From an uncultured Helicobacteraceae bacterium (GTDB lineage: Bacteria > Campylobacterota > Campylobacteria > Campylobacterales > Helicobacteraceae), in assembly GCA_944323885.1 (NCBI GenBank), contig CALUUD010000002.1, positions 124,001 through 188,000 on the forward strand: DNA of 64,000 bases. The letters are read 5' to 3'. The translations under genes were made by a program, and so were the position numbers. This document shows positions 1 through 64,000 of the stretch, piece by piece. The notes beneath the pieces are model-generated. The model searched no databases and was not told the DNA's origin. It saw nothing but the letters and a program-made list of their open reading frames with translations. Position 1 is the first letter of the stretch; each line of letters begins with the position of its first letter.

Positions 1-1023
1 AGATTTATTAGAGTTTATGGAATATTAAATAAAAACTGTAATTTCCTTAGCTATCTGCAATCGTGCTATATCACAAGCTTTGAAATATCACTGCTTCATA
101 AAAGAGATTATAAAGATAACATAATACACTATATAAATTCGCAACATGATATAGCCTATTTTGATGGAGTATTTAATATCAATTTGCTAGGTTCATTATA
201 TAATGCTATATTTTTAGCACTACCCCTTGAAAGAGAGGTAAGAAACTTTAGTACAAGCCTTGGCATAGCGCACTTGTTTGCAATTAGTGGATTTCATCTT
301 GGGGTATTATCATTTGTCTTGTATGCATTTTTGCTGCCATTATATAAAAGCTTGCAAAACAAATATTTTAGCTACAGAAATGAGTTTTATGATATAAATA
401 TGGTTGTTTTGTTTATTTCTTTTTTATATCTTATTGTTCTTGATTTTAGCCCCAGTTTTTTACGTGCATTTGTTATGTTTGCATTAGGATTTTTTATGCT
501 TTATAGTGGCATTAGACTGCTTAGTTTTAAATTATTATTTCTTTGTGCTGCATTTATTATTGCGTTATTTCCTAGGGTATTTTTCTCTATAGGATTTTGG
601 TTATCTTTTAGTGGAGTATTTTATATTTACCTATTTTTAAGTCACTTTAAACATCTTAGTAATATAAAAATATTCTTTTTATTAAATATTATTGTATTTT
701 TAAATATGCTTATTATTTCTCATTATTTTTTCTATACATTTAGTGTATATCAAGTTTTATCTCCAATTTTTACAATATTATTTATTGTATTTTATCCATT
801 TATGTTGTTTATGCACATTATTGGTTTTGGTGGGATTTTAGATTCTATTTTAATATTGCTTATTAATTATGATTTTTTTAATGTAGAATTACAGACACCA
901 TTATGGTTGTTAAGTATTTTTATACTAATTTCAATCATAGCAATTTTTACTAAAAAGATGTATTATTGTGTAATGTTAATATCATTTTTGTATTTTTTAT
1001 ATGGTATTTTTTTAACTATCTAA
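1..1023 (+). CDS. comEC: ComEC/Rec2 competence membrane channel, 3' part
   Basis: Partial gene running in from the left edge; the frame is open from base 1 and the true start is outside the window. ComEC forms the inner-membrane pore that passes single-stranded DNA into the cytoplasm during natural transformation. The visible part contains the characteristic competence-domain segment with the HLFAISGFHLG motif, followed by a series of hydrophobic helices to the C-terminus (roughly eight membrane segments). The family also has an N-terminal OB-like domain, of which only the end could lie here. A metallo-beta-lactamase C-terminal domain, present in many Gram-positive ComEC proteins, is absent, as is usual for short Helicobacter versions. 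The gene is followed after 9 bases by a DUF502 gene. The family assignment is firm; the full length is unknown. Confidence 0.9.
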   Translation, partial: RFIRVYGILNKNCNFLSYLQSCYITSFEISLLHKRDYKDNIIHYINSQHDIAYFDGVFNINLLGSLYNAIFLALPLEREVRNFSTSLGIAHLFAISGFHLGVLSFVLYAFLLPLYKSLQNKYFSYRNEFYDINMVVLFISFLYLIVLDFSPSFLRAFVMFALGFFMLYSGIRLLSFKLLFLCAAFIIALFPRVFFSIGFWLSFSGVFYIYLFLSHFKHLSNIKIFFLLNIIVFLNMLIISHYFFYTFSVYQVLSPIFTILFIVFYPFMLFMHIIGFGGILDSILILLINYDFFNVELQTPLWLLSIFILISIIAIFTKKMYYCVMLISFLYFLYGIFLTI

Positions 1024-1032
1024 GGAAATTTT

Positions 1033-1575
1033 ATGAATCACTTTTTATCATATATTTTTAAGGGTATATTGGCTTTATTGCCAATAATTATTTTAATTTG
1101 GTTAATAAAAATTGTTTATAATTCAATTAGTGGCATCGTTGGTTATATATTTTCTATTTCATCTCAAAGTCTAATTGCCACTATTATTGTATGTATTTTA
1201 GTGGTTGTATTGTTTTTCCTTCTTGGATTTATTGTTGAGAAAAACAAAAATGCAATTTTATTAAAAATTACAGAATTAATTATTGGTAAAATACCAGTTA
1301 TTGCTTCAGTTTATTCAACACTAAAAGAAGCTATAAATCTATTTTCTGGAAAAAATACAGAAAATTATTTAGGTGTGGTTTATGTAACATTAAATGATTA
1401 TAAAATGATGGGTTTTGTTACAAAAGAAGTAGGTGATGATTATTGGGTTTTTGTTCCAACTACGCCAAATCCAACATCTGGATTTTTGTTAAAAGTAAAT
1501 AAAAATAGTGTTGAAAAAAGTGATTTAAGTGTTGCAAATGGATTTAAAAAATTGGTTTCATTAGGTATTAAATAG
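1033..1575 (+). CDS. DUF502 family membrane protein
   Basis: 180-residue protein with two N-terminal membrane helices (about residues 8-30 and 48-70), followed by a soluble domain with the DUF502 pattern: a KIPVIASVYSTLKE segment, then a VFVPTTPNPTSGFLL segment. DUF502 proteins are widespread envelope proteins without an established biochemical role. An upstream AAGGAAATTTT sequence provides a ribosome binding site. Its stop codon overlaps the GTG start of the next gene by one base, so it is probably co-transcribed with the prenyltransferase. Function is not inferred beyond membrane location. Confidence 0.82.
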   Translation: MNHFLSYIFKGILALLPIIILIWLIKIVYNSISGIVGYIFSISSQSLIATIIVCILVVVLFFLLGFIVEKNKNAILLKITELIIGKIPVIASVYSTLKEAINLFSGKNTENYLGVVYVTLNDYKMMGFVTKEVGDDYWVFVPTTPNPTSGFLLKVNKNSVEKSDLSVANGFKKLVSLGIK

Positions 1576-2423
1576 TGTTGCAGCAAATTAAAAATTTAAG
1601 TGAGCTTGTAGTTTTTGAGCACACTATATTTTCATCATCTTTTATTCTTATTGCTATGGTTGTGGCTGCAAACGGTTGGTTTGGATTTGATATTTTTATA
1701 TTATGCACATTAGCTTTAATTGGTGCTAGAAATTTTGCTATGGCAATAAATAGATATGCTGATATTGATATAGATAAGGAAAACCCAAGAACAAAATTCC
1801 GTCCAAATGCAGATGGTAGAATCTCGCCTATAAAAATTATGATTTTTGCGATTTTGAATGCAGCAATATTTGTGCTTGTTTCATATTTTATAAATGATTT
1901 AGCATTTTTATTATCATTTCCATTTTTATTTATTCTTGCTATCTATTCTTATTTTAAACGATTTAGTGTATTTGCGCACTTTATTTTAGGAGTTTCACTT
2001 TCTTTAGCTCCTATTGCAGGTGTTATTGCAGTATTAGGCTATATTCCAGTATGGAGCATATTTTTAGCCATTGGCGTAATGTTTTGGGTTGCTGGCTTTG
2101 ATTTATTGTATTCTATCCAGGATGTTGATTTTGATAAGAAAAAAGGATTGTTTTCTATGCCTGCTATTTATGGAGTTAATAATACTTTAATAATTTCTAG
2201 AATTTGTCACATTTGTGCTTGTTTGTTTTGGTTTTTATTTATTATTTATAGTAATGGTGGAATTTTTGCATTCATAGGATTAGTATTTGCCATTTTAATG
2301 CTTATTTATGAGCACTATTTGGTAAATAAAGATTTTTTAAATATACCAAAAGCATTTTTCCAAACAAATGGCTATTTAGGTTTTATTTTTTTATTTTTTA
2401 TTATTTTGGATAACTTATTTTGA
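1575..2423 (+). CDS. mqnP: UbiA-family prenyltransferase, menaquinone pathway
   Basis: 282-residue integral membrane protein of the UbiA superfamily, with about eight hydrophobic helices. The first Asp-rich prenyl-diphosphate binding motif appears as NRYADIDIDKENPRT, and the second as SIQDVDFDKKKG. These motifs bind Mg2+ and the polyprenyl diphosphate. Campylobacterota make menaquinone through the futalosine pathway, and the UbiA homologue they carry is thought to be the prenyltransferase MqnP; annotations as 4-hydroxybenzoate octaprenyltransferase are common but less likely because these bacteria use menaquinone. The GTG start overlaps the preceding stop by one base. The precise aromatic substrate is inferred from lineage, not from sequence. 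Confidence 0.85.
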   Translation: MLQQIKNLSELVVFEHTIFSSSFILIAMVVAANGWFGFDIFILCTLALIGARNFAMAINRYADIDIDKENPRTKFRPNADGRISPIKIMIFAILNAAIFVLVSYFINDLAFLLSFPFLFILAIYSYFKRFSVFAHFILGVSLSLAPIAGVIAVLGYIPVWSIFLAIGVMFWVAGFDLLYSIQDVDFDKKKGLFSMPAIYGVNNTLIISRICHICACLFWFLFIIYSNGGIFAFIGLVFAILMLIYEHYLVNKDFLNIPKAFFQTNGYLGFIFLFFIILDNLF

Positions 2424-2953
2424 ATGATATTGCAACAAGACTTATAAAGACACCTCTAAAAATTGAATTTTCCAAAGTTTTAGGAGATTATGATAAATTC
2501 AAATTTGAATTTGATCTATTATCAGAGAATAATGATGATCCAATAGGATTATGGCTAAAAAATATGCGTGCTAGAGGTAAAGTAATAGATGAAAATGAGC
2601 CATTATTGCAGCTATTAGTAGAATTACATAGAAAAATAGATAAATTAAATGCTAGGTTTGATAATGAAACTAGGGAATATTTAAAGCTTGATCACATCTA
2701 TAATTTAGATTCCATAGGGCATAATATCTTAGTATTTAAAGATGATGTTTTAGAAATTAATGAATTATATTACTCTAGGCTTGATATAGCTGTATTTCCT
2801 ATTAGAAAAATGCCTATTTTCTTTGAATCAATTGATAAAAATATAGCAAAGATAACATTAATGCATAGTAGAGATATTGTAGATTTTGATAGTTATATAG
2901 CATCGAAAGAAAGAGCAAATATTAGAGAAGAAAAGTTAAAAAATAAAATTTAA
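2420..2953 (+). CDS. Conserved hypothetical protein, possibly PilZ-like
   Basis: 177 residues, soluble, no signal peptide or membrane helix. The start is TTG inside the TTGA that ends the prenyltransferase gene, a four-base overlap that supports translational coupling. The first part is helical and charged. The second half has a beta-rich look (HNILVFKDDVLEINELYY, then FPIRKMPIFFE) and ends in a DFDSYIASKER helix, a layout resembling C-terminal parts of PilZ-type proteins. The usual RxxxR and DxSxxG c-di-GMP binding signature is not clearly present, so this is only a guess. From memory, an unnamed homologue accompanies ubiA and comEC in H. pylori. Function unknown. Confidence 0.7.
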   Translation: MNDIATRLIKTPLKIEFSKVLGDYDKFKFEFDLLSENNDDPIGLWLKNMRARGKVIDENEPLLQLLVELHRKIDKLNARFDNETREYLKLDHIYNLDSIGHNILVFKDDVLEINELYYSRLDIAVFPIRKMPIFFESIDKNIAKITLMHSRDIVDFDSYIASKERANIREEKLKNKI

Positions 2954-3000
2954 GATAAAATACTAGTTTTATTAAAATAAACACAAAGAGGTAATTTAGT

Positions 3001-3471
3001 TTGGGCGCTCTACTTGTTATTAATTTTGGTATTTTTATTATTTTTGCACTTGTCCTTGTGTTGTTTTATATTAAAGATTGCGAAATCCAAAAGAGATTAT
3101 TAAGGTATGAAAAATCACTTGATGATTTAAATAAAGAAATTTTTAAAATTAAGAAGTTTTTAAAGAGCAATGAAATAGGCAGTGGATATAATGAGGAAAG
3201 TCAAAAACAATTAAAACTTGATTTTAGAAATACAATTGATGATATTTATGCGATTATAGAAAAAGATAGAGAATATGTTGATAATAAATTATTAATAATA
3301 GAGGATAAAATTAAAGAGTTGAATTATTTTCCAAGCAGTTCAAGCAATGTTGATGATAAAAGGATAATTTCTATGTTTAAAGATGGATGGAGTGTAGAAT
3401 CTATTGCAAAAGAATTAATGATAACAAAAAGTGAAGTTGAGTTTACATTAAAGCTTGTAAATCTAGCTTGA
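3001..3471 (+). CDS. Membrane-anchored coiled-coil protein with C-terminal HTH-like tail
   Basis: 156-residue protein starting at TTG, preceded by AAAGAGG. One N-terminal membrane helix (about residues 4-24) is followed by a charged coiled-coil stretch and a C-terminal segment ISMFKDGWSVESIAKELMI that has the form of a small helix-turn-helix. The same plan, one helix, a coiled coil and an HTH-like end, is seen in SwrB/DUF6115-type proteins, which is an inference from pattern and not a confident family assignment. It sits between the conserved hypothetical and the YhhQ-like transporter on the same strand, so is probably in the same transcription unit. Confidence 0.68.
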   Translation: MGALLVINFGIFIIFALVLVLFYIKDCEIQKRLLRYEKSLDDLNKEIFKIKKFLKSNEIGSGYNEESQKQLKLDFRNTIDDIYAIIEKDREYVDNKLLIIEDKIKELNYFPSSSSNVDDKRIISMFKDGWSVESIAKELMITKSEVEFTLKLVNLA

Positions 3472-3485
3472 GAAAGGATTTTTAA

Positions 3486-4034
3486 TTGTCTGTTAAAATA
3501 ACTTGGATCTTTGCTTGTATATTTACCATAATATTTGTTTTAGCAAATTATGCTGTACAATTTAATATAGGCTCCTCAAATCTTACATATGGTGCCTTAG
3601 TTTATCCAATTAGTTTTGTATTGCTTGATGTGTTAAGTGAAAAGTATCATAAAAAAGATGTGATAAGAATTGTTAGATATGGTGTCTTGTTGTCATTTAT
3701 TCCATCATTTTTTATATCGCAACCTTCAATTGCCATTGCATCAATTTGTGCTTTTTTAGTTTCACAGCATTTAGATGTTTATATTTTCTTTGCATTAAAG
3801 AAGATGTTTCCAAAATTATGGTGGCTTAGAAATAACCTATCTACTATTATAGCTCAACTATTTGATACTCTTATATTTTTTCATATAGCATTTTGGTTTG
3901 AACAATCTTGGAGCTGGATTCTTATAACTGCATTATTAGACTTTAGCATAAAGGTTATTTCAAGTTTTGCTAGCACCCCATTTTTTTATATTTTTGCAAT
4001 AAGGGTAAAACGCAATATTGTTTTTCATAAGTAA
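3486..4034 (+). CDS. YhhQ/VUT-family queuosine precursor transporter
   Basis: 182 residues with about six hydrophobic segments. The pattern matches the VUT (YhhQ) family: an early FVLANYAVQFNIG segment, then LTYGALVYPISFVLLDVLSEKYHKK, where the loop after the second helix is the family hallmark. Members take up queuine or preQ bases used to modify tRNA. The start is TTG preceded by AAAGGA at 3473-3478. It is slightly shorter than the typical 200-230 residues of the family, mainly at the C-terminus. It is the last gene before the hydrogenase operon, separated from it by 108 bases. Confidence 0.75.
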   Translation: MSVKITWIFACIFTIIFVLANYAVQFNIGSSNLTYGALVYPISFVLLDVLSEKYHKKDVIRIVRYGVLLSFIPSFFISQPSIAIASICAFLVSQHLDVYIFFALKKMFPKLWWLRNNLSTIIAQLFDTLIFFHIAFWFEQSWSWILITALLDFSIKVISSFASTPFFYIFAIRVKRNIVFHK

Positions 4035-4142
4035 ATATTTTTCATAGTATTTCTTAAAGAATACCTTTAATATTGCTTTTGCGGTGTTAAAGGTTGTATT
4101 ATTATGGAATGGGTTACTTAATTATATTAGGGAGGTTTATAT
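4035..4142. promoter_or_regulatory. Leader and probable promoter region of the hyd operon
   Basis: This 108-base gap precedes hydA. It holds an imperfect 18-base dyad at 4047-4064 (14 of 18 positions symmetric), a TATTAT hexamer at 4097-4102 that could serve as a -10 box, and a strong ribosome binding site GGGAGG at 4130-4135, 7 bases before the ATG at 4143. Two half-sites of the Helicobacter NikR type (TATTATT at 4097-4103 and AATTATA at 4120-4126) are present, but the spacer is 16 bases instead of the 11 recalled for the H. pylori consensus. No start site can be fixed by eye. Confidence 0.4.
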
Positions 4143-5303
4143 ATGATGAATCAAGACAATCAATCTTATAGTAGTGCATTAAAAAGACTTGATGAATTGG
4201 AAAAAATGCCAATAAGGGTTGATAAAGAAGATGATATAAAGGATATTCTATCAAATAATGGAATTTCAAGAAGAGATTTTATGAAGTGGGCTGCAGCCAT
4301 GACTGCTACATTAGCACTCCCATCTTCATTTATTCCACTTACTGCCAGGGCAGCGGAATTAGCAGGTAGGATTCCTGTTGTTTGGCTCCATATGGCGGAA
4401 TGCACAGGTTGTAGTGAAAGTCTTCTTAGAAGCAGTTCCCCCTCTATAGATAGCATTATTTTTGATTATATTAGTTTAGAGTATCATGAAACTATTATGG
4501 CAGCATCTGGTTGGCAAGCAGAAGAAAATCTTCATAATGCATTAAAAGATTATAAAGGTAGATATATATTGATGGTTGAAGGTGGGATTCCAAGTGGTCA
4601 GAGTGAATTCTACCTTACAATAGGTGCCCATGGAGTAACTGGTGCACAAATAGCAAGGGAAGCCGCAGAAGGAGCTATGGCAATTTTTGCAATTGGAACT
4701 TGTTCTAGTTTTGGTGGTGTCCAAGCAGCAGATCCAAATCCAACAAATGCAATGCCGCTTAGCAAAATAACAAATAAACCTGTTATAAATGTCCCAGGTT
4801 GTCCTCCTAGTGAAAAAAATATAGTTGGAAGCTTATTGCATTTTATTTTATTTCAAACTCTTCCTGCACTTGATGCTTACAATAGACCAACTTGGGCATA
4901 TGGTCTTAGAATACATGATTTATGCGAAAGAAGAGGACATTTTGATGCAGGTGAGTTTGTTCAGCATTTTGGTGATGAGGGTGCCCAAAATGGTTATTGT
5001 TTATACAAGGTAGGTTGCAAAGGTCCATACACATTTAATAATTGTTCAAGGCTTGGATTTAATGATCATACAAGTTGGCCTGTTAAAGCAGGACATGGTT
5101 GTATAGGTTGCAGTGAGCCAAATTTTTGGGATAGAATGCGACCTTTTGAAGAACCCCTTGCAAATAGGTTGTATTCTACCAAATTTGATGGTTTAGGTGC
5201 TGATAAGACTGCAGATACAGTTGGTATAGTGCTTTTAAGCGCTACTGCTATTGGAATTGCTGCACATGCTGCTATTTCTAGTATGGTTAAGAATAAAGAA
5301 TAA
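4143..5303 (+). CDS. hydA: [NiFe] uptake hydrogenase small subunit
   Basis: 386-residue iron-sulfur subunit of the quinone-reactive group 1 hydrogenase, which oxidises periplasmic H2 and passes electrons to HydC and menaquinone. A twin-arginine motif SRRDFMKW (RR at 43-44) sits after an unusually long polar N-region and is followed by a hydrophobic stretch ending near PLTARA, about residue 70, so the mature protein is exported folded by Tat. Cluster ligands are visible: ECTGCSES (C87, C90) for the proximal cluster, GCPPSEKN, the HDLCERR region, and GCIGCSEPNFWD for the distal clusters. A C-terminal hydrophobic helix (about 357-378) anchors the complex in the membrane. First gene of hydABCDE. 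A second in-frame ATG follows directly at 4146. Confidence 0.96.
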   Translation: MMNQDNQSYSSALKRLDELEKMPIRVDKEDDIKDILSNNGISRRDFMKWAAAMTATLALPSSFIPLTARAAELAGRIPVVWLHMAECTGCSESLLRSSSPSIDSIIFDYISLEYHETIMAASGWQAEENLHNALKDYKGRYILMVEGGIPSGQSEFYLTIGAHGVTGAQIAREAAEGAMAIFAIGTCSSFGGVQAADPNPTNAMPLSKITNKPVINVPGCPPSEKNIVGSLLHFILFQTLPALDAYNRPTWAYGLRIHDLCERRGHFDAGEFVQHFGDEGAQNGYCLYKVGCKGPYTFNNCSRLGFNDHTSWPVKAGHGCIGCSEPNFWDRMRPFEEPLANRLYSTKFDGLGADKTADTVGIVLLSATAIGIAAHAAISSMVKNKE

Positions 5304-5321
5304 AATTAGGGAGATTTTGTA

Positions 5322-7046
5322 ATGACAAAAAGAATAGTAGTTGATCCAATAACAAGAATTGAGGGGCATTTAAGGATAGAGGTTGTAGTGGACGATAATA
5401 ATGTAATTACAGATGCATTTTCTAGTTCTACTTTATGGAGAGGATTGGAAAAAGTTGTTCAAAATAGAGATCCTAGAGATGCAGGATTTTTAATGCAAAG
5501 AATTTGTGGAGTATGCACCTTTTCTCATTATAAAGCTGGTATTAGTGCAGTTGAAAATGCATTGAATATTACTCCGCCAAAAAATGCAGAACTTATTAGA
5601 TCGTTAATGAATATTTCTCTTGTTTTGCATGATCATACAGTGCATTTTTATACACTACATGGGCTTGATTGGTGTGATGTAGTATCAGCATTAAAAGCAG
5701 ATCCATTTAAGGCATCAAAGATTGCATTTCAATATAGTGATTTTCCTATGAATACAGGTGCTGATGAGCTAAAAGCTGTTCAAGCTAAAGTTGCAGATTT
5801 TGCTAAGAAAGGCGCATTAGGTCCTTTTGCAAATGCATATTGGGGACATAAAACATATAGATTTTCTCCAGAACAGAATTTGATTGTTTTATCTCATTAT
5901 CTTAAATTGCTTGAAGTTCAAAGAGTTGCAGCTCAAATGATGGCTATTTTTGGCTCGAAGCAACCTCATCCTCAGAATCTAACTGTTGGTGGTATTACTT
6001 CTGTTATGGACGTATTAGATCCAAGTAGATTGGGTGATTGGCTTGCTAAATATCAATATGTGAAAGAGTTTGTAAATAGAGCTTATTATCCAGATATATT
6101 GATGGCTGCAGAGGTGTATAAAAATGAACCAAGTGTTATGAAAGGATCTGGAGTAGCAAACTTTTTATGTTTTGAAGAAATTCCAATTGGAAATGGAGAG
6201 CACCTTTATAGCAGTGGCATTATTAGAGATTATGATATTTCAAAACTATATGATATTGATGAAGATTTGATAACAGAAGAGGCTACGCATTCTTGGTATA
6301 AAGATAATGAACCACTTCATCCTTATGATGGTAAAACAGAACCAGAATATACTGGATTTAAAGAAGGAATGAGTATTGGGGTGGATTTAAAGAATGTAAA
6401 AACAAAATTATTAGATACTAGTGGAAAATATAGCTGGATAAAATCTCCAAGATATAATGGTGCTCCTATGGAAGTTGGTCCTTTGGCAGCTATTGTTGTT
6501 GGTCTTGCAGCAAAAAATCCACGCATTACAGCTATTGCAGAGCAATTTTTAAAAGATTCTAAGCTTCCAATAAAGGCATTATTTAGCACACTAGGTAGGA
6601 CTGCAGCTAGAGCATTGGAGTGTAAATTATCTGCTGATTATGGAATAGAAGTTTTTAATTCATTGATAGAAAATTTAAAAACAGATAAAACTACTTGTGC
6701 AAAATATCACATAGATAATAATAAAGAATACAAGGGTAGATATATTGGTAATGTTCCGCGTGGAACACTTAGCCACTGGGTAAGAATTAAAAATGGTGTT
6801 ATTGAAAACTATCAAGCAGTTGTTCCTTCTACTTGGAATGCAGGCCCTAGAGATGCAAATGGACAAAAAGGTCCATATGAGGCTAGTTTAATTGGTATAA
6901 AAATCGAAAATCTTGCTCAACCTCTAGAAATTATTAGAACTATACATTCATTTGATCCTTGCATTGCATGTTCTGTTCACTTAATAGATGCAAAAGGTAA
7001 TAAAATGAGTGAATATAAAATAAATCCAGCTACTTTGCGTATATAG
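5322..7046 (+). CDS. hydB: [NiFe] uptake hydrogenase large subunit
   Basis: 574-residue catalytic subunit carrying the NiFe(CN)2CO centre. The N-terminal ligand motif is RICGVC (C62, C65), followed by the expected His. The C-terminal motif DPCIACSVH supplies C547 and C550, with H553 as the site after which the maturation protease removes a tail, here 21 residues long. Length and both motifs are normal for group 1 enzymes. It starts 18 bases after hydA behind a GGGAGATTTT ribosome binding site and is followed after 11 bases by hydC. It is exported together with HydA by the Tat route in homologous systems because it has no signal of its own. Confidence 0.97.
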   Translation: MTKRIVVDPITRIEGHLRIEVVVDDNNVITDAFSSSTLWRGLEKVVQNRDPRDAGFLMQRICGVCTFSHYKAGISAVENALNITPPKNAELIRSLMNISLVLHDHTVHFYTLHGLDWCDVVSALKADPFKASKIAFQYSDFPMNTGADELKAVQAKVADFAKKGALGPFANAYWGHKTYRFSPEQNLIVLSHYLKLLEVQRVAAQMMAIFGSKQPHPQNLTVGGITSVMDVLDPSRLGDWLAKYQYVKEFVNRAYYPDILMAAEVYKNEPSVMKGSGVANFLCFEEIPIGNGEHLYSSGIIRDYDISKLYDIDEDLITEEATHSWYKDNEPLHPYDGKTEPEYTGFKEGMSIGVDLKNVKTKLLDTSGKYSWIKSPRYNGAPMEVGPLAAIVVGLAAKNPRITAIAEQFLKDSKLPIKALFSTLGRTAARALECKLSADYGIEVFNSLIENLKTDKTTCAKYHIDNNKEYKGRYIGNVPRGTLSHWVRIKNGVIENYQAVVPSTWNAGPRDANGQKGPYEASLIGIKIENLAQPLEIIRTIHSFDPCIACSVHLIDAKGNKMSEYKINPATLRI

Positions 7047-7057
7047 AGGGGGTAATA

Positions 7058-7747
7058 ATGGGTTCAAAAGATAAGATATTTATGAGGACTATGACTTTTA
7101 GTCCCCTAGTTAGATTATTTCATTGGATTCGTGCGTTTTCTATATTTTTTTTGATTTTTAGTGGATTTTATTTAGCATATCCATTTTTGACACCAGAAGT
7201 CAGCGCAACTCCTACTAACTTTTTGTATGCCTCATTTAGAAGTTTTCATGTTATGGCTGGCTTCTTGCTTATATGTGTATCTTTTTTTAGGTTATATTTA
7301 TTTTTTACTAGCAAAAGCAAAAGTGAGAGGGTGTCTGCATCAGAGTTGTTTAATATGAAAATATGGATAGGTCAAATAAAAAATTATTTATTTTTAGGAG
7401 CACATCCTCATATAAAGGGTGTGTATAATCCAATCCAATTTTTTGCATATCTTACTTTAGCAATTCTTGTGCTCATTGTATCTCTCACTGGAGTTATTTT
7501 GTATTATCATGTTTACCATGATGGTCTTGGTGGTATTTTAGGTGCTATATTTAAGTGGTTAGAAGTAGCACTTGGTGGTCTTGCAAATGTTAGGGTTTTG
7601 CACCATATAACAACTTGGGCTATAGTACTTTTTATACCTGTTCATGTGTATATGGTTGTTTGGAATGCTATAAAACACCCAGATGGCGGTGCAGATTCTA
7701 TTGTAGGTGGATTTAGATATCAGGAAATAAAAGCAAAGCATAAGTAA
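7058..7747 (+). CDS. hydC: Hydrogenase b-type cytochrome subunit
   Basis: 229-residue membrane protein of the Ni/Fe-hydrogenase 1 b-type cytochrome family. Four main hydrophobic helices are visible (about 20-42, 62-85, 125-150 and 185-205). Candidate haem b ligands are histidines in FHWIRAF, SFHVMAG, HHITTW and PVHVYMVVW, which is the usual arrangement for two haems. It takes electrons from HydA and reduces menaquinone. The ribosome binding site is GAGGGGG immediately before the ATG. Co-transcribed with hydB and hydD. Confidence 0.94.
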   Translation: MGSKDKIFMRTMTFSPLVRLFHWIRAFSIFFLIFSGFYLAYPFLTPEVSATPTNFLYASFRSFHVMAGFLLICVSFFRLYLFFTSKSKSERVSASELFNMKIWIGQIKNYLFLGAHPHIKGVYNPIQFFAYLTLAILVLIVSLTGVILYYHVYHDGLGGILGAIFKWLEVALGGLANVRVLHHITTWAIVLFIPVHVYMVVWNAIKHPDGGADSIVGGFRYQEIKAKHK

Positions 7748-7751
7748 GATT

Positions 7752-8291
7752 ATGAAAGTTTTGGTTCTTGGTATAGGAAATATTTTATTTGGAGATGAAG
7801 GTATAGGAGTGCATTTAAGCAATCTACTGAAGGTTAATTATAGATTTTATTCAAATAAGCATAGTATAGATATAATTGATGGAGGAACTTTGGCTCAGGC
7901 TCTAATTCCTCTTATTACATCCTATGATTATGTGATTATGTTTGATTGTATTAATTGTGCTGATGGAAATATAGGAGATGTTTTCTTTTTTGATTTTTTA
8001 AATGTTCCAAATAATATTAATTGGCAAGGAACGGCACATGAGGTTGAAATGCTTCAAACATTAAGAATGATTGAGATATTAGGTGATTTACCAACTATAA
8101 AAATCATTGCCACAATTCCAGAGATTATAAATGATGATGCAATGTTTGATTTATCAGATAAGATCAAAGATTCTGCTTTATTGATGCGTGATATAGCACT
8201 AAAACATTTAGGTGAAATTGGTTTTAATATTAAAGAAGTTGATAGTAAGAATATTCAAGATATAGCCAATCATTCATTTAAAGGTTTTTAA
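7752..8291 (+). CDS. hydD: Hydrogenase maturation endopeptidase
   Basis: 179-residue HycI/HyaD-family protease that cleaves the C-terminal tail of HydB after Ni insertion. The nickel-sensing residues are in place: E16 in the GIGNILFGDEG motif, D65 in YVIMFDC and H96 in GTAHEVEM. Length is close to the family norm of about 160-180. It lies 4 bases after hydC, and its stop overlaps the ATG of hydE by one base. Confidence 0.94.
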   Translation: MKVLVLGIGNILFGDEGIGVHLSNLLKVNYRFYSNKHSIDIIDGGTLAQALIPLITSYDYVIMFDCINCADGNIGDVFFFDFLNVPNNINWQGTAHEVEMLQTLRMIEILGDLPTIKIIATIPEIINDDAMFDLSDKIKDSALLMRDIALKHLGEIGFNIKEVDSKNIQDIANHSFKGF

Positions 8292-9865
8292 TGATATTAA
8301 AATTTTCTTTTTTATATAAAAAATCTAATAAAAATTATTTTTTAAGAATTATGCAAAGTCTTGCTTTTGATTATGATTTAAAACATTATGATATGATTGT
8401 TGGAGAAGAGCTGTTATTTTTTGTAAATGGCAATGAAGAAAATCTTAAGTCATTTTCAGATGATATTTCTTCAAAATTACCACTATCACTTTATTTTATA
8501 TTCAAAAGTGTTGAAGTTGTAAAAGATATGTCAAAGGAATATTCTAAAAATATTGAATTTGATACATCATGTTTTGACTTTGATGTTGAAGAATTAAAGA
8601 ATATTAAAAATATTAATGGCGAAAAATTTTGCGATATTTTTGATTATCCAAGACATAAGATTTCATTTGATATATTATTTAAAAATCAAAAAATTACTTC
8701 TAAAAATCAGTTATTAGATGCTATAAAAACTATAATTAATAAGCTAAAAGCAAAAGAAAGTGTATCTTTGCAAACATCAAAAGGTTTAATTTTATTATCG
8801 CTTGATAAAATTGATTTTGATGTAATTTTATCAAGCGATATATCAACTATAAATTTATATACAAGAGCAACACAAAATGAAATTGATGCACTTGCTACAT
8901 TTGAAAAACCATTAGTTCAATTAAATATTAAAGATGTCTTTTCAAGTGAATTAGGCTTTTCAAAGGCTTTATTTATATTGCCATATGACCCTATTCTTTC
9001 CATTATTTCAAGTTTTTTAGTGGAGTTAGAGATACCATTTTTGTATTTAAAATATATCAAAGATGATTTAAATAAGCTTAATGATAGTCTTTATTATAAA
9101 AATAATCATAATGATACTTTTTTTGAAATAATACTTGGTGAAAATGGATATTTTATAGAGAATAAATTATTAGATTCTAATGTTAGTTTGGATTCTTTTA
9201 TAGAATCTAATTTTGATGATTTAGATTCTATGTTTATTATATATTTAAGTTCTAATAACAGTAGCATATTTAAAATATCAAATTTAAGTAATATTATTAA
9301 AATTCATTTTGATATGAATCCAAAAAAAATATTACAACAATTGTCTAATCGTCCAAATGGAGCAAAATTAGTTAATAACTATACAAAACATTATCAAGAT
9401 ATAATTAATTATATTTATAATTTTGATGATCGTGCGTTATTAAGCAATAATATAATTGATATATTAAATACAATAAGCATTATTCTTGGTTTTACGAATA
9501 ATCTTATCAAAGATAAAATATTTGAATACGCAGATGGATATTTAAGAGATGTTGGACCAAGGATTGATTTTAAAACTATTAATATAGAAGGAGAAGTGTA
9601 TTATGATCCAGTAGCTACAATAAGCTCTGTTATGAGTTTTACACTTGCAGGTGTAGAAAAAGAAACAATATGCTATGGCATATTTGATAGCTTAGCAGAT
9701 TTTTTGATTAACATAATTAGGGATGTAAATATTAATTATAATGTTAAAGATATAGGAATTATTGGTAATTTATTTGTTAATAAAATATTTTTTAATAAAA
9801 TCACCAAAAAAATTCCACAAAATTCTGTATTGCATTACCCAAATTATATAGATTTTAGCAAATAG
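8291..9865 (+). CDS. hydE: Hydrogenase accessory protein HydE (HypF/Kae1-like tail)
   Basis: 524-residue protein at the end of the hyd operon, in the place of HydE of Wolinella and Helicobacter, where it is required for active hydrogenase. It is rich in Asn, Ile and Lys and poorly conserved. The C-terminal third (about residues 420-510) resembles the Kae1-like carbamoyltransferase part of HypF: a DGYLRDVGPRIDF segment, then DPVATISSVM, and a DIGIIGNLFVNKIFF segment aligned with the VALSGGVFQN-type signature of HypF. Several catalytic residues of HypF are not apparent and the N-terminal acylphosphatase and zinc-finger domains are missing. A structural or chaperone role in maturation is inferred from position. 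Confidence 0.8.
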   Translation: MILKFSFLYKKSNKNYFLRIMQSLAFDYDLKHYDMIVGEELLFFVNGNEENLKSFSDDISSKLPLSLYFIFKSVEVVKDMSKEYSKNIEFDTSCFDFDVEELKNIKNINGEKFCDIFDYPRHKISFDILFKNQKITSKNQLLDAIKTIINKLKAKESVSLQTSKGLILLSLDKIDFDVILSSDISTINLYTRATQNEIDALATFEKPLVQLNIKDVFSSELGFSKALFILPYDPILSIISSFLVELEIPFLYLKYIKDDLNKLNDSLYYKNNHNDTFFEIILGENGYFIENKLLDSNVSLDSFIESNFDDLDSMFIIYLSSNNSSIFKISNLSNIIKIHFDMNPKKILQQLSNRPNGAKLVNNYTKHYQDIINYIYNFDDRALLSNNIIDILNTISIILGFTNNLIKDKIFEYADGYLRDVGPRIDFKTINIEGEVYYDPVATISSVMSFTLAGVEKETICYGIFDSLADFLINIIRDVNINYNVKDIGIIGNLFVNKIFFNKITKKIPQNSVLHYPNYIDFSK

Positions 9866-9873
9866 GAGTTAAA

Positions 9874-11502
9874 GTGTATAACATAAATACAAATTTTAGA
9901 ATCTTCTTATTTATTCCTATATTGATATCATTGCTTATAAATACAGGTTGTGTGATATTTGGTATGCTTTTTGTGGCACTTATTGGAGAAGATGAAATAG
10001 TTTTATTTTCTGAGATTTATGTATCACTTGTTGTGCTTATGAATATAGCATTTTTTATAGGTGTTGTTTATTTGTCAAATAAATTTGTAAAAGATAATAT
10101 TCTTAATTCTCTTGATTTATTTTACAAAGATATGCAACATTTTTATAAGTCAAGCCAAGATGATTTTATCCATTGGTCACAACAAATTATTACATCCCCC
10201 CAAGAAGTGGTAGAGTTATCACGATATTTTCATAATAACATTGCAAAACAGATTTATGATCTACATTACAACATAAACCACGATCCACTTACAGGGCTTC
10301 TTACCTATATCACTCTAAGAAATGATTTAATAAAGTATTCAAACCATGTAATAGCCGTTATCAATATAAGTAATTTTAAAGAAATTAATAGTTTTTATGG
10401 TCTTGAATTAGCAGATCAGATTTTAGCTTCTGTTGCTTCGATATTGAAAAATTATTTTAAAGGTGAAAATTATTTGTTATACAGGATTGCAGGCGATGAT
10501 TTTGCAATTCTTTGGGTAAATTATACAGATAGAAGTATATTTGTAAAAAAACTTGATGATTTTTTAGAATATTTAAGTAGAAAAGAAATCCTAATTGATG
10601 GTTATACTTATATAAATCTTACAGCAACGATTGGTATAGCATTTTCTTATGATAGTGCAAAATATAGTATGGTAAATGCTTTTATGGCTCTTCACCATGC
10701 AAAGGAATATAAAAATCCTATAGTCATATACAATAAAAATCTACCAACTCTAAATGTTCTTAAGAAAAATATTCAATATACAGAAATTATATATCATGCA
10801 TTAAAAACGCAAGATGTTATTCCATTTTATCAAAAGATAGAAGCTATTCAGAATCCTTTAATACAAAGTGAAACAAAATGTAAATATGAAGCACTGATGC
10901 GCATAAAAGATAAAGATGGCAATATTATAACACCTGTGTTATTTTTAGATATTGCTAAAAGATCTAATGCATATCTGAAATTATCAAAATTAATGATAGA
11001 AAAGTCTTTTGCTTTTTTGTCTACTCGTGATGATTTGATATTTTCAGTAAATTTATCTCTAGAAGATATGTCATCCCCAGAGTTCTCTATATGGTTTATG
11101 AATAGAATAGTTCACTATAATTTAGAAGGAAGAGTGGTAGTTGAGATTACAGAACAAGAAAGTATAGAAGACTTTGATAGTGTTAGTAGTTTTGTTGCAA
11201 ATGTAAAAGAATTAGGTGTTAAAATTGCTCTTGATGATTTTGGTAGCGGATATTCAAATTTTTCTGTTTTAATGCAACTTCAAATTAATTATCTAAAAAT
11301 AGATGGTTCATTAATAAAAAATATAGATAAAGATCAAAATGCAAAAATTATAGTTGAGACAATTGTTGGATTTGCAAAACTTTTAAATATATATACAATA
11401 GCAGAATTTGTTAGTTCTCAAGAAGTGTATGATGTAGTAAAGGAAATTGGGGTGGATTATGTGCAAGGCTATCATATAGGCAAGCCAGTGCAAAATATAT
11501 AA
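9874..11502 (+). CDS. Degenerate GGDEF plus intact EAL domain protein
   Basis: 542 residues. Two N-terminal membrane helices (about 9-35 and 47-69), then a linker, a GGDEF domain (about 135-290) and an EAL domain (about 305-540). The GGDEF signature is AGDDF at 206-210 and the metal-binding Asp of the usual DxDxFK segment is Asn (NISNFK), so cyclase activity is doubtful. The EAL domain looks complete: EAL at 339-341, N393, E424, D454-D455 in DDFGSGYS, K475 in KIDGS and E511. It is probably a c-di-GMP phosphodiesterase with a regulatory GGDEF. It begins at GTG 8 bases after hydE with AGGAG upstream and converges on proA with no gap. Confidence 0.88.
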   Translation: MYNINTNFRIFLFIPILISLLINTGCVIFGMLFVALIGEDEIVLFSEIYVSLVVLMNIAFFIGVVYLSNKFVKDNILNSLDLFYKDMQHFYKSSQDDFIHWSQQIITSPQEVVELSRYFHNNIAKQIYDLHYNINHDPLTGLLTYITLRNDLIKYSNHVIAVINISNFKEINSFYGLELADQILASVASILKNYFKGENYLLYRIAGDDFAILWVNYTDRSIFVKKLDDFLEYLSRKEILIDGYTYINLTATIGIAFSYDSAKYSMVNAFMALHHAKEYKNPIVIYNKNLPTLNVLKKNIQYTEIIYHALKTQDVIPFYQKIEAIQNPLIQSETKCKYEALMRIKDKDGNIITPVLFLDIAKRSNAYLKLSKLMIEKSFAFLSTRDDLIFSVNLSLEDMSSPEFSIWFMNRIVHYNLEGRVVVEITEQESIEDFDSVSSFVANVKELGVKIALDDFGSGYSNFSVLMQLQINYLKIDGSLIKNIDKDQNAKIIVETIVGFAKLLNIYTIAEFVSSQEVYDVVKEIGVDYVQGYHIGKPVQNI

Positions 11503-12720
11503 TTATTGTCTAACTTGTCCTTGCCCATAAATTTGGTATTTATATGTTGTAAGACTATCTATACCCATTGGTCCTCTTGCATGTATTTTTGATGTTGAAA
11601 TTCCAACTTCAGCACCAAAGCCGAACTCTCCACCATCACTAAATCTTGTGCTTGCATTTACATACACACAAGCAGAATCTATTTCATTTAAGAACTTTTC
11701 TGCCATTGTATAATCATCTGTTATAATGCATTCAGAGTGCGAAGATCCATAAGTATTAATATGATTTATAGCTTCATCTATATTATTTACTACTTTTATG
11801 TTTAGTATGTTATCTCCATATTCATTGTAGTAGTCTTCATCTTTTATGTGAATTAAATCAAATTGATTTGCAATATTAGATTCTGCTTTTATTATGACAT
11901 TATTATTTTTTAAACTTTTAATTAACATTTCTAATATATTTGCATCTTTATGTATGAGTATTGTTTCTATACTGTTACATGCAGCTGGATTTGATGTTTT
12001 TGCATTTATTGCTATTTGTATAGCTTCATTTGCATTACAATTCTTGTCTATATACATATTGCATACACCTTTATCATGCTTTATAACAGGGATCTTTGAA
12101 TTTGATGATATAAATTGTATTAGCTGTTCTCCGCCACGAGGTATTATCAAATCTATATATTTATCTTCTTTTATCAATCTTTCTATTGATTCCCTAGAAT
12201 CTATAAAGCTAATAATTGATGTTGGCAGATTGTATTCTATTAGTGTATTGTGTAATATTTTTAATATTGCTTTATTAGAATTTAAAGCTTCTTTTCCACC
12301 TTTTAATATGCATACATTTCCACTTTTAAAGCATAATGCACCAACATCGCTTGTTACATTTGGACGAGATTCATATATTACTGCAATTACTCCAATTGGA
12401 ACACTAATTTTTCTAATCTTTAATCCCGCATAATTTTCAAAGCCATCTAATATTCTTCCAAGAGGGCTTTTTAGGTTTGCTATCTCTGTAATTGAATTTG
12501 AAATTGCATCAATTTTGTTTGAATCTAGTTTTAGTCTTTTAAGTATACTGTTTGGTAAATCTTTTGCATATTTAACATCTAGTTCATTGGCATTTAGAAT
12601 TTCATCTTTTGCTTTTATAATATTATCTGCCATTTTATTTAATACTTCATTTCTAAATGTATCAGATAAATTTGCAACGATTTTTTTTGCTTCTATTGTA
12701 TTTTTTAATATATCATTCAT
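11503..12720 (-). CDS. proA: Gamma-glutamyl phosphate reductase
   Basis: 405-residue aldehyde-dehydrogenase-fold enzyme that reduces gamma-glutamyl phosphate to glutamate semialdehyde in proline synthesis. Visible motifs include YESRPNVTSDVGALC in the NADPH-binding half, ILKGGKEA, PRGGEQLI and the catalytic Cys in TSNPAACNSIET. The C-terminal HARGPMGID segment is typical. Length (about 415 normally) is full. There is no proB partner in the window. It converges with the GGDEF/EAL gene, and its start is 36 bases from the end of the next minus-strand gene. Confidence 0.95.
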   Translation of the reverse strand: MNDILKNTIEAKKIVANLSDTFRNEVLNKMADNIIKAKDEILNANELDVKYAKDLPNSILKRLKLDSNKIDAISNSITEIANLKSPLGRILDGFENYAGLKIRKISVPIGVIAVIYESRPNVTSDVGALCFKSGNVCILKGGKEALNSNKAILKILHNTLIEYNLPTSIISFIDSRESIERLIKEDKYIDLIIPRGGEQLIQFISSNSKIPVIKHDKGVCNMYIDKNCNANEAIQIAINAKTSNPAACNSIETILIHKDANILEMLIKSLKNNNVIIKAESNIANQFDLIHIKDEDYYNEYGDNILNIKVVNNIDEAINHINTYGSSHSECIITDDYTMAEKFLNEIDSACVYVNASTRFSDGGEFGFGAEVGISTSKIHARGPMGIDSLTTYKYQIYGQGQVRQ

Positions 12721-12755
12721 TTAATTTCCTAAATTTTTGTTATCAAAAATTATAC

Positions 12756-13634
12756 TTATTTTATATTAAAGTCCATTTTTGAACTTAAAATATAATTAAT
12801 ATTTTTGTATTTAAAATACAGTCTTTGTGAATGCAGCATCAAGCGATCTGCACCAAATAACCTAATCCTATCTTGATTTGTTAATTTTGAATCTAGATAG
12901 TCTCTAGCATAGCAGTTTTTTACCCCATATAAACATTCCCCAATTATTCTATGCCCAATATGACTTAAATGAAGTCTTATTTGGTGTGTGCGTCCAGTAA
13001 TAGGTGTGATTTTTATTAAAGAAGTATTATTAGAATAAGAGATTAATTCTATTTTTGTTATTGCTTCTTTACCATTATTTGCAATTATAGATCTAATACC
13101 CAAGTCTTTATTTTTATTTTGTTCTTTAATCTTTAAATTAATAATGCAGTCACTTATTCTACCTTCTACATATGCTAAATACTCTTTTTTTATAAGTTTA
13201 TTTTCAAACATTCTTTTTAGTTCTATTTCACTATTTTTATTTTTTGATACAATTATTATCCCACTTGTTTCTCCATCTATTCTATTTATAGGATTTGCAT
13301 CTTTTCCACAATGAAATCTAATACTATCTAGTAGGCTATAGTGATAGTATCTTCCTTTTGGATGCACTAATAATTTTTCTGGTTTATCAAATATTGCAAA
13401 ATCTTCTGTGCTAAATATAGGCTTTAATCCAATATTTTTTTCCTCAAAAATATTGATTTTTATCTCGCCATATACATATCCACTTTTATTTAAATAAATT
13501 TGATTCCCTATTTTTACTCTTCCTTTATCTATACATTTTTGAGCTTGTTTTTGTGTGTAGTTTAAGTTTTTTTGCAAAAAAGATATTAATTTTATTTGTT
13601 TATTTATATGGAAAGTTTTTTCTACAAAGGGCAT
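12756..13634 (-). CDS. RluA-family pseudouridine synthase
   Basis: 292 residues. An N-terminal S4-like RNA-binding segment (NYTQKQAQKCIDKGRVKIGN) precedes the catalytic domain, whose motif reads NRIDGETSGIIIV with the catalytic Asp in the position of HRLDxxTSG. The TGRTHQIRLHL segment is also present. The exact rRNA or tRNA target of the enzyme (RluC, RluD or related) cannot be decided from the sequence. Its ATG overlaps the stop of the upstream rdgB gene, indicating a two-gene unit. Confidence 0.9.
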   Translation of the reverse strand: MPFVEKTFHINKQIKLISFLQKNLNYTQKQAQKCIDKGRVKIGNQIYLNKSGYVYGEIKINIFEEKNIGLKPIFSTEDFAIFDKPEKLLVHPKGRYYHYSLLDSIRFHCGKDANPINRIDGETSGIIIVSKNKNSEIELKRMFENKLIKKEYLAYVEGRISDCIINLKIKEQNKNKDLGIRSIIANNGKEAITKIELISYSNNTSLIKITPITGRTHQIRLHLSHIGHRIIGECLYGVKNCYARDYLDSKLTNQDRIRLFGADRLMLHSQRLYFKYKNINYILSSKMDFNIK

Positions 13635-14257
13635 TATTTAAGCAATATTTTCATTAAATTTAGGGCTTTAAATCTATGTGATATAGAATCTTTTGTATTT
13701 TGATCTAAATCACCAAGGCTTTTGTTATATCCATCTGGTATAAATATTGGATCATATCCAAAGCCACCATTTCCAAGAATTTTATTTACAACTTTTCCAT
13801 ACATAAATCCATGTGATGTTAATATTTGATCATTTCTTATAACTGCGATACATGATACAAAATATGCAGGTGATGATTCTATGTTTTTTTCATTAAGTTT
13901 ATGTATTACTTTATTTATGTTATCAATCTCACTTGCATCTTTTATATCATTAACATTTTTAGAATTATTAATGTTTGCATATCTACTTGAATAGATTCCA
14001 GGCTCATTATTTAGGGCTTCTATGCAAATTCCACTATCTTCACTCATTAAAATGTAATTTTGTGCTATATCATTTGGTAGTTTTTTTTGTAGTGCTTTTA
14101 CTTTTAATATTGCATTGTCTTTAAATGTATTTGCATTTTCAATTACATCAAATGATGTTATAAAATCACTAAAAATACTCACATTTGCATTATCTAAAAT
14201 ATGTTGAATTTCTTTTGCTTTATGTCTATTTTTGCTAAATAAAATAACTCTCATCAA
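13634..14257 (-). CDS. rdgB: RdgB/HAM1 XTP/dITP pyrophosphatase
   Basis: 207-residue house-cleaning nucleotidase that hydrolyses dITP and XTP. Visible family motifs are SEDSGICIEAL with the metal-binding acid residues, PGIYSSRYA, GNGGFGYDPIFIP and the C-terminal SHRFKAL. The first signature normally reads FSKNxHKxxE, here SKNRHKAKEI. Full length. It is the promoter-proximal gene of a short minus-strand pair and faces away from the MFS transporter, with only 63 bases between the chosen starts. Confidence 0.94.
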   Translation of the reverse strand: MMRVILFSKNRHKAKEIQHILDNANVSIFSDFITSFDVIENANTFKDNAILKVKALQKKLPNDIAQNYILMSEDSGICIEALNNEPGIYSSRYANINNSKNVNDIKDASEIDNINKVIHKLNEKNIESSPAYFVSCIAVIRNDQILTSHGFMYGKVVNKILGNGGFGYDPIFIPDGYNKSLGDLDQNTKDSISHRFKALNLMKILLK

Positions 14258-14320
14258 CCTCTCTTTAGTTATATTTTTGTAGAATTTATGATTCTAGTTT
14301 ATATAAAGAATGGTGAAAAA

Positions 14321-15664
14321 ATGTTTAAAATTGTAGGTTCTTTATCTCTAATTGCAGGACTTAGATTTTTTGGTTTATTTGTTGTGATGCCAGTTTTATC
14401 GCTTTATGCTATAAGTTTGAATATAGATCACAAAGATGATATGGCTTTAGTTGGTTTTGCAATAAGTGCATATGCAATTAGTCAAATTATTTTTCAGATT
14501 CCATTTGGAATATTAGGAGATAAATTCTCAAAACGTAATGTAATTGCTTTTGGACTTGTTATATTTATTATTGGTTCTTTAATTTGTGCATTTGCAACAA
14601 GTATTGAAATGATTATTGTCGGGAGAATTATCCAAGGGGCAGGTGCTATTGGAAGTGTTATAAGTGCAAAAATTACAGATTTAGTGCTTGAAGAAAAGCG
14701 TGGTAGTGCTATGGCTTTTATGGGTATTGCTATTTTTATTAGTTTTATATTAGCTATGATTATTGGACCTAGTGTAGGTATTAAATATGGCGTAGATAAA
14801 TTATTTATTTTGACTGCTATTTTATCTCTGCTGTCTATTGTTTTATTATATGTATTTGTCCCAAAAGCACCCCACCTTGAATATGTATCTATTTCAGGTA
14901 TATCAAAATATGCAAATATAATAAAAAATAAAAATATTATGATTTTAAATATTAGTGTATTTATGCAAAAATTCTTAATGACTTTTGCATTTACAATTAT
15001 TCCTGTTTCTTTAGTGCATCACTTAGGTATGGAAGAAAAATATATATGGATAGTATTTGCTAGTTCTTCAATTATTGGATTGTTTATGATTGCTCCTGGT
15101 ATGATTATTTCAGAAAAATATAAAAAACCAAGAGGTGTTCTACTTTTTGCTGTTATATTTTTTGCTTTATCGTATATTTTAATGGGAATTGGCGATACAA
15201 ATAAAAATATTTTATTGTATTCAATTGGTGTTGTTTTGTTCTTTAGTGCATTTTGTCTTCAAGAACCCATTTTACAGAATCTTGCTTCAAAATATCCAAA
15301 GATGCAGGAGAAGAGCTTATCTTTAGGTATTTTTACTACTTTTGGATATTTAGGATCATTATTTGGTGGTATTATTGGAGGAATGATATTTAATCAATTT
15401 GACTTTTTATATATATCTATTTCGTTATTTATTTTTATGATTATTTGGTTTTTTATATTAATATTACTTAATAATCCAAGTGTGCAAGAAAACTTATATA
15501 TTACATTAGATAGAGATATCGATAATTTGGATTCCATTAATTTAATATATGGTGTTATTGAAAGCTATATAAATAAAAGTCAAAAACTTCTTGTTGTTAA
15601 ATACAATAATAAAATGATACAAAAAGAAGTATTGCAAGATGAAATAAGGAAGTGCATATTATGA
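14321..15664 (+). CDS. MFS transporter with a C-terminal soluble tail
   Basis: 447 residues from the chosen ATG at 14321; an ATG 33 bases upstream (14288) is in frame, but 14321 places the first membrane helix near the N-terminus as in other family members. Twelve helices end near residue 385. The loop between helices 2 and 3 has the MFS signature GILGDKFSKR. It most resembles drug/proton antiporters of the DHA1 type. After helix 12 there is a soluble tail of about 60 residues, with a beta-alpha-beta look and no cysteines, of unknown role. The substrate is unknown. It overlaps ttcA by four bases (ATGA). Confidence 0.85.
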   Translation: MFKIVGSLSLIAGLRFFGLFVVMPVLSLYAISLNIDHKDDMALVGFAISAYAISQIIFQIPFGILGDKFSKRNVIAFGLVIFIIGSLICAFATSIEMIIVGRIIQGAGAIGSVISAKITDLVLEEKRGSAMAFMGIAIFISFILAMIIGPSVGIKYGVDKLFILTAILSLLSIVLLYVFVPKAPHLEYVSISGISKYANIIKNKNIMILNISVFMQKFLMTFAFTIIPVSLVHHLGMEEKYIWIVFASSSIIGLFMIAPGMIISEKYKKPRGVLLFAVIFFALSYILMGIGDTNKNILLYSIGVVLFFSAFCLQEPILQNLASKYPKMQEKSLSLGIFTTFGYLGSLFGGIIGGMIFNQFDFLYISISLFIFMIIWFFILILLNNPSVQENLYITLDRDIDNLDSINLIYGVIESYINKSQKLLVVKYNNKMIQKEVLQDEIRKCIL

Positions 15665-16413
15665 TTAGTAAAAAGATTTTAAATATATTTGGTAGGACAA
15701 ATGCTCAATATGGATTGATAAAAGAGGGTGATAAAGTATTGCTTGGTTTAAGTGGTGGCAAGGATTCTATGTTACTTGCATTAATTTTTGCACGATTAAA
15801 GGCTCATGCACCATTTAATTTTGAATTTAAAGCGGTAACTGTTGATTATGGTAGAGGAGGAGAGTATGATTATATATTTGAATATTGTAATAAATATAAC
15901 ATTCCATATGAGTTATATAGAACAAAAATATATGAAGCACTAGAAGAAAAAAAGCGTCCAAATAGTTCTTATTGTAGTTTTTGTTCTCGTATGAGAAGAG
16001 GAGCTCTTTATTCTAAGGCTTTAGAGGGAGGGTATAATAAAGTTGCTTTAGCGCATCATTTAGATGATGCTGCAGAAAGTTTTATAATGAATTTGAGTTA
16101 TAATGGATCACTTCGATCAATGCCACCTATCTATAAAGCTGAAAATGGTCTTGTAGTTATTCGTCCTTTGATATTTGTAAGAGAAAGGCAAATTATTGAT
16201 TTTATTGCAAATAATAATATTTATATTGCTCCTGATTGTAATTGCCCAATTAATTGGCAAAATGATGATAAAAAACCTTATGCTAGGGAAAATGCAAAGA
16301 AGTTATTAAAAGACTTAGAAGACAATAATGAGGATTTTTTTATATCATTAAAAAAAGCAATGAGCAATATTCATATAAATTCGTTTTGTGATGAGAGATA
16401 TTTAGAGTTATAA
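15661..16413 (+). CDS. ttcA: TtcA-like tRNA 2-thiocytidine synthase
   Basis: 250 residues from the ATG at 15661, which overlaps the preceding TGA as ATGA and has AGGA at 15647-15650; an in-frame GTG nine bases earlier is less likely. The PP-loop is SGGKDS (31-36). A CSFC motif in SYCSFCSRMRRGAL and a later Cys pair in PDCNCP supply the cysteines that hold a [4Fe-4S] cluster in TtcA. The AHHLDDAAES segment is the third family hallmark. The enzyme thiolates C32 of some tRNAs. It ends in convergence with crcB, overlapping by six bases. Confidence 0.88.
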   Translation: MISKKILNIFGRTNAQYGLIKEGDKVLLGLSGGKDSMLLALIFARLKAHAPFNFEFKAVTVDYGRGGEYDYIFEYCNKYNIPYELYRTKIYEALEEKKRPNSSYCSFCSRMRRGALYSKALEGGYNKVALAHHLDDAAESFIMNLSYNGSLRSMPPIYKAENGLVVIRPLIFVRERQIIDFIANNNIYIAPDCNCPINWQNDDKKPYARENAKKLLKDLEDNNEDFFISLKKAMSNIHINSFCDERYLEL

Positions 16414-16788
16414 AATTTTTTTAAGGCATATACAGCTAAGATATCCAAGTGTGACCATAGCTATAGCTCCAACTGAGTTTAATAAATAGTGAATAATAAA
16501 TAATGAAAATTTTCCATTTTTTAAAAATTCAAGAGATTCTACACTAAATGCACTAAATGTAGTAAATGATCCTAAAAAACCAACTATAAATAGCATTTTA
16601 AATTCTGTTTCTGTAAATATAGATATTGTAAGCCCTATAATATAACAACCAGTAAGATTTACAACCAATGTCCCAAGCGGAAAATATGTTATATTTTGTA
16701 TCTGAAAATGATTTAACTTAGATGAAATAAGCCATCTAAGTAATGCACCAAAAATAGAACCAATTGAAATAAGAAGTATGTTATACAC
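16408..16788 (-). CDS. crcB: Fluoride ion exporter CrcB
   Basis: 126-residue small membrane protein with four hydrophobic helices. The first helix carries the GALLRW motif (usually GAxxRy) and the third the GFLGSFTTFSAF motif, both diagnostic of CrcB/Fluc channels, which act as dual-topology dimers exporting fluoride. Length is normal. No fluoride riboswitch is apparent upstream because its start overlaps the end of the PepSY-type gene by eight bases. Confidence 0.93.
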   Translation of the reverse strand: MYNILLISIGSIFGALLRWLISSKLNHFQIQNITYFPLGTLVVNLTGCYIIGLTISIFTETEFKMLFIVGFLGSFTTFSAFSVESLEFLKNGKFSLFIIHYLLNSVGAIAMVTLGYLSCICLKKIL

Positions 16789-17320
16789 TCAATACTGCCA
16801 AGATAATGCTAGTTATTAATCCAGCAGAAAATATGATAATAGCTTCTTTTCTTTTGTTTTTGCAAAATGAAGTAATGATAAATCCTGTAACATATAAGAC
16901 AATGAGTGCTATAGAAAATGCAATGGCCATGATATCAAAATAAAATTCACCTTTTGATTTATGTAATAATACTAATGTGCCATATATGCTTCTTTGTATT
17001 GTCGTAATTTCATATATATCATTAACCTTTTTTATGCTTGCGCTATAATAAATTCCACCAATTTGAATACCTCCATTTTTTGCTTCTTTTGGTGTAGTAT
17101 TTTTTGGTATTTTTATATTGTTTTCACTTAAATAGTTAATTAAGACTTCTATTTCATTTGTATTATTTGTAGATTCTATTGTATATTTGTTTATTGTTGC
17201 ACCACTATTTTCTTCTATACCAAATATATACAAGGCACCTGTTAGTGCATACATTATTGCTACTGGTAGAAAGAATACACTAATATATATATGAAGTTTA
17301 TGTCCTATTTTTTTCATCAA
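16781..17320 (-). CDS. PepSY-associated membrane protein
   Basis: 179 residues with an N-terminal membrane helix (about 10-33) that carries the HKLHIYISVFFLP pattern, a periplasmic region of about 90 residues, and two C-terminal helices. A second His lies in LVLLHKSKG just before the next helix. This arrangement matches short PepSY-associated TM proteins, which are often linked to iron uptake or ferric reduction; the periplasmic domain itself is too diverged to call PepSY with confidence. A second Met directly follows the first. Likely co-transcribed with crcB. Confidence 0.72.
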   Translation of the reverse strand: MMKKIGHKLHIYISVFFLPVAIMYALTGALYIFGIEENSGATINKYTIESTNNTNEIEVLINYLSENNIKIPKNTTPKEAKNGGIQIGGIYYSASIKKVNDIYEITTIQRSIYGTLVLLHKSKGEFYFDIMAIAFSIALIVLYVTGFIITSFCKNKRKEAIIIFSAGLITSIILAVLSV

Positions 17321-17344
17321 TATTCCTTTTAAAAATAAGTTTTT

Positions 17345-19771
17345 CTATTTATTTAATTTTTTTTCTAATTTTTCTACAACCCTCCAAGTAGGTATCACAG
17401 AATCTGGATTAAGTGAAATTGAATCAATACCTTCTTTTACTAAGAATTCTGCTATTTCTGGATAATCACTAGGTGCCTGACCGCAAATACCACAATATTT
17501 TTTATGCTTTTTACATGCAGCTATAGCTCTTCTAAACATCTCTAGCATTGCTGGATTTCTCTCATCAAAAATAGAACTTACAAGTTCACTATCTCTATCA
17601 ACCCCTAGTGTAAGTTGTGTAAGATCATTTGATCCAATTGAAAATCCATCAAATAATTTTAAAAATTCATCTGCTAATATTACATTTACAGGAAGTTCAC
17701 ACATTACATATATTTCAAGCCCATCTTTACCAGATTCAAGCCCATTTCTTCGCATTATCTCTAAAACTTTTTTTCCTTCTTCAGGAGTCCTTAAAAATGG
17801 AATCATAACTTTCATATTTGTCAGTCCCATTTCATCTCTTACTTTTGCTAGTCCTTGACACTCCCATTCAAATGCAGTTCTATATGTATCAGAGTAATAT
17901 CTATTTGCACCCCTGTATCCTAACATAGGATTTTCTTCATGTGGTTCGTAAGCTGCTCCACCAATCATTCCTTTGTATTCATTAGTCTTAAAATCACTTG
18001 TCCTAACTATAACAGGGTTTGGATAGAATGCAGATGCAATCATGCCAATACCTTCTGCAATTTTACTTGTGAAAAAATCTTTTGGGCTATCATATCCGCA
18101 GATAATCTTTTTTATAGTTTCATAGTCTTGAACATCGGTTTTACCATTTTGCATATCTACTAAAGCCATTGGATGTGCTTTGATATTGTTTATTATAATA
18201 AGTTCCATTCTAGCTAATCCAACACCATGATTTGGTAATTGTGCAAAACTAAAGGCTTTTTCTGGATTTCCAACATTCATATAAATTTTGGTTTTTGTTT
18301 TTCCTAGATCTGATATATCCTCTACTTCTGTATTATATTCAAATATTCCATTATATACGAAACCTTGTTCTCCTTCTGCACATGATACCGTAGCTTTGAT
18401 ACCATTTGCCAATTTTTCTGTTGCACCAGTTGCACCCACAATAGCAGGAACACCAATTTCTCTAGCAACGATTGCAGCATGACAGGTTCTACCACCTCTG
18501 TTAGTAATTACAGCAGCAGCTTTTTTCATTGCTGGTTCCCAATCTGGATCTGTATTATCAGTAACCAATATATCACCTTCTTTTATTTCGCCCATATGTT
18601 CAATATCTTGGATAATTTTTATTTTTCCATGACTTATTTTATCACCTATAGCCATACCTTGGACTAGTGTATGTTTTTTATCAACAGGCTTTTTAAAACT
18701 AAATTTTTCTATTCTATTTAGACTGTTTGTTTTTTGTTTTTGACTTTGGACTGTTTCTGGCCTAGCTTGAACTATAAATATATCTCCTGTTTTGCCATCT
18801 TTTGCCCATTCCATATCCATTGGTCTGTATTCACCAGCCTCTTTTGTATAATGTTCTTCAATAATCATTGCATATCTTGCAAGTGTTAATATGTCTTCAT
18901 CTGTAAGTGAGAATGTTGTTAATTCTTCTATTGTGGTTGGTATATTTCTTGTTGGTCTTTCACTTCCTGATGGAGCATAAACCATTTTTATATCTTTTTT
19001 ACCCATCTCTCTTTTGATTATAGGTCTTTTGCCTTGTTTTAGTGTTGGTTTAAATACATAAAATTCATCTGGATTCACAGTTCCACCTACTACATTTTCG
19101 CCTAACCCCCAGCTTGATGTAATAAATACTGCATCTTTAAATCCTGTTTCTGTATCAATTGAAAACATTACACCCGAACTCCCTATATCACTTCTTACCA
19201 TTTTTTGAACCCCAACACTAAGTGCAATCTTGAAGTGATCAAAATTTCTTGATGCTCTATAGCTTACAGCCCTATCTGTAAATAAAGATGCCATACATGA
19301 TTTTACATAATGTATAAGATTTTGTGGTCCTCTGACATTTAGATAAGTATCTTGTTGTCCAGCAAAACTAGCATCGGGAAGATCTTCTGCTGTTGCAGAG
19401 CTTCTTATAGCTACATCTGCATTATTCATATCATATTCTTTACTTAAGATCTCATAGGCTTCTAATATTTCATCTTTTAAATCTTGTGGAAATGGAGTTG
19501 TAAATATCAATTCTCTAATTTTCTTTGATCTTGCCTTTAAAACATCTATCTCTGATATATCAACATTTTCTAATAAGTCTTGTATTTTTTGTCTAATATT
19601 TCCGCTATCTAACAAATACCAATAAGCCTCACTTGTTATTGCAAATCCATTTGGTACTTTTATGCCAACTTGAATAAGTTCTTGGAACATCTCTCCTATA
19701 CTAGCATTTTTACCCCCCACTATTTGTATATCTTTATTGCTTAGTTCTTTGAAAAACTTTATGTATTTCAT
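17345..19771 (-). CDS. ppsA: Phosphoenolpyruvate synthase
   Basis: 808-residue enzyme converting pyruvate, ATP and water to PEP, AMP and phosphate. The order of domains is normal: N-terminal nucleotide-binding part ([32 protein letters not shown]), the swivelling phosphohistidine domain with [15 protein letters not shown], and the C-terminal PEP-binding barrel with [16 protein letters not shown] [14 protein letters not shown] and [10 protein letters not shown]. Full length for the family (about 790-810). Its role in a bacterium with limited sugar use would be gluconeogenesis. It is transcribed away from the FdhD-like gene with a 103-base divergent gap. Confidence 0.96.
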
Positions 19772-19874
19772 ATACGAATCTCCAACTCAAAAAATTATCC
19801 TAGCATTATAAAACAAATCTTTAAGATTTTTTACTTAAAATAAGTAAAAGTTATAAAATAAGGCATTTGGTGAT

Positions 19875-20621
19875 ATGTTTAAACACATTAATATTAAAGC
19901 GATAAATAAAGATGAGATTGTTAATACGAAAGAATCATTTGTTGATGATAATGAGATGAAAGTGATAATTGATAATTCTATAGAGATTTCTTTTGTTTGC
20001 ATTAATGAAAATATTCCATCGCTTATTTATGGATATTTAAGCGATATTAGACGATGTGATATTAAGAGTATTTCAATTGTTGATAATAATGTATCTGTAA
20101 AAACATTGCTTCCTAAAAACAAGATTATTGATATACTAAATCAAAAAAATTTAGTTGGTATTTGTGAATCCATAGAAATAACAGATTCCAAAGTAGAATC
20201 TAGTAGTATAAGAGTTCCATTTAATGATGTAAGATATAAAATTGAAAGTAATGTTTTACTAAGATTGTGTGATGATTTTTATGATTATATTTCTAATAAA
20301 ACTATGTTTTATAACTCTAGAATAATATCATTAGAAACTATGTTTTATGTAGATTGTAAAGATACAAACCAAAAAACAAATATTTATAAAATTATAGGAA
20401 TGTATAATAGTGACAATCTCTTAAAATGTCTTATATTGCTTGATTTTGAATTAACATTAGAAGTATTGCAAAAGTTAATTAGAGTAAAGTCTACATTTAT
20501 AATTGCAAGAAAAATACCTAGTTTTAGTATTATTCGTGTTGCACAAAAATTTGGTCTTACGATAGGATATTTTAATGATGATGCTATAAAAATATTAAGC
20601 CATAATTCAAGAATTATTTAG
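19875..20621 (+). CDS. Strongly diverged FdhD-like protein
   Basis: 248 residues. Three stretches align in order with FdhD, the sulfurtransferase that activates formate dehydrogenase: EISFVCINENIPSLIYGYLS matches the LavGFLlsEG region; LVGICESIEI matches the CGICG motif; and FIIARKIPSFSIIRVAQK, then LTIGYFND, match the C-terminal part with SRSAPTxLAVxLA. Key residues are missing: the first Cys of the CxxC pair is V94 and only C97 remains, and the GGxH and DVGRHNA motifs are not recognisable. A catalytic role is therefore doubtful. No formate dehydrogenase gene is in the window. I first considered MinC and dropped it. The assignment rests on pattern alone. Confidence 0.6.
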   Translation: MFKHINIKAINKDEIVNTKESFVDDNEMKVIIDNSIEISFVCINENIPSLIYGYLSDIRRCDIKSISIVDNNVSVKTLLPKNKIIDILNQKNLVGICESIEITDSKVESSSIRVPFNDVRYKIESNVLLRLCDDFYDYISNKTMFYNSRIISLETMFYVDCKDTNQKTNIYKIIGMYNSDNLLKCLILLDFELTLEVLQKLIRVKSTFIIARKIPSFSIIRVAQKFGLTIGYFNDDAIKILSHNSRII

Positions 20622-21473
20622 ATTTTTATATTCATATCTCTTTAGCTGTGTTTCATTTCCACTTAACCCTCCAGAGTGAATAAATAGTCTATTTTTATAT
20701 TTTTTAAATAAATCTATATTATCAGATATTGCTTGCCACATAACGCAATCATATAATAAATCAAATTCTATCCCATAGCTTAACCATTCTTTGTATATTT
20801 TTAAAAGTTCTATTTTTGGTTTTGCAAAACTAAATTTTTTATTTGTGGTAATTATATTTGGGTGCAGATTTGTATTTTTTTCTAAATTTAAAAATTGTTC
20901 TATTAAATAGTCTTTGCTTCCAACGCAGTTTGTAGTAAATACATCTATATTGTATGATTTTAAAAATTTTGATAAAAATAATGCACTACTTCCACTTCCT
21001 GAAGAATATATTATGCATAAGTCCTTTAGTTTTAGATTTATTATATGTTTTGCTAATTTTTGTAGCCCAATACCCGCCTCTTTTAGTGCTCCACCTTGTG
21101 GTATAAAAAGTGCGTTATTGTTTTGTGCATATATTTTTGATTCTTGTTCTATATTTTTTGAATATTTTAGATTGATATTATTTTGTATAGCAAGTTTTAG
21201 ATTTCCTGTTAAATTATTTTGTAGGTATTTTGATGGATATGGCATAAAGTATGTAAATTTTATATTTTTATTATTAGTAATATAAGAAATTGCAAGCATT
21301 GCATTGCTTTGATTTCCACCATAGCTCACAATATGTTTATATTTTGTATCAAATAGAAAGTAGAATTTATATGCTTTATTTCCATTTATTTTTTCATCTA
21401 TTAGATCATCTCTTTTGATTAAAAAATCAACATTTCTAAAAGCATGAGATTCTATTGCAGTATTAAAATTCAA
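20607..21473 (-). CDS. PLP-dependent ACC deaminase / D-cysteine desulfhydrase-like enzyme
   Basis: 288-residue fold-type II PLP enzyme. The N-terminal INGNKAYKFYF segment matches the GGNKxRKLE motif with the Schiff-base Lys, followed by IVSYGGNQSNAMLA, the family's phosphate- and substrate-binding motif. A late SSGSGSSALFL segment corresponds to the glycine-rich PLP-phosphate loop. Members use D-cysteine, ACC or related amino acids; the substrate cannot be told from sequence. It is somewhat short (family about 320-340). It overlaps the FdhD-like gene's 3' end by 15 bases in convergence, and its ATG overlaps the SUI1 gene by four bases. Confidence 0.83.
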   Translation of the reverse strand: MNFNTAIESHAFRNVDFLIKRDDLIDEKINGNKAYKFYFLFDTKYKHIVSYGGNQSNAMLAISYITNNKNIKFTYFMPYPSKYLQNNLTGNLKLAIQNNINLKYSKNIEQESKIYAQNNNALFIPQGGALKEAGIGLQKLAKHIINLKLKDLCIIYSSGSGSSALFLSKFLKSYNIDVFTTNCVGSKDYLIEQFLNLEKNTNLHPNIITTNKKFSFAKPKIELLKIYKEWLSYGIEFDLLYDCVMWQAISDNIDLFKKYKNRLFIHSGGLSGNETQLKRYEYKNLNNS

Positions 21474-21817
21474 TTTATATTAAAACCTAGTTTTTTAATC
21501 TCTATTTTTGCTTTTTCTAATACATCTCCTTGTAGGTTTATGATTATGTAATCATCTATATATTCTATACTTCCACCACAACCTAGCTTTTTCTTTAATG
21601 TGCTTAGAATTTCTTTTTCGCTATCTATATAGAATGGATAAAAAGAACTAACTAATTTATTTTTTACTTTTTTTAGAGATGATTTTACTTTGTATTCATT
21701 ATTTGGCAATATTTTTTTATTTTTTTTATTGCAAATGCATTTACTTTGTAATTCTCCACATTTTTTACATAATGTGTCAATTCCATCGCTAAATTTAGGT
21801 TCTAATATAACTTTCAT
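21470..21817 (-). CDS. SUI1/YciH-family translation factor
   Basis: 115 residues. An N-terminal zinc-ribbon-like set of cysteines ([13 protein letters not shown]) precedes the SUI1/eIF1 domain, recognisable from [12 protein letters not shown] and the C-terminal [16 protein letters not shown]. Bacterial YciH proteins are eIF1 homologues proposed to influence start selection. It overlaps hisS by four bases upstream and the PLP enzyme by four bases downstream, so the three genes form one unit. Confidence 0.87.
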
Positions 21818-23139
21818 TCTTTTAATAATTGTATCGCCTTTAATAAACTTAAGCCTTTTATTTGCATTCCAGATGTCATATTTTTAAGTGTTATTCCATT
21901 TGATTTAAATTCATCACCACCAATTACTACGACAAATTCATGACCTTTTGCATTTGCATATGCAAATTGCTTTTTGATTTTATTTATCTCAGGATATACT
22001 TCTGTTTTTATTTTACTTCTTCTAAAAGATTCTGCTATTTTGTATGCATAACTAAAATACGCATCTTCAAGACATACTATTAACACTCTTGCAGATGTTT
22101 GCTTTTTATTATTGCTCTCCATTGCAACTAGCAATCTATCAATCCCAATACTAGCTCCAACTCCACTAATTTTTTCATCAGAAAAACTTCTTGTTAGATT
22201 ATCATATCTACCACCGGAGCAAACACTGCCTAAATTTTTTTGTGAGTTAAGTGTTGTCTCATATATTATACCTGTATAATATCCAAGGCCTCTTGCTATT
22301 GAGAAATTAATCCTATAGCTATCTCTATCCATTTGCAAACTTGCAAGCATCTCATATAATCTTTCAAGTTCTTGTATGCCTTCTTTTAATTCTTTATTCC
22401 AATCTTTTAAATATGCTATATTTTCAAAGAATTCATTTGTATCACCATTTTGTTTAATGCTAGTAATTTCTATAATTTTTATTGCATTATCATTTGTAGT
22501 TATTTTTGATAATTCAGACACAACCTCATCTTTTCCTATTTTTTCTAATTTGTCTATAATTCTTAATACATTTGATATTTCATTATCACCTTGTATGCCA
22601 AAATATTTACATATTCCATTTAGTATCTTCCTGTTGTTTAACCATATAGTAAAATCTTCAATCCCAAGTGATATCATTGAAGCATATATTACTTGCACTA
22701 TCTCTGCATCACAAGCAATACTATTGCTTCCAATGAAATCAAAATCACATTGTGTAAATTCTCTATATCTACCTTTTTGTGCTCTTTCTCCTCTAAATAC
22801 ATTTCCTATTGCATATCTTTTAAATGGTAAATCAATCTTTGCTCTGTGTTGTGATATAAATCTTGCAAGTGGAACTGTTTGGTCAAATCTTAATGCTACA
22901 TCTCTTTGTCCATGATCTTTGAATTTGTATAATTCCTTTTGAATCTCATCACTACCTTGCTTTACAAGTATATCTGCGTGTTCTATGTGTGGAGTTTCAA
23001 TTGGGACAAAACCAAACATTTCAAATGTATTGCTAACAATTGATAAAAGTTTGGATTTTGCCATAGCCTCCATTGGCAATCTATCCTTAAATCCACTTAG
23101 TGTTCTTGGAGTAATTTTATTTGTTGCATTATCTTGCAT
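21814..23139 (-). CDS. hisS: Histidyl-tRNA synthetase
   Basis: 441-residue class II synthetase. Motif 2 region [20 protein letters not shown], the HisA signature [13 protein letters not shown], the second histidine-binding motif SGGRYDNL and motif 3 [11 protein letters not shown] are all clear. A C-terminal anticodon-binding domain follows (about 350-441). Length is normal. It is first in a three-gene minus-strand unit and is divergent from waaF, with 136 bases between. Confidence 0.97.
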
Positions 23140-23235
23140 AATTAACCTTAGATTCTATAATTATTGAATTATTATTAAAATAAATGATTGTATCTATCTT
23201 TGTGTTAAAAATTTATAAACTTTAGAGATTCCTTA

Positions 23236-23241
23236 TATAAT
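23236..23241 (+). promoter_or_regulatory. Probable -10 box of the waaF operon
   Basis: A perfect TATAAT lies in the divergent hisS-waaF gap, 35 bases before the waaF TTG start, which is a reasonable leader length. Helicobacter housekeeping promoters depend mainly on this hexamer and have a weak -35 element; none is obvious here. Chosen by eye in AT-rich DNA, so only moderately supported. Confidence 0.4.
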
Positions 23242-23275
23242 TACTAGTTTAGTTTTTTATTTTTAAAGGGTTGAT

Positions 23276-24301
23276 TTGGATACAAAAGAATTAAAAATAT
23301 TACTTAGATTACCAAACTGGCTTGGCGATAGTGTGATGATTTCCCCTGCTTTTGAAGCATTAAAGAAGTATTTCCCAAATGCTTTATTTACTATGGTTGG
23401 TAGCAAAGCTAGTTGCGGGATTTATAGTAGGGATTCTAGGGTTAAAAATATATTTATTGATGATACAAAAAAAAGCAAGAATAGATTTTCTTCTACATTG
23501 AAATTTGCAAAACAAGTAGGAAAGCATGATATTGCCATAGCTTTTAATAATCATTTTTTTTCTGCATTATTTTTGTATGCCACAAAAAGTAGTATTAGAG
23601 TAGGTTATGGTAAAAACTTTCGTTTCTTCCTATTAAATCAAAACATAAAATTTATAAGTGGTATTCATCAAGTTTTATCTTATATGAATCTAGTTAGTAA
23701 GGTTTGTAACAGAGATTTAATTTATCCAAATAGTGAGGTTAATAAAGATATAAAATTAAAATTAATATCAAAGCATATCAAGCATTTTCATAAAGATTAT
23801 TCAAAAAGATACATAGGGATTAATGCATCTGCAGCTTATGGTTCTGCTAAAAGATGGGAGGAAAAATATTTTATAGAGGTTATACTTCATTTTGCAAAAA
23901 ATGATTATGTGGTTATTTTGTTTGGAAGTGATGATGATGAGGGATTAAAAAGGATTCAAAAAACTATCAACCAGTATAATATTGCTAATAATCTTATAGA
24001 TTTAATTGGAAAAACAGATATAAATCTACTTTGTGATTATATTTCTATACTTGATTTATTTATTACAAATGATAGTGGTCCTATGCATATTGCTGCAAGT
24101 TATGAAGTACCTATTATTGCATTGTTTGGACCAACAGATTCTACTGAGACAAGTCCTTGGTGCAACAATGCTATTTTATTAGATAAAAAAATATCATGTG
24201 CTCCATGCAAAAAAAGAGAATGCCCATTAGGTCATCATAATTGTATGAAATTAATTACCCCTGATGAGGTTATTATGCATTCTTATGAAATGCTTGTTTA
24301 A
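23276..24301 (+). CDS. waaF: ADP-heptose:LPS heptosyltransferase II
   Basis: 341-residue GT9-family enzyme that adds the second heptose to the LPS inner core. The N-terminal RLPNWLGDSVMISPAFEAL segment and the C-terminal NDSGPMHIAASYEVPIIALFGPTDSTETSPW segment are diagnostic; the latter binds the ADP moiety. A cysteine-rich end (CAPCKKRECPLGHHNCM) is typical of WaaF. The start is TTG, with AAAGGG at 23267-23272. It heads a run of LPS genes that continues with ppx and waaC. Confidence 0.93.
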   Translation: MDTKELKILLRLPNWLGDSVMISPAFEALKKYFPNALFTMVGSKASCGIYSRDSRVKNIFIDDTKKSKNRFSSTLKFAKQVGKHDIAIAFNNHFFSALFLYATKSSIRVGYGKNFRFFLLNQNIKFISGIHQVLSYMNLVSKVCNRDLIYPNSEVNKDIKLKLISKHIKHFHKDYSKRYIGINASAAYGSAKRWEEKYFIEVILHFAKNDYVVILFGSDDDEGLKRIQKTINQYNIANNLIDLIGKTDINLLCDYISILDLFITNDSGPMHIAASYEVPIIALFGPTDSTETSPWCNNAILLDKKISCAPCKKRECPLGHHNCMKLITPDEVIMHSYEMLV

Positions 24302-24345
24302 TAAATATAAATTTATAATAATAAAATTTTTAGAGGTATTTTTAG

Positions 24346-25809
24346 ATGAGTAAAGTTACAGCTGTTATTGATATAGGTTCCAACTCCGCAAGAATGGCTA
24401 TTTTTAGACGCACTAGTAGATATGGTTTTTCTCTTGTTTTTGAGACAAAAAGTAAAGTTAGAATCTCAGAGGGTTGCTATGAAAATAATGGTATTTTGCA
24501 AAAAGATTCTATGGATAGAGCTATTTTTGCTCTAAAAGATTTTGTAAAACTTGCTAAAAATTATAATGTAAGAAAATTATTTTGTGTGGCTACGAGTGCT
24601 GTAAGAGATGCACCAAATAAAAATGAGTTTATATCATTAGTAAAAAAAGAAACAAAAATACAAGTAAAGGTTATAAATGGAGAAAAAGAGGCATTTTTTG
24701 GTGCTGTTGCATGTTGTAACTTATTACATAAAAAAGATGGCATAACAATTGACATTGGTGGTGGCTCAACAGAATGTGCATTGATTGAAAATGGTAGAAT
24801 AAAAGAATTGATTTCCCTTAATATAGGCACTATTAGACTAAAAGAGCTTTTTTTTGATTCTAAAAATGATTTAAAAAAAGCACAGCTATTTATCCAAAAT
24901 GAAATAAATAAAATACCACATAGTTTTATTAGTGATAATGTTTTTGGTATAGGTGGGACAATTCGGGCACTCTCAAAGCTTATTATGAAGAAAGAAAAAT
25001 ATAAAATTAATTCTATACACGGATATGAATTTAATCCAAGATTATATTTTGATTTTTTTAGAGATATCTATAGTAGTGATATTAAAAAATTAAAGGATTT
25101 TAATATACCTCAAGATAGGGAGGATAATATAAGAGGTGGAGCGCTTATTTTTTCTATGCTTCTTGAACAATTTAAAACAAAGCTTGTAATTGCAAGTGGA
25201 GTTGGTGTTCGTGAAGGAGTTTTTTTAAGTGATTTATTAAGGAGGCAAAATTATATTTTTCCAAACAGTATCAATCCTTCATATAGAAGCATATTGGATC
25301 GATTTATAGTAGAAGAAAAATCACAAAGTAGAGTAAAAAAGCATGCATTAAAATTATTTGATGCATTAAATAATGTGCATAATATAGATAAAAAATATAT
25401 ATTTCATTTGGAAAATGCTGCAGGATTAACTAAGATTGGAAACTATCTTGGATATTACTCATTGCATGAATACGGAGCTTATTTTTTACTCAATGCGCTT
25501 AATTATGGTTATTCGCATATTGATAGAGCTATTATCAGCTTGCTTGTAAAATATAGCAATAAAAAGATACCAAAAGATGATGAAATAGTGCATTTGGATA
25601 AATATATGCCAGATATTAGAATCTTACAGTGGCTTAGCTTTATTTTAAGTATTGCAGAGGTGCTTAGTTTGGTGGATAATACATTTAATTTTGATTTTAA
25701 AGATAACACTCTTTATATAAGCAGTAAAGATACCTTTTATGTGATAAAAGAAAAGGTATCATCTTTGCATAAACCAGATTCTATAAATATTGAGTTTGTA
25801 AGATTATGA
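24346..25809 (+). CDS. ppx: Ppx/GppA-family exopolyphosphatase / pppGpp phosphatase
   Basis: 487 residues. The two phosphate-binding loops of the ASKHA fold are visible: VIDIGSNSARMAIF at the N-terminus and TIDIGGGSTECALIENG near residue 140. VFGIGGTIRAL follows. The C-terminal third (about 320-487) is the helical HD-like domain found in long Ppx/GppA proteins. Whether it acts on polyphosphate or on pppGpp cannot be separated by sequence. It lies 44 bases after waaF and overlaps waaC by four bases. Confidence 0.88.
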   Translation: MSKVTAVIDIGSNSARMAIFRRTSRYGFSLVFETKSKVRISEGCYENNGILQKDSMDRAIFALKDFVKLAKNYNVRKLFCVATSAVRDAPNKNEFISLVKKETKIQVKVINGEKEAFFGAVACCNLLHKKDGITIDIGGGSTECALIENGRIKELISLNIGTIRLKELFFDSKNDLKKAQLFIQNEINKIPHSFISDNVFGIGGTIRALSKLIMKKEKYKINSIHGYEFNPRLYFDFFRDIYSSDIKKLKDFNIPQDREDNIRGGALIFSMLLEQFKTKLVIASGVGVREGVFLSDLLRRQNYIFPNSINPSYRSILDRFIVEEKSQSRVKKHALKLFDALNNVHNIDKKYIFHLENAAGLTKIGNYLGYYSLHEYGAYFLLNALNYGYSHIDRAIISLLVKYSNKKIPKDDEIVHLDKYMPDIRILQWLSFILSIAEVLSLVDNTFNFDFKDNTLYISSKDTFYVIKEKVSSLHKPDSINIEFVRL

Positions 25810-26828
25810 GAATAGCAATCATTAGACTTAGCTCTCTTGGTGATGTTATAAGTAGTGCAGTATTTTTGAAATTTATAAAAGATGAATTTACAAAAAAATA
25901 TGGCAAAGTTCATATTACTTTTATTGTAGATGCATCATTTAAAGAAATATTAGAAAATTCCCCATATATAGATGATATATGTGATATACCACTTCGTAAA
26001 AGTAAAAAAAGTAAAAAAAATATCTTTGATGTCTTTAGCAAATTAAAATCACTTCAATATTTTGATATTGTTATTGATTTTCAAGGTTTATTAAAGTCTG
26101 CAATAATAGGAAAAATACTTAAAACAAATGAATTTATAGGATATTCTAAAGATAGTGCAAGGGAAAAAATAGCTAGTTTTTTTTATACCAAAAAAGTTCA
26201 TATCGCATATAAAGAGCATATATTAAAGCGTCAATATGAAATTTTAAAAAATATACTAGATTTAGATTCTACTTTTAGTTTTGATTTGTTAGATAATAGA
26301 GAAGGTATTTTAAAATCATCAAATACCGCACAATCAAAAATTGATAATTTTATAGATTCTAATAATATAAATATTTTATTTGTGGCAGAAGCTTCAAAGG
26401 CAGAGAAAGAGTATTCATTAGATTTGTTTTATAAACTAGCTATTGCTTTAAAATCAAATATAAATAATTTAAAGATATATCTTATCTGGGATAAAAAAGA
26501 AAAAGAAATAAGAGAACTTGGAGCTAGAGATGATGTATTTTATGTTTGCGATAAATTAAATTTTGATGAGATTAAAGCCTTATTATCTAAACTTAATCTT
26601 GTAATTGGTGGAGATACAGGTATTACACATTTGGCTTGGGCACTAAATACCCCATCAATTACACTTTATGGAAATACTCCATTGAAAAGATATGAATTAT
26701 GTGGAGATAAATTTATATCAATGTCGCACTTAAATACTAATGAGATTATTAAGGGAGATTTTTCTATAAACAAAATACAACCAGATGAAATAGCAAAATC
26801 TGCTATATTATTATTGGAGAAAAAGTGA
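25806..26828 (+). CDS. waaC: Lipopolysaccharide heptosyltransferase I
   Basis: 340-residue GT9 enzyme adding the first heptose to Kdo. The start MRIAIIRLSSLGDVISS is typical of WaaC, and the ADP-binding segment GGDTGITHLAWALNTPSITLYGNTP is intact. DFQGLLKSA is another family marker. The start overlaps ppx by four bases (ATGA) and the end overlaps the acyltransferase start by four bases, indicating tight coupling. Confidence 0.93.
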   Translation: MRIAIIRLSSLGDVISSAVFLKFIKDEFTKKYGKVHITFIVDASFKEILENSPYIDDICDIPLRKSKKSKKNIFDVFSKLKSLQYFDIVIDFQGLLKSAIIGKILKTNEFIGYSKDSAREKIASFFYTKKVHIAYKEHILKRQYEILKNILDLDSTFSFDLLDNREGILKSSNTAQSKIDNFIDSNNINILFVAEASKAEKEYSLDLFYKLAIALKSNINNLKIYLIWDKKEKEIRELGARDDVFYVCDKLNFDEIKALLSKLNLVIGGDTGITHLAWALNTPSITLYGNTPLKRYELCGDKFISMSHLNTNEIIKGDFSINKIQPDEIAKSAILLLEKK

Positions 26829-27754
26829 AAATAGTTGATTATCTTATATATATCTTAGCAAACATTATTGGGTTTGGCTTATCTATACTTGGAGATAAGT
26901 TGTTCTATTTTAAAGTAAAAGTTTTGGCATTTATCTTTAAGATTTTTGATAGAAGGCGTAAATATGATTGTCTTAATAATTTAGAATTTGCATATAACGA
27001 TACTTTAGATTATAGAAGTAAAAAAGAAATATTAAATAGATGCTATGAAAATTTTGCTTTTGTTTTATTAAATTCTCTTAGACTTTTATTCATGAAAAAA
27101 GAAAAATATTTGCAAAAATTTAAAGTACACAATATTGAGGTGTTAGAAGAAGCAATTAGTAGAGGTAATTTTATCATACTAACTGCACATTATGGTGATT
27201 GGGAAGGGACTGCTAGGTTTGTGGCATCAAATTTTAAAGATATTACTCTTAGTGTAGTTGGTCGATTAACAGAATTTAAATCTATAAATTCATTAATGGA
27301 AAAATCAAGACAAAATTTTGGTTCTAAGTTTTTAGATAAAAAAGGCGTAAGCAAACATTTAGTAAAGTTATTATCAAAACCAAATAATGCTATAGGGCTA
27401 GTAATAGATCAACATATATCTATAAATGAAGGTGTATGGGTGAATTTTTTTGGTAAAGATGTGACACATAGTCCGATAGCTTCTATATTGTCTAGAAAAT
27501 ATGATATTCCTATATTGTTTGTTCATACTACATTAAGCATAGATTATAGTCATTATGATATTTATTTTAATTTTTTAACAAATGCAATAAAGACAGAAAA
27601 TGCCAAAGATGATATAAATAAGATGACACAAATCCAAGCTAGCTTTACAGAAAAGATAATAAGACAAAAGCCAGATGAATGGTTTTGGTTTCATAAAAGA
27701 TTTAAAGCAAAATATGATGATATATATAAAAGAAAACCAAAGGAAAATATGTGA
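26825..27754 (+). CDS. lpxL: Lipid A late acyltransferase (LpxL/HtrB family)
   Basis: 309-residue membrane-associated acyltransferase. The catalytic HxxxxE motif appears as AHYGDWE, and the LVIDQHISINEGVWVNFFG region matches the second conserved block (normally DQ-DxGxFVxFFG). One N-terminal membrane helix is present (about 5-25). It adds a secondary acyl chain to lipid A in related bacteria. The start is GTG, overlapping waaC by four bases; the end overlaps the methyltransferase by four bases. Confidence 0.9.
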   Translation: MKIVDYLIYILANIIGFGLSILGDKLFYFKVKVLAFIFKIFDRRRKYDCLNNLEFAYNDTLDYRSKKEILNRCYENFAFVLLNSLRLLFMKKEKYLQKFKVHNIEVLEEAISRGNFIILTAHYGDWEGTARFVASNFKDITLSVVGRLTEFKSINSLMEKSRQNFGSKFLDKKGVSKHLVKLLSKPNNAIGLVIDQHISINEGVWVNFFGKDVTHSPIASILSRKYDIPILFVHTTLSIDYSHYDIYFNFLTNAIKTENAKDDINKMTQIQASFTEKIIRQKPDEWFWFHKRFKAKYDDIYKRKPKENM

Positions 27755-28494
27755 AGAATCTATGGGATAAAAGAGCGAAGAATTTTCCTAGATATGATAA
27801 AAATCTTAAAGAAGATAAAATTATATTTGATTTTTTCAATGCCAAAGAGGTAAATTTAAAAGATAAAGTTATACTTGATCTTGGGTGTGGAAATGGTAGG
27901 TATGCTTTACATTTAGCAAAACAAGCAAGACTAGTATATGCATTTGATATATCAAGTGAAATGATAGAAAATGTAAGAAATGATGCAAAATCCCATAAAA
28001 TAGATAATATAGAATGTTTTTGTGGTGATTGGAATGATTTTGATGTAAGTAGATTCTTGCAGCCTATAGATATCGTGTTTGCATCCCTTACACCTGCATT
28101 AAATAGCTTTGAAAAGTTTAAAAAAGCAATTAATATTGCAAAAGAAGGTATGATGTATATAGGATGGGGCAATAAGAGAGAAAGTGCCTTTTTGGAAGAG
28201 ATATTTAAGGCGCATAATGCAAAGCTAGAGATACCAGTAGGTGCCAAAGATGTAGAGGGTTATTTAAAAGAGCTTAATATTGAGTTACCAGAAGTAAAAT
28301 TTATAACAAAAAATATAAATAAAAAGAAAAAATTTCAAGATGCAATTAGTGATGCTGTATTTCAGCTAGAAATGCATAATGTAGAGCCAAATAATAGTCT
28401 AATAAAAGACATAATAACTAACAAATGGCTACATAATGATATGGTGGAATATGTAAATATAATGGAAATAGGGATGATGTATATAAAGAATTAG
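27751..28494 (+). CDS. Class I SAM-dependent methyltransferase
   Basis: 247 residues. The SAM-binding loop is VILDLGCGNGRYALHLA (about residues 38-54), followed by an acidic residue ending the second strand (YAFDISSEMIE). Beta-4 reads IDIVFASLTPAL. No substrate-specific domain is recognised. It is the last gene of the LPS transcription unit and starts at GTG inside the previous gene's end. Its stop lies in the perfect inverted repeat at the left edge of the accessory island. Confidence 0.82.
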   Translation: MKNLWDKRAKNFPRYDKNLKEDKIIFDFFNAKEVNLKDKVILDLGCGNGRYALHLAKQARLVYAFDISSEMIENVRNDAKSHKIDNIECFCGDWNDFDVSRFLQPIDIVFASLTPALNSFEKFKKAINIAKEGMMYIGWGNKRESAFLEEIFKAHNAKLEIPVGAKDVEGYLKELNIELPEVKFITKNINKKKKFQDAISDAVFQLEMHNVEPNNSLIKDIITNKWLHNDMVEYVNIMEIGMMYIKN

Positions 28495-28512
28495 AATCTT
28501 TTAAGATTCTAA
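28491..28512. terminator. Perfect inverted repeat between convergent genes
   Basis: TTAGAATCTT at 28491-28500 and AAGATTCTAA at 28503-28512 form a perfect 10-base stem with a 2-base gap. It overlaps the stop codons of the methyltransferase and of the convergent pentapeptide gene, so it could act as a two-way terminator; no long T run follows on the plus strand. The arms are AGAATCT and AGATTCT, the heptamer found over-represented across the window. Confidence 0.5.
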
Positions 28513-29903
28513 TTTGGCACTATGGAGTTTTTGCGTGCAGTTTTTTGGAGAGAGAAAATAATCAAACCTATTACTATTGTATAAATTGTAATTAAAAAAT
28601 TCTCAAGGCCATTATATTTAGTATCTCCAAAAAGATTTGCTATACCAAATATTAGTTGGGGTTTATAGTAAATTGCCAATAAAGTTATCACGGTACCGAT
28701 ACTGGCAAAAACATTAAGCCTTTTATGTCTAGACTTGCATCCAAAACAACATAAAATAAGCATAATAAAAGTACAAGCTATACTAAAACATGCTCCAAAT
28801 GTGTTTAGAAACTCTAATATGCCAATATCTTGAATTGACCTTGAGATAAAATATAATGAGGCAAATAAACCTATGGCAATAACCAACCACTTTAGATTTA
28901 AAAGCAAATCTGTATGATGTTCACAAAGCTTTCTATAAAAGACAAGTTGCCAATAATCTATTTTTTCTTTTAGTGTTTTGTTTTCTTTATAATCTAACTC
29001 TATTTCTTTAGCATATAGTTCATATTTGTGGAATCTTGAGGCTTCAAGTAGATTATTATCCTTTATCAAAGCACTTTTAAAGACCCTAAAAGAATCTCTA
29101 AAATCATTTGCAAATTTATAATCCTCTTTTTCATTATTATTATTTTTATTTTCTAATATTTTTTTAGCTTTTTTTATAGATTTTTTTATACCACTCATAT
29201 TAAAATCCATTTTCATATTTACTGGGTCTAGATTGCCTATAAACTTAGCTTGAGAAAAATTTGGGACTTTTTTAAACTCCACTCCATAAAAACAAGCTAC
29301 TTTTTCAAATTCGCATTCATGAAAATCAGCATAATCTTCAAAAATAGAGTTGTTGAAATAGACATTATCTTTGAATATTGTATTACTAAAATCTATATTT
29401 CCATTGAATTTAGAGTGTTTAAAATTAACACCAGATTCAAATTTTGTATTTCTAAAATTTATATCATTGTAAAACATAGAATTTACAAAGTTTACACTAT
29501 GGTTGAATTTTGTATCACTAAAATCTACATCAGATAAAAATTTACTTGAGATATAAATCTCATTGATATAGTCTAATTTATCTTCTGAAATTAGAAATTC
29601 ACATTCTTTAAAACAAATTTGTTTGTTGAAGTTGCATGATATTATTTTTGCATTAATAAATAATTTACACTCATAAAATTTTAGATTGATATTTATATCT
29701 TTTATAAAAAAATCATTATTAAATTTAATATGGCATTTATAAAATCTTATAGGAATATCAATTTGTATATCACCAAATTCATCTTTTATGATTATTTCTT
29801 TTTTTTCATCGATCGTGTATGATTTATATTGATCTTCATATTGTATATCATTTTCACTTATTGTTAGAGCATTTGCTATCTTTTTTATGTTTTCCCTGTG
29901 CAT
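28509..29903 (-). CDS. Pentapeptide-repeat membrane protein, paralogue 1
   Basis: 464 residues. Residues 1 to about 120 are a beta-rich, charged N-terminal region nearly identical to that of paralogue 3. About 125-220 form a run of pentapeptide-type repeats in which Phe recurs every five residues (pattern VDFSDTKF, VNFKHSKF, IDFSNTIF), expected to fold as a right-handed beta helix. A charged linker with FHKYELYAKE and LKEKIDYWQL follows, then three or four membrane helices (about 333-450) and a basic tail QKTARKNSIVPN. The membrane module matches that of paralogue 2, not paralogue 3. No catalytic motif is seen and the function is unknown. It is the last gene of the minus-strand island. Confidence 0.82.
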   Translation of the reverse strand: MHRENIKKIANALTISENDIQYEDQYKSYTIDEKKEIIIKDEFGDIQIDIPIRFYKCHIKFNNDFFIKDININLKFYECKLFINAKIISCNFNKQICFKECEFLISEDKLDYINEIYISSKFLSDVDFSDTKFNHSVNFVNSMFYNDINFRNTKFESGVNFKHSKFNGNIDFSNTIFKDNVYFNNSIFEDYADFHECEFEKVACFYGVEFKKVPNFSQAKFIGNLDPVNMKMDFNMSGIKKSIKKAKKILENKNNNNEKEDYKFANDFRDSFRVFKSALIKDNNLLEASRFHKYELYAKEIELDYKENKTLKEKIDYWQLVFYRKLCEHHTDLLLNLKWLVIAIGLFASLYFISRSIQDIGILEFLNTFGACFSIACTFIMLILCCFGCKSRHKRLNVFASIGTVITLLAIYYKPQLIFGIANLFGDTKYNGLENFLITIYTIVIGLIIFSLQKTARKNSIVPN

Positions 29904-29926
29904 TGTATATTTTTCCTTATCTCTTT

Positions 29927-31714
29927 CTAATTTGGTATTATAGAGTTTTTTCGTGCGGTTTTTTGGAGGGAGAAAAGCACTAAAGCTAAAAGTATGGTAT
30001 AAATCGTAATCAAAGCATTTTCAAAACCATTATGATTATTATCGCCTATAAGATTTGCGATTCCAAAGATTAATTTTGGCTTATAGAAAATCACCCATAA
30101 AGTTATCACGGTACCGATACTGGCAAAAAAATCAAGCCTTTCAATATGTCCAAACCAACATAAAACAAGCATAATAAAAGCACAAGCTATACTAAAACAT
30201 ATTCCAAATGGGTTTAAAATGCCTAATATGGCAATATCTTGAATTAACCTTGAGATAAAATATAATAAAGCAAATAAACCTATTGTTATAGCTAACCACT
30301 TTAGATTTAAAAGTAAATCTGTATGATGCTCACAAAGATTTCTATAAAAGACAAGTTGCCAATAATCTATTTTTTCTTTTAGTGTTTTTTTGCCTTTATG
30401 TTTTAGCTCTAGTTCTCTAGCATAGAGTTCTTGTGTATGTAGCTCGGAAGCATCTATTAGATTATGATGTGTTATTCTATTACTCTTTAGCTTTCTAAAT
30501 AAATCTCTATAGTTTAACAAACTATCATAATCTTTTATCTCTTTTATTTTTTCATAGCTATATTGTATATATTTATGTTCTATATTAAACTGATTAGAAA
30601 AGGTGCAGTTTTTAAATTGTGGTTTATTGTCAAGATTTGTTTTATCAAATGTCACAATGCCATTAAATACTACGTTATCAAATTCTAATTTGTTAATATT
30701 TAGATTATCAAAGCTTAATATATCTTTGAATGTTGAATTTCTAAAAGTATAGGTTTCTGTATTTTTACAATCTATATCAATAAACTTTGTTTTATTGAAT
30801 TCTGTATAGTGAAATATACAATTATCCAAATTTATATCTACAAACAATACTTCAGCTTTAAAACTTGAGATTTCAAAACTTACCCTTCCTTGAAAATTTG
30901 CACCATTAAAAAATGTATTTCCCTCAAAGATAATTTCTGTAAAATTGTTCTCTATGGTTTTACTATCACTTTGATTAGCTAGGAATTGTGCCAATGTAAA
31001 TCTTGTTTCGCCCTTAAATTGTGAGATTTCAAAACTTACCCTTCCTTGGAATTCTACCCCATCAAAAAATGCTTTCCCTTCAAAGATAGTTTCTCTAAAA
31101 TTGTTTTCTATAGTTTTACTATCACTTTGATTAGCTAGGAATTGTGCCTGTATAAATCTTGCTTCGGCTTTAAATTTTGAGACTACAAAACTTACTCTCT
31201 CTTGAAATATAGCGCTATCAAAATTTACATTCTCTTCAAAGATGACTTCTCTAAAATTATTTTCTATCTCGCTATTGCCTTGTTCTGCTAGAAATTGAGT
31301 TTCTATAAATCTTATTTTGTCTTTAAATGTAGAAGCTAAGAAATCTACTTTACTTCTAAATACTGCTTTAGAAAAATCCACTATGCTTTCAAAGATACAT
31401 TGATGAAATGTGATTGTATTATTAAAACTATATGCTCTAGCAATAATTGGATGCTTAAAATTACAACATTCAAATTTTATATCTATATTTATATCTATTG
31501 TAGTTTCTTTGGTAAAATTAATATATTTTACTTCACTTCCAAAAATATATATTTCTTTTATTTTTTTATCTTGAATTTTTTTAATATTTATTTTATCTAT
31601 TTGAGCAGAGACTATGGTTATCTTATTATTTTGTATCTTTATGTTATCTTCTATCTCCATGTTATCATTTATAGCAAAGATCTCATATTCTTTTAGTCGT
31701 TTATCGTATTCCAT
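29927..31714 (-). CDS. Pentapeptide-repeat membrane protein, paralogue 2
   Basis: 595 residues, the longest of three. The N-terminal region (1 to about 100) differs from those of paralogues 1 and 3. A long pentapeptide-type array (about 100-380) contains a unit of 52 residues repeated in tandem, visible as two copies of FLANQSDSKTIENNF and GRVSFEIS; the corresponding DNA repeats at a 156-base offset. The linker (RDLFRKLKSN, LKEKIDYWQL, NLCEHHTDLLLN) and the C-terminal membrane module with QKTARKNSIIPN are shared with paralogue 1. The ATG follows directly on the decayed end of a type IIG gene, which supplies the ribosome binding site (GAGGGG). Function unknown. Confidence 0.82.
   Translation of the reverse strand: MEYDKRLKEYEIFAINDNMEIEDNIKIQNNKITIVSAQIDKINIKKIQDKKIKEIYIFGSEVKYINFTKETTIDINIDIKFECCNFKHPIIARAYSFNNTITFHQCIFESIVDFSKAVFRSKVDFLASTFKDKIRFIETQFLAEQGNSEIENNFREVIFEENVNFDSAIFQERVSFVVSKFKAEARFIQAQFLANQSDSKTIENNFRETIFEGKAFFDGVEFQGRVSFEISQFKGETRFTLAQFLANQSDSKTIENNFTEIIFEGNTFFNGANFQGRVSFEISSFKAEVLFVDINLDNCIFHYTEFNKTKFIDIDCKNTETYTFRNSTFKDILSFDNLNINKLEFDNVVFNGIVTFDKTNLDNKPQFKNCTFSNQFNIEHKYIQYSYEKIKEIKDYDSLLNYRDLFRKLKSNRITHHNLIDASELHTQELYARELELKHKGKKTLKEKIDYWQLVFYRNLCEHHTDLLLNLKWLAITIGLFALLYFISRLIQDIAILGILNPFGICFSIACAFIMLVLCWFGHIERLDFFASIGTVITLWVIFYKPKLIFGIANLIGDNNHNGFENALITIYTILLALVLFSLQKTARKNSIIPN
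30941..31252. repeat. 156-base tandem repeats inside paralogue 2
   Basis: A block starting with AAAATTGTT at 30941 recurs at 31097 with the same downstream sequence at a constant 156-base (52-codon) offset and only scattered substitutions. A weaker third unit appears farther right, near 31250, where AAATTATTTTCTATCTCG replaces the conserved start. The offset preserves the reading frame, so the array lengthens the beta helix without breaking the protein. Confidence 0.7.
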
Positions 31715-31860
31715 TTATTTCCCCTCTATAATTTTTATTCATCTTTAGTTAGATTGTAGAGTTTATAGACTACATTATTGATTTTAGATTCTAGTTCTTT
31801 TAAAAATCTTTTATTTTAGATTCTAAGATTTGATCTAATAGATGATTGGGTATTTGCATT
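31715..31860 (-). pseudogene. Decayed 3' end of a second type IIG restriction-modification gene
   Basis: This gap aligns base by base with the last part of the intact type IIG gene at 36197-36340. Translated on the minus strand it reads QILESKIKD, then after a one-base frameshift KELESKINNVVYKLYNLTKDE, against QILDSKAKD and KELESKIDNLVYTLYSLTDDE in the intact gene. A premature TAA follows KDE. The final TAAATGG arrangement, where the stop leads straight into the next ATG, is also kept, here serving paralogue 2. About 45 codons remain; the rest of the gene is gone. Confidence 0.75.
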
Positions 31861-31872
31861 TTTATATCCTTT

Positions 31873-33321
31873 CTAATTTGGCACTATAGAATTCTTTCTA
31901 ATCGTTTTTATAAAAGAAAACAAAACAAAACCAAAGCATATTGTGTAGATTCCGCCAAGAGTGCTTAGCGGGTCTAAAAGTGCTCTTTTGTCAGTAAAGA
32001 TTCCCATTGCTGGTATAAGAATCTTGGGTGAGATGAGTAGGATACCGATCACAGCAACATACGATATGCCTATAAAGAATCCCCTTATATATTTACATTT
32101 TACGCTTATTGATAAAAGCAAAATGACTAAATAAATGGCTAGTATAAAAAGATTAAATATGACTGCACATAGAGTGTGCATCTCTACAAAGGATTGGATA
32201 TGTGCGTTATAAAAATCCTTTACCATATAGAGATGAGAAAATATCGACTCATATCCTAAGCAATACTTAAAGCCTATAATCACTCCCAAACTCACTAAGC
32301 CAAAAAGTCCTATGACTAGCATTAGCGAATTGAAACTTTTTAAAATATCTGTATGATGCTCACAAAGATTTCTATAAAACCATAATTGCCAATAATCTAT
32401 TTTTTCTTTTAGTATTTTGTTTTCTTTATAATCTAGCTCCATTTCTTTAGCATATAGTTCATATTTATGGAATTCTGAAGCATCAAGCAGATTGTTATCC
32501 TTTATTAAAGCACTTTTAAAACCCCTAAAAGAATCTCTAAAATCATTTGCAAATTTATCTAGCGACTTCTTATTGTCATTGTTATGTTCTTGTTTGATTT
32601 TTGCTTCTAATTTATCAAAATCAAAATTTAGATTTGCATTTGCTATATTTAAATTACTTTTAAATATAGCTTGAGAAAAGTTTGGTGTCTTTTTAAATGT
32701 TACTCCATAAAAACTTGCAGTTTTTTCAAATTCACATTCATGAAAATCAGCATAATCTTCAAAAATAGAGTTGTTGAAATAGACATTGTCTTTGAATTTG
32801 AATTTATTAAAGTTTGGTGTCTTTTTAAATGTTACTCCATAAAAACTTGCAGTTTTTTCAAATTCACATTCATGAAAATCAGCATAATCTTCAAAAATAG
32901 AGTTGTTGAAATAGACATTGTCTTTGAATATTGTATTACTAAAATCTACACTATGTAAAAATTTACTTGAGATACGAATCTCATTGATATAGTCTAATTT
33001 ATCTTCTGAAATTAGAAATTCACATTCTTTAAAATAAATTTGTTTGTTGAAGTTGCATGATATTATTTTTGTATTAATAAATTTACACTCATAAAATTCT
33101 AGATTGATATTTATATCTTTTCTAAGATTATCATTATTAAATTTAATATGGCATTTATAAAATTTTACAGGAATATCAATTTGTATATCACCAAATTCAT
33201 CTTTTATGATTATTTCTTTTTTTTCATCGATCGTGTATGATTTATATTGATCTTCATATTGTATATCATTTTCACTTATTGTTAGAGCATTTGCTATCTT
33301 TTTTATGTTTTCCCTGTGCAT
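31873..33321 (-). CDS. Pentapeptide-repeat membrane protein, paralogue 3
   Basis: 482 residues. The first 110 residues are almost the same as in paralogue 1, then the array is shorter and contains a 44-residue unit repeated twice in perfect tandem (FKDNVYFNNSIFEDYADF, ECEFEKTASFYGVTF). The linker (FANDFRDSFRGFKSALIKD, YELYAKEMELDY) is again shared, but the membrane module (about 330-470) is different from paralogues 1 and 2, with four or five helices and another long loop. The extreme C-terminus KTIRKNSIVPN is the same. This is a mosaic of known parts. Function unknown. Confidence 0.82.
   Translation of the reverse strand: MHRENIKKIANALTISENDIQYEDQYKSYTIDEKKEIIIKDEFGDIQIDIPVKFYKCHIKFNNDNLRKDININLEFYECKFINTKIISCNFNKQIYFKECEFLISEDKLDYINEIRISSKFLHSVDFSNTIFKDNVYFNNSIFEDYADFHECEFEKTASFYGVTFKKTPNFNKFKFKDNVYFNNSIFEDYADFHECEFEKTASFYGVTFKKTPNFSQAIFKSNLNIANANLNFDFDKLEAKIKQEHNNDNKKSLDKFANDFRDSFRGFKSALIKDNNLLDASEFHKYELYAKEMELDYKENKILKEKIDYWQLWFYRNLCEHHTDILKSFNSLMLVIGLFGLVSLGVIIGFKYCLGYESIFSHLYMVKDFYNAHIQSFVEMHTLCAVIFNLFILAIYLVILLLSISVKCKYIRGFFIGISYVAVIGILLISPKILIPAMGIFTDKRALLDPLSTLGGIYTICFGFVLFSFIKTIRKNSIVPN
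32677..32929. repeat. 132-base in-frame tandem duplication in paralogue 3
   Basis: Bases 32677-32797 and 32809-32929 are identical over 121 positions, at an offset of 132 bases (44 codons), separated by 11 bases that belong to the unit. The absence of any substitution points to a recent duplication by slippage or unequal recombination. The reading frame is preserved. Confidence 0.9.
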
Positions 33322-33340
33322 TGTATATTTTTCCTTATCT

Positions 33341-33401
33341 CTTTCTAATTTGGTATTATAGAGTTTTTTCGTGCGGTTTTTTGGAGGGAGAAAAGCACTA
33401 A
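33341..33401 (-). pseudogene. 17-codon tail of a lost pentapeptide gene
   Basis: On the minus strand this reads VLFSLQKTARKNSIIPN and a stop, the exact C-terminus of paralogue 2. The DNA from inside paralogue 3's start through 33401 is identical to the stretch from inside paralogue 1's start through the end of paralogue 2 (to about 29983). Identity stops at 33401, one base before the stop codon of the beta-family gene. It marks a recombination joint. Confidence 0.85.
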
Positions 33402-34469
33402 CTAATAATATGAAATTTGTATTTCCAATGCTTTTCTATGTAAGTTAATGCAATTTGAGATCATTTTGCTTATGTAGATATTATTTCTCACTGAAATCCA
33501 AAAAGCAGGATTTTTTCCTGCAACATAACCTTCTTTTGCATCTAGAAAAACTTTTTCTCCCCAAGTTGGTTCTTTTTCATTAATTAATATCTCAATCTCA
33601 TTATAAAGCTTCTTTGCACATTCAATATATGCATGTTCAGTATCTATAGTATCAGAAGTTCGATATCTACAATACCAAAATTCTATTCTATTATTTTTTA
33701 CGCTTGGAATATCAATTCTGGGAATCCAGCCTCTAGCTTGCATATCATATCTCCTAGCTGTAGTAAGTGTATAATCACCATAATAAACATTAGGGAATTC
33801 TCCATAGAGGCGACTGAATCCTAAATCACATTTTTTAATTTCTCCCTCATCTGAGATTGGAATTGTTGGAGGAAAACAAGAAAAAGCGTAAATTATTGCT
33901 TTAATTTTAAAGTCTGAAATTTGTTTAATATAATTAAAAAAATCAAAGTCTTTTTGTTGATTTTCAGCATCCAAAATCACAATACATTTATCTAGGTATT
34001 CCTCTATTGCATCGAGATATTTATGATTATCTGGATCTAAAGCATTTAATCTTAGTGCTAAAGTTGGAAATTTTATGCTTAAAGCTTTTATTTGCGTTAA
34101 AACATCATCCATGCAATCAGGATTATAGTGAATACATGGAATAAAATTAAGTCCTAACTCATTATATTTCATGACAAAATCTACCCATTTTTTGTAGCCA
34201 TCATTATTGGATGATAACATATTTTGTATTTCATCATTATCGAGAGTTTCTTCTGTAGTTAAATCTAATATGAAGTAATTTTTGTCAAAAATCCTAGATA
34301 CTTCTTCCATTTTCTTTTCAATAGAACCTTTTTTGTTTTTTTGAGTTATTCTTGATCTTGTTAGCTCTAAAATTGGCAATATTTTTACTTTATCTGTCTT
34401 TGATAATTTCTCATATGCTCTCAACTCTGCATCACGACTTTTTAAAATTGGAAAATAATAAAACTCCAT
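33402..34469 (-). CDS. Beta-family (sce7725-like) protein
   Basis: 355 residues, soluble. The start EFYYFPILKSRDAELRAYEKL, followed by KILPILELTR, matches the phage-type beta protein family (PF14350 as I recall it). Members are found in phages and mobile islands, often beside ImmA/IrrE peptidases, and have no established activity. The remaining protein alternates strands and helices in a barrel-like way (FILDLT, LNFIPCIHYN, LALRLNA, CIVILDAE, KAIIYAF). The ATG follows directly on the stop of the ImmA/IrrE gene. The stop codon is at the recombination joint with the pentapeptide tail, so its original 3' end may have been altered. Confidence 0.75.
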   Translation of the reverse strand: MEFYYFPILKSRDAELRAYEKLSKTDKVKILPILELTRSRITQKNKKGSIEKKMEEVSRIFDKNYFILDLTTEETLDNDEIQNMLSSNNDGYKKWVDFVMKYNELGLNFIPCIHYNPDCMDDVLTQIKALSIKFPTLALRLNALDPDNHKYLDAIEEYLDKCIVILDAENQQKDFDFFNYIKQISDFKIKAIIYAFSCFPPTIPISDEGEIKKCDLGFSRLYGEFPNVYYGDYTLTTARRYDMQARGWIPRIDIPSVKNNRIEFWYCRYRTSDTIDTEHAYIECAKKLYNEIEILINEKEPTWGEKVFLDAKEGYVAGKNPAFWISVRNNIYISKMISNCINLHRKALEIQISYY

Positions 34470-35015
34470 TTAATATTCCTTGAGATATCCTAATTTAAAA
34501 GCACGATACTTGATTGCTGCAGACGAAACTTGAAAAAAATCAGCTAAACCATTTATTTTATTATTTCCTTTCCTTATTTCAGTTTCAAATACTTCTTTTG
34601 GCATTAATAAGTCCGCAGCAAATTGATTAGCTTCTAATTCTTTTTTATTTCCAGCATCATTACTAGATCGAAAAAGGATAATGTCTTCAAGCTTATTGCC
34701 TTGTTTTAAAAATTCTTTATGTAAAACAAAATGTGCAAATTCGTGTGCTAATGTAAATCTTCTTCTTGATAAAGAATGATATTTATTTACAACTATTTGA
34801 TATATACCACTAAGCTTATACTCTATTTTACCTGAAATATCATTATCAAAATAATCTTCCCAATAATCAATTTCTGGAATATTTCTAATATAAGCAAATA
34901 TATCAAAAGGTTTAGTTTCAATTCCTATTTTTTTTGCGTGTTGATAAATTTCATTAATGGTTTTCTTATTGTAAGGATCTAAATTTTTATTTCCCTTATT
35001 GCTAATAAAAGCCAT
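34470..35015 (-). CDS. ImmA/IrrE-family metallopeptidase
   Basis: 181 residues. The zinc-binding motif is HEFAH (91-95) within RRRFTLAHEFAHFVLH, and the third ligand is probably Glu in KELEANQFAADLLMP. A C-terminal segment NGLADFFQVSSAAIKYRAFKLGYL is the usual family tail, resembling a helix-turn-helix. Known members cleave repressors or regulators in mobile elements (ImmA of ICEBs1) or respond to damage (IrrE). No separate repressor gene lies beside it, so the target may be one of its operon partners. Confidence 0.9.
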   Translation of the reverse strand: MAFISNKGNKNLDPYNKKTINEIYQHAKKIGIETKPFDIFAYIRNIPEIDYWEDYFDNDISGKIEYKLSGIYQIVVNKYHSLSRRRFTLAHEFAHFVLHKEFLKQGNKLEDIILFRSSNDAGNKKELEANQFAADLLMPKEVFETEIRKGNNKINGLADFFQVSSAAIKYRAFKLGYLKEY

Positions 35016-35030
35016 TTATGTTCTCCTTAT

Positions 35031-35573
35031 TTATTCTTTGAAAGGTATTTCTAAATCTTTGCAACCCAATGTTTTTATTTTTTCTATTTCTCTAGTGAGG
35101 TTGTCAAGTTGATTTTTAATTGCTCCAATTTCTGTTATTAAGTTATTTTCCGAATATTCTCTGGCAACTTCTTCGATTATTTTCTTTACTTCCACTTCTT
35201 TATCTGCTAGAAATTTTTTAACTTCTTCTCTTGTTTTATTTTCAATATCTCTCATATTTTCGTCGTTTTTTCGTTTTAGGTAAAAAAATGATGAGATTCC
35301 AAATAAACCAATAATTGCTGATAAAATCAACACAAAATTATTGTAGTAGGAAATATAAAAACCAAAATAATCTTTTGCTGAAATCAATTTGCTTTCACTA
35401 ATTAATTGTTCCAGGTTTTTGCTAATATCTTTTTTTGTATCAATTTGATTTCCTATTAAAAAAATGCTTTGTAATATTTCTTCATAGGTGAACCATAATG
35501 TAAGAAAAAATAAAACGAAAAAAATCAAAGTCCAACAAGTTAGGATAAAAAAACCAGATGACAAAAATTTCAA
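35031..35573 (-). CDS. Two-TM coiled-coil protein
   Basis: 180 residues. Two hydrophobic helices (about 5-30 and 74-97) enclose a polar loop of about 45 residues, and the C-terminal 80 residues are a highly charged coiled coil (EEVKKFLADKEVEVKKIIEEV, then IGAIKNQLDNLTREIEKIK). No family is recognised. Both termini would be cytoplasmic. The gene overlaps the sce7726-like gene by four bases (ATGA) and is followed by the peptidase gene after 15 bases, so it is part of the same set; it may act as a membrane-bound sensor or anchor, which is inference only. Confidence 0.72.
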   Translation of the reverse strand: MKFLSSGFFILTCWTLIFFVLFFLTLWFTYEEILQSIFLIGNQIDTKKDISKNLEQLISESKLISAKDYFGFYISYYNNFVLILSAIIGLFGISSFFYLKRKNDENMRDIENKTREEVKKFLADKEVEVKKIIEEVAREYSENNLITEIGAIKNQLDNLTREIEKIKTLGCKDLEIPFKE

Positions 35574-36196
35574 ATTTTTTCCTTAATAATAGAGGTTTTC
35601 CCTAACAATAAAAATAAATCATCGGGATGTATTGTATCAGAATTCTCTTGTAATTCATTCTTTAGTAGTAAAAAATTTTCCAAAAAGCGATATTTTAGCT
35701 CATTAATAATCATTTCTTTAAATTCATTTTTTTTCAAATGTTGAATAATATAATGTCGAATCTTAAAAGAACTTTGTCTGCTATTCTTGCGATATTCATT
35801 GAGTTTGATTTGTGTAATGAAAAATGTTTGATAATATGCATTGGGAGTGTTCTTTGTGGGTTTCTTTTTTAAGATAAATTTCCTTGTTTGATCATTAAAA
35901 ATAATAATACCTACATTGTGTGGTAATTTTAAATCAAAATTTAAAAATTTTTGATCAAGTATTACATACACCTTATCACATATTTTGAGATAATCTTGTA
36001 TTTGCCCATCAAGCTTTGTAAGATTATCTTTCTTAGATTTAATTTCATAGCCAACAATATTTCTTTTTTCTATGGTTAAAATATCAAGTTTTCGTTTTCC
36101 TCTAATAACTGGAACTTCTATAGAGGCTAACAGTAACTCTTGTTTTTTTTTGATTAATTCTTGTAAGAATAAACACTTAATTCGTTTTTCTTCCAT
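35570..36196 (-). CDS. sce7726-like protein with PD-(D/E)XK-type motif
   Basis: 208 residues. The N-terminal half has the layout of a restriction-endonuclease fold: RKLDIL with D38, then IVGYEIKSKKDNL with E51 and K53, and a QIQDYL segment with Q65. This matches the sce7726 family as I recall it, whose members are predicted nucleases of mobile DNA. The C-terminal half is helical and unassigned. The ATG follows the stop of the type IIG gene without a gap (TAAATGG), and the ribosome binding site GAGGGAG lies inside that gene's last codons, so translation is coupled. Confidence 0.75.
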   Translation of the reverse strand: MEEKRIKCLFLQELIKKKQELLLASIEVPVIRGKRKLDILTIEKRNIVGYEIKSKKDNLTKLDGQIQDYLKICDKVYVILDQKFLNFDLKLPHNVGIIIFNDQTRKFILKKKPTKNTPNAYYQTFFITQIKLNEYRKNSRQSSFKIRHYIIQHLKKNEFKEMIINELKYRFLENFLLLKNELQENSDTIHPDDLFLLLGKTSIIKEKI

Positions 36197-39100
36197 TTAT
36201 TCTCCCTCTATGATTTTAATTTCATCGTCGGTTAGGCTATAAAGGGTATAGACTAGATTATCGATTTTGGATTCTAGCTCTTTGGTGGTGGGGTCTTTGG
36301 CTTTGGAATCTAAAATTTGCTCTACTAGGCTTATGATTTCATCGCTTAGGGCTTTGTTTGTAGAATCTATTTTGGGAATAGGAAGTTTTTCAATCTTGTC
36401 TTTTGCACCATAAGCATAATGTCCTGTTTGCACTAAATTTGTTATTTGTGTAACAAGCCATTTGTATAATGCAGAATTCATCAAACCTAAAATATATGAT
36501 AAATTGACACTGCTTGTAGTCATCATAAAAAGAGAATTATTGAAATATAATTCATCTTTGAGATAACTAAACAAATATTCTCCACTCACAGGATTCCATA
36601 CAATCTTTTCTTTTTCAAATTCCTCGTGATAAGCGATATTGTCTTGCGTTTCAAACCATTTGTTAGTTGTCTTTTTTCTACAACCTTTTTCGCCACTTTG
36701 GTTAATCCTTGGGCGAAAAGATTCTAAATATGTTTTTAATGCGGGATAATCATCTATATCTAGCTTTAGACTTGGAAAAGTGCATATCAACCACAATCCC
36801 GCCCATTCATAGCTGTAGCGTTTGATGTCTCTACCGCGTAGCATTTTGCGTATGAGTTTGGCGGTGCGTTCTTTTTCGGCTTCATCTTTACATTTAGCTA
36901 AAATTTCATCTCTTTTTTCAGTAGTGATGATAAAGGCTTCATTGTAGCCTGTTAAGATTCCACGATAAATAGATATATCCCATTCTTTTAGCGGTGTGCC
37001 AAGGCTTTCTATCTTTGCCTTTAGGTTTTGGGTGGCTTCATCGCTAAAATGGAAGCCTTCTTTACTAAGGGAGCTTTGCTTTAGCTTTTGGGAGTTAGAT
37101 TCATAGAGTGAATTTTCTTTGATTTCTTTTGGTGCAAGGTAGCAAAATGTAGTATCTTTTTTTGGCTTTTTCTTTTTAAAAGATATGATACTTGTATCTA
37201 CACTAGCACTATCAAATACCTTTATGCCATTTAGATTTATGTAGTTTAGGATTGTAGTATTTTCTAAGATAAATTCTCGCAAACTCTCTCCATATCCTGA
37301 GCGTGCGTATTTGTTGCTTGTGATAAAAGAGAGAATGCCACTATCTTTTAGGACTTTGTGTCCTAATTCAAAAAAGTAGGTATAAATATCACTTGTGCCT
37401 TTGTAGATCTTATATGCTCTTTTTAGTGATGGTTTTAGCTCTTTGATATCTTCTTGGCGGATATAAGGTGGATTGCCAATCACACAATCAAAGCCTTTAA
37501 AATCTCCACTTTCATCTAGCACTTCTGGGAATTCAAATCTCCATTCAAAGGGCTTGTTTGATTCTAGATTAAAGATAGAGTTGTATTTGTCTTGCAGTTT
37601 TGCAAAGTCGATTTGTGCTTGTTTTTTGTCAAAATCATCATCAAAGATACTTAGAGATGCCTTTATGTATAAGGCTAGATTCTTGTCATCTTTTGCTAGG
37701 TAGTTGCCGTATTTTTGGCTATAGATATCACACTCTTTTTCAAAGGCTTTTATCTCTTTTTCAAACTTATCTCTAAAGCAGAAATTTTTAAAAGCATCTT
37801 TTAGGTTTTTTATCTCTTTATCTATGGCATTTTTACTAGTGTAGAATCCTTGCTTATAATTTGAGACAGATGTTTTGTAGTCTTCTATCTTTTGCTTGAT
37901 ATTTTTATAGTGGCTAAGGCTTTGAGTGATATCAAAATAAGAGATAAGAGAATTCCCACACTTGATATTTATATCTATGTTTGGGAGGGTTTGGAGTGTA
38001 TTTGTATTGTTATCATTTTCAAAGATATAGTAGCTATATTTAAGTAGCTCTATCCAAAGGCGTAGCTTCGTGATTTCACAAGAGTTTGGATTGATATCTA
38101 CACCAAAGAGGCAAGATTCTATTATTTCTTTTTTTAAGTGGAAAAGCTCTTTTTGGATTTTGTGTTGTATCTCATCTTTATTATTTGGTTTTTGGTAGTT
38201 GAATATATCTTCATCTTGTTTTATTACTATTTCATCATTTTCTAATCTTAGAGTAGTTTTTAGATTAAAAGATTCTAATAGTCCTATCTTATAGGCAATA
38301 AGCACTATTTCATTTAGTGCAGATACTAGAAAATGCCCACTACCTACTGATGGATCACAAATCTTTAGGCTAAGAAGTGTTTGGAGTAGTTCTTTTTGGG
38401 ATTTGTTGTTTTCTCTAGCTAGATTTGATATATCTTTTAGCCCTCTTGCATTCCAATTGTATGTATCATTGAATTTATTTAATACTGCTTGTGTGATACT
38501 CTCTTTGCACATATAGCTTGTAATAAAGCTTGGGGTATAGAAGCTGCCTTCTTTGTAGCCATTTAGCTTTTCAAAGACTAGCCCTAAGATGGATGAATTT
38601 ATGAGTTTGTCGTGGTTTATTTTGATATTGTCTTTTATGTCTTTTGGTGTGGTGGTGAAATCATATGTATGCAAAAATCTAAATATATACTCTAGCAATG
38701 GAAGCTCTTTTTCCTTTAGCACGCTTTTTTGGTATAGTGGTATAGTGTAGGATTCTAAGTGCTTTATGTCATTGCCATTTAATTCTAATTGTGTTTTGTC
38801 AAATAAGCTTGAGTTTAGATAAGGTATGTAGTGGAATAGCTTTTTATCATCTATATTTCTATCATTTTCTTTTTTTGCCAATACCCCAAAAAATAGCCTT
38901 GATAGTGTAGAGAAGTTGTTTATTTTTTCTATATCTAAAAATGGCTCTTTGATGTGTCCAAATGATATAAGCATAGATTCTAAAAGTCGCAAGAATAAGA
39001 TTCTATTATTCCATAGTATAATAAGGCTAAATACCTCTTCATCGCTTATATTTGGAAAGGCATTTTTAATGCTATTAGATAGTGAGTTTTGAGTATTGCT

Positions 39101-39874
39101 TAGCTTGATTAGAATCTTGCCATTTTCTTTTATTTCTTGTAATCCTAGTATATATAAAAGCTCATCATAGAATTTTTTATGTAGGGTGTTTGCATCTATT
39201 ATTTTATTTTTCTTTAGTAGTATTTCTGGGCTTAGTATTTGATAGATTCTAGATAGTAAAAGATCATCTATATCTTTTGTAAGTTTAAAATGTGTATATT
39301 TTATGGTTTTATCAAAATTATTTTTTAGATGGGATTCTAAGTCTTTATAGAATTTACTTGTGCTTTTATCTACCCCTTCTTTATTGTCGCAATTATTGTA
39401 GTATCGCTTAATAGTTTTGTCTTCTATAAAAACTCTAAATTCATCCGCACAAAATACAAAAAAATCAATAGGATTGCATATTATTATGTGTTTTATTTCA
39501 TTGTTGTTATTTTGGTTGTATTCTCTTAGGAAGTAAAGAATGCTTTCATAAAATGCTTTTGATAAGGGATTATTAGCATCTTTTGGGAATTCATTTTTAT
39601 TTTTTAGTTGTTTTGCTTCTATTATTACTTTTACTATATTGTCATCATATATTGCAGAATCTATATTGTCTTTTTCATTGATTTTATATCCAAATGTATT
39701 TTTTAATAAATCATTTATTTCATTTTTTTGATACCCCTCTCTTTCTTGTTTATCTCTTTCTTCTATGTATGATAGATAATATTTTTTAAAGTTTTTTATT
39801 TGTGCATCTTTTGGTGTGGTTGTTTTGTATTTTTCTATGAATTTATCTATATCAATGTATTCAAATTTGATCAT
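36197..39874 (-). CDS. Type IIG restriction-modification protein (Eco57I-like)
   Basis: 1225 residues from the ATG at 39874, which has AGGGA about six bases upstream; an in-frame ATG 66 bases earlier lacks a good site. One chain carries both activities. An N-terminal nuclease core is suggested by IDSAIYDDNIVKVIIEAKQL (D near 72-79, E86, K88). The N6-adenine methyltransferase follows with motif I DPSVGSGHF (507-515) and motif IV NPPYI (801-805) in DCVIGNPPYIRQED. The C-terminal third (about 980-1225) is the target recognition part. The site recognised cannot be told from sequence. No frame break or long homopolymer is seen, so it should be functional. First gene of the minus-strand island. Confidence 0.92.
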   Translation of the reverse strand: MIKFEYIDIDKFIEKYKTTTPKDAQIKNFKKYYLSYIEERDKQEREGYQKNEINDLLKNTFGYKINEKDNIDSAIYDDNIVKVIIEAKQLKNKNEFPKDANNPLSKAFYESILYFLREYNQNNNNEIKHIIICNPIDFFVFCADEFRVFIEDKTIKRYYNNCDNKEGVDKSTSKFYKDLESHLKNNFDKTIKYTHFKLTKDIDDLLLSRIYQILSPEILLKKNKIIDANTLHKKFYDELLYILGLQEIKENGKILIKLSNTQNSLSNSIKNAFPNISDEEVFSLIILWNNRILFLRLLESMLISFGHIKEPFLDIEKINNFSTLSRLFFGVLAKKENDRNIDDKKLFHYIPYLNSSLFDKTQLELNGNDIKHLESYTIPLYQKSVLKEKELPLLEYIFRFLHTYDFTTTPKDIKDNIKINHDKLINSSILGLVFEKLNGYKEGSFYTPSFITSYMCKESITQAVLNKFNDTYNWNARGLKDISNLARENNKSQKELLQTLLSLKICDPSVGSGHFLVSALNEIVLIAYKIGLLESFNLKTTLRLENDEIVIKQDEDIFNYQKPNNKDEIQHKIQKELFHLKKEIIESCLFGVDINPNSCEITKLRLWIELLKYSYYIFENDNNTNTLQTLPNIDINIKCGNSLISYFDITQSLSHYKNIKQKIEDYKTSVSNYKQGFYTSKNAIDKEIKNLKDAFKNFCFRDKFEKEIKAFEKECDIYSQKYGNYLAKDDKNLALYIKASLSIFDDDFDKKQAQIDFAKLQDKYNSIFNLESNKPFEWRFEFPEVLDESGDFKGFDCVIGNPPYIRQEDIKELKPSLKRAYKIYKGTSDIYTYFFELGHKVLKDSGILSFITSNKYARSGYGESLREFILENTTILNYINLNGIKVFDSASVDTSIISFKKKKPKKDTTFCYLAPKEIKENSLYESNSQKLKQSSLSKEGFHFSDEATQNLKAKIESLGTPLKEWDISIYRGILTGYNEAFIITTEKRDEILAKCKDEAEKERTAKLIRKMLRGRDIKRYSYEWAGLWLICTFPSLKLDIDDYPALKTYLESFRPRINQSGEKGCRKKTTNKWFETQDNIAYHEEFEKEKIVWNPVSGEYLFSYLKDELYFNNSLFMMTTSSVNLSYILGLMNSALYKWLVTQITNLVQTGHYAYGAKDKIEKLPIPKIDSTNKALSDEIISLVEQILDSKAKDPTTKELESKIDNLVYTLYSLTDDEIKIIEGE

Positions 39875-40009
39875 AAAAGTCCCTATTTTTTTAAATATTC
39901 TTGATGTGTATTTAAAAATTTTCAGGTAAAAATCTATCAAAAAAATCTAAAAAATATACATAATTTATTAAAATAACGATTTTTAAATATTTTTTAATAG
40001 GTGGTAATT

Positions 40010-41122
40010 TTGCAAGAGTTAGATTATTATGAAGTATTAGAAATTTCAAAAACAAGTGATAAAGAGATTATAAAAAAAGCATATAGAAAATTAGCTCTTA
40101 AATATCACCCAGATAGAAATGCAGATGATAAAGAAGCAGAAGAAAAATTCAAACTCATTAATGAAGCATATCAAGTATTAAGCGATGATAGTAGAAGAGA
40201 AATATATGATAGATATGGCAAGGCTGGATTAGAAAATAGTGGATTTAGTGGGTTTAGTGGCAAAGATTTTGGTGATGTTTTTGGTGATATAGGTTCTATA
40301 TTTGAAAGTGTGTTTGGTCAAGGATTTAGTAGAAAAAGTCAAAGAAATGAATTTGAAGATGATATTGTATTAGAACTTAATTTGAGTTTCAAAGAGGCAG
40401 TGTTTGGCTGCAAGAAAGAAATAAAAAATAAATATAAAAAATATTGCCAAGCTTGCAAAGGTAGCGGTGCAAAAAGTAAAGAAAAGTGCAAATATTGTGG
40501 TGGTGAGGGTAGGCTATATAGCAGAAATGGATTTATGACTTTTACACAAACTTGTTCTCATTGTATGGGTAGTGGAGAAACTATAAAAGATAAATGCAAT
40601 GTTTGTAATGGTAAAAAATACTCAATAGCAGAGGAAACTTTTAGCATAGATATTCCAGAGGGTATTGATACAAATAATAGAATAAGAGCTTCACAGCGTG
40701 GAAATGAGCTTCCAAATGGCAAGAGAGGTGATTTGTATATCATTATAAATGTTGAAGATGATGATCATTTTATTCGTGATGGAAGTGATGTATATATAGA
40801 GATACCAGTATTTTTTACAAATATAATACTTGGAGGGACTATAAAAGTGCCATCTTTAAGAGGTGAGCTCGAGCTTAAAATACCTCAAAATACACAAGAT
40901 AAAGAAAGATTTGTTTTTAAAGATGAAGGTATAAAGCATTTAAATAGTTCAAGTAAAGGTAGATTTATAGTTCAAATAAAAATCATGTATCCAAGCGAAA
41001 AGCTAACTGCTGAACAAAGAAAAATAGCAGAACAATTACATGAATCTTTTGGTCAAAAAAGTGAGCCACATAAGACTATCTTTGATACTTGTATAGCAAA
41101 AATAAAAGAATGGCTTAATTAG
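40010..41122 (+). CDS. dnaJ: Chaperone DnaJ
   Basis: 370 residues from a TTG at 40010, chosen because AGGTGG ends five bases before it and the protein then begins QELDYYEVLEI; the in-frame GTG at 40001 would lie inside that ribosome binding site. J domain with HPD at 33-35, a Gly/Phe-rich region (about 70-105), and four zinc-finger repeats (CQACKGSG, CKYCGGEG, CSHCMGSG, CNVCNGKK; the last lacks the final Gly). It is the usual Hsp70 co-chaperone. dnaK and grpE are not nearby. It is transcribed away from the type IIG gene with a 135-base AT-rich gap that contains no recognised CIRCE element. Confidence 0.95.
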   Translation: MQELDYYEVLEISKTSDKEIIKKAYRKLALKYHPDRNADDKEAEEKFKLINEAYQVLSDDSRREIYDRYGKAGLENSGFSGFSGKDFGDVFGDIGSIFESVFGQGFSRKSQRNEFEDDIVLELNLSFKEAVFGCKKEIKNKYKKYCQACKGSGAKSKEKCKYCGGEGRLYSRNGFMTFTQTCSHCMGSGETIKDKCNVCNGKKYSIAEETFSIDIPEGIDTNNRIRASQRGNELPNGKRGDLYIIINVEDDDHFIRDGSDVYIEIPVFFTNIILGGTIKVPSLRGELELKIPQNTQDKERFVFKDEGIKHLNSSSKGRFIVQIKIMYPSEKLTAEQRKIAEQLHESFGQKSEPHKTIFDTCIAKIKEWLN

Positions 41123-41129
41123 GTAATCT

Positions 41130-42833
41130 ATGGAAATAGATATTTTTGCAATAGGTGTGCTTACAATTTGTATTACTGTTATTGTTAATATATTTTGCAA
41201 AAGAGTTAATATCCCAATTGTAATTGGCTATATATTAACAGGTGTAATAATAGTTTATGCTTTTAATCTAAAAGCAATCTCATCTGCAGGTGAATTAAGC
41301 CATGTAGCAGAATTTGGGATCATCTTTTTGATGTTTGTGATAGGGCTTGAATTTAGTTTTGATAAATTTAAGACTATGAAGCAAGAGACACTTTTATTTG
41401 GTATATCACAGATATTTGCTTGTTCTGTAGTGTTTTTTGTTTTGTGTTATTATGTGGTTGGTCTTGATTATAAAACATCATTTGTTATCAGTTCGTCATT
41501 TGCACTAAGTTCCACTGCTATTGTATTAAAGAGTTTTGATAATCAAATATATTCTAGCTATCAAAAAAATTCTATTGGAATTTTGATTATGCAAGATATA
41601 GCAGTTATACCACTTTTGCTTGTGATTCCTGCTATGAATGCAGATTCTAGTTCAAATATAACAGATATTGCACTTACTACAATAATAAGTGCAGTTATTG
41701 TAATAGCTATTCTTATGATACCTGGCAAATATGCAGCATCAAAAATATTAGGTCTTGCAGCTGATACAAAAATGGATGAAATATTTGTATCTACTATTTT
41801 ATTGATAGTTCTTGGTGCTTCTTTTGTTAGTCAATATTTTGGTTTTTCACATTCACTTGGAGCTTTTATTGCTGGAATGGTTATAGCCGGAACTGATTAT
41901 AAATATAAGATTAGAGCAGATATAGAGCATTTTAAAGATTTATTTTTAGGGTTTTTCTTTATTACTGTTGGTATGCAAGTTGATATATTTTTCTTTTTAA
42001 AGCATATAGTTGTTATTCTTGTATTGCTTGTAGTTGTTATTTTGATAAAAATGTTTGTAATTTATTGGACTATTAGAATCTTTAGACAAAAAGAAGAGGC
42101 ATTTAAGACGGCATTAAGTCTTTCACAAATTGGAGAATTTTCATTTGTTGTATTTTTACTTGCTAGTAAAAATAATATATTTAGTGGAGAATTTGCTAAT
42201 TCAATCATTCCCTTTATTGCAGATTACAAAATAAGCGCTAATGATTTAAACCAATATTTAACATTGCTTGTTATTTTATCAATGGTTGTTACGCCATTTA
42301 TACTAGATAGAATAAAAGATATAACAAGATTTGTATTTATGGATTCTAAGATTGATGATGTAGTTAATGATCAGGTGCAAGATCCTAATGATTATAGTGA
42401 TTATGTAGATCATGTAATTATTTGTGGGTATGGAGTATTTGGTCAAAGTGTTGCTAATTATCTAAAAGAACATGATATAAATTATATAGCAATAGATCAT
42501 AACTATACAAAAATACAAGATGGCTTAAAAAATGGTGATAATGTTGTATTTGGGAATATTGTGCAATCAGGAATTATAGAAAAGCTTAATATAAGGCAAT
42601 GTGCAGCTGTAATTATAGCTATTGATAATAGCTATAAGATAAGAGATATTTGCAAAATTTTATTAGATAAGATACCAAATTGCAATATAATTGCAAAGAT
42701 TAATGCAAAGGCAGAGGATGGCAATATAGATGATTTGAATTTATATGGAGTTGTCGATGAAAGATTGGAGATTGCAAGGATCTTAGGTCAAGAAGCTATA
42801 GTTGCAAGAGAAGAAAAATTAAATAAGGGGTGA
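41130..42833 (+). CDS. CPA2-family cation:proton antiporter with TrkA-N domain
   Basis: 567 residues. Roughly twelve membrane helices (1 to about 390) carry CPA2 marks such as GYILTGVI, FLMFVIGLEFS, SSTAIVLKSF and HSLGAFIAGMVIAG. A cytoplasmic Rossmann domain begins at about 430 with HVIICGYGVFGQSVANYL, the NAD-binding loop of TrkA-N. It resembles KefB/KefC and Na+/H+ antiporters of the same family, so the ion (K+ or Na+) is not certain. It follows dnaJ by seven bases and precedes pepF by four. Confidence 0.9.
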   Translation: MEIDIFAIGVLTICITVIVNIFCKRVNIPIVIGYILTGVIIVYAFNLKAISSAGELSHVAEFGIIFLMFVIGLEFSFDKFKTMKQETLLFGISQIFACSVVFFVLCYYVVGLDYKTSFVISSSFALSSTAIVLKSFDNQIYSSYQKNSIGILIMQDIAVIPLLLVIPAMNADSSSNITDIALTTIISAVIVIAILMIPGKYAASKILGLAADTKMDEIFVSTILLIVLGASFVSQYFGFSHSLGAFIAGMVIAGTDYKYKIRADIEHFKDLFLGFFFITVGMQVDIFFFLKHIVVILVLLVVVILIKMFVIYWTIRIFRQKEEAFKTALSLSQIGEFSFVVFLLASKNNIFSGEFANSIIPFIADYKISANDLNQYLTLLVILSMVVTPFILDRIKDITRFVFMDSKIDDVVNDQVQDPNDYSDYVDHVIICGYGVFGQSVANYLKEHDINYIAIDHNYTKIQDGLKNGDNVVFGNIVQSGIIEKLNIRQCAAVIIAIDNSYKIRDICKILLDKIPNCNIIAKINAKAEDGNIDDLNLYGVVDERLEIARILGQEAIVAREEKLNKG

Positions 42834-42837
42834 TAAT

Positions 42838-44574
42838 ATGAGTGCAGTTGATAAATGGAATTTAGAATCTTTATTTAAAAGCCAAGATGAATTAGATAAT
42901 TTTGTAAAAAAGCTACAATCAAAGTCTATTTCCTTTGAAAAAAAATATAGTGGAAAATTATCTAGTATTGATAATCTTGAAGATATTATAAGTGAATATG
43001 AAGATATATTAGAAGGTATTGGCAGGATTATGACATATGCCTTTTTGCTTTTTGCACAAGATTCTAATAATGGTGCTTATTATGCAAAATATGAATTAAT
43101 AGCAAACAAGATTCAAGATTCTTTGGTTTTCTTTGAAATTGAACTTGCAGATTTAGATTCTAAGATTATAAATGATGCTATACAACATAGTAAAAGCTAT
43201 AAATATTTTCTGCAAAAATTAATAGAACAAAAAAAATATCAACTTAGTAAAGAAGAAGAAAAAATACTTCTAAAAGTATCACCCGTTGGCAAAGAAGCAT
43301 TTAGTAGATTATTTGATGAATATATGAGTTCATTAAAATTTAAATTTGATGGAAAACTTGTAAGCGAAGAAGAAATACTCTCAAAACTTCATTTCGATGA
43401 TAGAAAGATAAGAAAATCGGCACAAAAAGAGCTAACAAAGAGATTGAATAAATCATCTCATATCTTAAAATATATTATCAATATAGTAAAAAAAGATTTG
43501 CAAATAAAAATGGAATTAAGAGGATATGAAAGACCAGAATCTTTTAGACACATAGATAATCAAATAAGTCAAAAAAGTGTAGATAGTATGATTGATATCG
43601 TGGTTAAAAACTTTCCATTGGTACATAAGTATTATAAAATCAAGTCTAAACTTTTGGGTATTGATAAATTGAAAGATTATGATAGATATGCACCAATTAA
43701 TATCAATACAAAAGAAATGCTTTTCCCATATGAAAAAGCAAAGGATATGGTAATAGATGCATATATGGATTTTTCTCCAAAATTTGGAAAAATAGTCCAA
43801 AATGCATTTAAAGATGGTTGGGTAGATTCACATCCAACAAAAAATAAAAGAAGTGGTGCATTTTCACATGGTGCAACACCAAAGGCTCATCCTTATGTAT
43901 TATTAAATCATACAGATGGAAGGCGAGATGTATTTACAATAGCGCACGAATTTGGGCATGCAATACATCAAGAATTATCTAAGAGTGTAGGATATTTAAA
44001 TATGGATACACCACTTACTACAGCAGAGACAGCATCAGTATTTGGTGAAATGCTTTTATTTGATAAAATGAAAAAAGAACTAAAAAATGAAGAACTATTA
44101 AGTCTTTATGCTGGAAAAATTGAGGATATATTCTCTACATTATTTCGTCAGGTTGTGATGACAAATTTTGAGCGAGAGATACACAAAAGAGAAGGAGAGC
44201 TTCAAGTTAGTGATTTGAATGAAATTTGGTTTAATGAAAATAAAAAAATGTTTGAGGATTCACTTTGTTTAAGTGATAATTATAAGCTTTGGTGGAGCTA
44301 TATCCCTCATTTTATCCATTCTCCATTTTATTGCTATGCTTATAGTTATGGTCAGTTATTATCTCTTACATTATTTGGATTATATAAAAATGGAGATAAA
44401 GATTTTATACACAAATATACAGATTTCCTATCTTTTGGTGGATCAAAATCACCAAGTGAGCTTGTATCTATTTTTGGTTTTGATATTGAAGATGATAAGT
44501 TTTGGGAATATGGTATTAATGAGGTTAAAAATATTTTGGATGAATTTGAGGATATAGCTAAAGATTTCTTTTAA
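42838..44574 (+). CDS. pepF: Oligoendopeptidase F
   Basis: 578-residue M3-family zinc metallopeptidase acting on short peptides in the cytoplasm. The zinc site is IAHEFGHAIH with HEFGH, and the third ligand is Glu in TTAETASVFGEML. The substrate-proximal region FIHSPFYCYAYSYGQLL is typical of PepF. Length is normal (about 580-600). The ribosome binding site is AAGGGGTG just before the ATG. Confidence 0.95.
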   Translation: MSAVDKWNLESLFKSQDELDNFVKKLQSKSISFEKKYSGKLSSIDNLEDIISEYEDILEGIGRIMTYAFLLFAQDSNNGAYYAKYELIANKIQDSLVFFEIELADLDSKIINDAIQHSKSYKYFLQKLIEQKKYQLSKEEEKILLKVSPVGKEAFSRLFDEYMSSLKFKFDGKLVSEEEILSKLHFDDRKIRKSAQKELTKRLNKSSHILKYIINIVKKDLQIKMELRGYERPESFRHIDNQISQKSVDSMIDIVVKNFPLVHKYYKIKSKLLGIDKLKDYDRYAPININTKEMLFPYEKAKDMVIDAYMDFSPKFGKIVQNAFKDGWVDSHPTKNKRSGAFSHGATPKAHPYVLLNHTDGRRDVFTIAHEFGHAIHQELSKSVGYLNMDTPLTTAETASVFGEMLLFDKMKKELKNEELLSLYAGKIEDIFSTLFRQVVMTNFEREIHKREGELQVSDLNEIWFNENKKMFEDSLCLSDNYKLWWSYIPHFIHSPFYCYAYSYGQLLSLTLFGLYKNGDKDFIHKYTDFLSFGGSKSPSELVSIFGFDIEDDKFWEYGINEVKNILDEFEDIAKDFF

Positions 44575-44672
44575 AATTGTATTGTCCAAATAGATGAAAT
44601 TATATTAATTTTTTATGTATTAATGTGTTTTAATTATGAAATAAAGCCAATAAAAAACAACTAGGGATTAAT

Positions 44673-44936
44673 ATGCTATATTTAAAGATTTTTATTGCTT
44701 TATTATTATCTTTTAGCTGGTATGCTATAGATGGTAATCTTGAGTTAGCTATTATTTTATTTGTATTTTTGGTTGTTGTGTTATTATTTCGACCAACTAA
44801 AACAAGGTCAATACAAGAACAAGATTTTTTTAAAGATAAGATAAATAGAGCAAACAAGCGTAAAGTGCAAATAGAAGAGCGAAGAATTATGGAGCAAAAA
44901 GAAGCAAATAAACAAAAAGAATTAAAGGAGAATTAA
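44673..44936 (+). CDS. Small membrane protein with charged tail
   Basis: 87 residues. Two short hydrophobic helices (about 3-20 and 24-41) are followed by a highly charged Lys/Glu-rich tail likely to be helical. No family is recognised. It lies 98 bases after pepF with AGGG before the ATG, and six bases before the TerB-like gene, with which it is probably co-transcribed. It could be a partner of that membrane-anchored protein. Codon use is in line with the surroundings. Confidence 0.6.
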   Translation: MLYLKIFIALLLSFSWYAIDGNLELAIILFVFLVVVLLFRPTKTRSIQEQDFFKDKINRANKRKVQIEERRIMEQKEANKQKELKEN

Positions 44937-44942
44937 TATTTT

Positions 44943-45731
44943 ATGGAGATATTATTATTAATTATTGCTGGAGTTGTTTTATATTATCTATATAATGGTT
45001 TTCAAGATTATATGAAAAATCCATACAAGATTGAAAATAATCAGCAGTATAAATCAGAATACAATATTGATGATACACCTTATGTGCCAGATAGCCCCAA
45101 AGATAGGATTAAAAAAACAGAATTTGGTGTTCTTGCTGCGATGTTGCAATGCGTAGCTAGCGCAGATGGTAACATATGCAAGTTGGAGCAAGAGTTGATT
45201 AAAGATATGTTAGATGATATTGCAAATGAACTTAGTTCTCACAACAATGCAAGAGAGTTATTGCAAGATATTTTTGATAATAATACTGATAATTTAGATG
45301 ATTTGGCACAAAGATTTTGTGAGCTTACTAAGGGTGAGTACAAGAGAAGACTAAAAGTTGTTGAATTTTTATTTGCTTTAGCTTATGCAGATGGAACTTT
45401 AGATGAATCTGAGAGGGAAAAGATTATTGATGTAGCTGCTATATTTGAACTAAATAATGATGATTTTAATAAATTGTATGATGATTTTGAAAATGAATAT
45501 AGCAATAGTGTTGATATAGATAAGAAAAAAGCACTTGAAATATTAGGATTAGATGAATCTTATACGAAAGAAGATTTAGAAAATGCATATAGTAATAAGA
45601 TAAGAGAAAATAAGCAAAATGTATTATTAAATAAAAACTTAAATAAAAATTTTAATGATGTTTCAACTAAGATACTTCGTGATATAGATAGTGCTTACAA
45701 GGTATTATTATTGAAGTTTAACCAAGATTAA
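44943..45731 (+). CDS. Membrane-anchored TerB / DjlA-like protein without HPD
   Basis: 262 residues. An N-terminal helix (about 3-17) is followed by a TerB-type helical domain (about 60-175) with the ADG motif appearing twice (SADGNICKLEQELIKDML, YADGTLDESEREKI). The C-terminus (about 188-262) has J-domain spacing: KKALEILGLDESYTKEDLENAY, then a loop and DIDSAYKVLLLKF. The HPD tripeptide needed to stimulate Hsp70 is absent; the loop reads RENKQN. It resembles DjlA in order of parts but would not be a normal co-chaperone. It precedes ccoI by one base. Confidence 0.78.
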   Translation: MEILLLIIAGVVLYYLYNGFQDYMKNPYKIENNQQYKSEYNIDDTPYVPDSPKDRIKKTEFGVLAAMLQCVASADGNICKLEQELIKDMLDDIANELSSHNNARELLQDIFDNNTDNLDDLAQRFCELTKGEYKRRLKVVEFLFALAYADGTLDESEREKIIDVAAIFELNNDDFNKLYDDFENEYSNSVDIDKKKALEILGLDESYTKEDLENAYSNKIRENKQNVLLNKNLNKNFNDVSTKILRDIDSAYKVLLLKFNQD

Positions 45732-45732
45732 T

Positions 45733-48126
45733 ATGAAGCTAAAGTGCTCCCATTGTCATTTAGAATATGATAAGAATTCACTTTTTTGTGCAAATATCAA
45801 TGGTAATGATGAGTATTTTTGCTGTAAAGGTTGTGAGGGTATTTTTAGAATCTTAAAAGAAAATAATTTGGATTCATTTTATGATAAGTTATCAAATACG
45901 ACATTAACTCCACCTATTGAATATAGTGATGACTTATCTCGCTTTGATAGCGAACTTTTTATAAATCAATATACAAAAGAAATAAGCCATAATATTATAG
46001 AAGTATCGCTTATTATAACAAGGATTCATTGTATTGCTTGTGTTTGGCTTAATCAAAAAGTATTAAATAATACAGATGGAATTATAGAAGTAAATATTAA
46101 TTATACAAGCAATAAAGCAAAGATCATTTATGATAAAAATAAAATATCATTAAGTAGTATTATAAAAAAGATTAGATCTATTGGATATGATGCTACGATT
46201 TATGATCCTAAAATATTAGAAACATTAAATGCTAGAGAAAAAAAAGATTATTATACAAGAATGATTGTTGGAATCTTTTGTGTTATGAATATTATGTGGA
46301 TTGCAGTTGCACAATATCTTGGATATTTTCTTGGCATGGACAGTGATGTAAAAGATATTTTAAATATTGCTTCATTTGCTTTATCTACTCCGACATTGTT
46401 CTACAGCGGTTGGATTTTTTTTCGCGGTGGCTACTATGGTTTAAGAAATGGATTTATTAATATGGATCTTCTTGTTAGCATAGGCTCTCTTATTACATAT
46501 TTGTATTCTATATATGCATCTATTACTCGCACAGGAGAGACATATTTTGAATCCGTTACTATGATTATTACTTTTATTTTAATTGGAAAATTTTTAGAAG
46601 TGAGATCTAGGAAAAATGCCGGTGATAAAATAGATAGCTTATTTGATGAAATGCCAAGTTTGTTAAATATTAAAAAAGGTAGTAATCTAGTATCAATTAG
46701 TCCTCAAGAGGTAAAAATAGGTGATATTGTATGCGTTGCACCTGGAGAAAAGATAGTTATTGATGGGGTATTGCTTAGCAATAAAGCAAGATTAGATTCT
46801 TCTATGCTTACTGGAGAGAGTGCTTTTGTGGATAAGAATAAAGATGAAGAGATTTTATCTGGCAGTATCAATTTAGATTATTATATAGAATATGCAGCTA
46901 CAAAAACTATGCAAGATTCTACAATGAATAATATTATCACTTTAATAAAAGATTCTCTTGATAAAAAACCAAATATACAAAATAAAGCAAACTCTATTTC
47001 ATATCATTTTAGTGCTTTTGTATTTATTATTGCGCTTATTACATTCTTTTTATGGTGGTATTTTGTAGACATTGATAAGGCTATTATTGTTGGTGTTTCT
47101 GTTATTATTATTGCCTGTCCATGTGCTTTAGCATTGGCTACTCCTATTGCTACTATTGTTGGTATTGCAGAAACTTACAAATATAGATTGCTGTTTAAAG
47201 AAGCACGATTTTTAGAGAGTTTTGCAAAAGTAAATACAATAATATTTGACAAAACAGGCACTCTTACACATGGTTCTCCAAAAGTTGTAAATGTAGAAAT
47301 TTTTGATGAATTTGATAGAGGATTGCTTGCATATTTTGTTCGATTAAATAATCATCCAATCAGTAAAGGCATATTTGAGTTTTTAAATAATAATTCTACA
47401 TATTTATTAGATGACTTTAAACTTATTGACCAAAAGGGTATAGAAGCAAAATTTGGTAATGATTGCTTGCTTGGTGGAAGTTATTCTTTTATGATTGATC
47501 GTGGGATTAAGTGTGAAGATTCAGCAAATTGCTATATGAATTTTTATTATGCAATAAATGGAAAATTGCTTGCAAGATTTGATCTTGAAGATACTCTTAA
47601 AGAGAATGCAAAAGATGTTATAAATTATTTTAAGTTAAGTGGATTTAGAATAGTTTTATTAAGTGGTGATAGAGAAGGCGTAGTAAATAAGATAGCAAAT
47701 ACTCTTTGCATATCTGAATATTATTATGAGCAAACTCCAAAAGATAAAAGTGATTTTGTAGATTTATTACATAATGATGGTTGTATAAATGCTATGGTTG
47801 GTGATGGAATAAATGATGCAATAGCGTTAAATAAAAGTGATGTAGCAATAAGTATGTGGAATGGTAGCGATATAGCAATTCAATCTAGTGATATAGTATT
47901 ACTTGATGATAAACTAGATAGTCTCATTAATGCCCATAAATTATCACTTAAGACATATAGAGTAATAAAACAGAATATAAAAATAAGTATCATTTATAAT
48001 CTTATTACCATACCACTTGCATCACTTGGTTTTATTATTCCACTTTTTGCTGCGCTTTCTATGAGCTTTAGTTCTATTTTGGTCACTTTAAACTCACTAA
48101 AAATTTCTAGGTCCAATCATTTATAA
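45733..48126 (+). CDS. ccoI: Copper P-type ATPase of the CcoI/FixI type
   Basis: 797 residues. A Cys-rich N-terminal zinc-ribbon-like segment (C5, C8, C19, C30, C31, C34) precedes an HMA domain with RIHCIACVW (C100, C103). Eight membrane helices follow, with the copper motif CPC in IIACPCALALATP. The phosphorylation motif is DKTGTLTHGSPK, the phosphatase motif TGES, and the hinge GDGINDAIALNKSD. The N-terminal Cys-rich domain is the mark of CcoI/FixI, which loads copper into cbb3 cytochrome oxidase, rather than CopA detoxification pumps. No cco oxidase genes are in the window. Confidence 0.9.
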   Translation: MKLKCSHCHLEYDKNSLFCANINGNDEYFCCKGCEGIFRILKENNLDSFYDKLSNTTLTPPIEYSDDLSRFDSELFINQYTKEISHNIIEVSLIITRIHCIACVWLNQKVLNNTDGIIEVNINYTSNKAKIIYDKNKISLSSIIKKIRSIGYDATIYDPKILETLNAREKKDYYTRMIVGIFCVMNIMWIAVAQYLGYFLGMDSDVKDILNIASFALSTPTLFYSGWIFFRGGYYGLRNGFINMDLLVSIGSLITYLYSIYASITRTGETYFESVTMIITFILIGKFLEVRSRKNAGDKIDSLFDEMPSLLNIKKGSNLVSISPQEVKIGDIVCVAPGEKIVIDGVLLSNKARLDSSMLTGESAFVDKNKDEEILSGSINLDYYIEYAATKTMQDSTMNNIITLIKDSLDKKPNIQNKANSISYHFSAFVFIIALITFFLWWYFVDIDKAIIVGVSVIIIACPCALALATPIATIVGIAETYKYRLLFKEARFLESFAKVNTIIFDKTGTLTHGSPKVVNVEIFDEFDRGLLAYFVRLNNHPISKGIFEFLNNNSTYLLDDFKLIDQKGIEAKFGNDCLLGGSYSFMIDRGIKCEDSANCYMNFYYAINGKLLARFDLEDTLKENAKDVINYFKLSGFRIVLLSGDREGVVNKIANTLCISEYYYEQTPKDKSDFVDLLHNDGCINAMVGDGINDAIALNKSDVAISMWNGSDIAIQSSDIVLLDDKLDSLINAHKLSLKTYRVIKQNIKISIIYNLITIPLASLGFIIPLFAALSMSFSSILVTLNSLKISRSNHL

Positions 48127-48297
48127 AATTATACTTGGTTAAATTTACACATTGCAGTTGCTATCTAATAATATGGAATTATATTTATTTGCACTAATTG
48201 AAAGAATGATAGAATTTATTTTTTACTTAGAAAATAATAATAAAATCACCTTTTAAAGTAATTATATTAATATATCTTTTTTAATTAAGGCTTATTT

Positions 48298-49371
48298 ATG
48301 AATAGATATAAAACTAAACAAATTAGCGTTGGTAATGTAAAAATAGGTGGTGATGCGCCAATTAGTGTTCAAAGCATGACTTTTACAAAAACAAAAGATA
48401 TAAAAGCTACAAAAGAGCAGATTGATAGATTGCAACTTGCTGGTTGTGATATAGTGCGTGTTGCAGTAAGTGATGATGCAGATGCAGATGCATTGAAGGA
48501 ATTAAAAAGTCAAATTTCACTCCCTCTTGTAGCTGATATTCATTTTAGATATAAACTAGCACTTAAGGCATTGGAAGTTGTAGATTGCATAAGGATTAAT
48601 CCTGGTAATATAGGCGATAAAAGTCGTATTATGGAGATAGCAAAAGGTTGTAATCAGCGTGGAATACCAATTAGAATTGGTGTAAATGCTGGCAGTCTAG
48701 AAAAACAATTTGAAGAAAAATATGGACCAACACCAAAAGGTATGGTTGAATCTGCCCTATATAATATAAAGCTACTTGAAGATTGCGGTTTTGATAATAT
48801 TAAAATATCATTAAAGGCAAGTGATGTTGAAAGGACAATAAAGGCATATAGAATGTTACGCCCTCTTGTTGAATATCCATTTCATATAGGTGTGACAGAG
48901 GCAGGAAGCTTGTATCACTCTATGATTAAAAGTTCTATGGCGTTAGGAAATCTCCTTCTTGATGGTATAGGTGATACTATGAGAGTATCAATTACTGGAG
49001 AGTTAGAAGAGGAAGTTAAAGTCGCTAAAGCAATATTGAAATATTCTGGCAGACAAAAAGAAGGCATAACTATTGTTTCTTGCCCTACTTGCGGAAGAAT
49101 AGAAGTAGATTTAATAAAAGCAGTAAAGATTGTAGAAGAGAAATTAAAAGATATAAAATCACCACTTCAAATATCTGTTATGGGATGTGCAGTGAATGCA
49201 TTAGGTGAGGCAAAACATGCGGATTTGGCAATTGCATTTGGTAATAAAAGTGGTCTTATTATTAAAAAAGGAAAGATACTTTGTAAATTAGATGAAGATA
49301 AAATTCTTGATGTATTTTTAGAAGAGGTGATTAAGGCTTCTAATGAAGTTTTAATAGAAGAAAATAAATGA
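48298..49371 (+). CDS. ispG: 4-hydroxy-3-methylbut-2-enyl diphosphate synthase
   Basis: 357-residue enzyme of the MEP isoprenoid pathway. The N-terminal barrel has [19 protein letters not shown] and [14 protein letters not shown], and the [4Fe-4S] cysteines are in [11 protein letters not shown] and [13 protein letters not shown]. The C-terminal domain ends with [11 protein letters not shown]. Length is normal for the bacterial two-domain type. It has a 171-base upstream gap and its own AAGG ribosome binding site. Confidence 0.96.
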
Positions 49372-49476
49372 AGTAATTCTTTGGATTGATAAGGTTGATA
49401 TTTAAGAAATAAATAAGTAGAATATTGCGTTTTAAGATGTTTTGTCTTAAGAAAAATTAATATGGGAGGTCCCAAA

Positions 49477-49782
49477 ATGAAAAAGTTAATGTTAATTTGT
49501 GTTTTTGGTCTAGCTAGCTTGATGGCAGCAGATGGAGCAACATTATATAAAAAATGTGCAGTATGTCATGGTGTAAATGGTGATAAAGTACCACCTGGTT
49601 CAAAAGCTACAACTACAATTAATGTTTTAGCAAAGGAAAAAATTATAGAAGATCTTAAAGGTTATAAAGCAAAAACTCTAAATCAATTTGGTGCTGGTCC
49701 TTTAATGTATGCACAAGCTGCTAATTTAAGTGAAGATGATATAGTTGCTTTAGCTGACTATATTGTAACATTAAAGAAATAA
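49477..49782 (+). CDS. Periplasmic class I cytochrome c (c-553 type)
   Basis: 101 residues from the ATG at 49477, which follows GGGAGG at 49464-49469; an in-frame ATG at 49462 overlaps that site and is rejected. A signal peptide MKKLMLICVFGLASLMA is followed by the haem motif CAVCHG, and GPLMYAQAANL supplies the axial Met. It matches small cytochromes c-553 that carry electrons to cbb3 oxidase or peroxidases. Upstream, TTAAGA at 49432-49437 and TCTTAA at 49445-49450 form a small leader hairpin. Confidence 0.9.
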   Translation: MKKLMLICVFGLASLMAADGATLYKKCAVCHGVNGDKVPPGSKATTTINVLAKEKIIEDLKGYKAKTLNQFGAGPLMYAQAANLSEDDIVALADYIVTLKK

Positions 49783-49801
49783 CTTAATTTTGCAATATTA
49801 T

Positions 49802-49826
49802 AAATACGATATTATATATCGTATTT
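49802..49826 (+). terminator. Probable terminator after the cytochrome c gene
   Basis: A perfect 11-base stem (AAATACGATAT at 49802-49812 and ATATCGTATTT at 49816-49826) with a three-base loop begins 20 bases after the cytochrome stop. It is AT-rich and lacks a long T run, so termination strength is uncertain. Confidence 0.5.
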
Positions 49827-49878
49827 ACCTTATTAATTTATGAGATTCTATAGACTTTGTTAGTTTTTAGGATTTGAT

Positions 49879-50904
49879 ATGCCTTCTTTGCTTATTTCAA
49901 GATCAAAATTATTTTCTAATCTACAATCTATTTGTAATATTGTAAATACAAATATTGCTTGTGTTGTGAAAGATAATGCTTATGGACACGGAATTATTGA
50001 AATTAGTAGGTTGTTATCTGAATTTGGAATAAAAAGTGTATTTGTAAAAAATAATTTTGAGGCTATTAAAATTAAAGATTTATTTCAACATATTACAATT
50101 TTGTATCCAACATCATTTGATAATTTAGGTGATAATATTTATTTTAGTGTATCTAATATTGATTGCATCTACAGCATTAAACCTCACACTGGTATTGAAT
50201 TAAAAGTTAATACAGGGATGAATAGGAATGGAATAGAAGTAGAAGAATTGCAAAAAGTACTAGAGTTGATTAAAAAAAATAATATTAAATTAATTGGCGT
50301 ATTTACACATAATGGTTATGGAGATTTAGATAATGATAGTCTTAGTAGTGAATTTTTACTACAACAAAAGAAGTTTATAGATGTTAAGCAAATGGTTATA
50401 GATTTTGTTAATAAAAATGATATGCCAATTCCTAGATTTCATTCTTTAAGTTCATCTGGGGCTATTAAATGTAGAAATATAAGTGATGATTTAGTTAGGA
50501 TAGGAATTGCAATGTATGGCTATCTAGGTGTTGATTGCAACTTGAATTTAAAACCTATTGCTGAACTTTGGGCGAACAAAATATCAAGCAGATTCTTAAA
50601 AGCAGGTAGTAAAATAGGATATGATGGTAAATATGTATTAAAAAGTGATTGCATCGTATCAAGTTATGATATTGGGTATGGTGATGGTTTGCTTAGATTA
50701 AATGAGAATCATAATGAGATGAGAACAAAAGAGGGTTATTTGATTTTACCTAGGATGTCTATGGATTCAACTTCAATTATTTCAGATGAGGATAGTGTAT
50801 GTTTTATGTATAATGCAGATGAAATTGCTAGAATCTTTGGGACTATACCATATGAAGTATTGTGTAGAATTTCACCATTTATAGAAAGAGAGATTATTGA
50901 TTAA
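49879..50904 (+). CDS. alr: Alanine racemase
   Basis: 341-residue PLP enzyme supplying D-alanine for peptidoglycan. The PLP-Lys motif is CVVKDNAYGHG (usually VVKANAYGHG), followed by HSLSSSGAI in the barrel and VRIGIAMYGYLG. The C-terminal beta domain has SYDIGYGDGL with the catalytic Tyr region and MSMDSTSI. It is somewhat shorter than the typical 360-375 residues. A 96-base gap with a hairpin separates it from the cytochrome gene. Confidence 0.93.
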   Translation: MPSLLISRSKLFSNLQSICNIVNTNIACVVKDNAYGHGIIEISRLLSEFGIKSVFVKNNFEAIKIKDLFQHITILYPTSFDNLGDNIYFSVSNIDCIYSIKPHTGIELKVNTGMNRNGIEVEELQKVLELIKKNNIKLIGVFTHNGYGDLDNDSLSSEFLLQQKKFIDVKQMVIDFVNKNDMPIPRFHSLSSSGAIKCRNISDDLVRIGIAMYGYLGVDCNLNLKPIAELWANKISSRFLKAGSKIGYDGKYVLKSDCIVSSYDIGYGDGLLRLNENHNEMRTKEGYLILPRMSMDSTSIISDEDSVCFMYNADEIARIFGTIPYEVLCRISPFIEREIID

Positions 50905-50910
50905 TATACT

Positions 50911-51288
50911 ATGAGATATTTATTAATTTTATTTTTTATGATTTTTATTTGTAATGCTGAATTTCTTGGTGAGGTTTCATTAAAAAAAGATGAAATAAAG
51001 AGTATTGATTTTTTTGTTGAAAATTCTAGAAAAACTTTAACTTTTAGATGGACATTATATAAAGATAAAGTCCTTACTACTCATTTTAAATATGATGGTA
51101 TTCCATATCAATTTTCACTATATAAAGATAATTCTAATTCTGCAAAAATTATTTTAAGCAATATAAATAATGTAAATAATCCAAATCCGTATATAATATT
51201 TTATTTTGTTAATTATGATGATGATTTAAAGGAAGCAAAGTTTAGATATTATTTTTTCAATTTTAATAGTAGTGTAGGGGTAATATAG
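50911..51288 (+). CDS. Hypothetical secreted protein
   Basis: 125 residues. A signal peptide (about 1-16, MRYLLILFFMIFICNA) precedes a short soluble domain with alternating charged and hydrophobic residues, expected to be beta-rich. No family is recognised. From memory, an unnamed small gene sits before ispB in H. pylori too. It lies six bases after alr and ends immediately before the prenyl synthase start, so it is co-transcribed. Confidence 0.68.
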   Translation: MRYLLILFFMIFICNAEFLGEVSLKKDEIKSIDFFVENSRKTLTFRWTLYKDKVLTTHFKYDGIPYQFSLYKDNSNSAKIILSNINNVNNPNPYIIFYFVNYDDDLKEAKFRYYFFNFNSSVGVI

Positions 51289-52188
51289 ATGGATAAGTTA
51301 GAGCTTGTTAAATCTATGATTAAAGGTTATTTTGATGATCTAGGAAATAGTGTATTTAATGGCTTTAGAGATGATTTTTCATTTGGTAAAATGTTAAGAA
51401 GTAAGCTTATATTCACTATAGCACCAGATTCTATTTATAGTGTTAAATTATGTGCAATCATAGAACTTATTCACTTTGCATCATTAATGCATGATGATGT
51501 TATTGATGATTCTACACTTAGGAGAGGTAAAATAAGCATTAATGCAAAGTATGGTAATAAAAATGCAATTATGCTTGGTGATATTTTGTACTCAAAAGCA
51601 TTTTATGAAATCTCTACAATAGATCAAAATTTATCAAAAATTATTGCAGATTCTGTATTGAAGCTTAGTTTGGGTGAATTAGAAGATGTAGAATTAAGCA
51701 AGAGTTTTAATCTTGATGAAAATAAGTATCTAAAAATGATTGAATATAAGACAGCCGCTCTTATAGAAGCTAGTGCAGAATGTGCAGGAATCTTAAAAGG
51801 TGATAATAGTGATAAATATAAAATTTATGGTAATTCATTAGGTATTGCCTTTCAAATTATTGATGATATTCTTGATATTTCTTATGATGATAATATCATA
51901 GGTAAAAATTCATTTAATGATTTAAAAGAAGGCAAAGTAACACTCCCATATATGTATCTTTATAAAAAAATGGGTTTAGAAGATAGGAAATATTTGACAT
52001 CTTTCTTTAAAAAAGAGTTAAGTAATGCAGATATTGTTTGGATAAAGAAAAAAATGCAAGAATATAATATTATACAAGAAGTAAAGTATGTTGTAGATAG
52101 TTATGCTAATAAAGCTATTAGCGTGCTTGAAAGTGAAGATTATAAACTTAAATTAATTTTAAAAGATATGCTTGATAGGAAATTTTGA
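51289..52188 (+). CDS. ispB: Polyprenyl diphosphate synthase
   Basis: 299-residue trans-prenyltransferase making the side chain of menaquinone. The first aspartate-rich motif is MHDDVIDDSTLRRG and the second QIIDDILDI, both intact. The preceding FGKMLRS segment is the usual GGKxxRP region, diverged. Chain length is not fixed by sequence; octaprenyl is likely by homology. It starts one base after the previous stop. Confidence 0.93.
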   Translation: MDKLELVKSMIKGYFDDLGNSVFNGFRDDFSFGKMLRSKLIFTIAPDSIYSVKLCAIIELIHFASLMHDDVIDDSTLRRGKISINAKYGNKNAIMLGDILYSKAFYEISTIDQNLSKIIADSVLKLSLGELEDVELSKSFNLDENKYLKMIEYKTAALIEASAECAGILKGDNSDKYKIYGNSLGIAFQIIDDILDISYDDNIIGKNSFNDLKEGKVTLPYMYLYKKMGLEDRKYLTSFFKKELSNADIVWIKKKMQEYNIIQEVKYVVDSYANKAISVLESEDYKLKLILKDMLDRKF

Positions 52189-53486
52189 TGCAATATTTAG
52201 TTCTTAGCTTTTCTCATAAAAATGCACCTCTATCACTAAGAGAAAAACTATCAATTAGTGATAGTGAGGTTGATTTGTTGCTAGAGTTTATTTTAGATTC
52301 AAAGATTATTAAAGAAGCTATTTTGCTTTCTACTTGTAATCGCCTAGAAATATTAATGATGGCCAATGAAGCTTATGAAGCCTTTCAACTGTGTTTTGCT
52401 AAATTATCTGAATTATCAAAAGTAAATAAGGATGAGCTAGAAGGTAGAGCTGATACTTTTGAAGGCTATAGTGCTATACACCATATTTTTTTAGTAGCAA
52501 GTAGTTTGGATAGCTTGGTTGTTGGTGAAACACAAATATCAGGACAGTTAAAAAAATCATATAGATATGCTTTGCATCATCATTATTGCAGCAATAGCGG
52601 TCTTGGTAATGTTGTAGATTTTGCATTTAAATGCGCATCTATTGTAAGAAATGAAACTGGAGTATCAAAAAAACCTATATCTATTGCATCTGTTGCTGTA
52701 TCAAGCACAAAAGATATAAAATTAAATAAAAAGGAAGCGCTTGTTATTGGTATTGGTGAAATGGGTGAGCTTGTTATAAAGCATCTTTTAAATCTTGATT
52801 TTAAAGTAAAACTTCTAAATAGAGATAAACAAAAGGCTATAAATTTTAGAAACTCATTGGGTAATAATAATTTAATTATTGGAGATTTTGATAATTTAAA
52901 GGAAGAACTAAATAACATAGAGTTGCTCTTTAGTGCTACTTCAAGCAAGATTCCAATTATTACAAATGATATGATATGCAGTGTGTCTTATAATAGATAT
53001 TTCTTTGACCTTGCGCTTCCTAGAGATATAGAAGATTTAAAAGATTCTAGTATAACTATTACTACGATTGATGATTTACAAAGTGTTGTAGATGAGAATA
53101 TGAATTTTAGAAAAGATAGCCTAGCTAGGGCGTATGAAATTGTTGGCGATGAGGTAAATGAGTTTTTTAAGTATTTAAATATTTTATCTGTGGCGCCTAT
53201 TATAAAAACGCTTAGGCAATTAGCAAAAGATGCCTCCATAAGCGAGATTAATAAAGCTATACAAAAGGGATTTCTTCCAGAATCTTATAAAAGCAATATA
53301 GAAAAAACAATTCATAATGTTTTTAATGTTTTTTTGCATACTCCAACAAAAAATTTAAAAAGTGTATCTTCATCTTCTCAATTAGGAGAGATTGAAAGAA
53401 CTTTAAAAATGCTCTTTAATATTAGTGATGATAGTCTAAAAGCAGCAGAAAAAAAGCATGATAATGATGCAAAAATGATGAGGTAA
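52188..53486 (+). CDS. hemA: Glutamyl-tRNA reductase
   Basis: 432 residues from the ATG at 52188, which overlaps the previous stop as TGATG; a TTG directly before is possible. It makes glutamate-1-semialdehyde for haem. The catalytic Cys is in LLSTCNRLEIL, the VVGETQISGQLK segment is diagnostic, and the NADPH-binding region has VIGIGEMGELV. A C-terminal dimerisation domain follows. Full length. The order ispB-hemA-proS matches H. pylori as I recall it. Confidence 0.95.
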   Translation: MQYLVLSFSHKNAPLSLREKLSISDSEVDLLLEFILDSKIIKEAILLSTCNRLEILMMANEAYEAFQLCFAKLSELSKVNKDELEGRADTFEGYSAIHHIFLVASSLDSLVVGETQISGQLKKSYRYALHHHYCSNSGLGNVVDFAFKCASIVRNETGVSKKPISIASVAVSSTKDIKLNKKEALVIGIGEMGELVIKHLLNLDFKVKLLNRDKQKAINFRNSLGNNNLIIGDFDNLKEELNNIELLFSATSSKIPIITNDMICSVSYNRYFFDLALPRDIEDLKDSSITITTIDDLQSVVDENMNFRKDSLARAYEIVGDEVNEFFKYLNILSVAPIIKTLRQLAKDASISEINKAIQKGFLPESYKSNIEKTIHNVFNVFLHTPTKNLKSVSSSSQLGEIERTLKMLFNISDDSLKAAEKKHDNDAKMMR

Positions 53487-53491
53487 TTAAT

Positions 53492-55222
53492 ATGAAATTT
53501 TCTAATTTATTTGCTTTTAGCATAAAAGAAACACCAAAAGATTGTGTATTAAAAAGTCATGAATATTTAATAAGAGGAAGTTTTATTAAACAAGTTGGGA
53601 GTGGTATTTATCATTTTCTTCCACTTGGGAAAATTATCCTTGATAAAGTGATAAAAATAATTAAAGAAGAAATGGATAAAAGTGGTGCAAATGAATTGAG
53701 TTTAGGTTTTGTTACTCCTGCTGAATTATGGTTAAAAACTGATAGATATGATAAGTATGGCAAGGAGTTGTTAAAATTTAATGATAGGAAAAATAATTCT
53801 TTTGTCCTTGGTCCAACTCATGAGGAAGCTGTAGTTGATTGTGTAAGTGGTATAGTAAAAAGTTATAAACAATTACCAATCAATCTATATCAAATTAATT
53901 TAAAATTTAGAGATGAAATTAGACCTAGATTTGGAATTCTTAGGGCAAGAGAATTTATAATGAAAGATTCTTATAGTTTTCATAGCAGTTTTGATGATTT
54001 AGATAGAGAATTTTCATTAATGGAACAAACTTATATAAATATTTTTAATAGATTTGGTGTTGATTTTAGGATAGTTGAGGCTGATAATGGAGCAATAGGT
54101 GGAAGTGGCAGCAAAGAGTTTATGATACTTGCACCAAGTGGGGAAGATGATATTGTAATTTGCACAAGCTGCAATTATGCATCAAATATAGAAATAGCAA
54201 AGAGAAAACTAAAAGAATCAGAATCTATCCCGCCACAAGCTGACTTTTCTAAATTTTTTACACCTGATATTAAGAGTATAGATGAATTGAGTGATTTTTT
54301 TAAGGTAGATTCATTTTATTTATTAAAATGTGTAGTTAAAAAAGCACTATTTAGTAATAATAAAACCGAGTTATGTTTTTTCTTTGTTAGAGGTTGTGAT
54401 GATTTGTCTAATACTAAAGCATTAAATGCGATACCAAATGCAATAGAACTATTAGATTTAACATCACAAGAACTAGAATCATTTGGATTATGCCCTGGTT
54501 TTATTGGGCCATATGGTCTTAGAAATATTACTAATGCCAGTCATATTTATTTTGATAATGAATTAATTGGTGCTAATAATCTTATTTGTGGTAGTAATAT
54601 TAAGGATTATCATATTATTGGTGTTGATTTAAACTTATTTGAAGGATTAGAATTTAGAGATTTATTAGAGGTTAAATCCGGAGATTTATGTCCTAAATGT
54701 GGAGAAAAATTAGATATTACAAAGGGTATTGAAATAGGACATATATTTAAGTTAGGAGATAAATATTCAAAGAGTTTAAATGCAACATATCTTGATAAAG
54801 ATGGTAAATCACAATTTTTTATAATGGGTTGCTATGGTATTGGAGTAAGTAGAATCTTAGGTGCAATATTAGAGCAAAAATCTGATGACAAAGGTGCTAT
54901 TTGGGGCAATATTTCTCCATTTGATGTTGTTATTATCATCTCAAATATAAAAAATGATGATGAAGTAGTTTTTGCTACAAAACTTTATGAAGAATTAATA
55001 AATCTTGGTGTTAATGCACTGTTAGATGATAGAGATTTTAGATTTGGTGCTAAGATGAGTGATTTTGAATTAATAGGCATTAGCAGTGCAATTATCATAG
55101 GGAAAGAATTGCAAAATAATAATATAGAATTTATAAAAAGAGATGGACTTAATAGAATAAAATTAGATTCTAATATTTTAGCAGATGAATTAGTGAGATA
55201 TATAAATGGAGAAAAATCTTGA
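53492..55222 (+). CDS. proS: Prolyl-tRNA synthetase
   Basis: 576-residue bacterial-type class II synthetase. Motif 2 FRDEIRPRFGILRAREFIMKD and motif 3 GCYGIGVSRILGA are clear. Between them lies the editing (INS) domain, with SKFFTPDIKSIDELSDFF and a FVRGCDDLSNTKAL segment. The C-terminal anticodon domain ends the protein. Length is normal. It overlaps the FxsA-like gene by four bases. Confidence 0.97.
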   Translation: MKFSNLFAFSIKETPKDCVLKSHEYLIRGSFIKQVGSGIYHFLPLGKIILDKVIKIIKEEMDKSGANELSLGFVTPAELWLKTDRYDKYGKELLKFNDRKNNSFVLGPTHEEAVVDCVSGIVKSYKQLPINLYQINLKFRDEIRPRFGILRAREFIMKDSYSFHSSFDDLDREFSLMEQTYINIFNRFGVDFRIVEADNGAIGGSGSKEFMILAPSGEDDIVICTSCNYASNIEIAKRKLKESESIPPQADFSKFFTPDIKSIDELSDFFKVDSFYLLKCVVKKALFSNNKTELCFFFVRGCDDLSNTKALNAIPNAIELLDLTSQELESFGLCPGFIGPYGLRNITNASHIYFDNELIGANNLICGSNIKDYHIIGVDLNLFEGLEFRDLLEVKSGDLCPKCGEKLDITKGIEIGHIFKLGDKYSKSLNATYLDKDGKSQFFIMGCYGIGVSRILGAILEQKSDDKGAIWGNISPFDVVIIISNIKNDDEVVFATKLYEELINLGVNALLDDRDFRFGAKMSDFELIGISSAIIIGKELQNNNIEFIKRDGLNRIKLDSNILADELVRYINGEKS

Positions 55223-55611
55223 GATTTTTGCTTATTTTTATTTATTTTTTTATAGAAATATTTTGCATTGTTGAATTTGCTGATGAATTTGGCATATTTA
55301 TTTTATTTTTAGAGATTATTGTAAGTGCAATTTTTGGCTTTGGCATATTATTGAGCCAATATTCTATGCTCCCTATGGCATACAATGAAATACTAAATGG
55401 TGGAATTAGAAATTTTATTGGTCGTAATATTTTACGCTTAATTGGTGTTATATTGTTGATTATTCCTGGAATCTTATGTGATATTATAGGTGCAAGCTTT
55501 GTTGTTATCTCTTTATTTTTTACTACAAAGGAGCAAATCTATAAAAAAGAACAAAATAAGTATGAAGATAGTGATATTATAGATGTTGAAATTATAGAAG
55601 ATAAGAAATAA
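55219..55611 (+). CDS. FxsA-family membrane protein
   Basis: 130 residues with hydrophobic helices near 3-20, 24-46 and 70-95, and a charged tail. The pattern FLLIFIYFFIEIFCIVEFAD, then LLIIPGILCDIIGASFV, matches FxsA, known in E. coli for suppressing phage F exclusion of T7 when overproduced; the normal role is unclear. It begins at TTG overlapping proS and ends one base before the next gene's TTG. Confidence 0.83.
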   Translation: MRFLLIFIYFFIEIFCIVEFADEFGIFILFLEIIVSAIFGFGILLSQYSMLPMAYNEILNGGIRNFIGRNILRLIGVILLIIPGILCDIIGASFVVISLFFTTKEQIYKKEQNKYEDSDIIDVEIIEDKK

Positions 55612-55612
55612 T

Positions 55613-56254
55613 TTGGAATATATACTTATAAAAAAACGAGTAAAAAATATTACGCTTAGACTTGATAAAAATGGTGATGTTAAAATTAGTGCACCAATTT
55701 GGGTGCATGATGAATTAATTGAAAAGTTTTTAGATTCTAAGAGAGAGTGGATAATATCTAGACAAAATATTATAAAAAATAGTTTGCCAAAATATATTAG
55801 TGGTGAAAAAATTTTATTTTTTGAAAATGAATATATATTAAATATTATTGAGCATAATAAATATAGAGTAGAAATTAATGATAATATACTAAATATATAC
55901 ACAAGAGATATATCAAATACTAGTAAAATTGAAAAGCTGATTAATAGTTATTTTGTTAAATTATCAGATGGTTTTATGAATAAAAGTATAAGTAAATACT
56001 CAAGTGTGATAAATAGAAATATAAAATCTATTAAATTTAGAAATATGACTTCTAGATGGGGCAGTTGTAATACTAAAAATGCAACCATTACTTTGAATAC
56101 GCTTTTATTTAGGAAGCCATATATTTGTTTTGAATATGTCTTACTGCATGAAATGGTTCATTTAGTTCATCCAAACCATAGTAAGGATTTTTATAATCTT
56201 TTAGAATCTCTTATGCCTAATTGGTATAAAGTAAAAATGATTTTAGAATCTTAA
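55613..56254 (+). CDS. YgjP/DUF45 metallopeptidase-like protein
   Basis: 213 residues. The zinc motif is LLHEMVHLVHPNHSKDFY (HExxH plus a distal His), the mark of the YgjP-like/DUF45 family related to SprT. The RNMTSRWGSCNTK segment, with RWGSC, is also family-typical. The N-terminal half is beta-rich. Members are often linked with type I restriction genes elsewhere, but here it stands in a housekeeping run. The start is TTG. Confidence 0.9.
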   Translation: MEYILIKKRVKNITLRLDKNGDVKISAPIWVHDELIEKFLDSKREWIISRQNIIKNSLPKYISGEKILFFENEYILNIIEHNKYRVEINDNILNIYTRDISNTSKIEKLINSYFVKLSDGFMNKSISKYSSVINRNIKSIKFRNMTSRWGSCNTKNATITLNTLLFRKPYICFEYVLLHEMVHLVHPNHSKDFYNLLESLMPNWYKVKMILES

Positions 56255-56270
56255 AAATAGGGGATTTTTT

Positions 56271-57017
56271 ATGAGTGTTTTAGTTACTGGAGCTTCTGTT
56301 GGATTTGGGGCAGCTATAGTTAAGCGTTTAATAAAGGCAGATTATAAAGTTATAGCATTAGCAAGAAGAGAAGATAAATTAAAAGAGTTGCAAGATGAAT
56401 GTGGTATTAATTGTAAAATTCTTGCTTTAGATGTAAAAAACACACAAAGAATAAAGGATGAAATTGATAAATTTGATGAGAATTTTAGGAATGTTGATAT
56501 TTTAGTTAATAATGCAGGTCTTGCACTTGGACTTTGTGATGCATCTGTTGCAGATATTAAAGATTGGGAAGAAATGATAGAGGTTAATATTTTATCTCTT
56601 GTTAGATTAACTAGATTATTTCTTCCTAATATGGTTGCAAATAAAAATGGGCATATTATAAACATTGGATCTATTGCAGGGAGTTATCAATATCCAGGTG
56701 GTAATGTATATGGTGCGACAAAAGCATTTGTTAAACAATTTAGTTTAAATCTTAGAGCAGATTTATTTGATAAAAATATTAGGGTTACAAATATAGAGCC
56801 TGGACTTAGTGGTGGTAGTGAATTTTCTCTTGTGAGGTTTAAAGGTGATAAAGAGGCAGCTTTTAGAGTTTATGAAAATACGAATCCACTTTTGCCAGAA
56901 GATATTGCAGAAGCAGTATTTTTTGCACTTAGTCAGCCAAAACATGTAAATATAAACAGAATAGAAATGATGCCAACAACACAAGCACCTAGCGCTTTGA
57001 GTGTTTTTAAGGAATAG
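56271..57017 (+). CDS. SDR-family NADP-dependent oxidoreductase (YdfG-like)
   Basis: 248 residues. Rossmann start VTGASVGFGAAIVKRL, NNAGLAL, catalytic Ser in INIGSIAGSYQYPGG and YGATKAFVKQF with the YxxxK pair. The best match in plan is YdfG, a 3-hydroxy acid/serine dehydrogenase, including the NIEPGLSGGSEFS segment. The exact substrate is unknown. It overlaps the convergent GtrA-like gene by 11 bases. Confidence 0.9.
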   Translation: MSVLVTGASVGFGAAIVKRLIKADYKVIALARREDKLKELQDECGINCKILALDVKNTQRIKDEIDKFDENFRNVDILVNNAGLALGLCDASVADIKDWEEMIEVNILSLVRLTRLFLPNMVANKNGHIINIGSIAGSYQYPGGNVYGATKAFVKQFSLNLRADLFDKNIRVTNIEPGLSGGSEFSLVRFKGDKEAAFRVYENTNPLLPEDIAEAVFFALSQPKHVNINRIEMMPTTQAPSALSVFKE

Positions 57018-57387
57018 TTTTAAAAGCAAAATATTTGCTAAATATATATCCGCTAAGAGTATAGAATATGCCAGCAATAATCGTTGCTATATATTTATCT
57101 ATACCACAATATCTATACAATATTATAAGTATTATTAAATTGATCATATATGAACAAATCATACATAATATGAATGTTAAAAATTCTTTTTTAGATTTAT
57201 TTTTTGTTTTAAATGTATATAGTTTATTTAATATGTAAGAGACAATAATGCCAATCATATATCCTATAATATTTGCTATTTCAGGCATTACATGAATAGT
57301 CATCAAAATAAAAATAACCCCATATCCAATAATTGTATTAATTACTCCAACTATTAAATATCTAATAAACTTTGAATCTATTTTCAT
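57007..57387 (-). CDS. GtrA-family membrane protein
   Basis: 126 residues from the ATG at 57387 (AGGC seven bases upstream); an in-frame ATG 30 bases earlier has no ribosome binding site. Four helices, with FIRYLIVGVINTIIGYG at the start and VSYILNKLYTF in the second half, match GtrA, a probable flippase for polyprenyl-linked sugars. No glycosyltransferase partner is next to it. Confidence 0.87.
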   Translation of the reverse strand: MKIDSKFIRYLIVGVINTIIGYGVIFILMTIHVMPEIANIIGYMIGIIVSYILNKLYTFKTKNKSKKEFLTFILCMICSYMINLIILIILYRYCGIDKYIATIIAGIFYTLSGYIFSKYFAFKTIP

Positions 57388-57478
57388 ACTTTGCCTGTGA
57401 TTTGATTTGTAATGCATAAATAATGATTCTACCTAAAATAAGATAGAATCTTGAAATATTCCTTAGTATGAGGTTTGT

Positions 57479-58321
57479 TTGAAATTCAATAAGATATATA
57501 TAGAATTAAGTGATGTTTGTGGTCTTGAGTGTTCATTTTGCCCGACTGTAAAAGGTAAAAGAGGAATTATGAATCTTGAGTTATTTTATAAAATTGTATC
57601 AGAATGTAGAAAATATACAAATTTAATAGCTTTTCATATACTTGGTGATCCATTAAAATTAAAAAATATTAAAGATTATTTGTTAATAGCAGATACCTTT
57701 AATATTGGTGTTGAGATAACAACAAGTGGTGTCTATTTAAATGATTTTGATTTATTATTATATAGTCCAATAAAACAAGTAAATATATCCCTTGATGCAA
57801 TTATGGAAATTAAGTCTAAGGCATTTAGAGATGAGAGATTAAATAAAATATTTGAATTTTGTAGATATAAAGATTCTAGTAGTAGCAATATTTTTATTAA
57901 TTTAAGAATTCAAAATCGTAATAATGATAAATCAATGGAGTTGAAGGAGATTTTAAAAAAAGAATTCAATCTTTTAAGTTTAGATTCAAATACTAGAGTT
58001 GGTAGAAAGATAATTATAGTTTTTAGAGATGTTTTTGTTTGGAATACCAATGAAAATAATACCATTAATACTAATGGTTTTTGCTATGGACTAATAAGCC
58101 ATTTTGGAGTTTTATCAAATGGTGATGTTGTTCCTTGTTGTATTGATGCTAGTGGTGATATTGTGCTTGGAAATTTAAATAAAAATTCTTTATATGATAT
58201 TTTGCATGGAAGTAGAGCGCAATATATAAGAAATGGTTTTAAAAATGGAGTGATTGTTGAAAAAAAATGTATAAATTGTAACTATAGAATAAAATTTAAT
58301 GAAATTAATATTTCAAAATGA
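57479..58321 (+). CDS. Radical SAM/SPASM protein
   Basis: 280 residues. The radical SAM cluster motif is CGLECSFC (CxxxCxxC), near the N-terminus. The C-terminal SPASM-type region (about 195-275) has FCYGLISHFGVLSNGDVVPCC and KKCINCNYR, providing cysteines for extra clusters. Substrates of such enzymes range from peptides to cofactor precursors; no precursor peptide gene is visible next to it. The start is TTG. A -10 box for the next gene directly follows its stop. Confidence 0.86.
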   Translation: MKFNKIYIELSDVCGLECSFCPTVKGKRGIMNLELFYKIVSECRKYTNLIAFHILGDPLKLKNIKDYLLIADTFNIGVEITTSGVYLNDFDLLLYSPIKQVNISLDAIMEIKSKAFRDERLNKIFEFCRYKDSSSSNIFINLRIQNRNNDKSMELKEILKKEFNLLSLDSNTRVGRKIIIVFRDVFVWNTNENNTINTNGFCYGLISHFGVLSNGDVVPCCIDASGDIVLGNLNKNSLYDILHGSRAQYIRNGFKNGVIVEKKCINCNYRIKFNEINISK

Positions 58322-58327
58322 TATAAT
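58322..58327 (+). promoter_or_regulatory. -10 box of the porin-like gene
   Basis: TATAAT directly follows the stop of the radical SAM gene, 43 bases before the ATG of the outer membrane protein, which has GAGGAG at 58360-58365. A strong hexamer and site fit a highly expressed surface protein. Confidence 0.5.
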
Positions 58328-58370
58328 CCGCCGATATTTTTAAAACTAAAAATTAGTTGAGGAGTATATA

Positions 58371-59498
58371 ATGAAGAAGTTTTTATTAGGTTCAGTTGCA
58401 ATTGCTGGTTTGTTAAATTTTGCTAATGCTGAATTTGATATATATGGACACTTTGGTGTATATGGTGAATCAAATTTAGATAATAAACGTAGTGATTATG
58501 CAGGGCTAAGTGCATCTGTTGGTTTTAATGCATTATTTGGAGATGGTTTTGCAGTTGGATTGGGAGGTTGGGCTGCTATTCCTATATATGAAGATACTAA
58601 AAAGTTTGCAGATAATATTTATAAAGATACATTTGTTTTAAGTGAGGCTTATTTTTCTTATTCTAGTGATCCATTTAGTATTGCTATTGGTAGATACAAT
58701 ACAAATGAAATGGGATATGAGTGGTTTAGTGGCCATAATGAAGGTGCTTCTATTAGTTTTGGTATTGGTAACTTTATGGATATATGGGCAATGTATTCTT
58801 ATGAACAAGCTTTTCAGTTTCAAAGATTTAATAGAGAAACTGCAAGTCAAATCAATGCTTTATGGAATTATAAAAGACATATGCATGTAGATAAGGAACA
58901 TTTGGGTGCTGCTGGAGTTGATATATTTATTGGTGATGTATTTACAATTTCTCCATATGCATTCTTTGTAACAGATTCATTTTTTGCACCTGGTGTTACA
59001 TTAGATTTGTTACTTGGTGATAAAACTGATTTATATTCTCAAACTCAATTTAAATATACATATTATGATTCTATAGGTCCTAAAATGAATAGAATAGGGG
59101 ATGGACAGTTATTTTTAATAGATCAAGAGTTTGGATATGATTGGTTTAGAATTGGTGGTGGTTATTATAAAACTACTGGAAATGGTGTAGGTGGATTGAC
59201 TTATTATGGTGATAGAAGTAGATTCTATGGTGGAATGGTAGGTGCAAATTTTTATAATAAAGCTAGTGGCTCTTATTTTAACGGCAAGCAATCGACTTGG
59301 TATGCATTTACTGGTGCAAGGCATGATGTATTTAAGTTTGATTTATTATATGCTGGTGGTGGATATAAAGAGTTATCAGCATTATTCTCGATTACATTGT
59401 TTAAGCATTTAGATTTTGGTGCTGGTTATATTGATTTAGCTGATATTGGAAACAATAAAAGGAACTATTTGACAGGTTTTGTTAAAGCAATATGGTAG
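58371..59498 (+). CDS. Porin-like outer membrane protein
   Basis: 375 residues. A signal peptide MKKFLLGSVAIAGLLNFANA (cleavage before EFDIYG) is followed by a protein of alternating aromatic and Gly-rich strands, as in a beta barrel, ending in an aromatic residue (KAIW). It resembles outer membrane proteins of enterohepatic Helicobacter, though I cannot place it in the Hop, Hor or Hof groups. Substrate unknown. A strong terminator follows it. Confidence 0.82.
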   Translation: MKKFLLGSVAIAGLLNFANAEFDIYGHFGVYGESNLDNKRSDYAGLSASVGFNALFGDGFAVGLGGWAAIPIYEDTKKFADNIYKDTFVLSEAYFSYSSDPFSIAIGRYNTNEMGYEWFSGHNEGASISFGIGNFMDIWAMYSYEQAFQFQRFNRETASQINALWNYKRHMHVDKEHLGAAGVDIFIGDVFTISPYAFFVTDSFFAPGVTLDLLLGDKTDLYSQTQFKYTYYDSIGPKMNRIGDGQLFLIDQEFGYDWFRIGGGYYKTTGNGVGGLTYYGDRSRFYGGMVGANFYNKASGSYFNGKQSTWYAFTGARHDVFKFDLLYAGGGYKELSALFSITLFKHLDFGAGYIDLADIGNNKRNYLTGFVKAIW

Positions 59499-59500
59499 CA

Positions 59501-59531
59501 AAATAGGGGGACAACTTGTTCCCTATTTTTT
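59501..59531 (+). terminator. Rho-independent terminator of the porin-like gene
   Basis: AAATAGGG at 59501-59508 pairs with CCCTATTT at 59521-59528, with partial further pairing inward (ACAA with TTGT), and a run of six T at 59526-59531 follows. It begins three bases after the porin stop and reaches the 3' end of the convergent cytochrome gene. Confidence 0.8.
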
Positions 59532-59856
59532 ATTGGTGTGGATTTAGAAATATATATAATGATACTATTTCAGATACACTAAGATTGTATTTTGGCATAA
59601 AACCTCTTCCAAGCTTTAATGCTTCTTCAAATTTATCAAATGTTACGCCTGTAATCTTTGGAGCTATTATTGGTTTTAATTTTCCGTTTTGCTTGATATA
59701 GCTAATTATTGCTCCCTCACCATATTGTCCGTGGCATTTAATACAACCAATTCCTCTTGGATTTTTATATAATGCTTTTCCGTATTCATATGGACTTAAA
59801 AAATCATTGCCATACATAATAATGCATAAGCATAGCAATATAAATATTTTTTTCAA
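59530..59856 (-). CDS. Small periplasmic cytochrome c
   Basis: 108 residues. An N-terminal signal-like segment (MKKIFILLCLCIIMYG) precedes the single haem motif CIKCHG; the axial Met is probably in GRGFMPKYNLS. It belongs broadly to class I cytochromes. The redox partner is unknown. It is a lone minus-strand gene between two plus-strand genes and is divergent from folD with a 100-base gap. Confidence 0.86.
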   Translation of the reverse strand: MKKIFILLCLCIIMYGNDFLSPYEYGKALYKNPRGIGCIKCHGQYGEGAIISYIKQNGKLKPIIAPKITGVTFDKFEEALKLGRGFMPKYNLSVSEIVSLYIFLNPHQ

Positions 59857-59956
59857 TTTTACACCTTATTAATTATTGTTTTCATTGTATCTAATATTAA
59901 GTATTTGAAATTTTATTTTATTATAATTACACTTTATTTTTAAGCAAAGGTGTTAT

Positions 59957-60811
59957 TTGTATATTTTAGATGGTAAGGCATATAGCCAAGATATTGAAAA
60001 AGAATTATCAATAGAGGTTGATAAATTAAATAGTCTTAATATTTTTCCATGTTTGTGTGTTATTTTAGTTGGTAATAATGCAGCATCTCTTAGTTATGTA
60101 ACTATGAAGCATAAGGCTTGTAGCAGGATTGGTATAGAATCTAGAATTATTAGATTTGATGAAAATATATCGCAAGATGATTTATTAAATGAGATATGTA
60201 AATTAAATAATGATAAAAATGTTAATGGAATTTTAGTCCAACTTCCTCTTCCAAAACATATCAATTCAAATACAATTTTAGAATCAATTGATATTAATAA
60301 GGATGTAGATGGTTTTCATCCATATAACATGGGTAAATTATTTTGCAATCTAGATTCTTTTTTACCAGCTACACCTCTTGGAATTATGATGTTGTTAAAT
60401 CATTATAAAATTGATATTAAAGGTAAAGATGTGGTAATTGTTGGTGCAAGCAATATTGTTGGTAAACCCCTTGCATCATTAATGTTAAATGCTGGTGCTA
60501 GTGTTTCTATATGCCATATATTAACAAAAGATGTGTCAAAGTTTACAAAAGATGCTGATATAGTTTGTGTTGGTGTTGGAAAGGCTCTTATGCTTAGTGA
60601 TAATATGGTAAAAGATGGCGCAATTGTTATTGATATTGGTATTAACAAATTAGATGATGGAAGCATAGTAGGTGATGTAGATTTTATAAATGTATCTAAA
60701 AAAACATCTTATATTACACCTGTACCAGGTGGTGTAGGCCCAATGACAATTAGCGCATTGTTGTTAAATACAATAAATGCTACAAAGATACAGCACAAGG
60801 TTGTTAAATGA
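59957..60811 (+). CDS. folD: Methylenetetrahydrofolate dehydrogenase/cyclohydrolase
   Basis: 284-residue bifunctional one-carbon enzyme. Motifs YVTMKHKACSRIGIE (with the catalytic Lys), GILVQLPLPKHI, KDVDGFHPYNMGKL and VVIVGASNIVGKPLASLML are in place, as is the C-terminal PVPGGVGPMT. The start is TTG, with AAAGG at 59945-59949. It overlaps lepB by four bases. Confidence 0.96.
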   Translation: MYILDGKAYSQDIEKELSIEVDKLNSLNIFPCLCVILVGNNAASLSYVTMKHKACSRIGIESRIIRFDENISQDDLLNEICKLNNDKNVNGILVQLPLPKHINSNTILESIDINKDVDGFHPYNMGKLFCNLDSFLPATPLGIMMLLNHYKIDIKGKDVVIVGASNIVGKPLASLMLNAGASVSICHILTKDVSKFTKDADIVCVGVGKALMLSDNMVKDGAIVIDIGINKLDDGSIVGDVDFINVSKKTSYITPVPGGVGPMTISALLLNTINATKIQHKVVK

Positions 60812-61707
60812 ATTTTTTAAAAAAAATATATATGTTTTCTACTACTTGGACAGGGACTATTATTATTGTTTTATTTGTTATATTTTTTATTGCACAAGCT
60901 TTTGTTATTCCAAGTAGATCAATGGTAAATACTCTTTATGAAGGTGATTTTTTATTTGTAAAAAAGTTTTCATATGGTATTCCAATACCTAGAATCCCTT
61001 GGCTTGAGATTCCAGTGTTACCAGATTTTAATAAAAATGGTCATATTATAGAAGGAGATAGGCCAAATAGAGGTGAAATAGTTATTTTTATTCCTCCACA
61101 TGTAGAAAAACAATATTTTGTAAAGAGGGTATTTGCAATTGGTGGGGATGAAGTAATTATGGCAGAAGATGGATTGTATTTACGACCAAAAGGTGGTGAT
61201 GATTTTATAAGAGAAAATTTTCCAAACTCTGTTACTAAAAATATTTTAGGAAAATTGTTTGTTTATGACCCATATCTTGATAAATACAAAGGTGTGCATT
61301 ATGGCAATGTTCCTATAGCTTATGAATTATTATTAAAAATTGCAGATCATAGCAGGGGTGCTATGAGTAGATTTGAAGAAAGTGGTAAAACTTATTTTTA
61401 TTATAAAGTAGAGGATGATCACTTCTTTATGATTGGTGATAATAGAGATGGTAGCGAGGATTCTAGATTTTGGGGTTCTGTATCTTATGCTTCATTAATT
61501 GGTACACCTTGGTTTATATATCTTAGTTTAAATCTATCAAATAGTAATGAATCAAAAATAAATTCTGATAATACTTATAAAATTCGTTGGGAAAGGATGT
61601 TCAAGGGGATTGATGGCATAGAAAAGCTTAGTGCCAAGAATGTAGAAGATGATTTATTTAATACAAGAGAGTTCAAGATGGATGATTTTGTAGAATCTAA
61701 TCCATAG
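60808..61707 (+). CDS. lepB: Signal peptidase I
   Basis: 299 residues. One N-terminal membrane helix (about 12-32) is followed by the catalytic Ser in FVIPSRSMVNTLYEGDFL and the catalytic Lys in QYFVKRVFAIGGD. The C-terminal box GDNRDGSEDSRFWG is intact. It cleaves Sec signal peptides in the periplasm. It is in the conserved order folD-lepB-M50-rpiB. Confidence 0.95.
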   Translation: MNFLKKIYMFSTTWTGTIIIVLFVIFFIAQAFVIPSRSMVNTLYEGDFLFVKKFSYGIPIPRIPWLEIPVLPDFNKNGHIIEGDRPNRGEIVIFIPPHVEKQYFVKRVFAIGGDEVIMAEDGLYLRPKGGDDFIRENFPNSVTKNILGKLFVYDPYLDKYKGVHYGNVPIAYELLLKIADHSRGAMSRFEESGKTYFYYKVEDDHFFMIGDNRDGSEDSRFWGSVSYASLIGTPWFIYLSLNLSNSNESKINSDNTYKIRWERMFKGIDGIEKLSAKNVEDDLFNTREFKMDDFVESNP

Positions 61708-61715
61708 GATGGCTT

Positions 61716-62363
61716 ATGCAAGAATTAAGTATAGGAATCTTAATTATTTCCATATTTGCGTTACTTATTGCAATTATTGGTCATGAGATAATGCATGGCT
61801 TAGCTGCATTGCATTATGGAGATGATACTGCAAAGCTTGCTGGGAGGATTACTATAAATCCAATAAAACACATAGATTTAGTTGGATCTATTATACTTCC
61901 TATTAGTTTATTATTACTTCATTCTCCATTTATGTTTGGTTGGGCAAAGCCTGTTCCAATTAATATTAGAGAGGTTATTAAAAATGGTGGATATAATGGT
62001 GCTATAATGGTATCACTTGCAGGAATAATTTATAATTTTTTACTTGCTGTAATAGCATCAGTATTGCTATCAAGTGGTGTTATTTCTCAAGATGGTTTTG
62101 GTTCAATAATTTATGCGTTTTTAATATTTTTAGTTATTGTAAATGTTACACTTGGGTTTTTTAATTTAATACCAATACCACCACTTGATGGTTCACAAGC
62201 ACTTGGTTATTTGTCACTTAAATTTAACAATGATAGTATTCCAATTTTTTTTAATAAAATAGAAAGATTTGGTATTTTCATTATGATGGGTATTTTGCTT
62301 ATTCAGCCACTTGCTCAATTCATATTTTTGCCAATTAGATTTTTGATTAATATTCTTTTATAA
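61716..62363 (+). CDS. Site-2-type (M50) membrane metalloprotease
   Basis: 215 residues with five or six hydrophobic helices. The zinc motif is IGHEIMHGLAAL (HExxH) in the first region and the second conserved motif is IPIPPLDGSQ (NPxPPLDG type). This is the short, PDZ-less group of intramembrane proteases. The substrate is unknown. It lies eight bases after lepB. Confidence 0.9.
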   Translation: MQELSIGILIISIFALLIAIIGHEIMHGLAALHYGDDTAKLAGRITINPIKHIDLVGSIILPISLLLLHSPFMFGWAKPVPINIREVIKNGGYNGAIMVSLAGIIYNFLLAVIASVLLSSGVISQDGFGSIIYAFLIFLVIVNVTLGFFNLIPIPPLDGSQALGYLSLKFNNDSIPIFFNKIERFGIFIMMGILLIQPLAQFIFLPIRFLINILL

Positions 62364-62376
62364 AATAGGAGACATA

Positions 62377-62820
62377 ATGACTTGCGTTGTTGGTTGCGAT
62401 CATGCAGGATTGAAATTAGCTTATGAAGTAATAAATGTGTTATCAAATATTAATAGTGTAGATAAGATTATTGAGATAATTCCACAGAGTGATACTAAAG
62501 TTGATTATCCAGATTTTGCTGCCTTGGTATGCAAGGAAGTTGTAAATAATGAAGATTACTTTGGTATTTTAATATGTGGCAGTGGTATAGGTATGTCTAT
62601 TTGTGCAAATAAATTTCATGGAGTTAGAGCTGCGTTATGTGTGAATGAGTATATGGCTAGATACTCAAGATTGCATAATGATGCAAATGTTTTATGTCTT
62701 GGTGAGCGTTTGATTGGTTTTGGTGTTGCAAAGGATATAGTAGAAGTGTTTTTAAATACAAAATTTGAAGGTGGTAGGCATAAACTTAGAATTAGTAAGA
62801 TTGATTCTATACTAAGATGA
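62377..62820 (+). CDS. rpiB: Ribose-5-phosphate isomerase B
   Basis: 147 residues. The N-terminal VGCDHAGLKL motif, the active-site Cys in ICGSGIGMSICANKF and the ARYSRLHNDANVLCLG segment are diagnostic. It interconverts ribose 5-phosphate and ribulose 5-phosphate. It overlaps the methyltransferase by four bases. Confidence 0.95.
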   Translation: MTCVVGCDHAGLKLAYEVINVLSNINSVDKIIEIIPQSDTKVDYPDFAALVCKEVVNNEDYFGILICGSGIGMSICANKFHGVRAALCVNEYMARYSRLHNDANVLCLGERLIGFGVAKDIVEVFLNTKFEGGRHKLRISKIDSILR

Positions 62821-63503
62821 AACTCTTTTCTTTTAATAAACAAGCTAGTAATTATGTGTATTATTCTTCACTTCAAAATAAGATAGCAAAATATTTAACC
62901 ACCAATGCTATGAATGTTGATATTCATAGAGTATTAGATTTGGGTGCAGGTAGTGGTAATGTGATAAGAAATTTAATAGATTATAAAATAGATTATTTTT
63001 TAGGTATTGATAATTCAATAAATATGCTATCTCTACATCCAAAAAAAATGGACAATATATCTCATATAGAATTAAGAAGTATTGATTTTGAAAATTACTG
63101 CTTTAATGAAGATTTTGATTTGATTATAGCATCATCATCTTTGCATTGGGCTAAAGATATAGAATCTATTTTTTTTAAAATGAAAAGCAATTATAATGTT
63201 GCTTTTAGTATCTTTACAAATAAAAGCTTGGAATCTTTGCATAGTTTTTTAGATTCTACTTCTCCATTGAAAAGTTGTGATGAAATTAAAAGTATAATTA
63301 ATAAGTATTTTATTGGAGAATTTGAAACAATAATTTATAAAGAGAATTTTGATGATAGAGATTCTCTTTTAAATCATTTAAAATATAGTGGGTTACTTGG
63401 CGGCAGTAATATTTCATTTAGTTCTAAAAAAAGATTAAAATTTGAATTTCCAAATTTATTTTTGGAATATGAAGTATTATTTTTTATAGGAAAGGTAAGA
63501 TAA
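62817..63503 (+). CDS. BioC-like SAM methyltransferase
   Basis: 228 residues. SAM-binding loop [15 protein letters not shown] (about 41-55), then [11 protein letters not shown] and [16 protein letters not shown], which resembles the SLQWxxD segment of BioC, the malonyl-ACP O-methyltransferase that starts biotin synthesis. From memory the gene before trpS in H. pylori is annotated the same way. The overall similarity is modest, so another substrate is possible. The stop overlaps the ATG of trpS by one base. Confidence 0.75.
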
Positions 63504-64000
63504 TGAGTGCTAAAAAAATAGTTTTTTCTGGAATTCAACCAACAGGAAATATTCATTTAGGCAATTATTTAGGTGCTGTTAAAAATTGGGTTGATATGCA
63601 AGATGTATATGATAATATTTTTTGTGTTGTCAATTCTCATGCAATTACAATTAAGCAAGATCCAGAAGAATTAATTAAAAAAACTATAGATTTAGCTTGT
63701 ATATTGATTGCTTGTGGAATAGATCCAAAAAAATCACATTTATTTGTCCAAAGTGAAATTGATTACCACCCAGCCCTTGCTTGGATATTAGATTGTAATA
63801 TTTTTATGGGTGATATGACTAGAATGACACAATTTAAAGATAAATCAAAAAAAAATCCAAAAAATATAAATGTAGGTCTTTTTAATTATCCAGCACTTAT
63901 GGCAGCTGATATTTTGCTATATCAAGCTGATCTTGTTCCAGTTGGCAATGATCAAAAACAGCATATTGAGCTTACTCGTAATGTTGCTATGAAATTTAAT
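63503..64000 (+). CDS. trpS: Tryptophanyl-tRNA synthetase, 5' part
   Basis: First 166 codons of the gene, which continues beyond the right edge. The N-terminal [18 protein letters not shown] carries the class I HIGH-type motif (HLGN), and [13 protein letters not shown] and [19 protein letters not shown] are typical of TrpRS. The KMSKS motif lies outside the window. The ATG overlaps the previous stop by one base, with AAAGGTAAG upstream. Confidence 0.95.

Follow-up and report, generated by a model that had tools for sequence, protein, structure and literature searches.

What role could three pentapeptide-repeat (PPR) genes have that stand side by side behind a restriction-modification (RM) gene and combine their parts differently? 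The question arises from a single locus in the window, the 64,000-nt stretch of DNA from an uncultured Helicobacteraceae bacterium analysed here, where the first-pass annotation had described three paralogues sharing one plan, with the N-terminal region common to genes 1 and 3 and the membrane module common to genes 1 and 2. All three ORFs are intact (Table 1), and the encoded proteins run from a pentapeptide beta helix through a helical linker and a membrane module to a basic tail. The Pentapeptide_3 profile (PF13576) matched the three proteins with 65.1, 78.4 and 83.9 bits, against a curated cut-off of 27, and found three to five significant stretches in each (E-values 7e-18 to 9e-24). Their C-termini contain three to four strong hydrophobic segments, and the positively charged tail (net +3) lies at the end of the last membrane helix.

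Table 1. Coordinates of the PPR genes and of the associated features within the window.
Feature	Position	Strand	Description
PPR gene 1	28509..29903	(-)	464 aa; N-terminal region and helix like gene 3, membrane module like gene 2
gene 1 linker	28908..29111	(-)	homologous to 30317-30514 (gene 2) and 32347-32550 (gene 3); contains recombination breakpoint
PPR gene 2	29927..31714	(-)	595 aa; own N-terminal region, longer helix, membrane module like gene 1
decayed type IIG RM 3' end (scar)	about 31714..31844	(-)	between genes 3 and 2, directly in front of gene 2
PPR gene 3	31873..33321	(-)	482 aa; N-terminal region and helix like gene 1, different membrane module
fourth PPR gene remnant	33345..33401	(-)	last 18 codons (LVLFSLQKTARKNSIIPN) and stop; directly behind beta-protein gene
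beta protein (PF14350)	33402..34469	(-)	same cargo as sce7726
ImmA/IrrE-like metallopeptidase	34470..35015	(-)	same cargo as sce7726
small protein	35031..35573	(-)	N-terminal hydrophobic segments, charged C-terminal half; same cargo as sce7726
sce7726-family protein (MmcB-like)	35570..36196	(-)	cargo gene abutting RM stop
type IIG RM gene	36197..39940	(-)	1247 aa; Eco57I methylase, TaqI_C specificity domain; cluster head

The codon alignment of the three genes confirmed that they are true mosaics, and here the ORFs, the profile matches and the site patterns all agree with the original description. For the N-terminus and helix, 251 informative sites group genes 1 and 3 versus 51 for genes 1 and 2, while in the membrane module 153 sites group genes 1 and 2 versus 22 for genes 1 and 3. 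A single-breakpoint test gave a maximum chi2 of 268, a value reached in none of 10,000 permutations, and placed the breakpoint at alignment column 457, within the linker. Linker and tail had been described as common to all three genes, and both are indeed present throughout, but the linker is split between partners, with most of it pairing gene 1 with gene 3, and the tail reads KTARKNSI in genes 1 and 2 versus KTIRKNSI in gene 3. Genes 1 and 3 also share a 300-nt repeat, 95% identical, that takes in their 5' ends and the junction upstream. The dN/dS ratio was below 1 wherever it could be computed, and thus the PPR genes look functional. Homopolymers typical of phase variation (7 or more G/C, or 10 or more A/T) were absent from positions 28001-40000.

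We expanded the search to the GTDB species genomes with a profile of 17 sequences, which yielded 65 loci, nearly all in Helicobacter and Campylobacter, where the family is widespread; in the window's own family, 43 of the 121 genomes have a member. Most loci contain one gene, and tandem arrays of two or three were found at L038, L039, L041 and L069. In an alignment of 41 diverse members the linker (ELYxKExE, HHTD) and the tail (KTxRKxxIxP) are invariant and the membrane part is variable; the KTxRKNSIxP form of the tail is nearly invariant across PPR proteins despite the freely varying module that precedes it. Pairwise comparisons indicate that modules are swapped between species throughout the family: L031 and L034 are 95.5% identical in the membrane module, 62% in the linker and 35% in the N-terminus; L046 and L067 have membrane modules at 94% and linkers at 97%, with no N-terminal match; and L038 and L044 have linkers at 94.5% and N-termini at 76%, with no match between the membrane modules. 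The module exchange postulated for the window is therefore borne out both by its own breakpoint and by these swaps. The single match outside the Campylobacterota (L059) comes from a 3 kb contig binned with a Clostridia MAG. This contig bears a PPR gene together with Helicobacter-typical RM scars, and it was probably assigned to the wrong bin, its true origin being Helicobacter. As no relatives were found in plasmid collections, phage collections or viral contigs, the family does not look phage- or plasmid-borne.

The survey of gene neighbourhoods showed that the link with restriction is general, strongly directional and translationally coupled, which favours a role in defence. In the 121 genomes of the window's family, 28 of 69 PPR places (a count which includes remnants, and in which places sharing a locus are not fully independent) lie within 10 kb of a relative of the type IIG RM gene, and in all 28 the PPR gene is downstream on the same strand, for which the expectation by chance is approximately 0.2%. 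When the neighbours were clustered, 29 of 62 loci likewise turned out to include a type IIG RM gene; its strand was in every case that of the PPR gene, and its position was most often directly 5'. Relative to the stop of an RM gene or scar, the start of 27/74 PPR ORFs in the fetched loci falls between -22 and +24 nt, and mostly between -5 and +1; among other ORFs the count is 18/439 (Fisher p 5e-14). The first-pass annotation had set variation at defence loci against single genes located elsewhere, and on this point the picture is mixed: most loci have a single gene and about half of the copies are not by a type IIG RM gene, with more than half of the 69 copies not within 10 kb of a type IIG relative, but several of these adjoin type I or type ISP RM, Abi or AAA/OLD-like genes. 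Examples are a type ISP RM gene with Abi_alpha (L058), HsdS (L043), HsdR (L070), an AbiD-like gene (L093) and AAA genes. Taken together, the mosaic family and its coupling to RM genes are well supported.

The same arrangement is found in C. jejuni and C. coli, where family members stand directly behind cj0031-type RM genes (L039, L090). In C. jejuni the published cj0031-type locus has the same gene order as the family loci, an Eco57I-type RM gene followed by a pentapeptide-repeat gene, and the slot behind the RM gene is occupied by the PPR gene in a strain resistant to phage and by other genes in a sensitive one, a correlation of two strains in which the gene (DDV75_00185) is listed among several strain differences without analysis (PMC8713573). 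A PPR gene reported beside the LraI RM system (PMC5896346) is unrelated, as there the RM operon merely interrupts the gene.

The loci also preserve traces of past rearrangements. Orphan RM 3' ends of approximately 27-75 codons recur (43 in the scan, some of them fragmented RM ORFs) and often end no more than a few nucleotides from the start of the next cargo gene, while PPR tails occur as scars 17 times. An RM scar precedes PPR genes, an sce7726 gene (L034), a TIR-NTPase gene (L053) and, between RM ends, a gene for a Pkinase-type protein (L034), and the cargo types stacked behind RM genes and separated by scars are PPR, SIR2-HerA, TIR, kinase and toxin-antitoxin. The HerA-type ATPase of L031 is flanked by two scars, and L089, L129 and L134 have chains of small toxin-antitoxin-like genes with RM 3' ends between them. 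The left ends of the scars are variable, which favours homologous or illegitimate recombination over a site-specific recombinase. We infer from these arrangements an order of events in which incoming RM 3' ends bring in cargo and push older cargo downstream. Domain movement with exchange of specificity domains has been described in Helicobacter RM genes (PMC3077401), in the same bacteria and likewise driven by recombination, but that movement is inside the RM genes, whereas here RM 3' ends flank separate cargo genes.

Several individual loci deserve mention. In Helicobacter trogontum (L031, 5600-8966) a pair with PADLOC SIR2 and HerA matches within the scanned set lies between two RM scars and two PPR genes. 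In Helicobacter sp. RGIG5417 (L089, 1-3900) a PPR tail, an NYN-like gene and three small toxin-antitoxin-like pairs have six copies of the RM 3' end between them, giving an integron-like look. In Helicobacter rappini (L095, 8304-10120) a gene with a metallo-beta-lactamase fold and a small membrane-type gene are followed only by a PPR tail, and the equivalent slot in H. bilis (L047) contains a PPR gene.

Two features of the window, the fourth PPR remnant and the RM scar, had escaped the first-pass annotation. The protein encoded by the remnant is identical to the tail of gene 2; the remnant is directly upstream of gene 3 and touches the stop of the beta-protein gene. The RM scar preceding gene 2, matched by tblastn with 66.7% over 27 aa (E 5.5e-7), is spread over two reading frames with internal stops, and suggests that another RM gene probably once stood directly ahead of gene 2. 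The cargo block at 33402-36196, consisting of the sce7726, small transmembrane/charged, ImmA/IrrE and beta-protein genes, is 87-89% identical in Helicobacter sp. 10-6591 (L034), where the sce7726 relative (88% identical) has an RM scar ahead of it. The ImmA and beta proteins weakly match components B and C of PD-Lambda-2 in PADLOC, and the block is possibly a defence system of its own. At the same chromosomal site, between an htrB-like gene and dnaJ, genome G004 of the same genus carries a single RM gene and a single PPR gene (L124). In genome G001, a region with an htrB-like match (L125) contains ORFs related to RM genes but lacks any PPR match. Behind the RM gene at L125 (6726-7747) and L129 (6165-7221) stand ORFs of 147-198 aa that match the C-terminus of the RM protein; these may represent specificity-domain copies that are silent or have been displaced.

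Such traces could also be expected if the PPR genes were passive passengers, dragged along when recombination at the RM 3' end exchanges specificity domains, and had no role tied to restriction. This is a serious rival, albeit an unlikely one. It accommodates the scars ahead of many unrelated cargo genes, as well as the many PPR copies that are remnants or frameshifted, but it sits poorly with the low dN/dS, with residues invariant across 41 divergent proteins, with a cargo rich in defence-type genes and with the recurrence of copies near other RM types.

Next we turned to predicted structures. The AlphaFold models of gene 1 (mf992f504d7d1, mean pLDDT 80.7) and gene 3 (m84a7a994cb79, mean pLDDT 82.9) contain a beta helix, a linker forming a helical hairpin and four helices in the membrane region, and place the beta helix and the basic tail adjacent on one side, presumably the cytoplasmic one. 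Their helix is of the right-handed pentapeptide type seen in Qnr, MfpA, AlbG and EfsQnr, which are DNA mimics acting on gyrase. These proteins match the gene 3 model with VIA Z 14-17, essentially over helix and linker; the Qnr/MfpA type is soluble, whereas the PPR proteins add the linker, three to four hydrophobic helices and the conserved tail. A DNA-mimic helix could also act on the restriction enzyme itself, binding the type IIG protein to hold it at the membrane or to damp self-restriction, with the start/stop overlap setting the stoichiometry. While the overlap of the RM stop with the PPR start and the likeness to Qnr, AlbG and MfpA speak for such modulation, copies are also found behind type ISP RM genes, type I RM genes or no RM gene at all, three diverged copies behind one RM gene fit one-to-one binding poorly, and the variable membrane module is left unexplained, so that we consider this second serious rival to be quite unlikely.

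The annotation knew of no role for the membrane-anchored form, and this no longer holds, as a known channel has the same overall build. HalA (PDB 9nyi) is the membrane channel of the Hailong anti-phage defence (Tan et al. 2025, doi 10.1038/s41586-025-09058-z, as described in PMC13275509, PMC12657218 and PMC12657230), and according to PMC13275509 and PMC12657230 it is blocked by oligo-dA made by HalB and released when a phage nuclease removes this DNA. Like the PPR family, HalA combines a short pentapeptide-type beta helix with a helical linker, C-terminal membrane helices and a basic C-terminus. In a Foldseek search of the PDB with the gene 1 model, HalA ranked first (E 1.3e-3, probability 1.00; next match E 0.7), although it was not among the 50 VIA matches listed for this model; for the gene 3 model it ranked third in Foldseek, with VIA Z 14.9 over 275 residues within model positions 80-480, which include helix, linker and membrane part. 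The overall fold of the two predicted models is HalA-like, with low TM-scores to HalA (0.25-0.33). Comparison of the linker and membrane part with one HalA sequence gave an hhalign probability of 0.1%, and no similarity was detectable outside the repeats, leaving common ancestry of these parts unproven. Searches with the PPR proteins found no channel signature in Pfam, no NCBIfam match, no PADLOC-DB 2.0.0 family for any of the three at E-values up to 0.1 and only chance matches among PDB sequences, and the fold search against viral models gave none at E < 0.001. By analogy, it is plausible that the PPR proteins work like HalA.

The partner genes differ, however. The gene for HalA overlaps that for HalB stop to start (as also at a HalA/HalB locus found in a viral contig, L122), just as PPR genes overlap RM genes, but the PPR family is without HalB, has an RM gene as partner, carries the KTxRKNSIxP tail and shuffles its modules family-wide. 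Sequence searches found no HalB in the window cluster or in the window genome, which is 99.9% complete, nor a match above cut-off to the nucleotidyltransferase families PF01909 and PF18765 in that genome, although the positive controls were recovered, and no HalB-like ORF was present among the ORFs of the fetched PPR loci. An identification of the PPR system as Hailong was rejected for want of HalB. A true variant of Hailong, in which a nucleotidyltransferase that is unrecognised or unlinked supplies the ssDNA that gates HalA orthologues, would account for the HalA-like models and the similar gene overlap, but given these negative searches it is very unlikely.

Of the roles first suggested by the variety of modules, defence is favoured by the RM link, whereas surface recognition finds no support. 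Surface or secreted proteins that vary to fit the receptor of a host or phage would explain the mosaic diversity and nothing else, and with no export signal apparent in the sequences, the net +3 tail at the end of the last membrane helix, helix and tail on one side and the genomic linkage to RM, we give this idea hardly any credence.

We therefore conclude that the three PPR proteins probably serve as a second line of anti-phage weapons whose parts are shuffled. The reading we prefer, to which we assign a probability of about one half, is that they are inner-membrane effectors forming a second layer behind the type IIG RM enzyme, and that their genes are acquired and reshuffled in cassettes linked to RM. 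The pentapeptide beta helix would lie in the cytoplasm as a sensor or gate, the helical linker would transmit its state, and the membrane module of three to four helices would, by analogy with HalA, be a channel or membrane-damaging part, which opens when a phage overwhelms or disables restriction and stops the cell, a form of abortive infection. Restriction failure is a first guess for the trigger, preferred over DNA ends or a phage protein on account of the RM coupling. A comparable role as second layer beside RM, answering its failure, is taken by the restriction guards PrrC and PARIS (PMC12657218), but these are unrelated proteins, an anticodon nuclease and an ATPase with a nuclease, respectively, and guarding by PPR proteins is our proposal. 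The genes would be gained, lost and recombined as cargo at the RM 3' end, with incoming 3' ends delivering cargo genes, old 3' ends and PPR tails staying behind as scars, and recombination in the shared linker swapping sensor and membrane modules. We advance only tentatively, as the less probable outcome, the wider notion that in Helicobacter and Campylobacter the type IIG RM genes stand at the head of cassette stacks that keep growing, each cargo arriving fused to an RM 3' end, of which the commonest seen would be unrecognised HalA-like, helix-gated effectors that answer restriction failure without a HalB-type nucleotidyltransferase.

If the effector reading is true, restriction in these host-associated bacteria would often be backed by a coupled and rapidly reshuffled membrane effector, and defence genes would collect at the RM 3' end as at a docking point, where earlier exchanges would remain legible. 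HalA would then belong to a broader group of membrane effectors that are gated by a beta helix and have different partners, and Campylobacter would have a testable candidate for phage resistance.

Follow-up and report, generated by a model that had tools for sequence, protein, structure and literature searches.

Four consecutive minus-strand genes at positions 33402–36196 of the window (the 64,000-nt stretch of DNA from an uncultured Helicobacteraceae bacterium analysed here) are real genes that form one conserved unit. We give a probability of roughly 0.6 to our overall explanation, that this cassette is a self-contained anti-phage module of the abortive-infection type, a four-component form of the gop-beta-cII/PD-lambda-2 kind, working broadly as set out below. 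We are highly confident of the family and of its assignment to defence; the exact switch that we propose is offered far more tentatively.

The four genes of the cassette

The cassette lies behind a type IIG restriction gene (36197–39940, minus strand). Read along the minus strand, it consists of gene 1, encoding a nuclease-like PD-(D/E)XK protein of the cII/sce7726 family (35570–36196; 208 aa); gene 2, encoding a two-transmembrane (two-TM) protein with a long C-terminal coiled coil (35031–35573; 180 aa, from a TTG start); gene 3, encoding a stand-alone ImmA/IrrE (M78) zinc metallopeptidase (34470–35015; 181 aa); and gene 4, encoding a Beta protein with a predicted TIM-barrel fold (33402–34469; 355 aa). 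The first-pass annotation had described TAAATGG and ATGA junctions between these genes. We found TAAATGG at both the IIG/cII and ImmA/Beta boundaries, but the overlap of the cII and coiled-coil genes reads TTGA rather than ATGA, and 15 nt separate the coiled-coil gene from the ImmA gene. Family assignment was firm for three of the four genes (PF14350, PF06114 and NF033832, each above its cut-off), whereas profile searches assigned no family to gene 2. No Rfam family was found in positions 27000–42000 of the window. Promoter and terminator consensus counts did not rise above those of shuffled sequence.

Gene 1 scored 90.9 bits against NF033832 (curated cut-off 70), the sce7726 family, which is a name-level family without an assigned mechanism, and it also matched the PADLOC cll profile (7.7e-18) and the Pfam MmcB-like family PF06319 (24.2 bits, cut-off 22). 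A sequence search returned no solved structural relative. The nuclease-like motif D38/E51/K53 predicted earlier held up: the D ... E-x-K motif is present, and D38, E51 and K53, along with D57 and Q65, are invariant in all 42 cII homologues (16–88% identical to the window protein), with E27 nearly so. Because the PD-(D/E)XK motif is strictly conserved, gene 1 likely encodes an active nuclease. By eye, we also inspected three Campylobacterota cII genes that have no PF14350 partner (L119, L123 and L126), and all three adjoin divergent Beta-like proteins. At L119 (405–2229), the gene after a sce7726-family gene (299 aa) encodes a divergent Beta-like protein of 323 aa that may belong to the sce7725 family, a pairing which suggests that the cII-Beta association extends beyond PF14350.

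Gene 3 matched Peptidase_M78 (PF06114; 81.8 bits, cut-off 22) and PADLOC capP (6.4e-28), and its profile matched the solved structures of CapP (7t5t) and IrrE (3dte). The predicted zinc peptidase site, HEFAH, was borne out by conservation, since the HExxH residues H91, E92 and H95 are invariant in all 35 ImmA homologues, as is H99; E126 is nearly invariant. Among PADLOC profiles and solved structures, the protease domain is thus closest to CapP of the CBASS pair CapP/CapH and to IrrE of the PprI/DdrO type. Those systems include a repressor, whereas none of the four cassette genes encodes a helix-turn-helix repressor; two relatives of the cassette (L089 and L090) do carry a separate Xre gene alongside ImmA, Beta and cII. 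As the cassette has no repressor, the substrate of ImmA is likely to be a partner protein, either Beta or the coil.

Gene 4 scored 109.6 bits against Beta_protein (PF14350; cut-off 27) and 1.8e-40 against PADLOC beta, and is 27% identical to the Beta of satellite P4. An AF2 model folded it into an alternating beta/alpha barrel (pLDDT 89.8, pTM 0.91). The model matched many unrelated TIM barrels (VIA Z 11–12), while Foldseek returned nothing that reached E 0.001; because the matches are this generic, we did not assign a function to Beta from its fold. Nor did we accept it as a relative of autolytic lysozymes, as that profile match was weak (E 0.065). D232 is invariant in Beta, and D69, R140 and D167 are nearly so; all four map within predicted strands or at strand ends, positions expected of the active or binding site of such a barrel. 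A scan of viral sequences with P4 Beta recovered only close P4 copies.

The gene 2 product has hydrophobic segments near residues 8 and 81. Its AF2 model (mean pLDDT 72.5) comprises one helix at residues 6–36 and a single long helix at 66–170, consistent with a first TM segment followed by a second that continues into the coil. The alignments used for structure prediction left out plasmid and phage sequences.

Recurrence across genomes and the island site

The first-pass annotation had suggested examining neighbourhood conservation around the two-TM protein, and the same gene set was found in distant genomes. A coiled-coil search gave matches in 6 of 198 genomes, including the window's own; two matches in G197 were discarded as weak and apparently spurious, the inspected locus consisting of unrelated genes. 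The order cII-coil-ImmA-Beta is identical in G016, G059, G036 and G174. A scan of genome contigs with the Beta alignment returned 13 loci, one of them the G016 contig (Helicobacter sp. 10-6591); the other 12 carry a TM coil-ImmA-Beta unit with a convergent cII, and their hosts are Marinomonas, Shewanella, Alteromonas, Vibrio, an alphaproteobacterium, Omnitrophota, Planctomycetia and five Bacteroidota. The same arrangement also occurs on a Persicobacter plasmid (L042) and on a viral contig from IMG/VR (L029). Overall, cII is usually convergent to Beta, as in P4, and is the first gene of the operon in Campylobacterota. Every one of the 19 gene 2 homologues precedes ImmA-Beta. The earlier view of the two-TM coil as a core member was right.

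The 13-locus scan was biased in that it began from Betas resembling that of the window; a second sample was therefore drawn with PF14350, from 7 of 397 Campylobacterota genomes together with genomes sampled from the class or phylum to which each of three further hits belongs. After leaving out the search centres, 26 Beta-bearing genomes were counted. Of these, 18 have ImmA immediately upstream of Beta and 20 have cII next to Beta; the complete four-gene set with a two-TM gene occurs in eight (five of them Campylobacterota). All seven Beta-bearing Campylobacterota have cII, compared with 22 of 397 Campylobacterota overall. Three loci (L085, L095 and L097) lack cII and retain the TM-ImmA-Beta unit. 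Two loci showed rearrangements: L085 (5595–9693) carries a tandem duplication, reading two-TM gene-ImmA-Beta-ImmA-Beta with no cII nearby, and in Aeromonas caviae (L044, 4977–8498) Beta is split by the insertion of two opposite-strand genes, so this copy has probably been inactivated.

Over the 18 loci with all four genes, pairwise distances of the four proteins correlate at 0.94–0.96 (0 of 2000 permutations), falling to 0.48–0.74 among distant pairs only. These correlations support co-inheritance but do not prove contact, because shared organismal descent adds to them. The same set recurring in distant genomes makes the cassette more than a chance assembly. Were it simply four unrelated genes accumulated in a defence island, single members might be dispensed with, and indeed P4 lacks ImmA and some loci lack cII; yet the same neighbours recur across several phyla, their frames overlap or abut, and their divergence is correlated, which leaves this the least probable account we considered. 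As the first-pass annotation had argued, the genes form one coherent module; it recurs across several phyla in defence-gene surroundings. Scanned neighbours of the cassette in other genomes matched PDC-S46, PDC-S41, type I and type III restriction enzymes and a PD-T4-6-like kinase.

In the window, the island site (27755–40000) lies between a lipid A acyltransferase-like gene and dnaJ. The site is empty in a sister species (G001), where the acyltransferase gene of the left flank directly adjoins dnaJ; in G004, also a sister species, the cassette is absent and the site is occupied by pentapeptide, IIG and globin-like genes, and in G002 different genes precede dnaJ. With one relative empty at this site and another carrying other contents, the site is variable and the cassette is an insert in its own right, flanked by the IIG and pentapeptide genes. 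We also weighed whether the IIG gene and the cassette could form one extended BREX-like restriction system with the four genes in an accessory or control role, as their adjacency in the window and in G059 would allow. This is very improbable: at this site G004 has a IIG and a pentapeptide gene but lacks the cassette, and in G174 and most distant copies the cassette occurs without a IIG gene. We accordingly rejected the IIG gene as a part of the cassette. In G059 (L012, 5167–8891) the IIG gene is spread over three overlapping frames (173, 687 and 442 aa) and for this reason is probably broken or phase-variable; the adjoining cassette is intact. Beside the cassette in the window (28509–33321) are three tandem paralogous pentapeptide-repeat proteins with C-terminal TM segments (464, 595 and 482 aa). 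Single relatives of these stand beside the cassette in G016 (L011) and beside the IIG gene in G004 (L113), and the pentapeptide genes are possibly a further island gene.

Relation to gop-beta-cII and PD-lambda-2

Satellite P4 carries gop-beta-cII, a system that makes E. coli resistant to lambda and P1; its gop is toxic when beta is missing, so that the two behave as toxin and antitoxin (Rousset et al. 2022, PMC9122126). Each of the three P4 proteins is recognised by its PADLOC profile (gop, beta or cll). In the P4 record, the gene for the 133-aa Gop abuts beta, and cII is convergent and annotated as sce7726 family. Since genes 1 and 4 of the cassette match the cll and beta profiles of gop-beta-cII, the initial impression that the set was unlike any named system did not stand. 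The cassette shares with P4 its Beta and cII homologues, a small two-TM coiled coil immediately upstream of the Beta unit and, in most distant copies, a cII convergent to Beta. It differs in having ImmA/IrrE between the TM gene and Beta, in a TM protein with no sequence match to Gop and, in Campylobacterota, in a cII that is the first, co-directional gene. Because P4 manages without ImmA, the protease is dispensable in some versions.

Gene 2 occupies the slot where P4 has Gop and has the same architecture, Gop itself being a two-TM coiled-coil protein as judged from its sequence and a hydropathy count. PADLOC gop nevertheless matched neither window gene 2 nor 17 homologues, and hhalign of the gene 2 family against P4 Gop gave a probability of 1.2%, with a shallow Gop alignment; as neither supports homology, we rejected gene 2 as Gop by sequence. 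Over TM2 and the coil, the gene 2 family does align with another group of two-TM coils (A12; hhalign 80%, E 1.4e-5). On sequence grounds, the cassette is best described as a variant of the gop-beta-cII kind; we did not file it as a member because its membrane protein is not Gop by sequence. Among open-access journal papers, searches for the name gop-beta-cII found the 2022 paper (PMC9122126) and one passing mention, and no paper or experiment on the ImmA-containing form was found there.

The toxin-antitoxin behaviour of P4 gop/beta (PMC9122126) also fits an addiction module that stabilises an island or element and confers phage resistance as a by-product, as does the occurrence of copies in P4-like elements, phage, plasmids and loci with repressor-like genes. 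Against this, both P4 gop-beta-cII (PMC9122126) and PD-lambda-2 (PMC9519451) gave phage resistance when tested, and many copies sit among other defence genes. We therefore consider addiction as the primary role improbable.

The gene before ImmA varies by locus and may be a two-TM coil, a HigB-like gene, DUF6932 or Xre. At L083 and L091, a HigB-like gene, an Xre-ImmA fusion and Beta occur together and match PADLOC PD-Lambda-2 A and B, with L083 also matching PD-Lambda-2 C. L081, L086 and L093 are hybrids of a DUF6932 gene, a long ImmA fusion, Beta and a convergent cII; the L081 fusion, the only one scanned from these loci, matches PADLOC PD-Lambda-2_B. Inspected by eye, the DUF6932 proteins of these three loci contain a G-S-F ... 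D-x-D-like stretch that recalls nucleotidyltransferases, and a PADLOC PDC-M63A match was noted. Loci without ImmA comprise P4, P4-like contigs, a Pasteurella phage and two Campylobacterota loci (L040 and L041), which have repressor-like genes nearby and a coiled-coil protein with a C-terminal TM in the slot. At L041 (7012–9960; G332), this 121-aa protein in the Gop slot is followed by Beta and a convergent cII.

In the cassette as in PD-lambda-2, an ImmA-domain protein immediately precedes a Beta-family protein and is itself preceded by an exchangeable gene. PD-lambda-2, however, has a HigB-like protein and an Xre-ImmA fusion, whereas the cassette has a membrane coil, a stand-alone ImmA and cII. 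Pfam and PADLOC gave no match to the HigB-like PD-lambda-2 A among the four cassette genes. Gene 3 aligned with the ImmA part only of the PD-lambda-2 B profile (residues 87–171 to profile positions 292–372; 3.1e-07) and is without the Xre part, for which its 181 aa leave no room. Gene 4 matched PD-Lambda-2_C over its N-terminal half (1.9e-10), far more weakly than PADLOC beta. Because a component of PD-lambda-2 and cII occur together in the DUF6932 loci, we argue that the two named systems, gop-beta-cII and PD-lambda-2, appear to be versions of a single modular plan.

A possible switch

Under our working model, Beta would restrain the two-TM coil effector as long as the cell is not infected, in the way that P4 Beta restrains Gop. 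The ImmA protease would be switched on by a cue from the phage. This may be single-stranded DNA, which activates the ImmA-family proteases PprI and CapP (PMC10904395). Once active, the protease would cut Beta or the coil. The freed membrane effector would then harm the membrane and halt the infection. The PD-(D/E)XK protein would have nucleic acid as its target: it might generate or detect the cue, or it might attack the DNA of the phage.

The first-pass annotation had cast the membrane coil as the sensor, with ImmA as a switch and the cII nuclease as effector, a design in which Beta would serve as scaffold or antidote. The strictly conserved motif of cII is in keeping with a nuclease effector, and of the four components gene 2 varies most (mean distance 0.78, versus 0.61–0.70 for the others, over 18 loci), as sensors often do. 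However, the toxic protein in P4 is the two-TM one (PMC9122126), three loci keep TM-ImmA-Beta without cII, and the gene 2 slot otherwise holds toxin-like genes (HigB). We thus find a sensor coil unlikely; since P4 Gop, which is toxic without beta, is also a two-TM coiled coil, gene 2 is by analogy more likely an effector (toxin) than a sensor.

In PD-lambda-2, the ImmA-fused B is toxic alone and is rescued by A, and the Beta-type C is required for defence and not for toxin neutralisation (Vassallo et al. 2022, PMC9519451). Because C is needed in this way, the role of Beta may be to sense and not just to neutralise a toxin. The toxicity of B, and not of A, does not map simply onto a membrane-toxin model.

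More broadly, and at somewhat less than even odds in our judgement, gop-beta-cII, PD-lambda-2 and the four-gene form could constitute one superfamily, in which an ImmA-Beta(-cII) core would sense and switch, an exchangeable slot would supply the effector (membrane coil, HigB, DUF6932 and others), release would commonly proceed through ImmA proteolysis, and Beta would be a ligand-binding or catalytic TIM barrel. The interest of the cassette lies in its protease-containing form and in the link it provides between two named systems: both were discovered independently in E. coli as phage defences, both include a Beta gene that lacks an explanation, and loci that mix their parts connect them. The cassette represents a widespread module of defence, recognised only in part by the PADLOC profiles applied here because its membrane component has no profile match, and the four-gene form offers a direct test of toxin control by Beta and ImmA.
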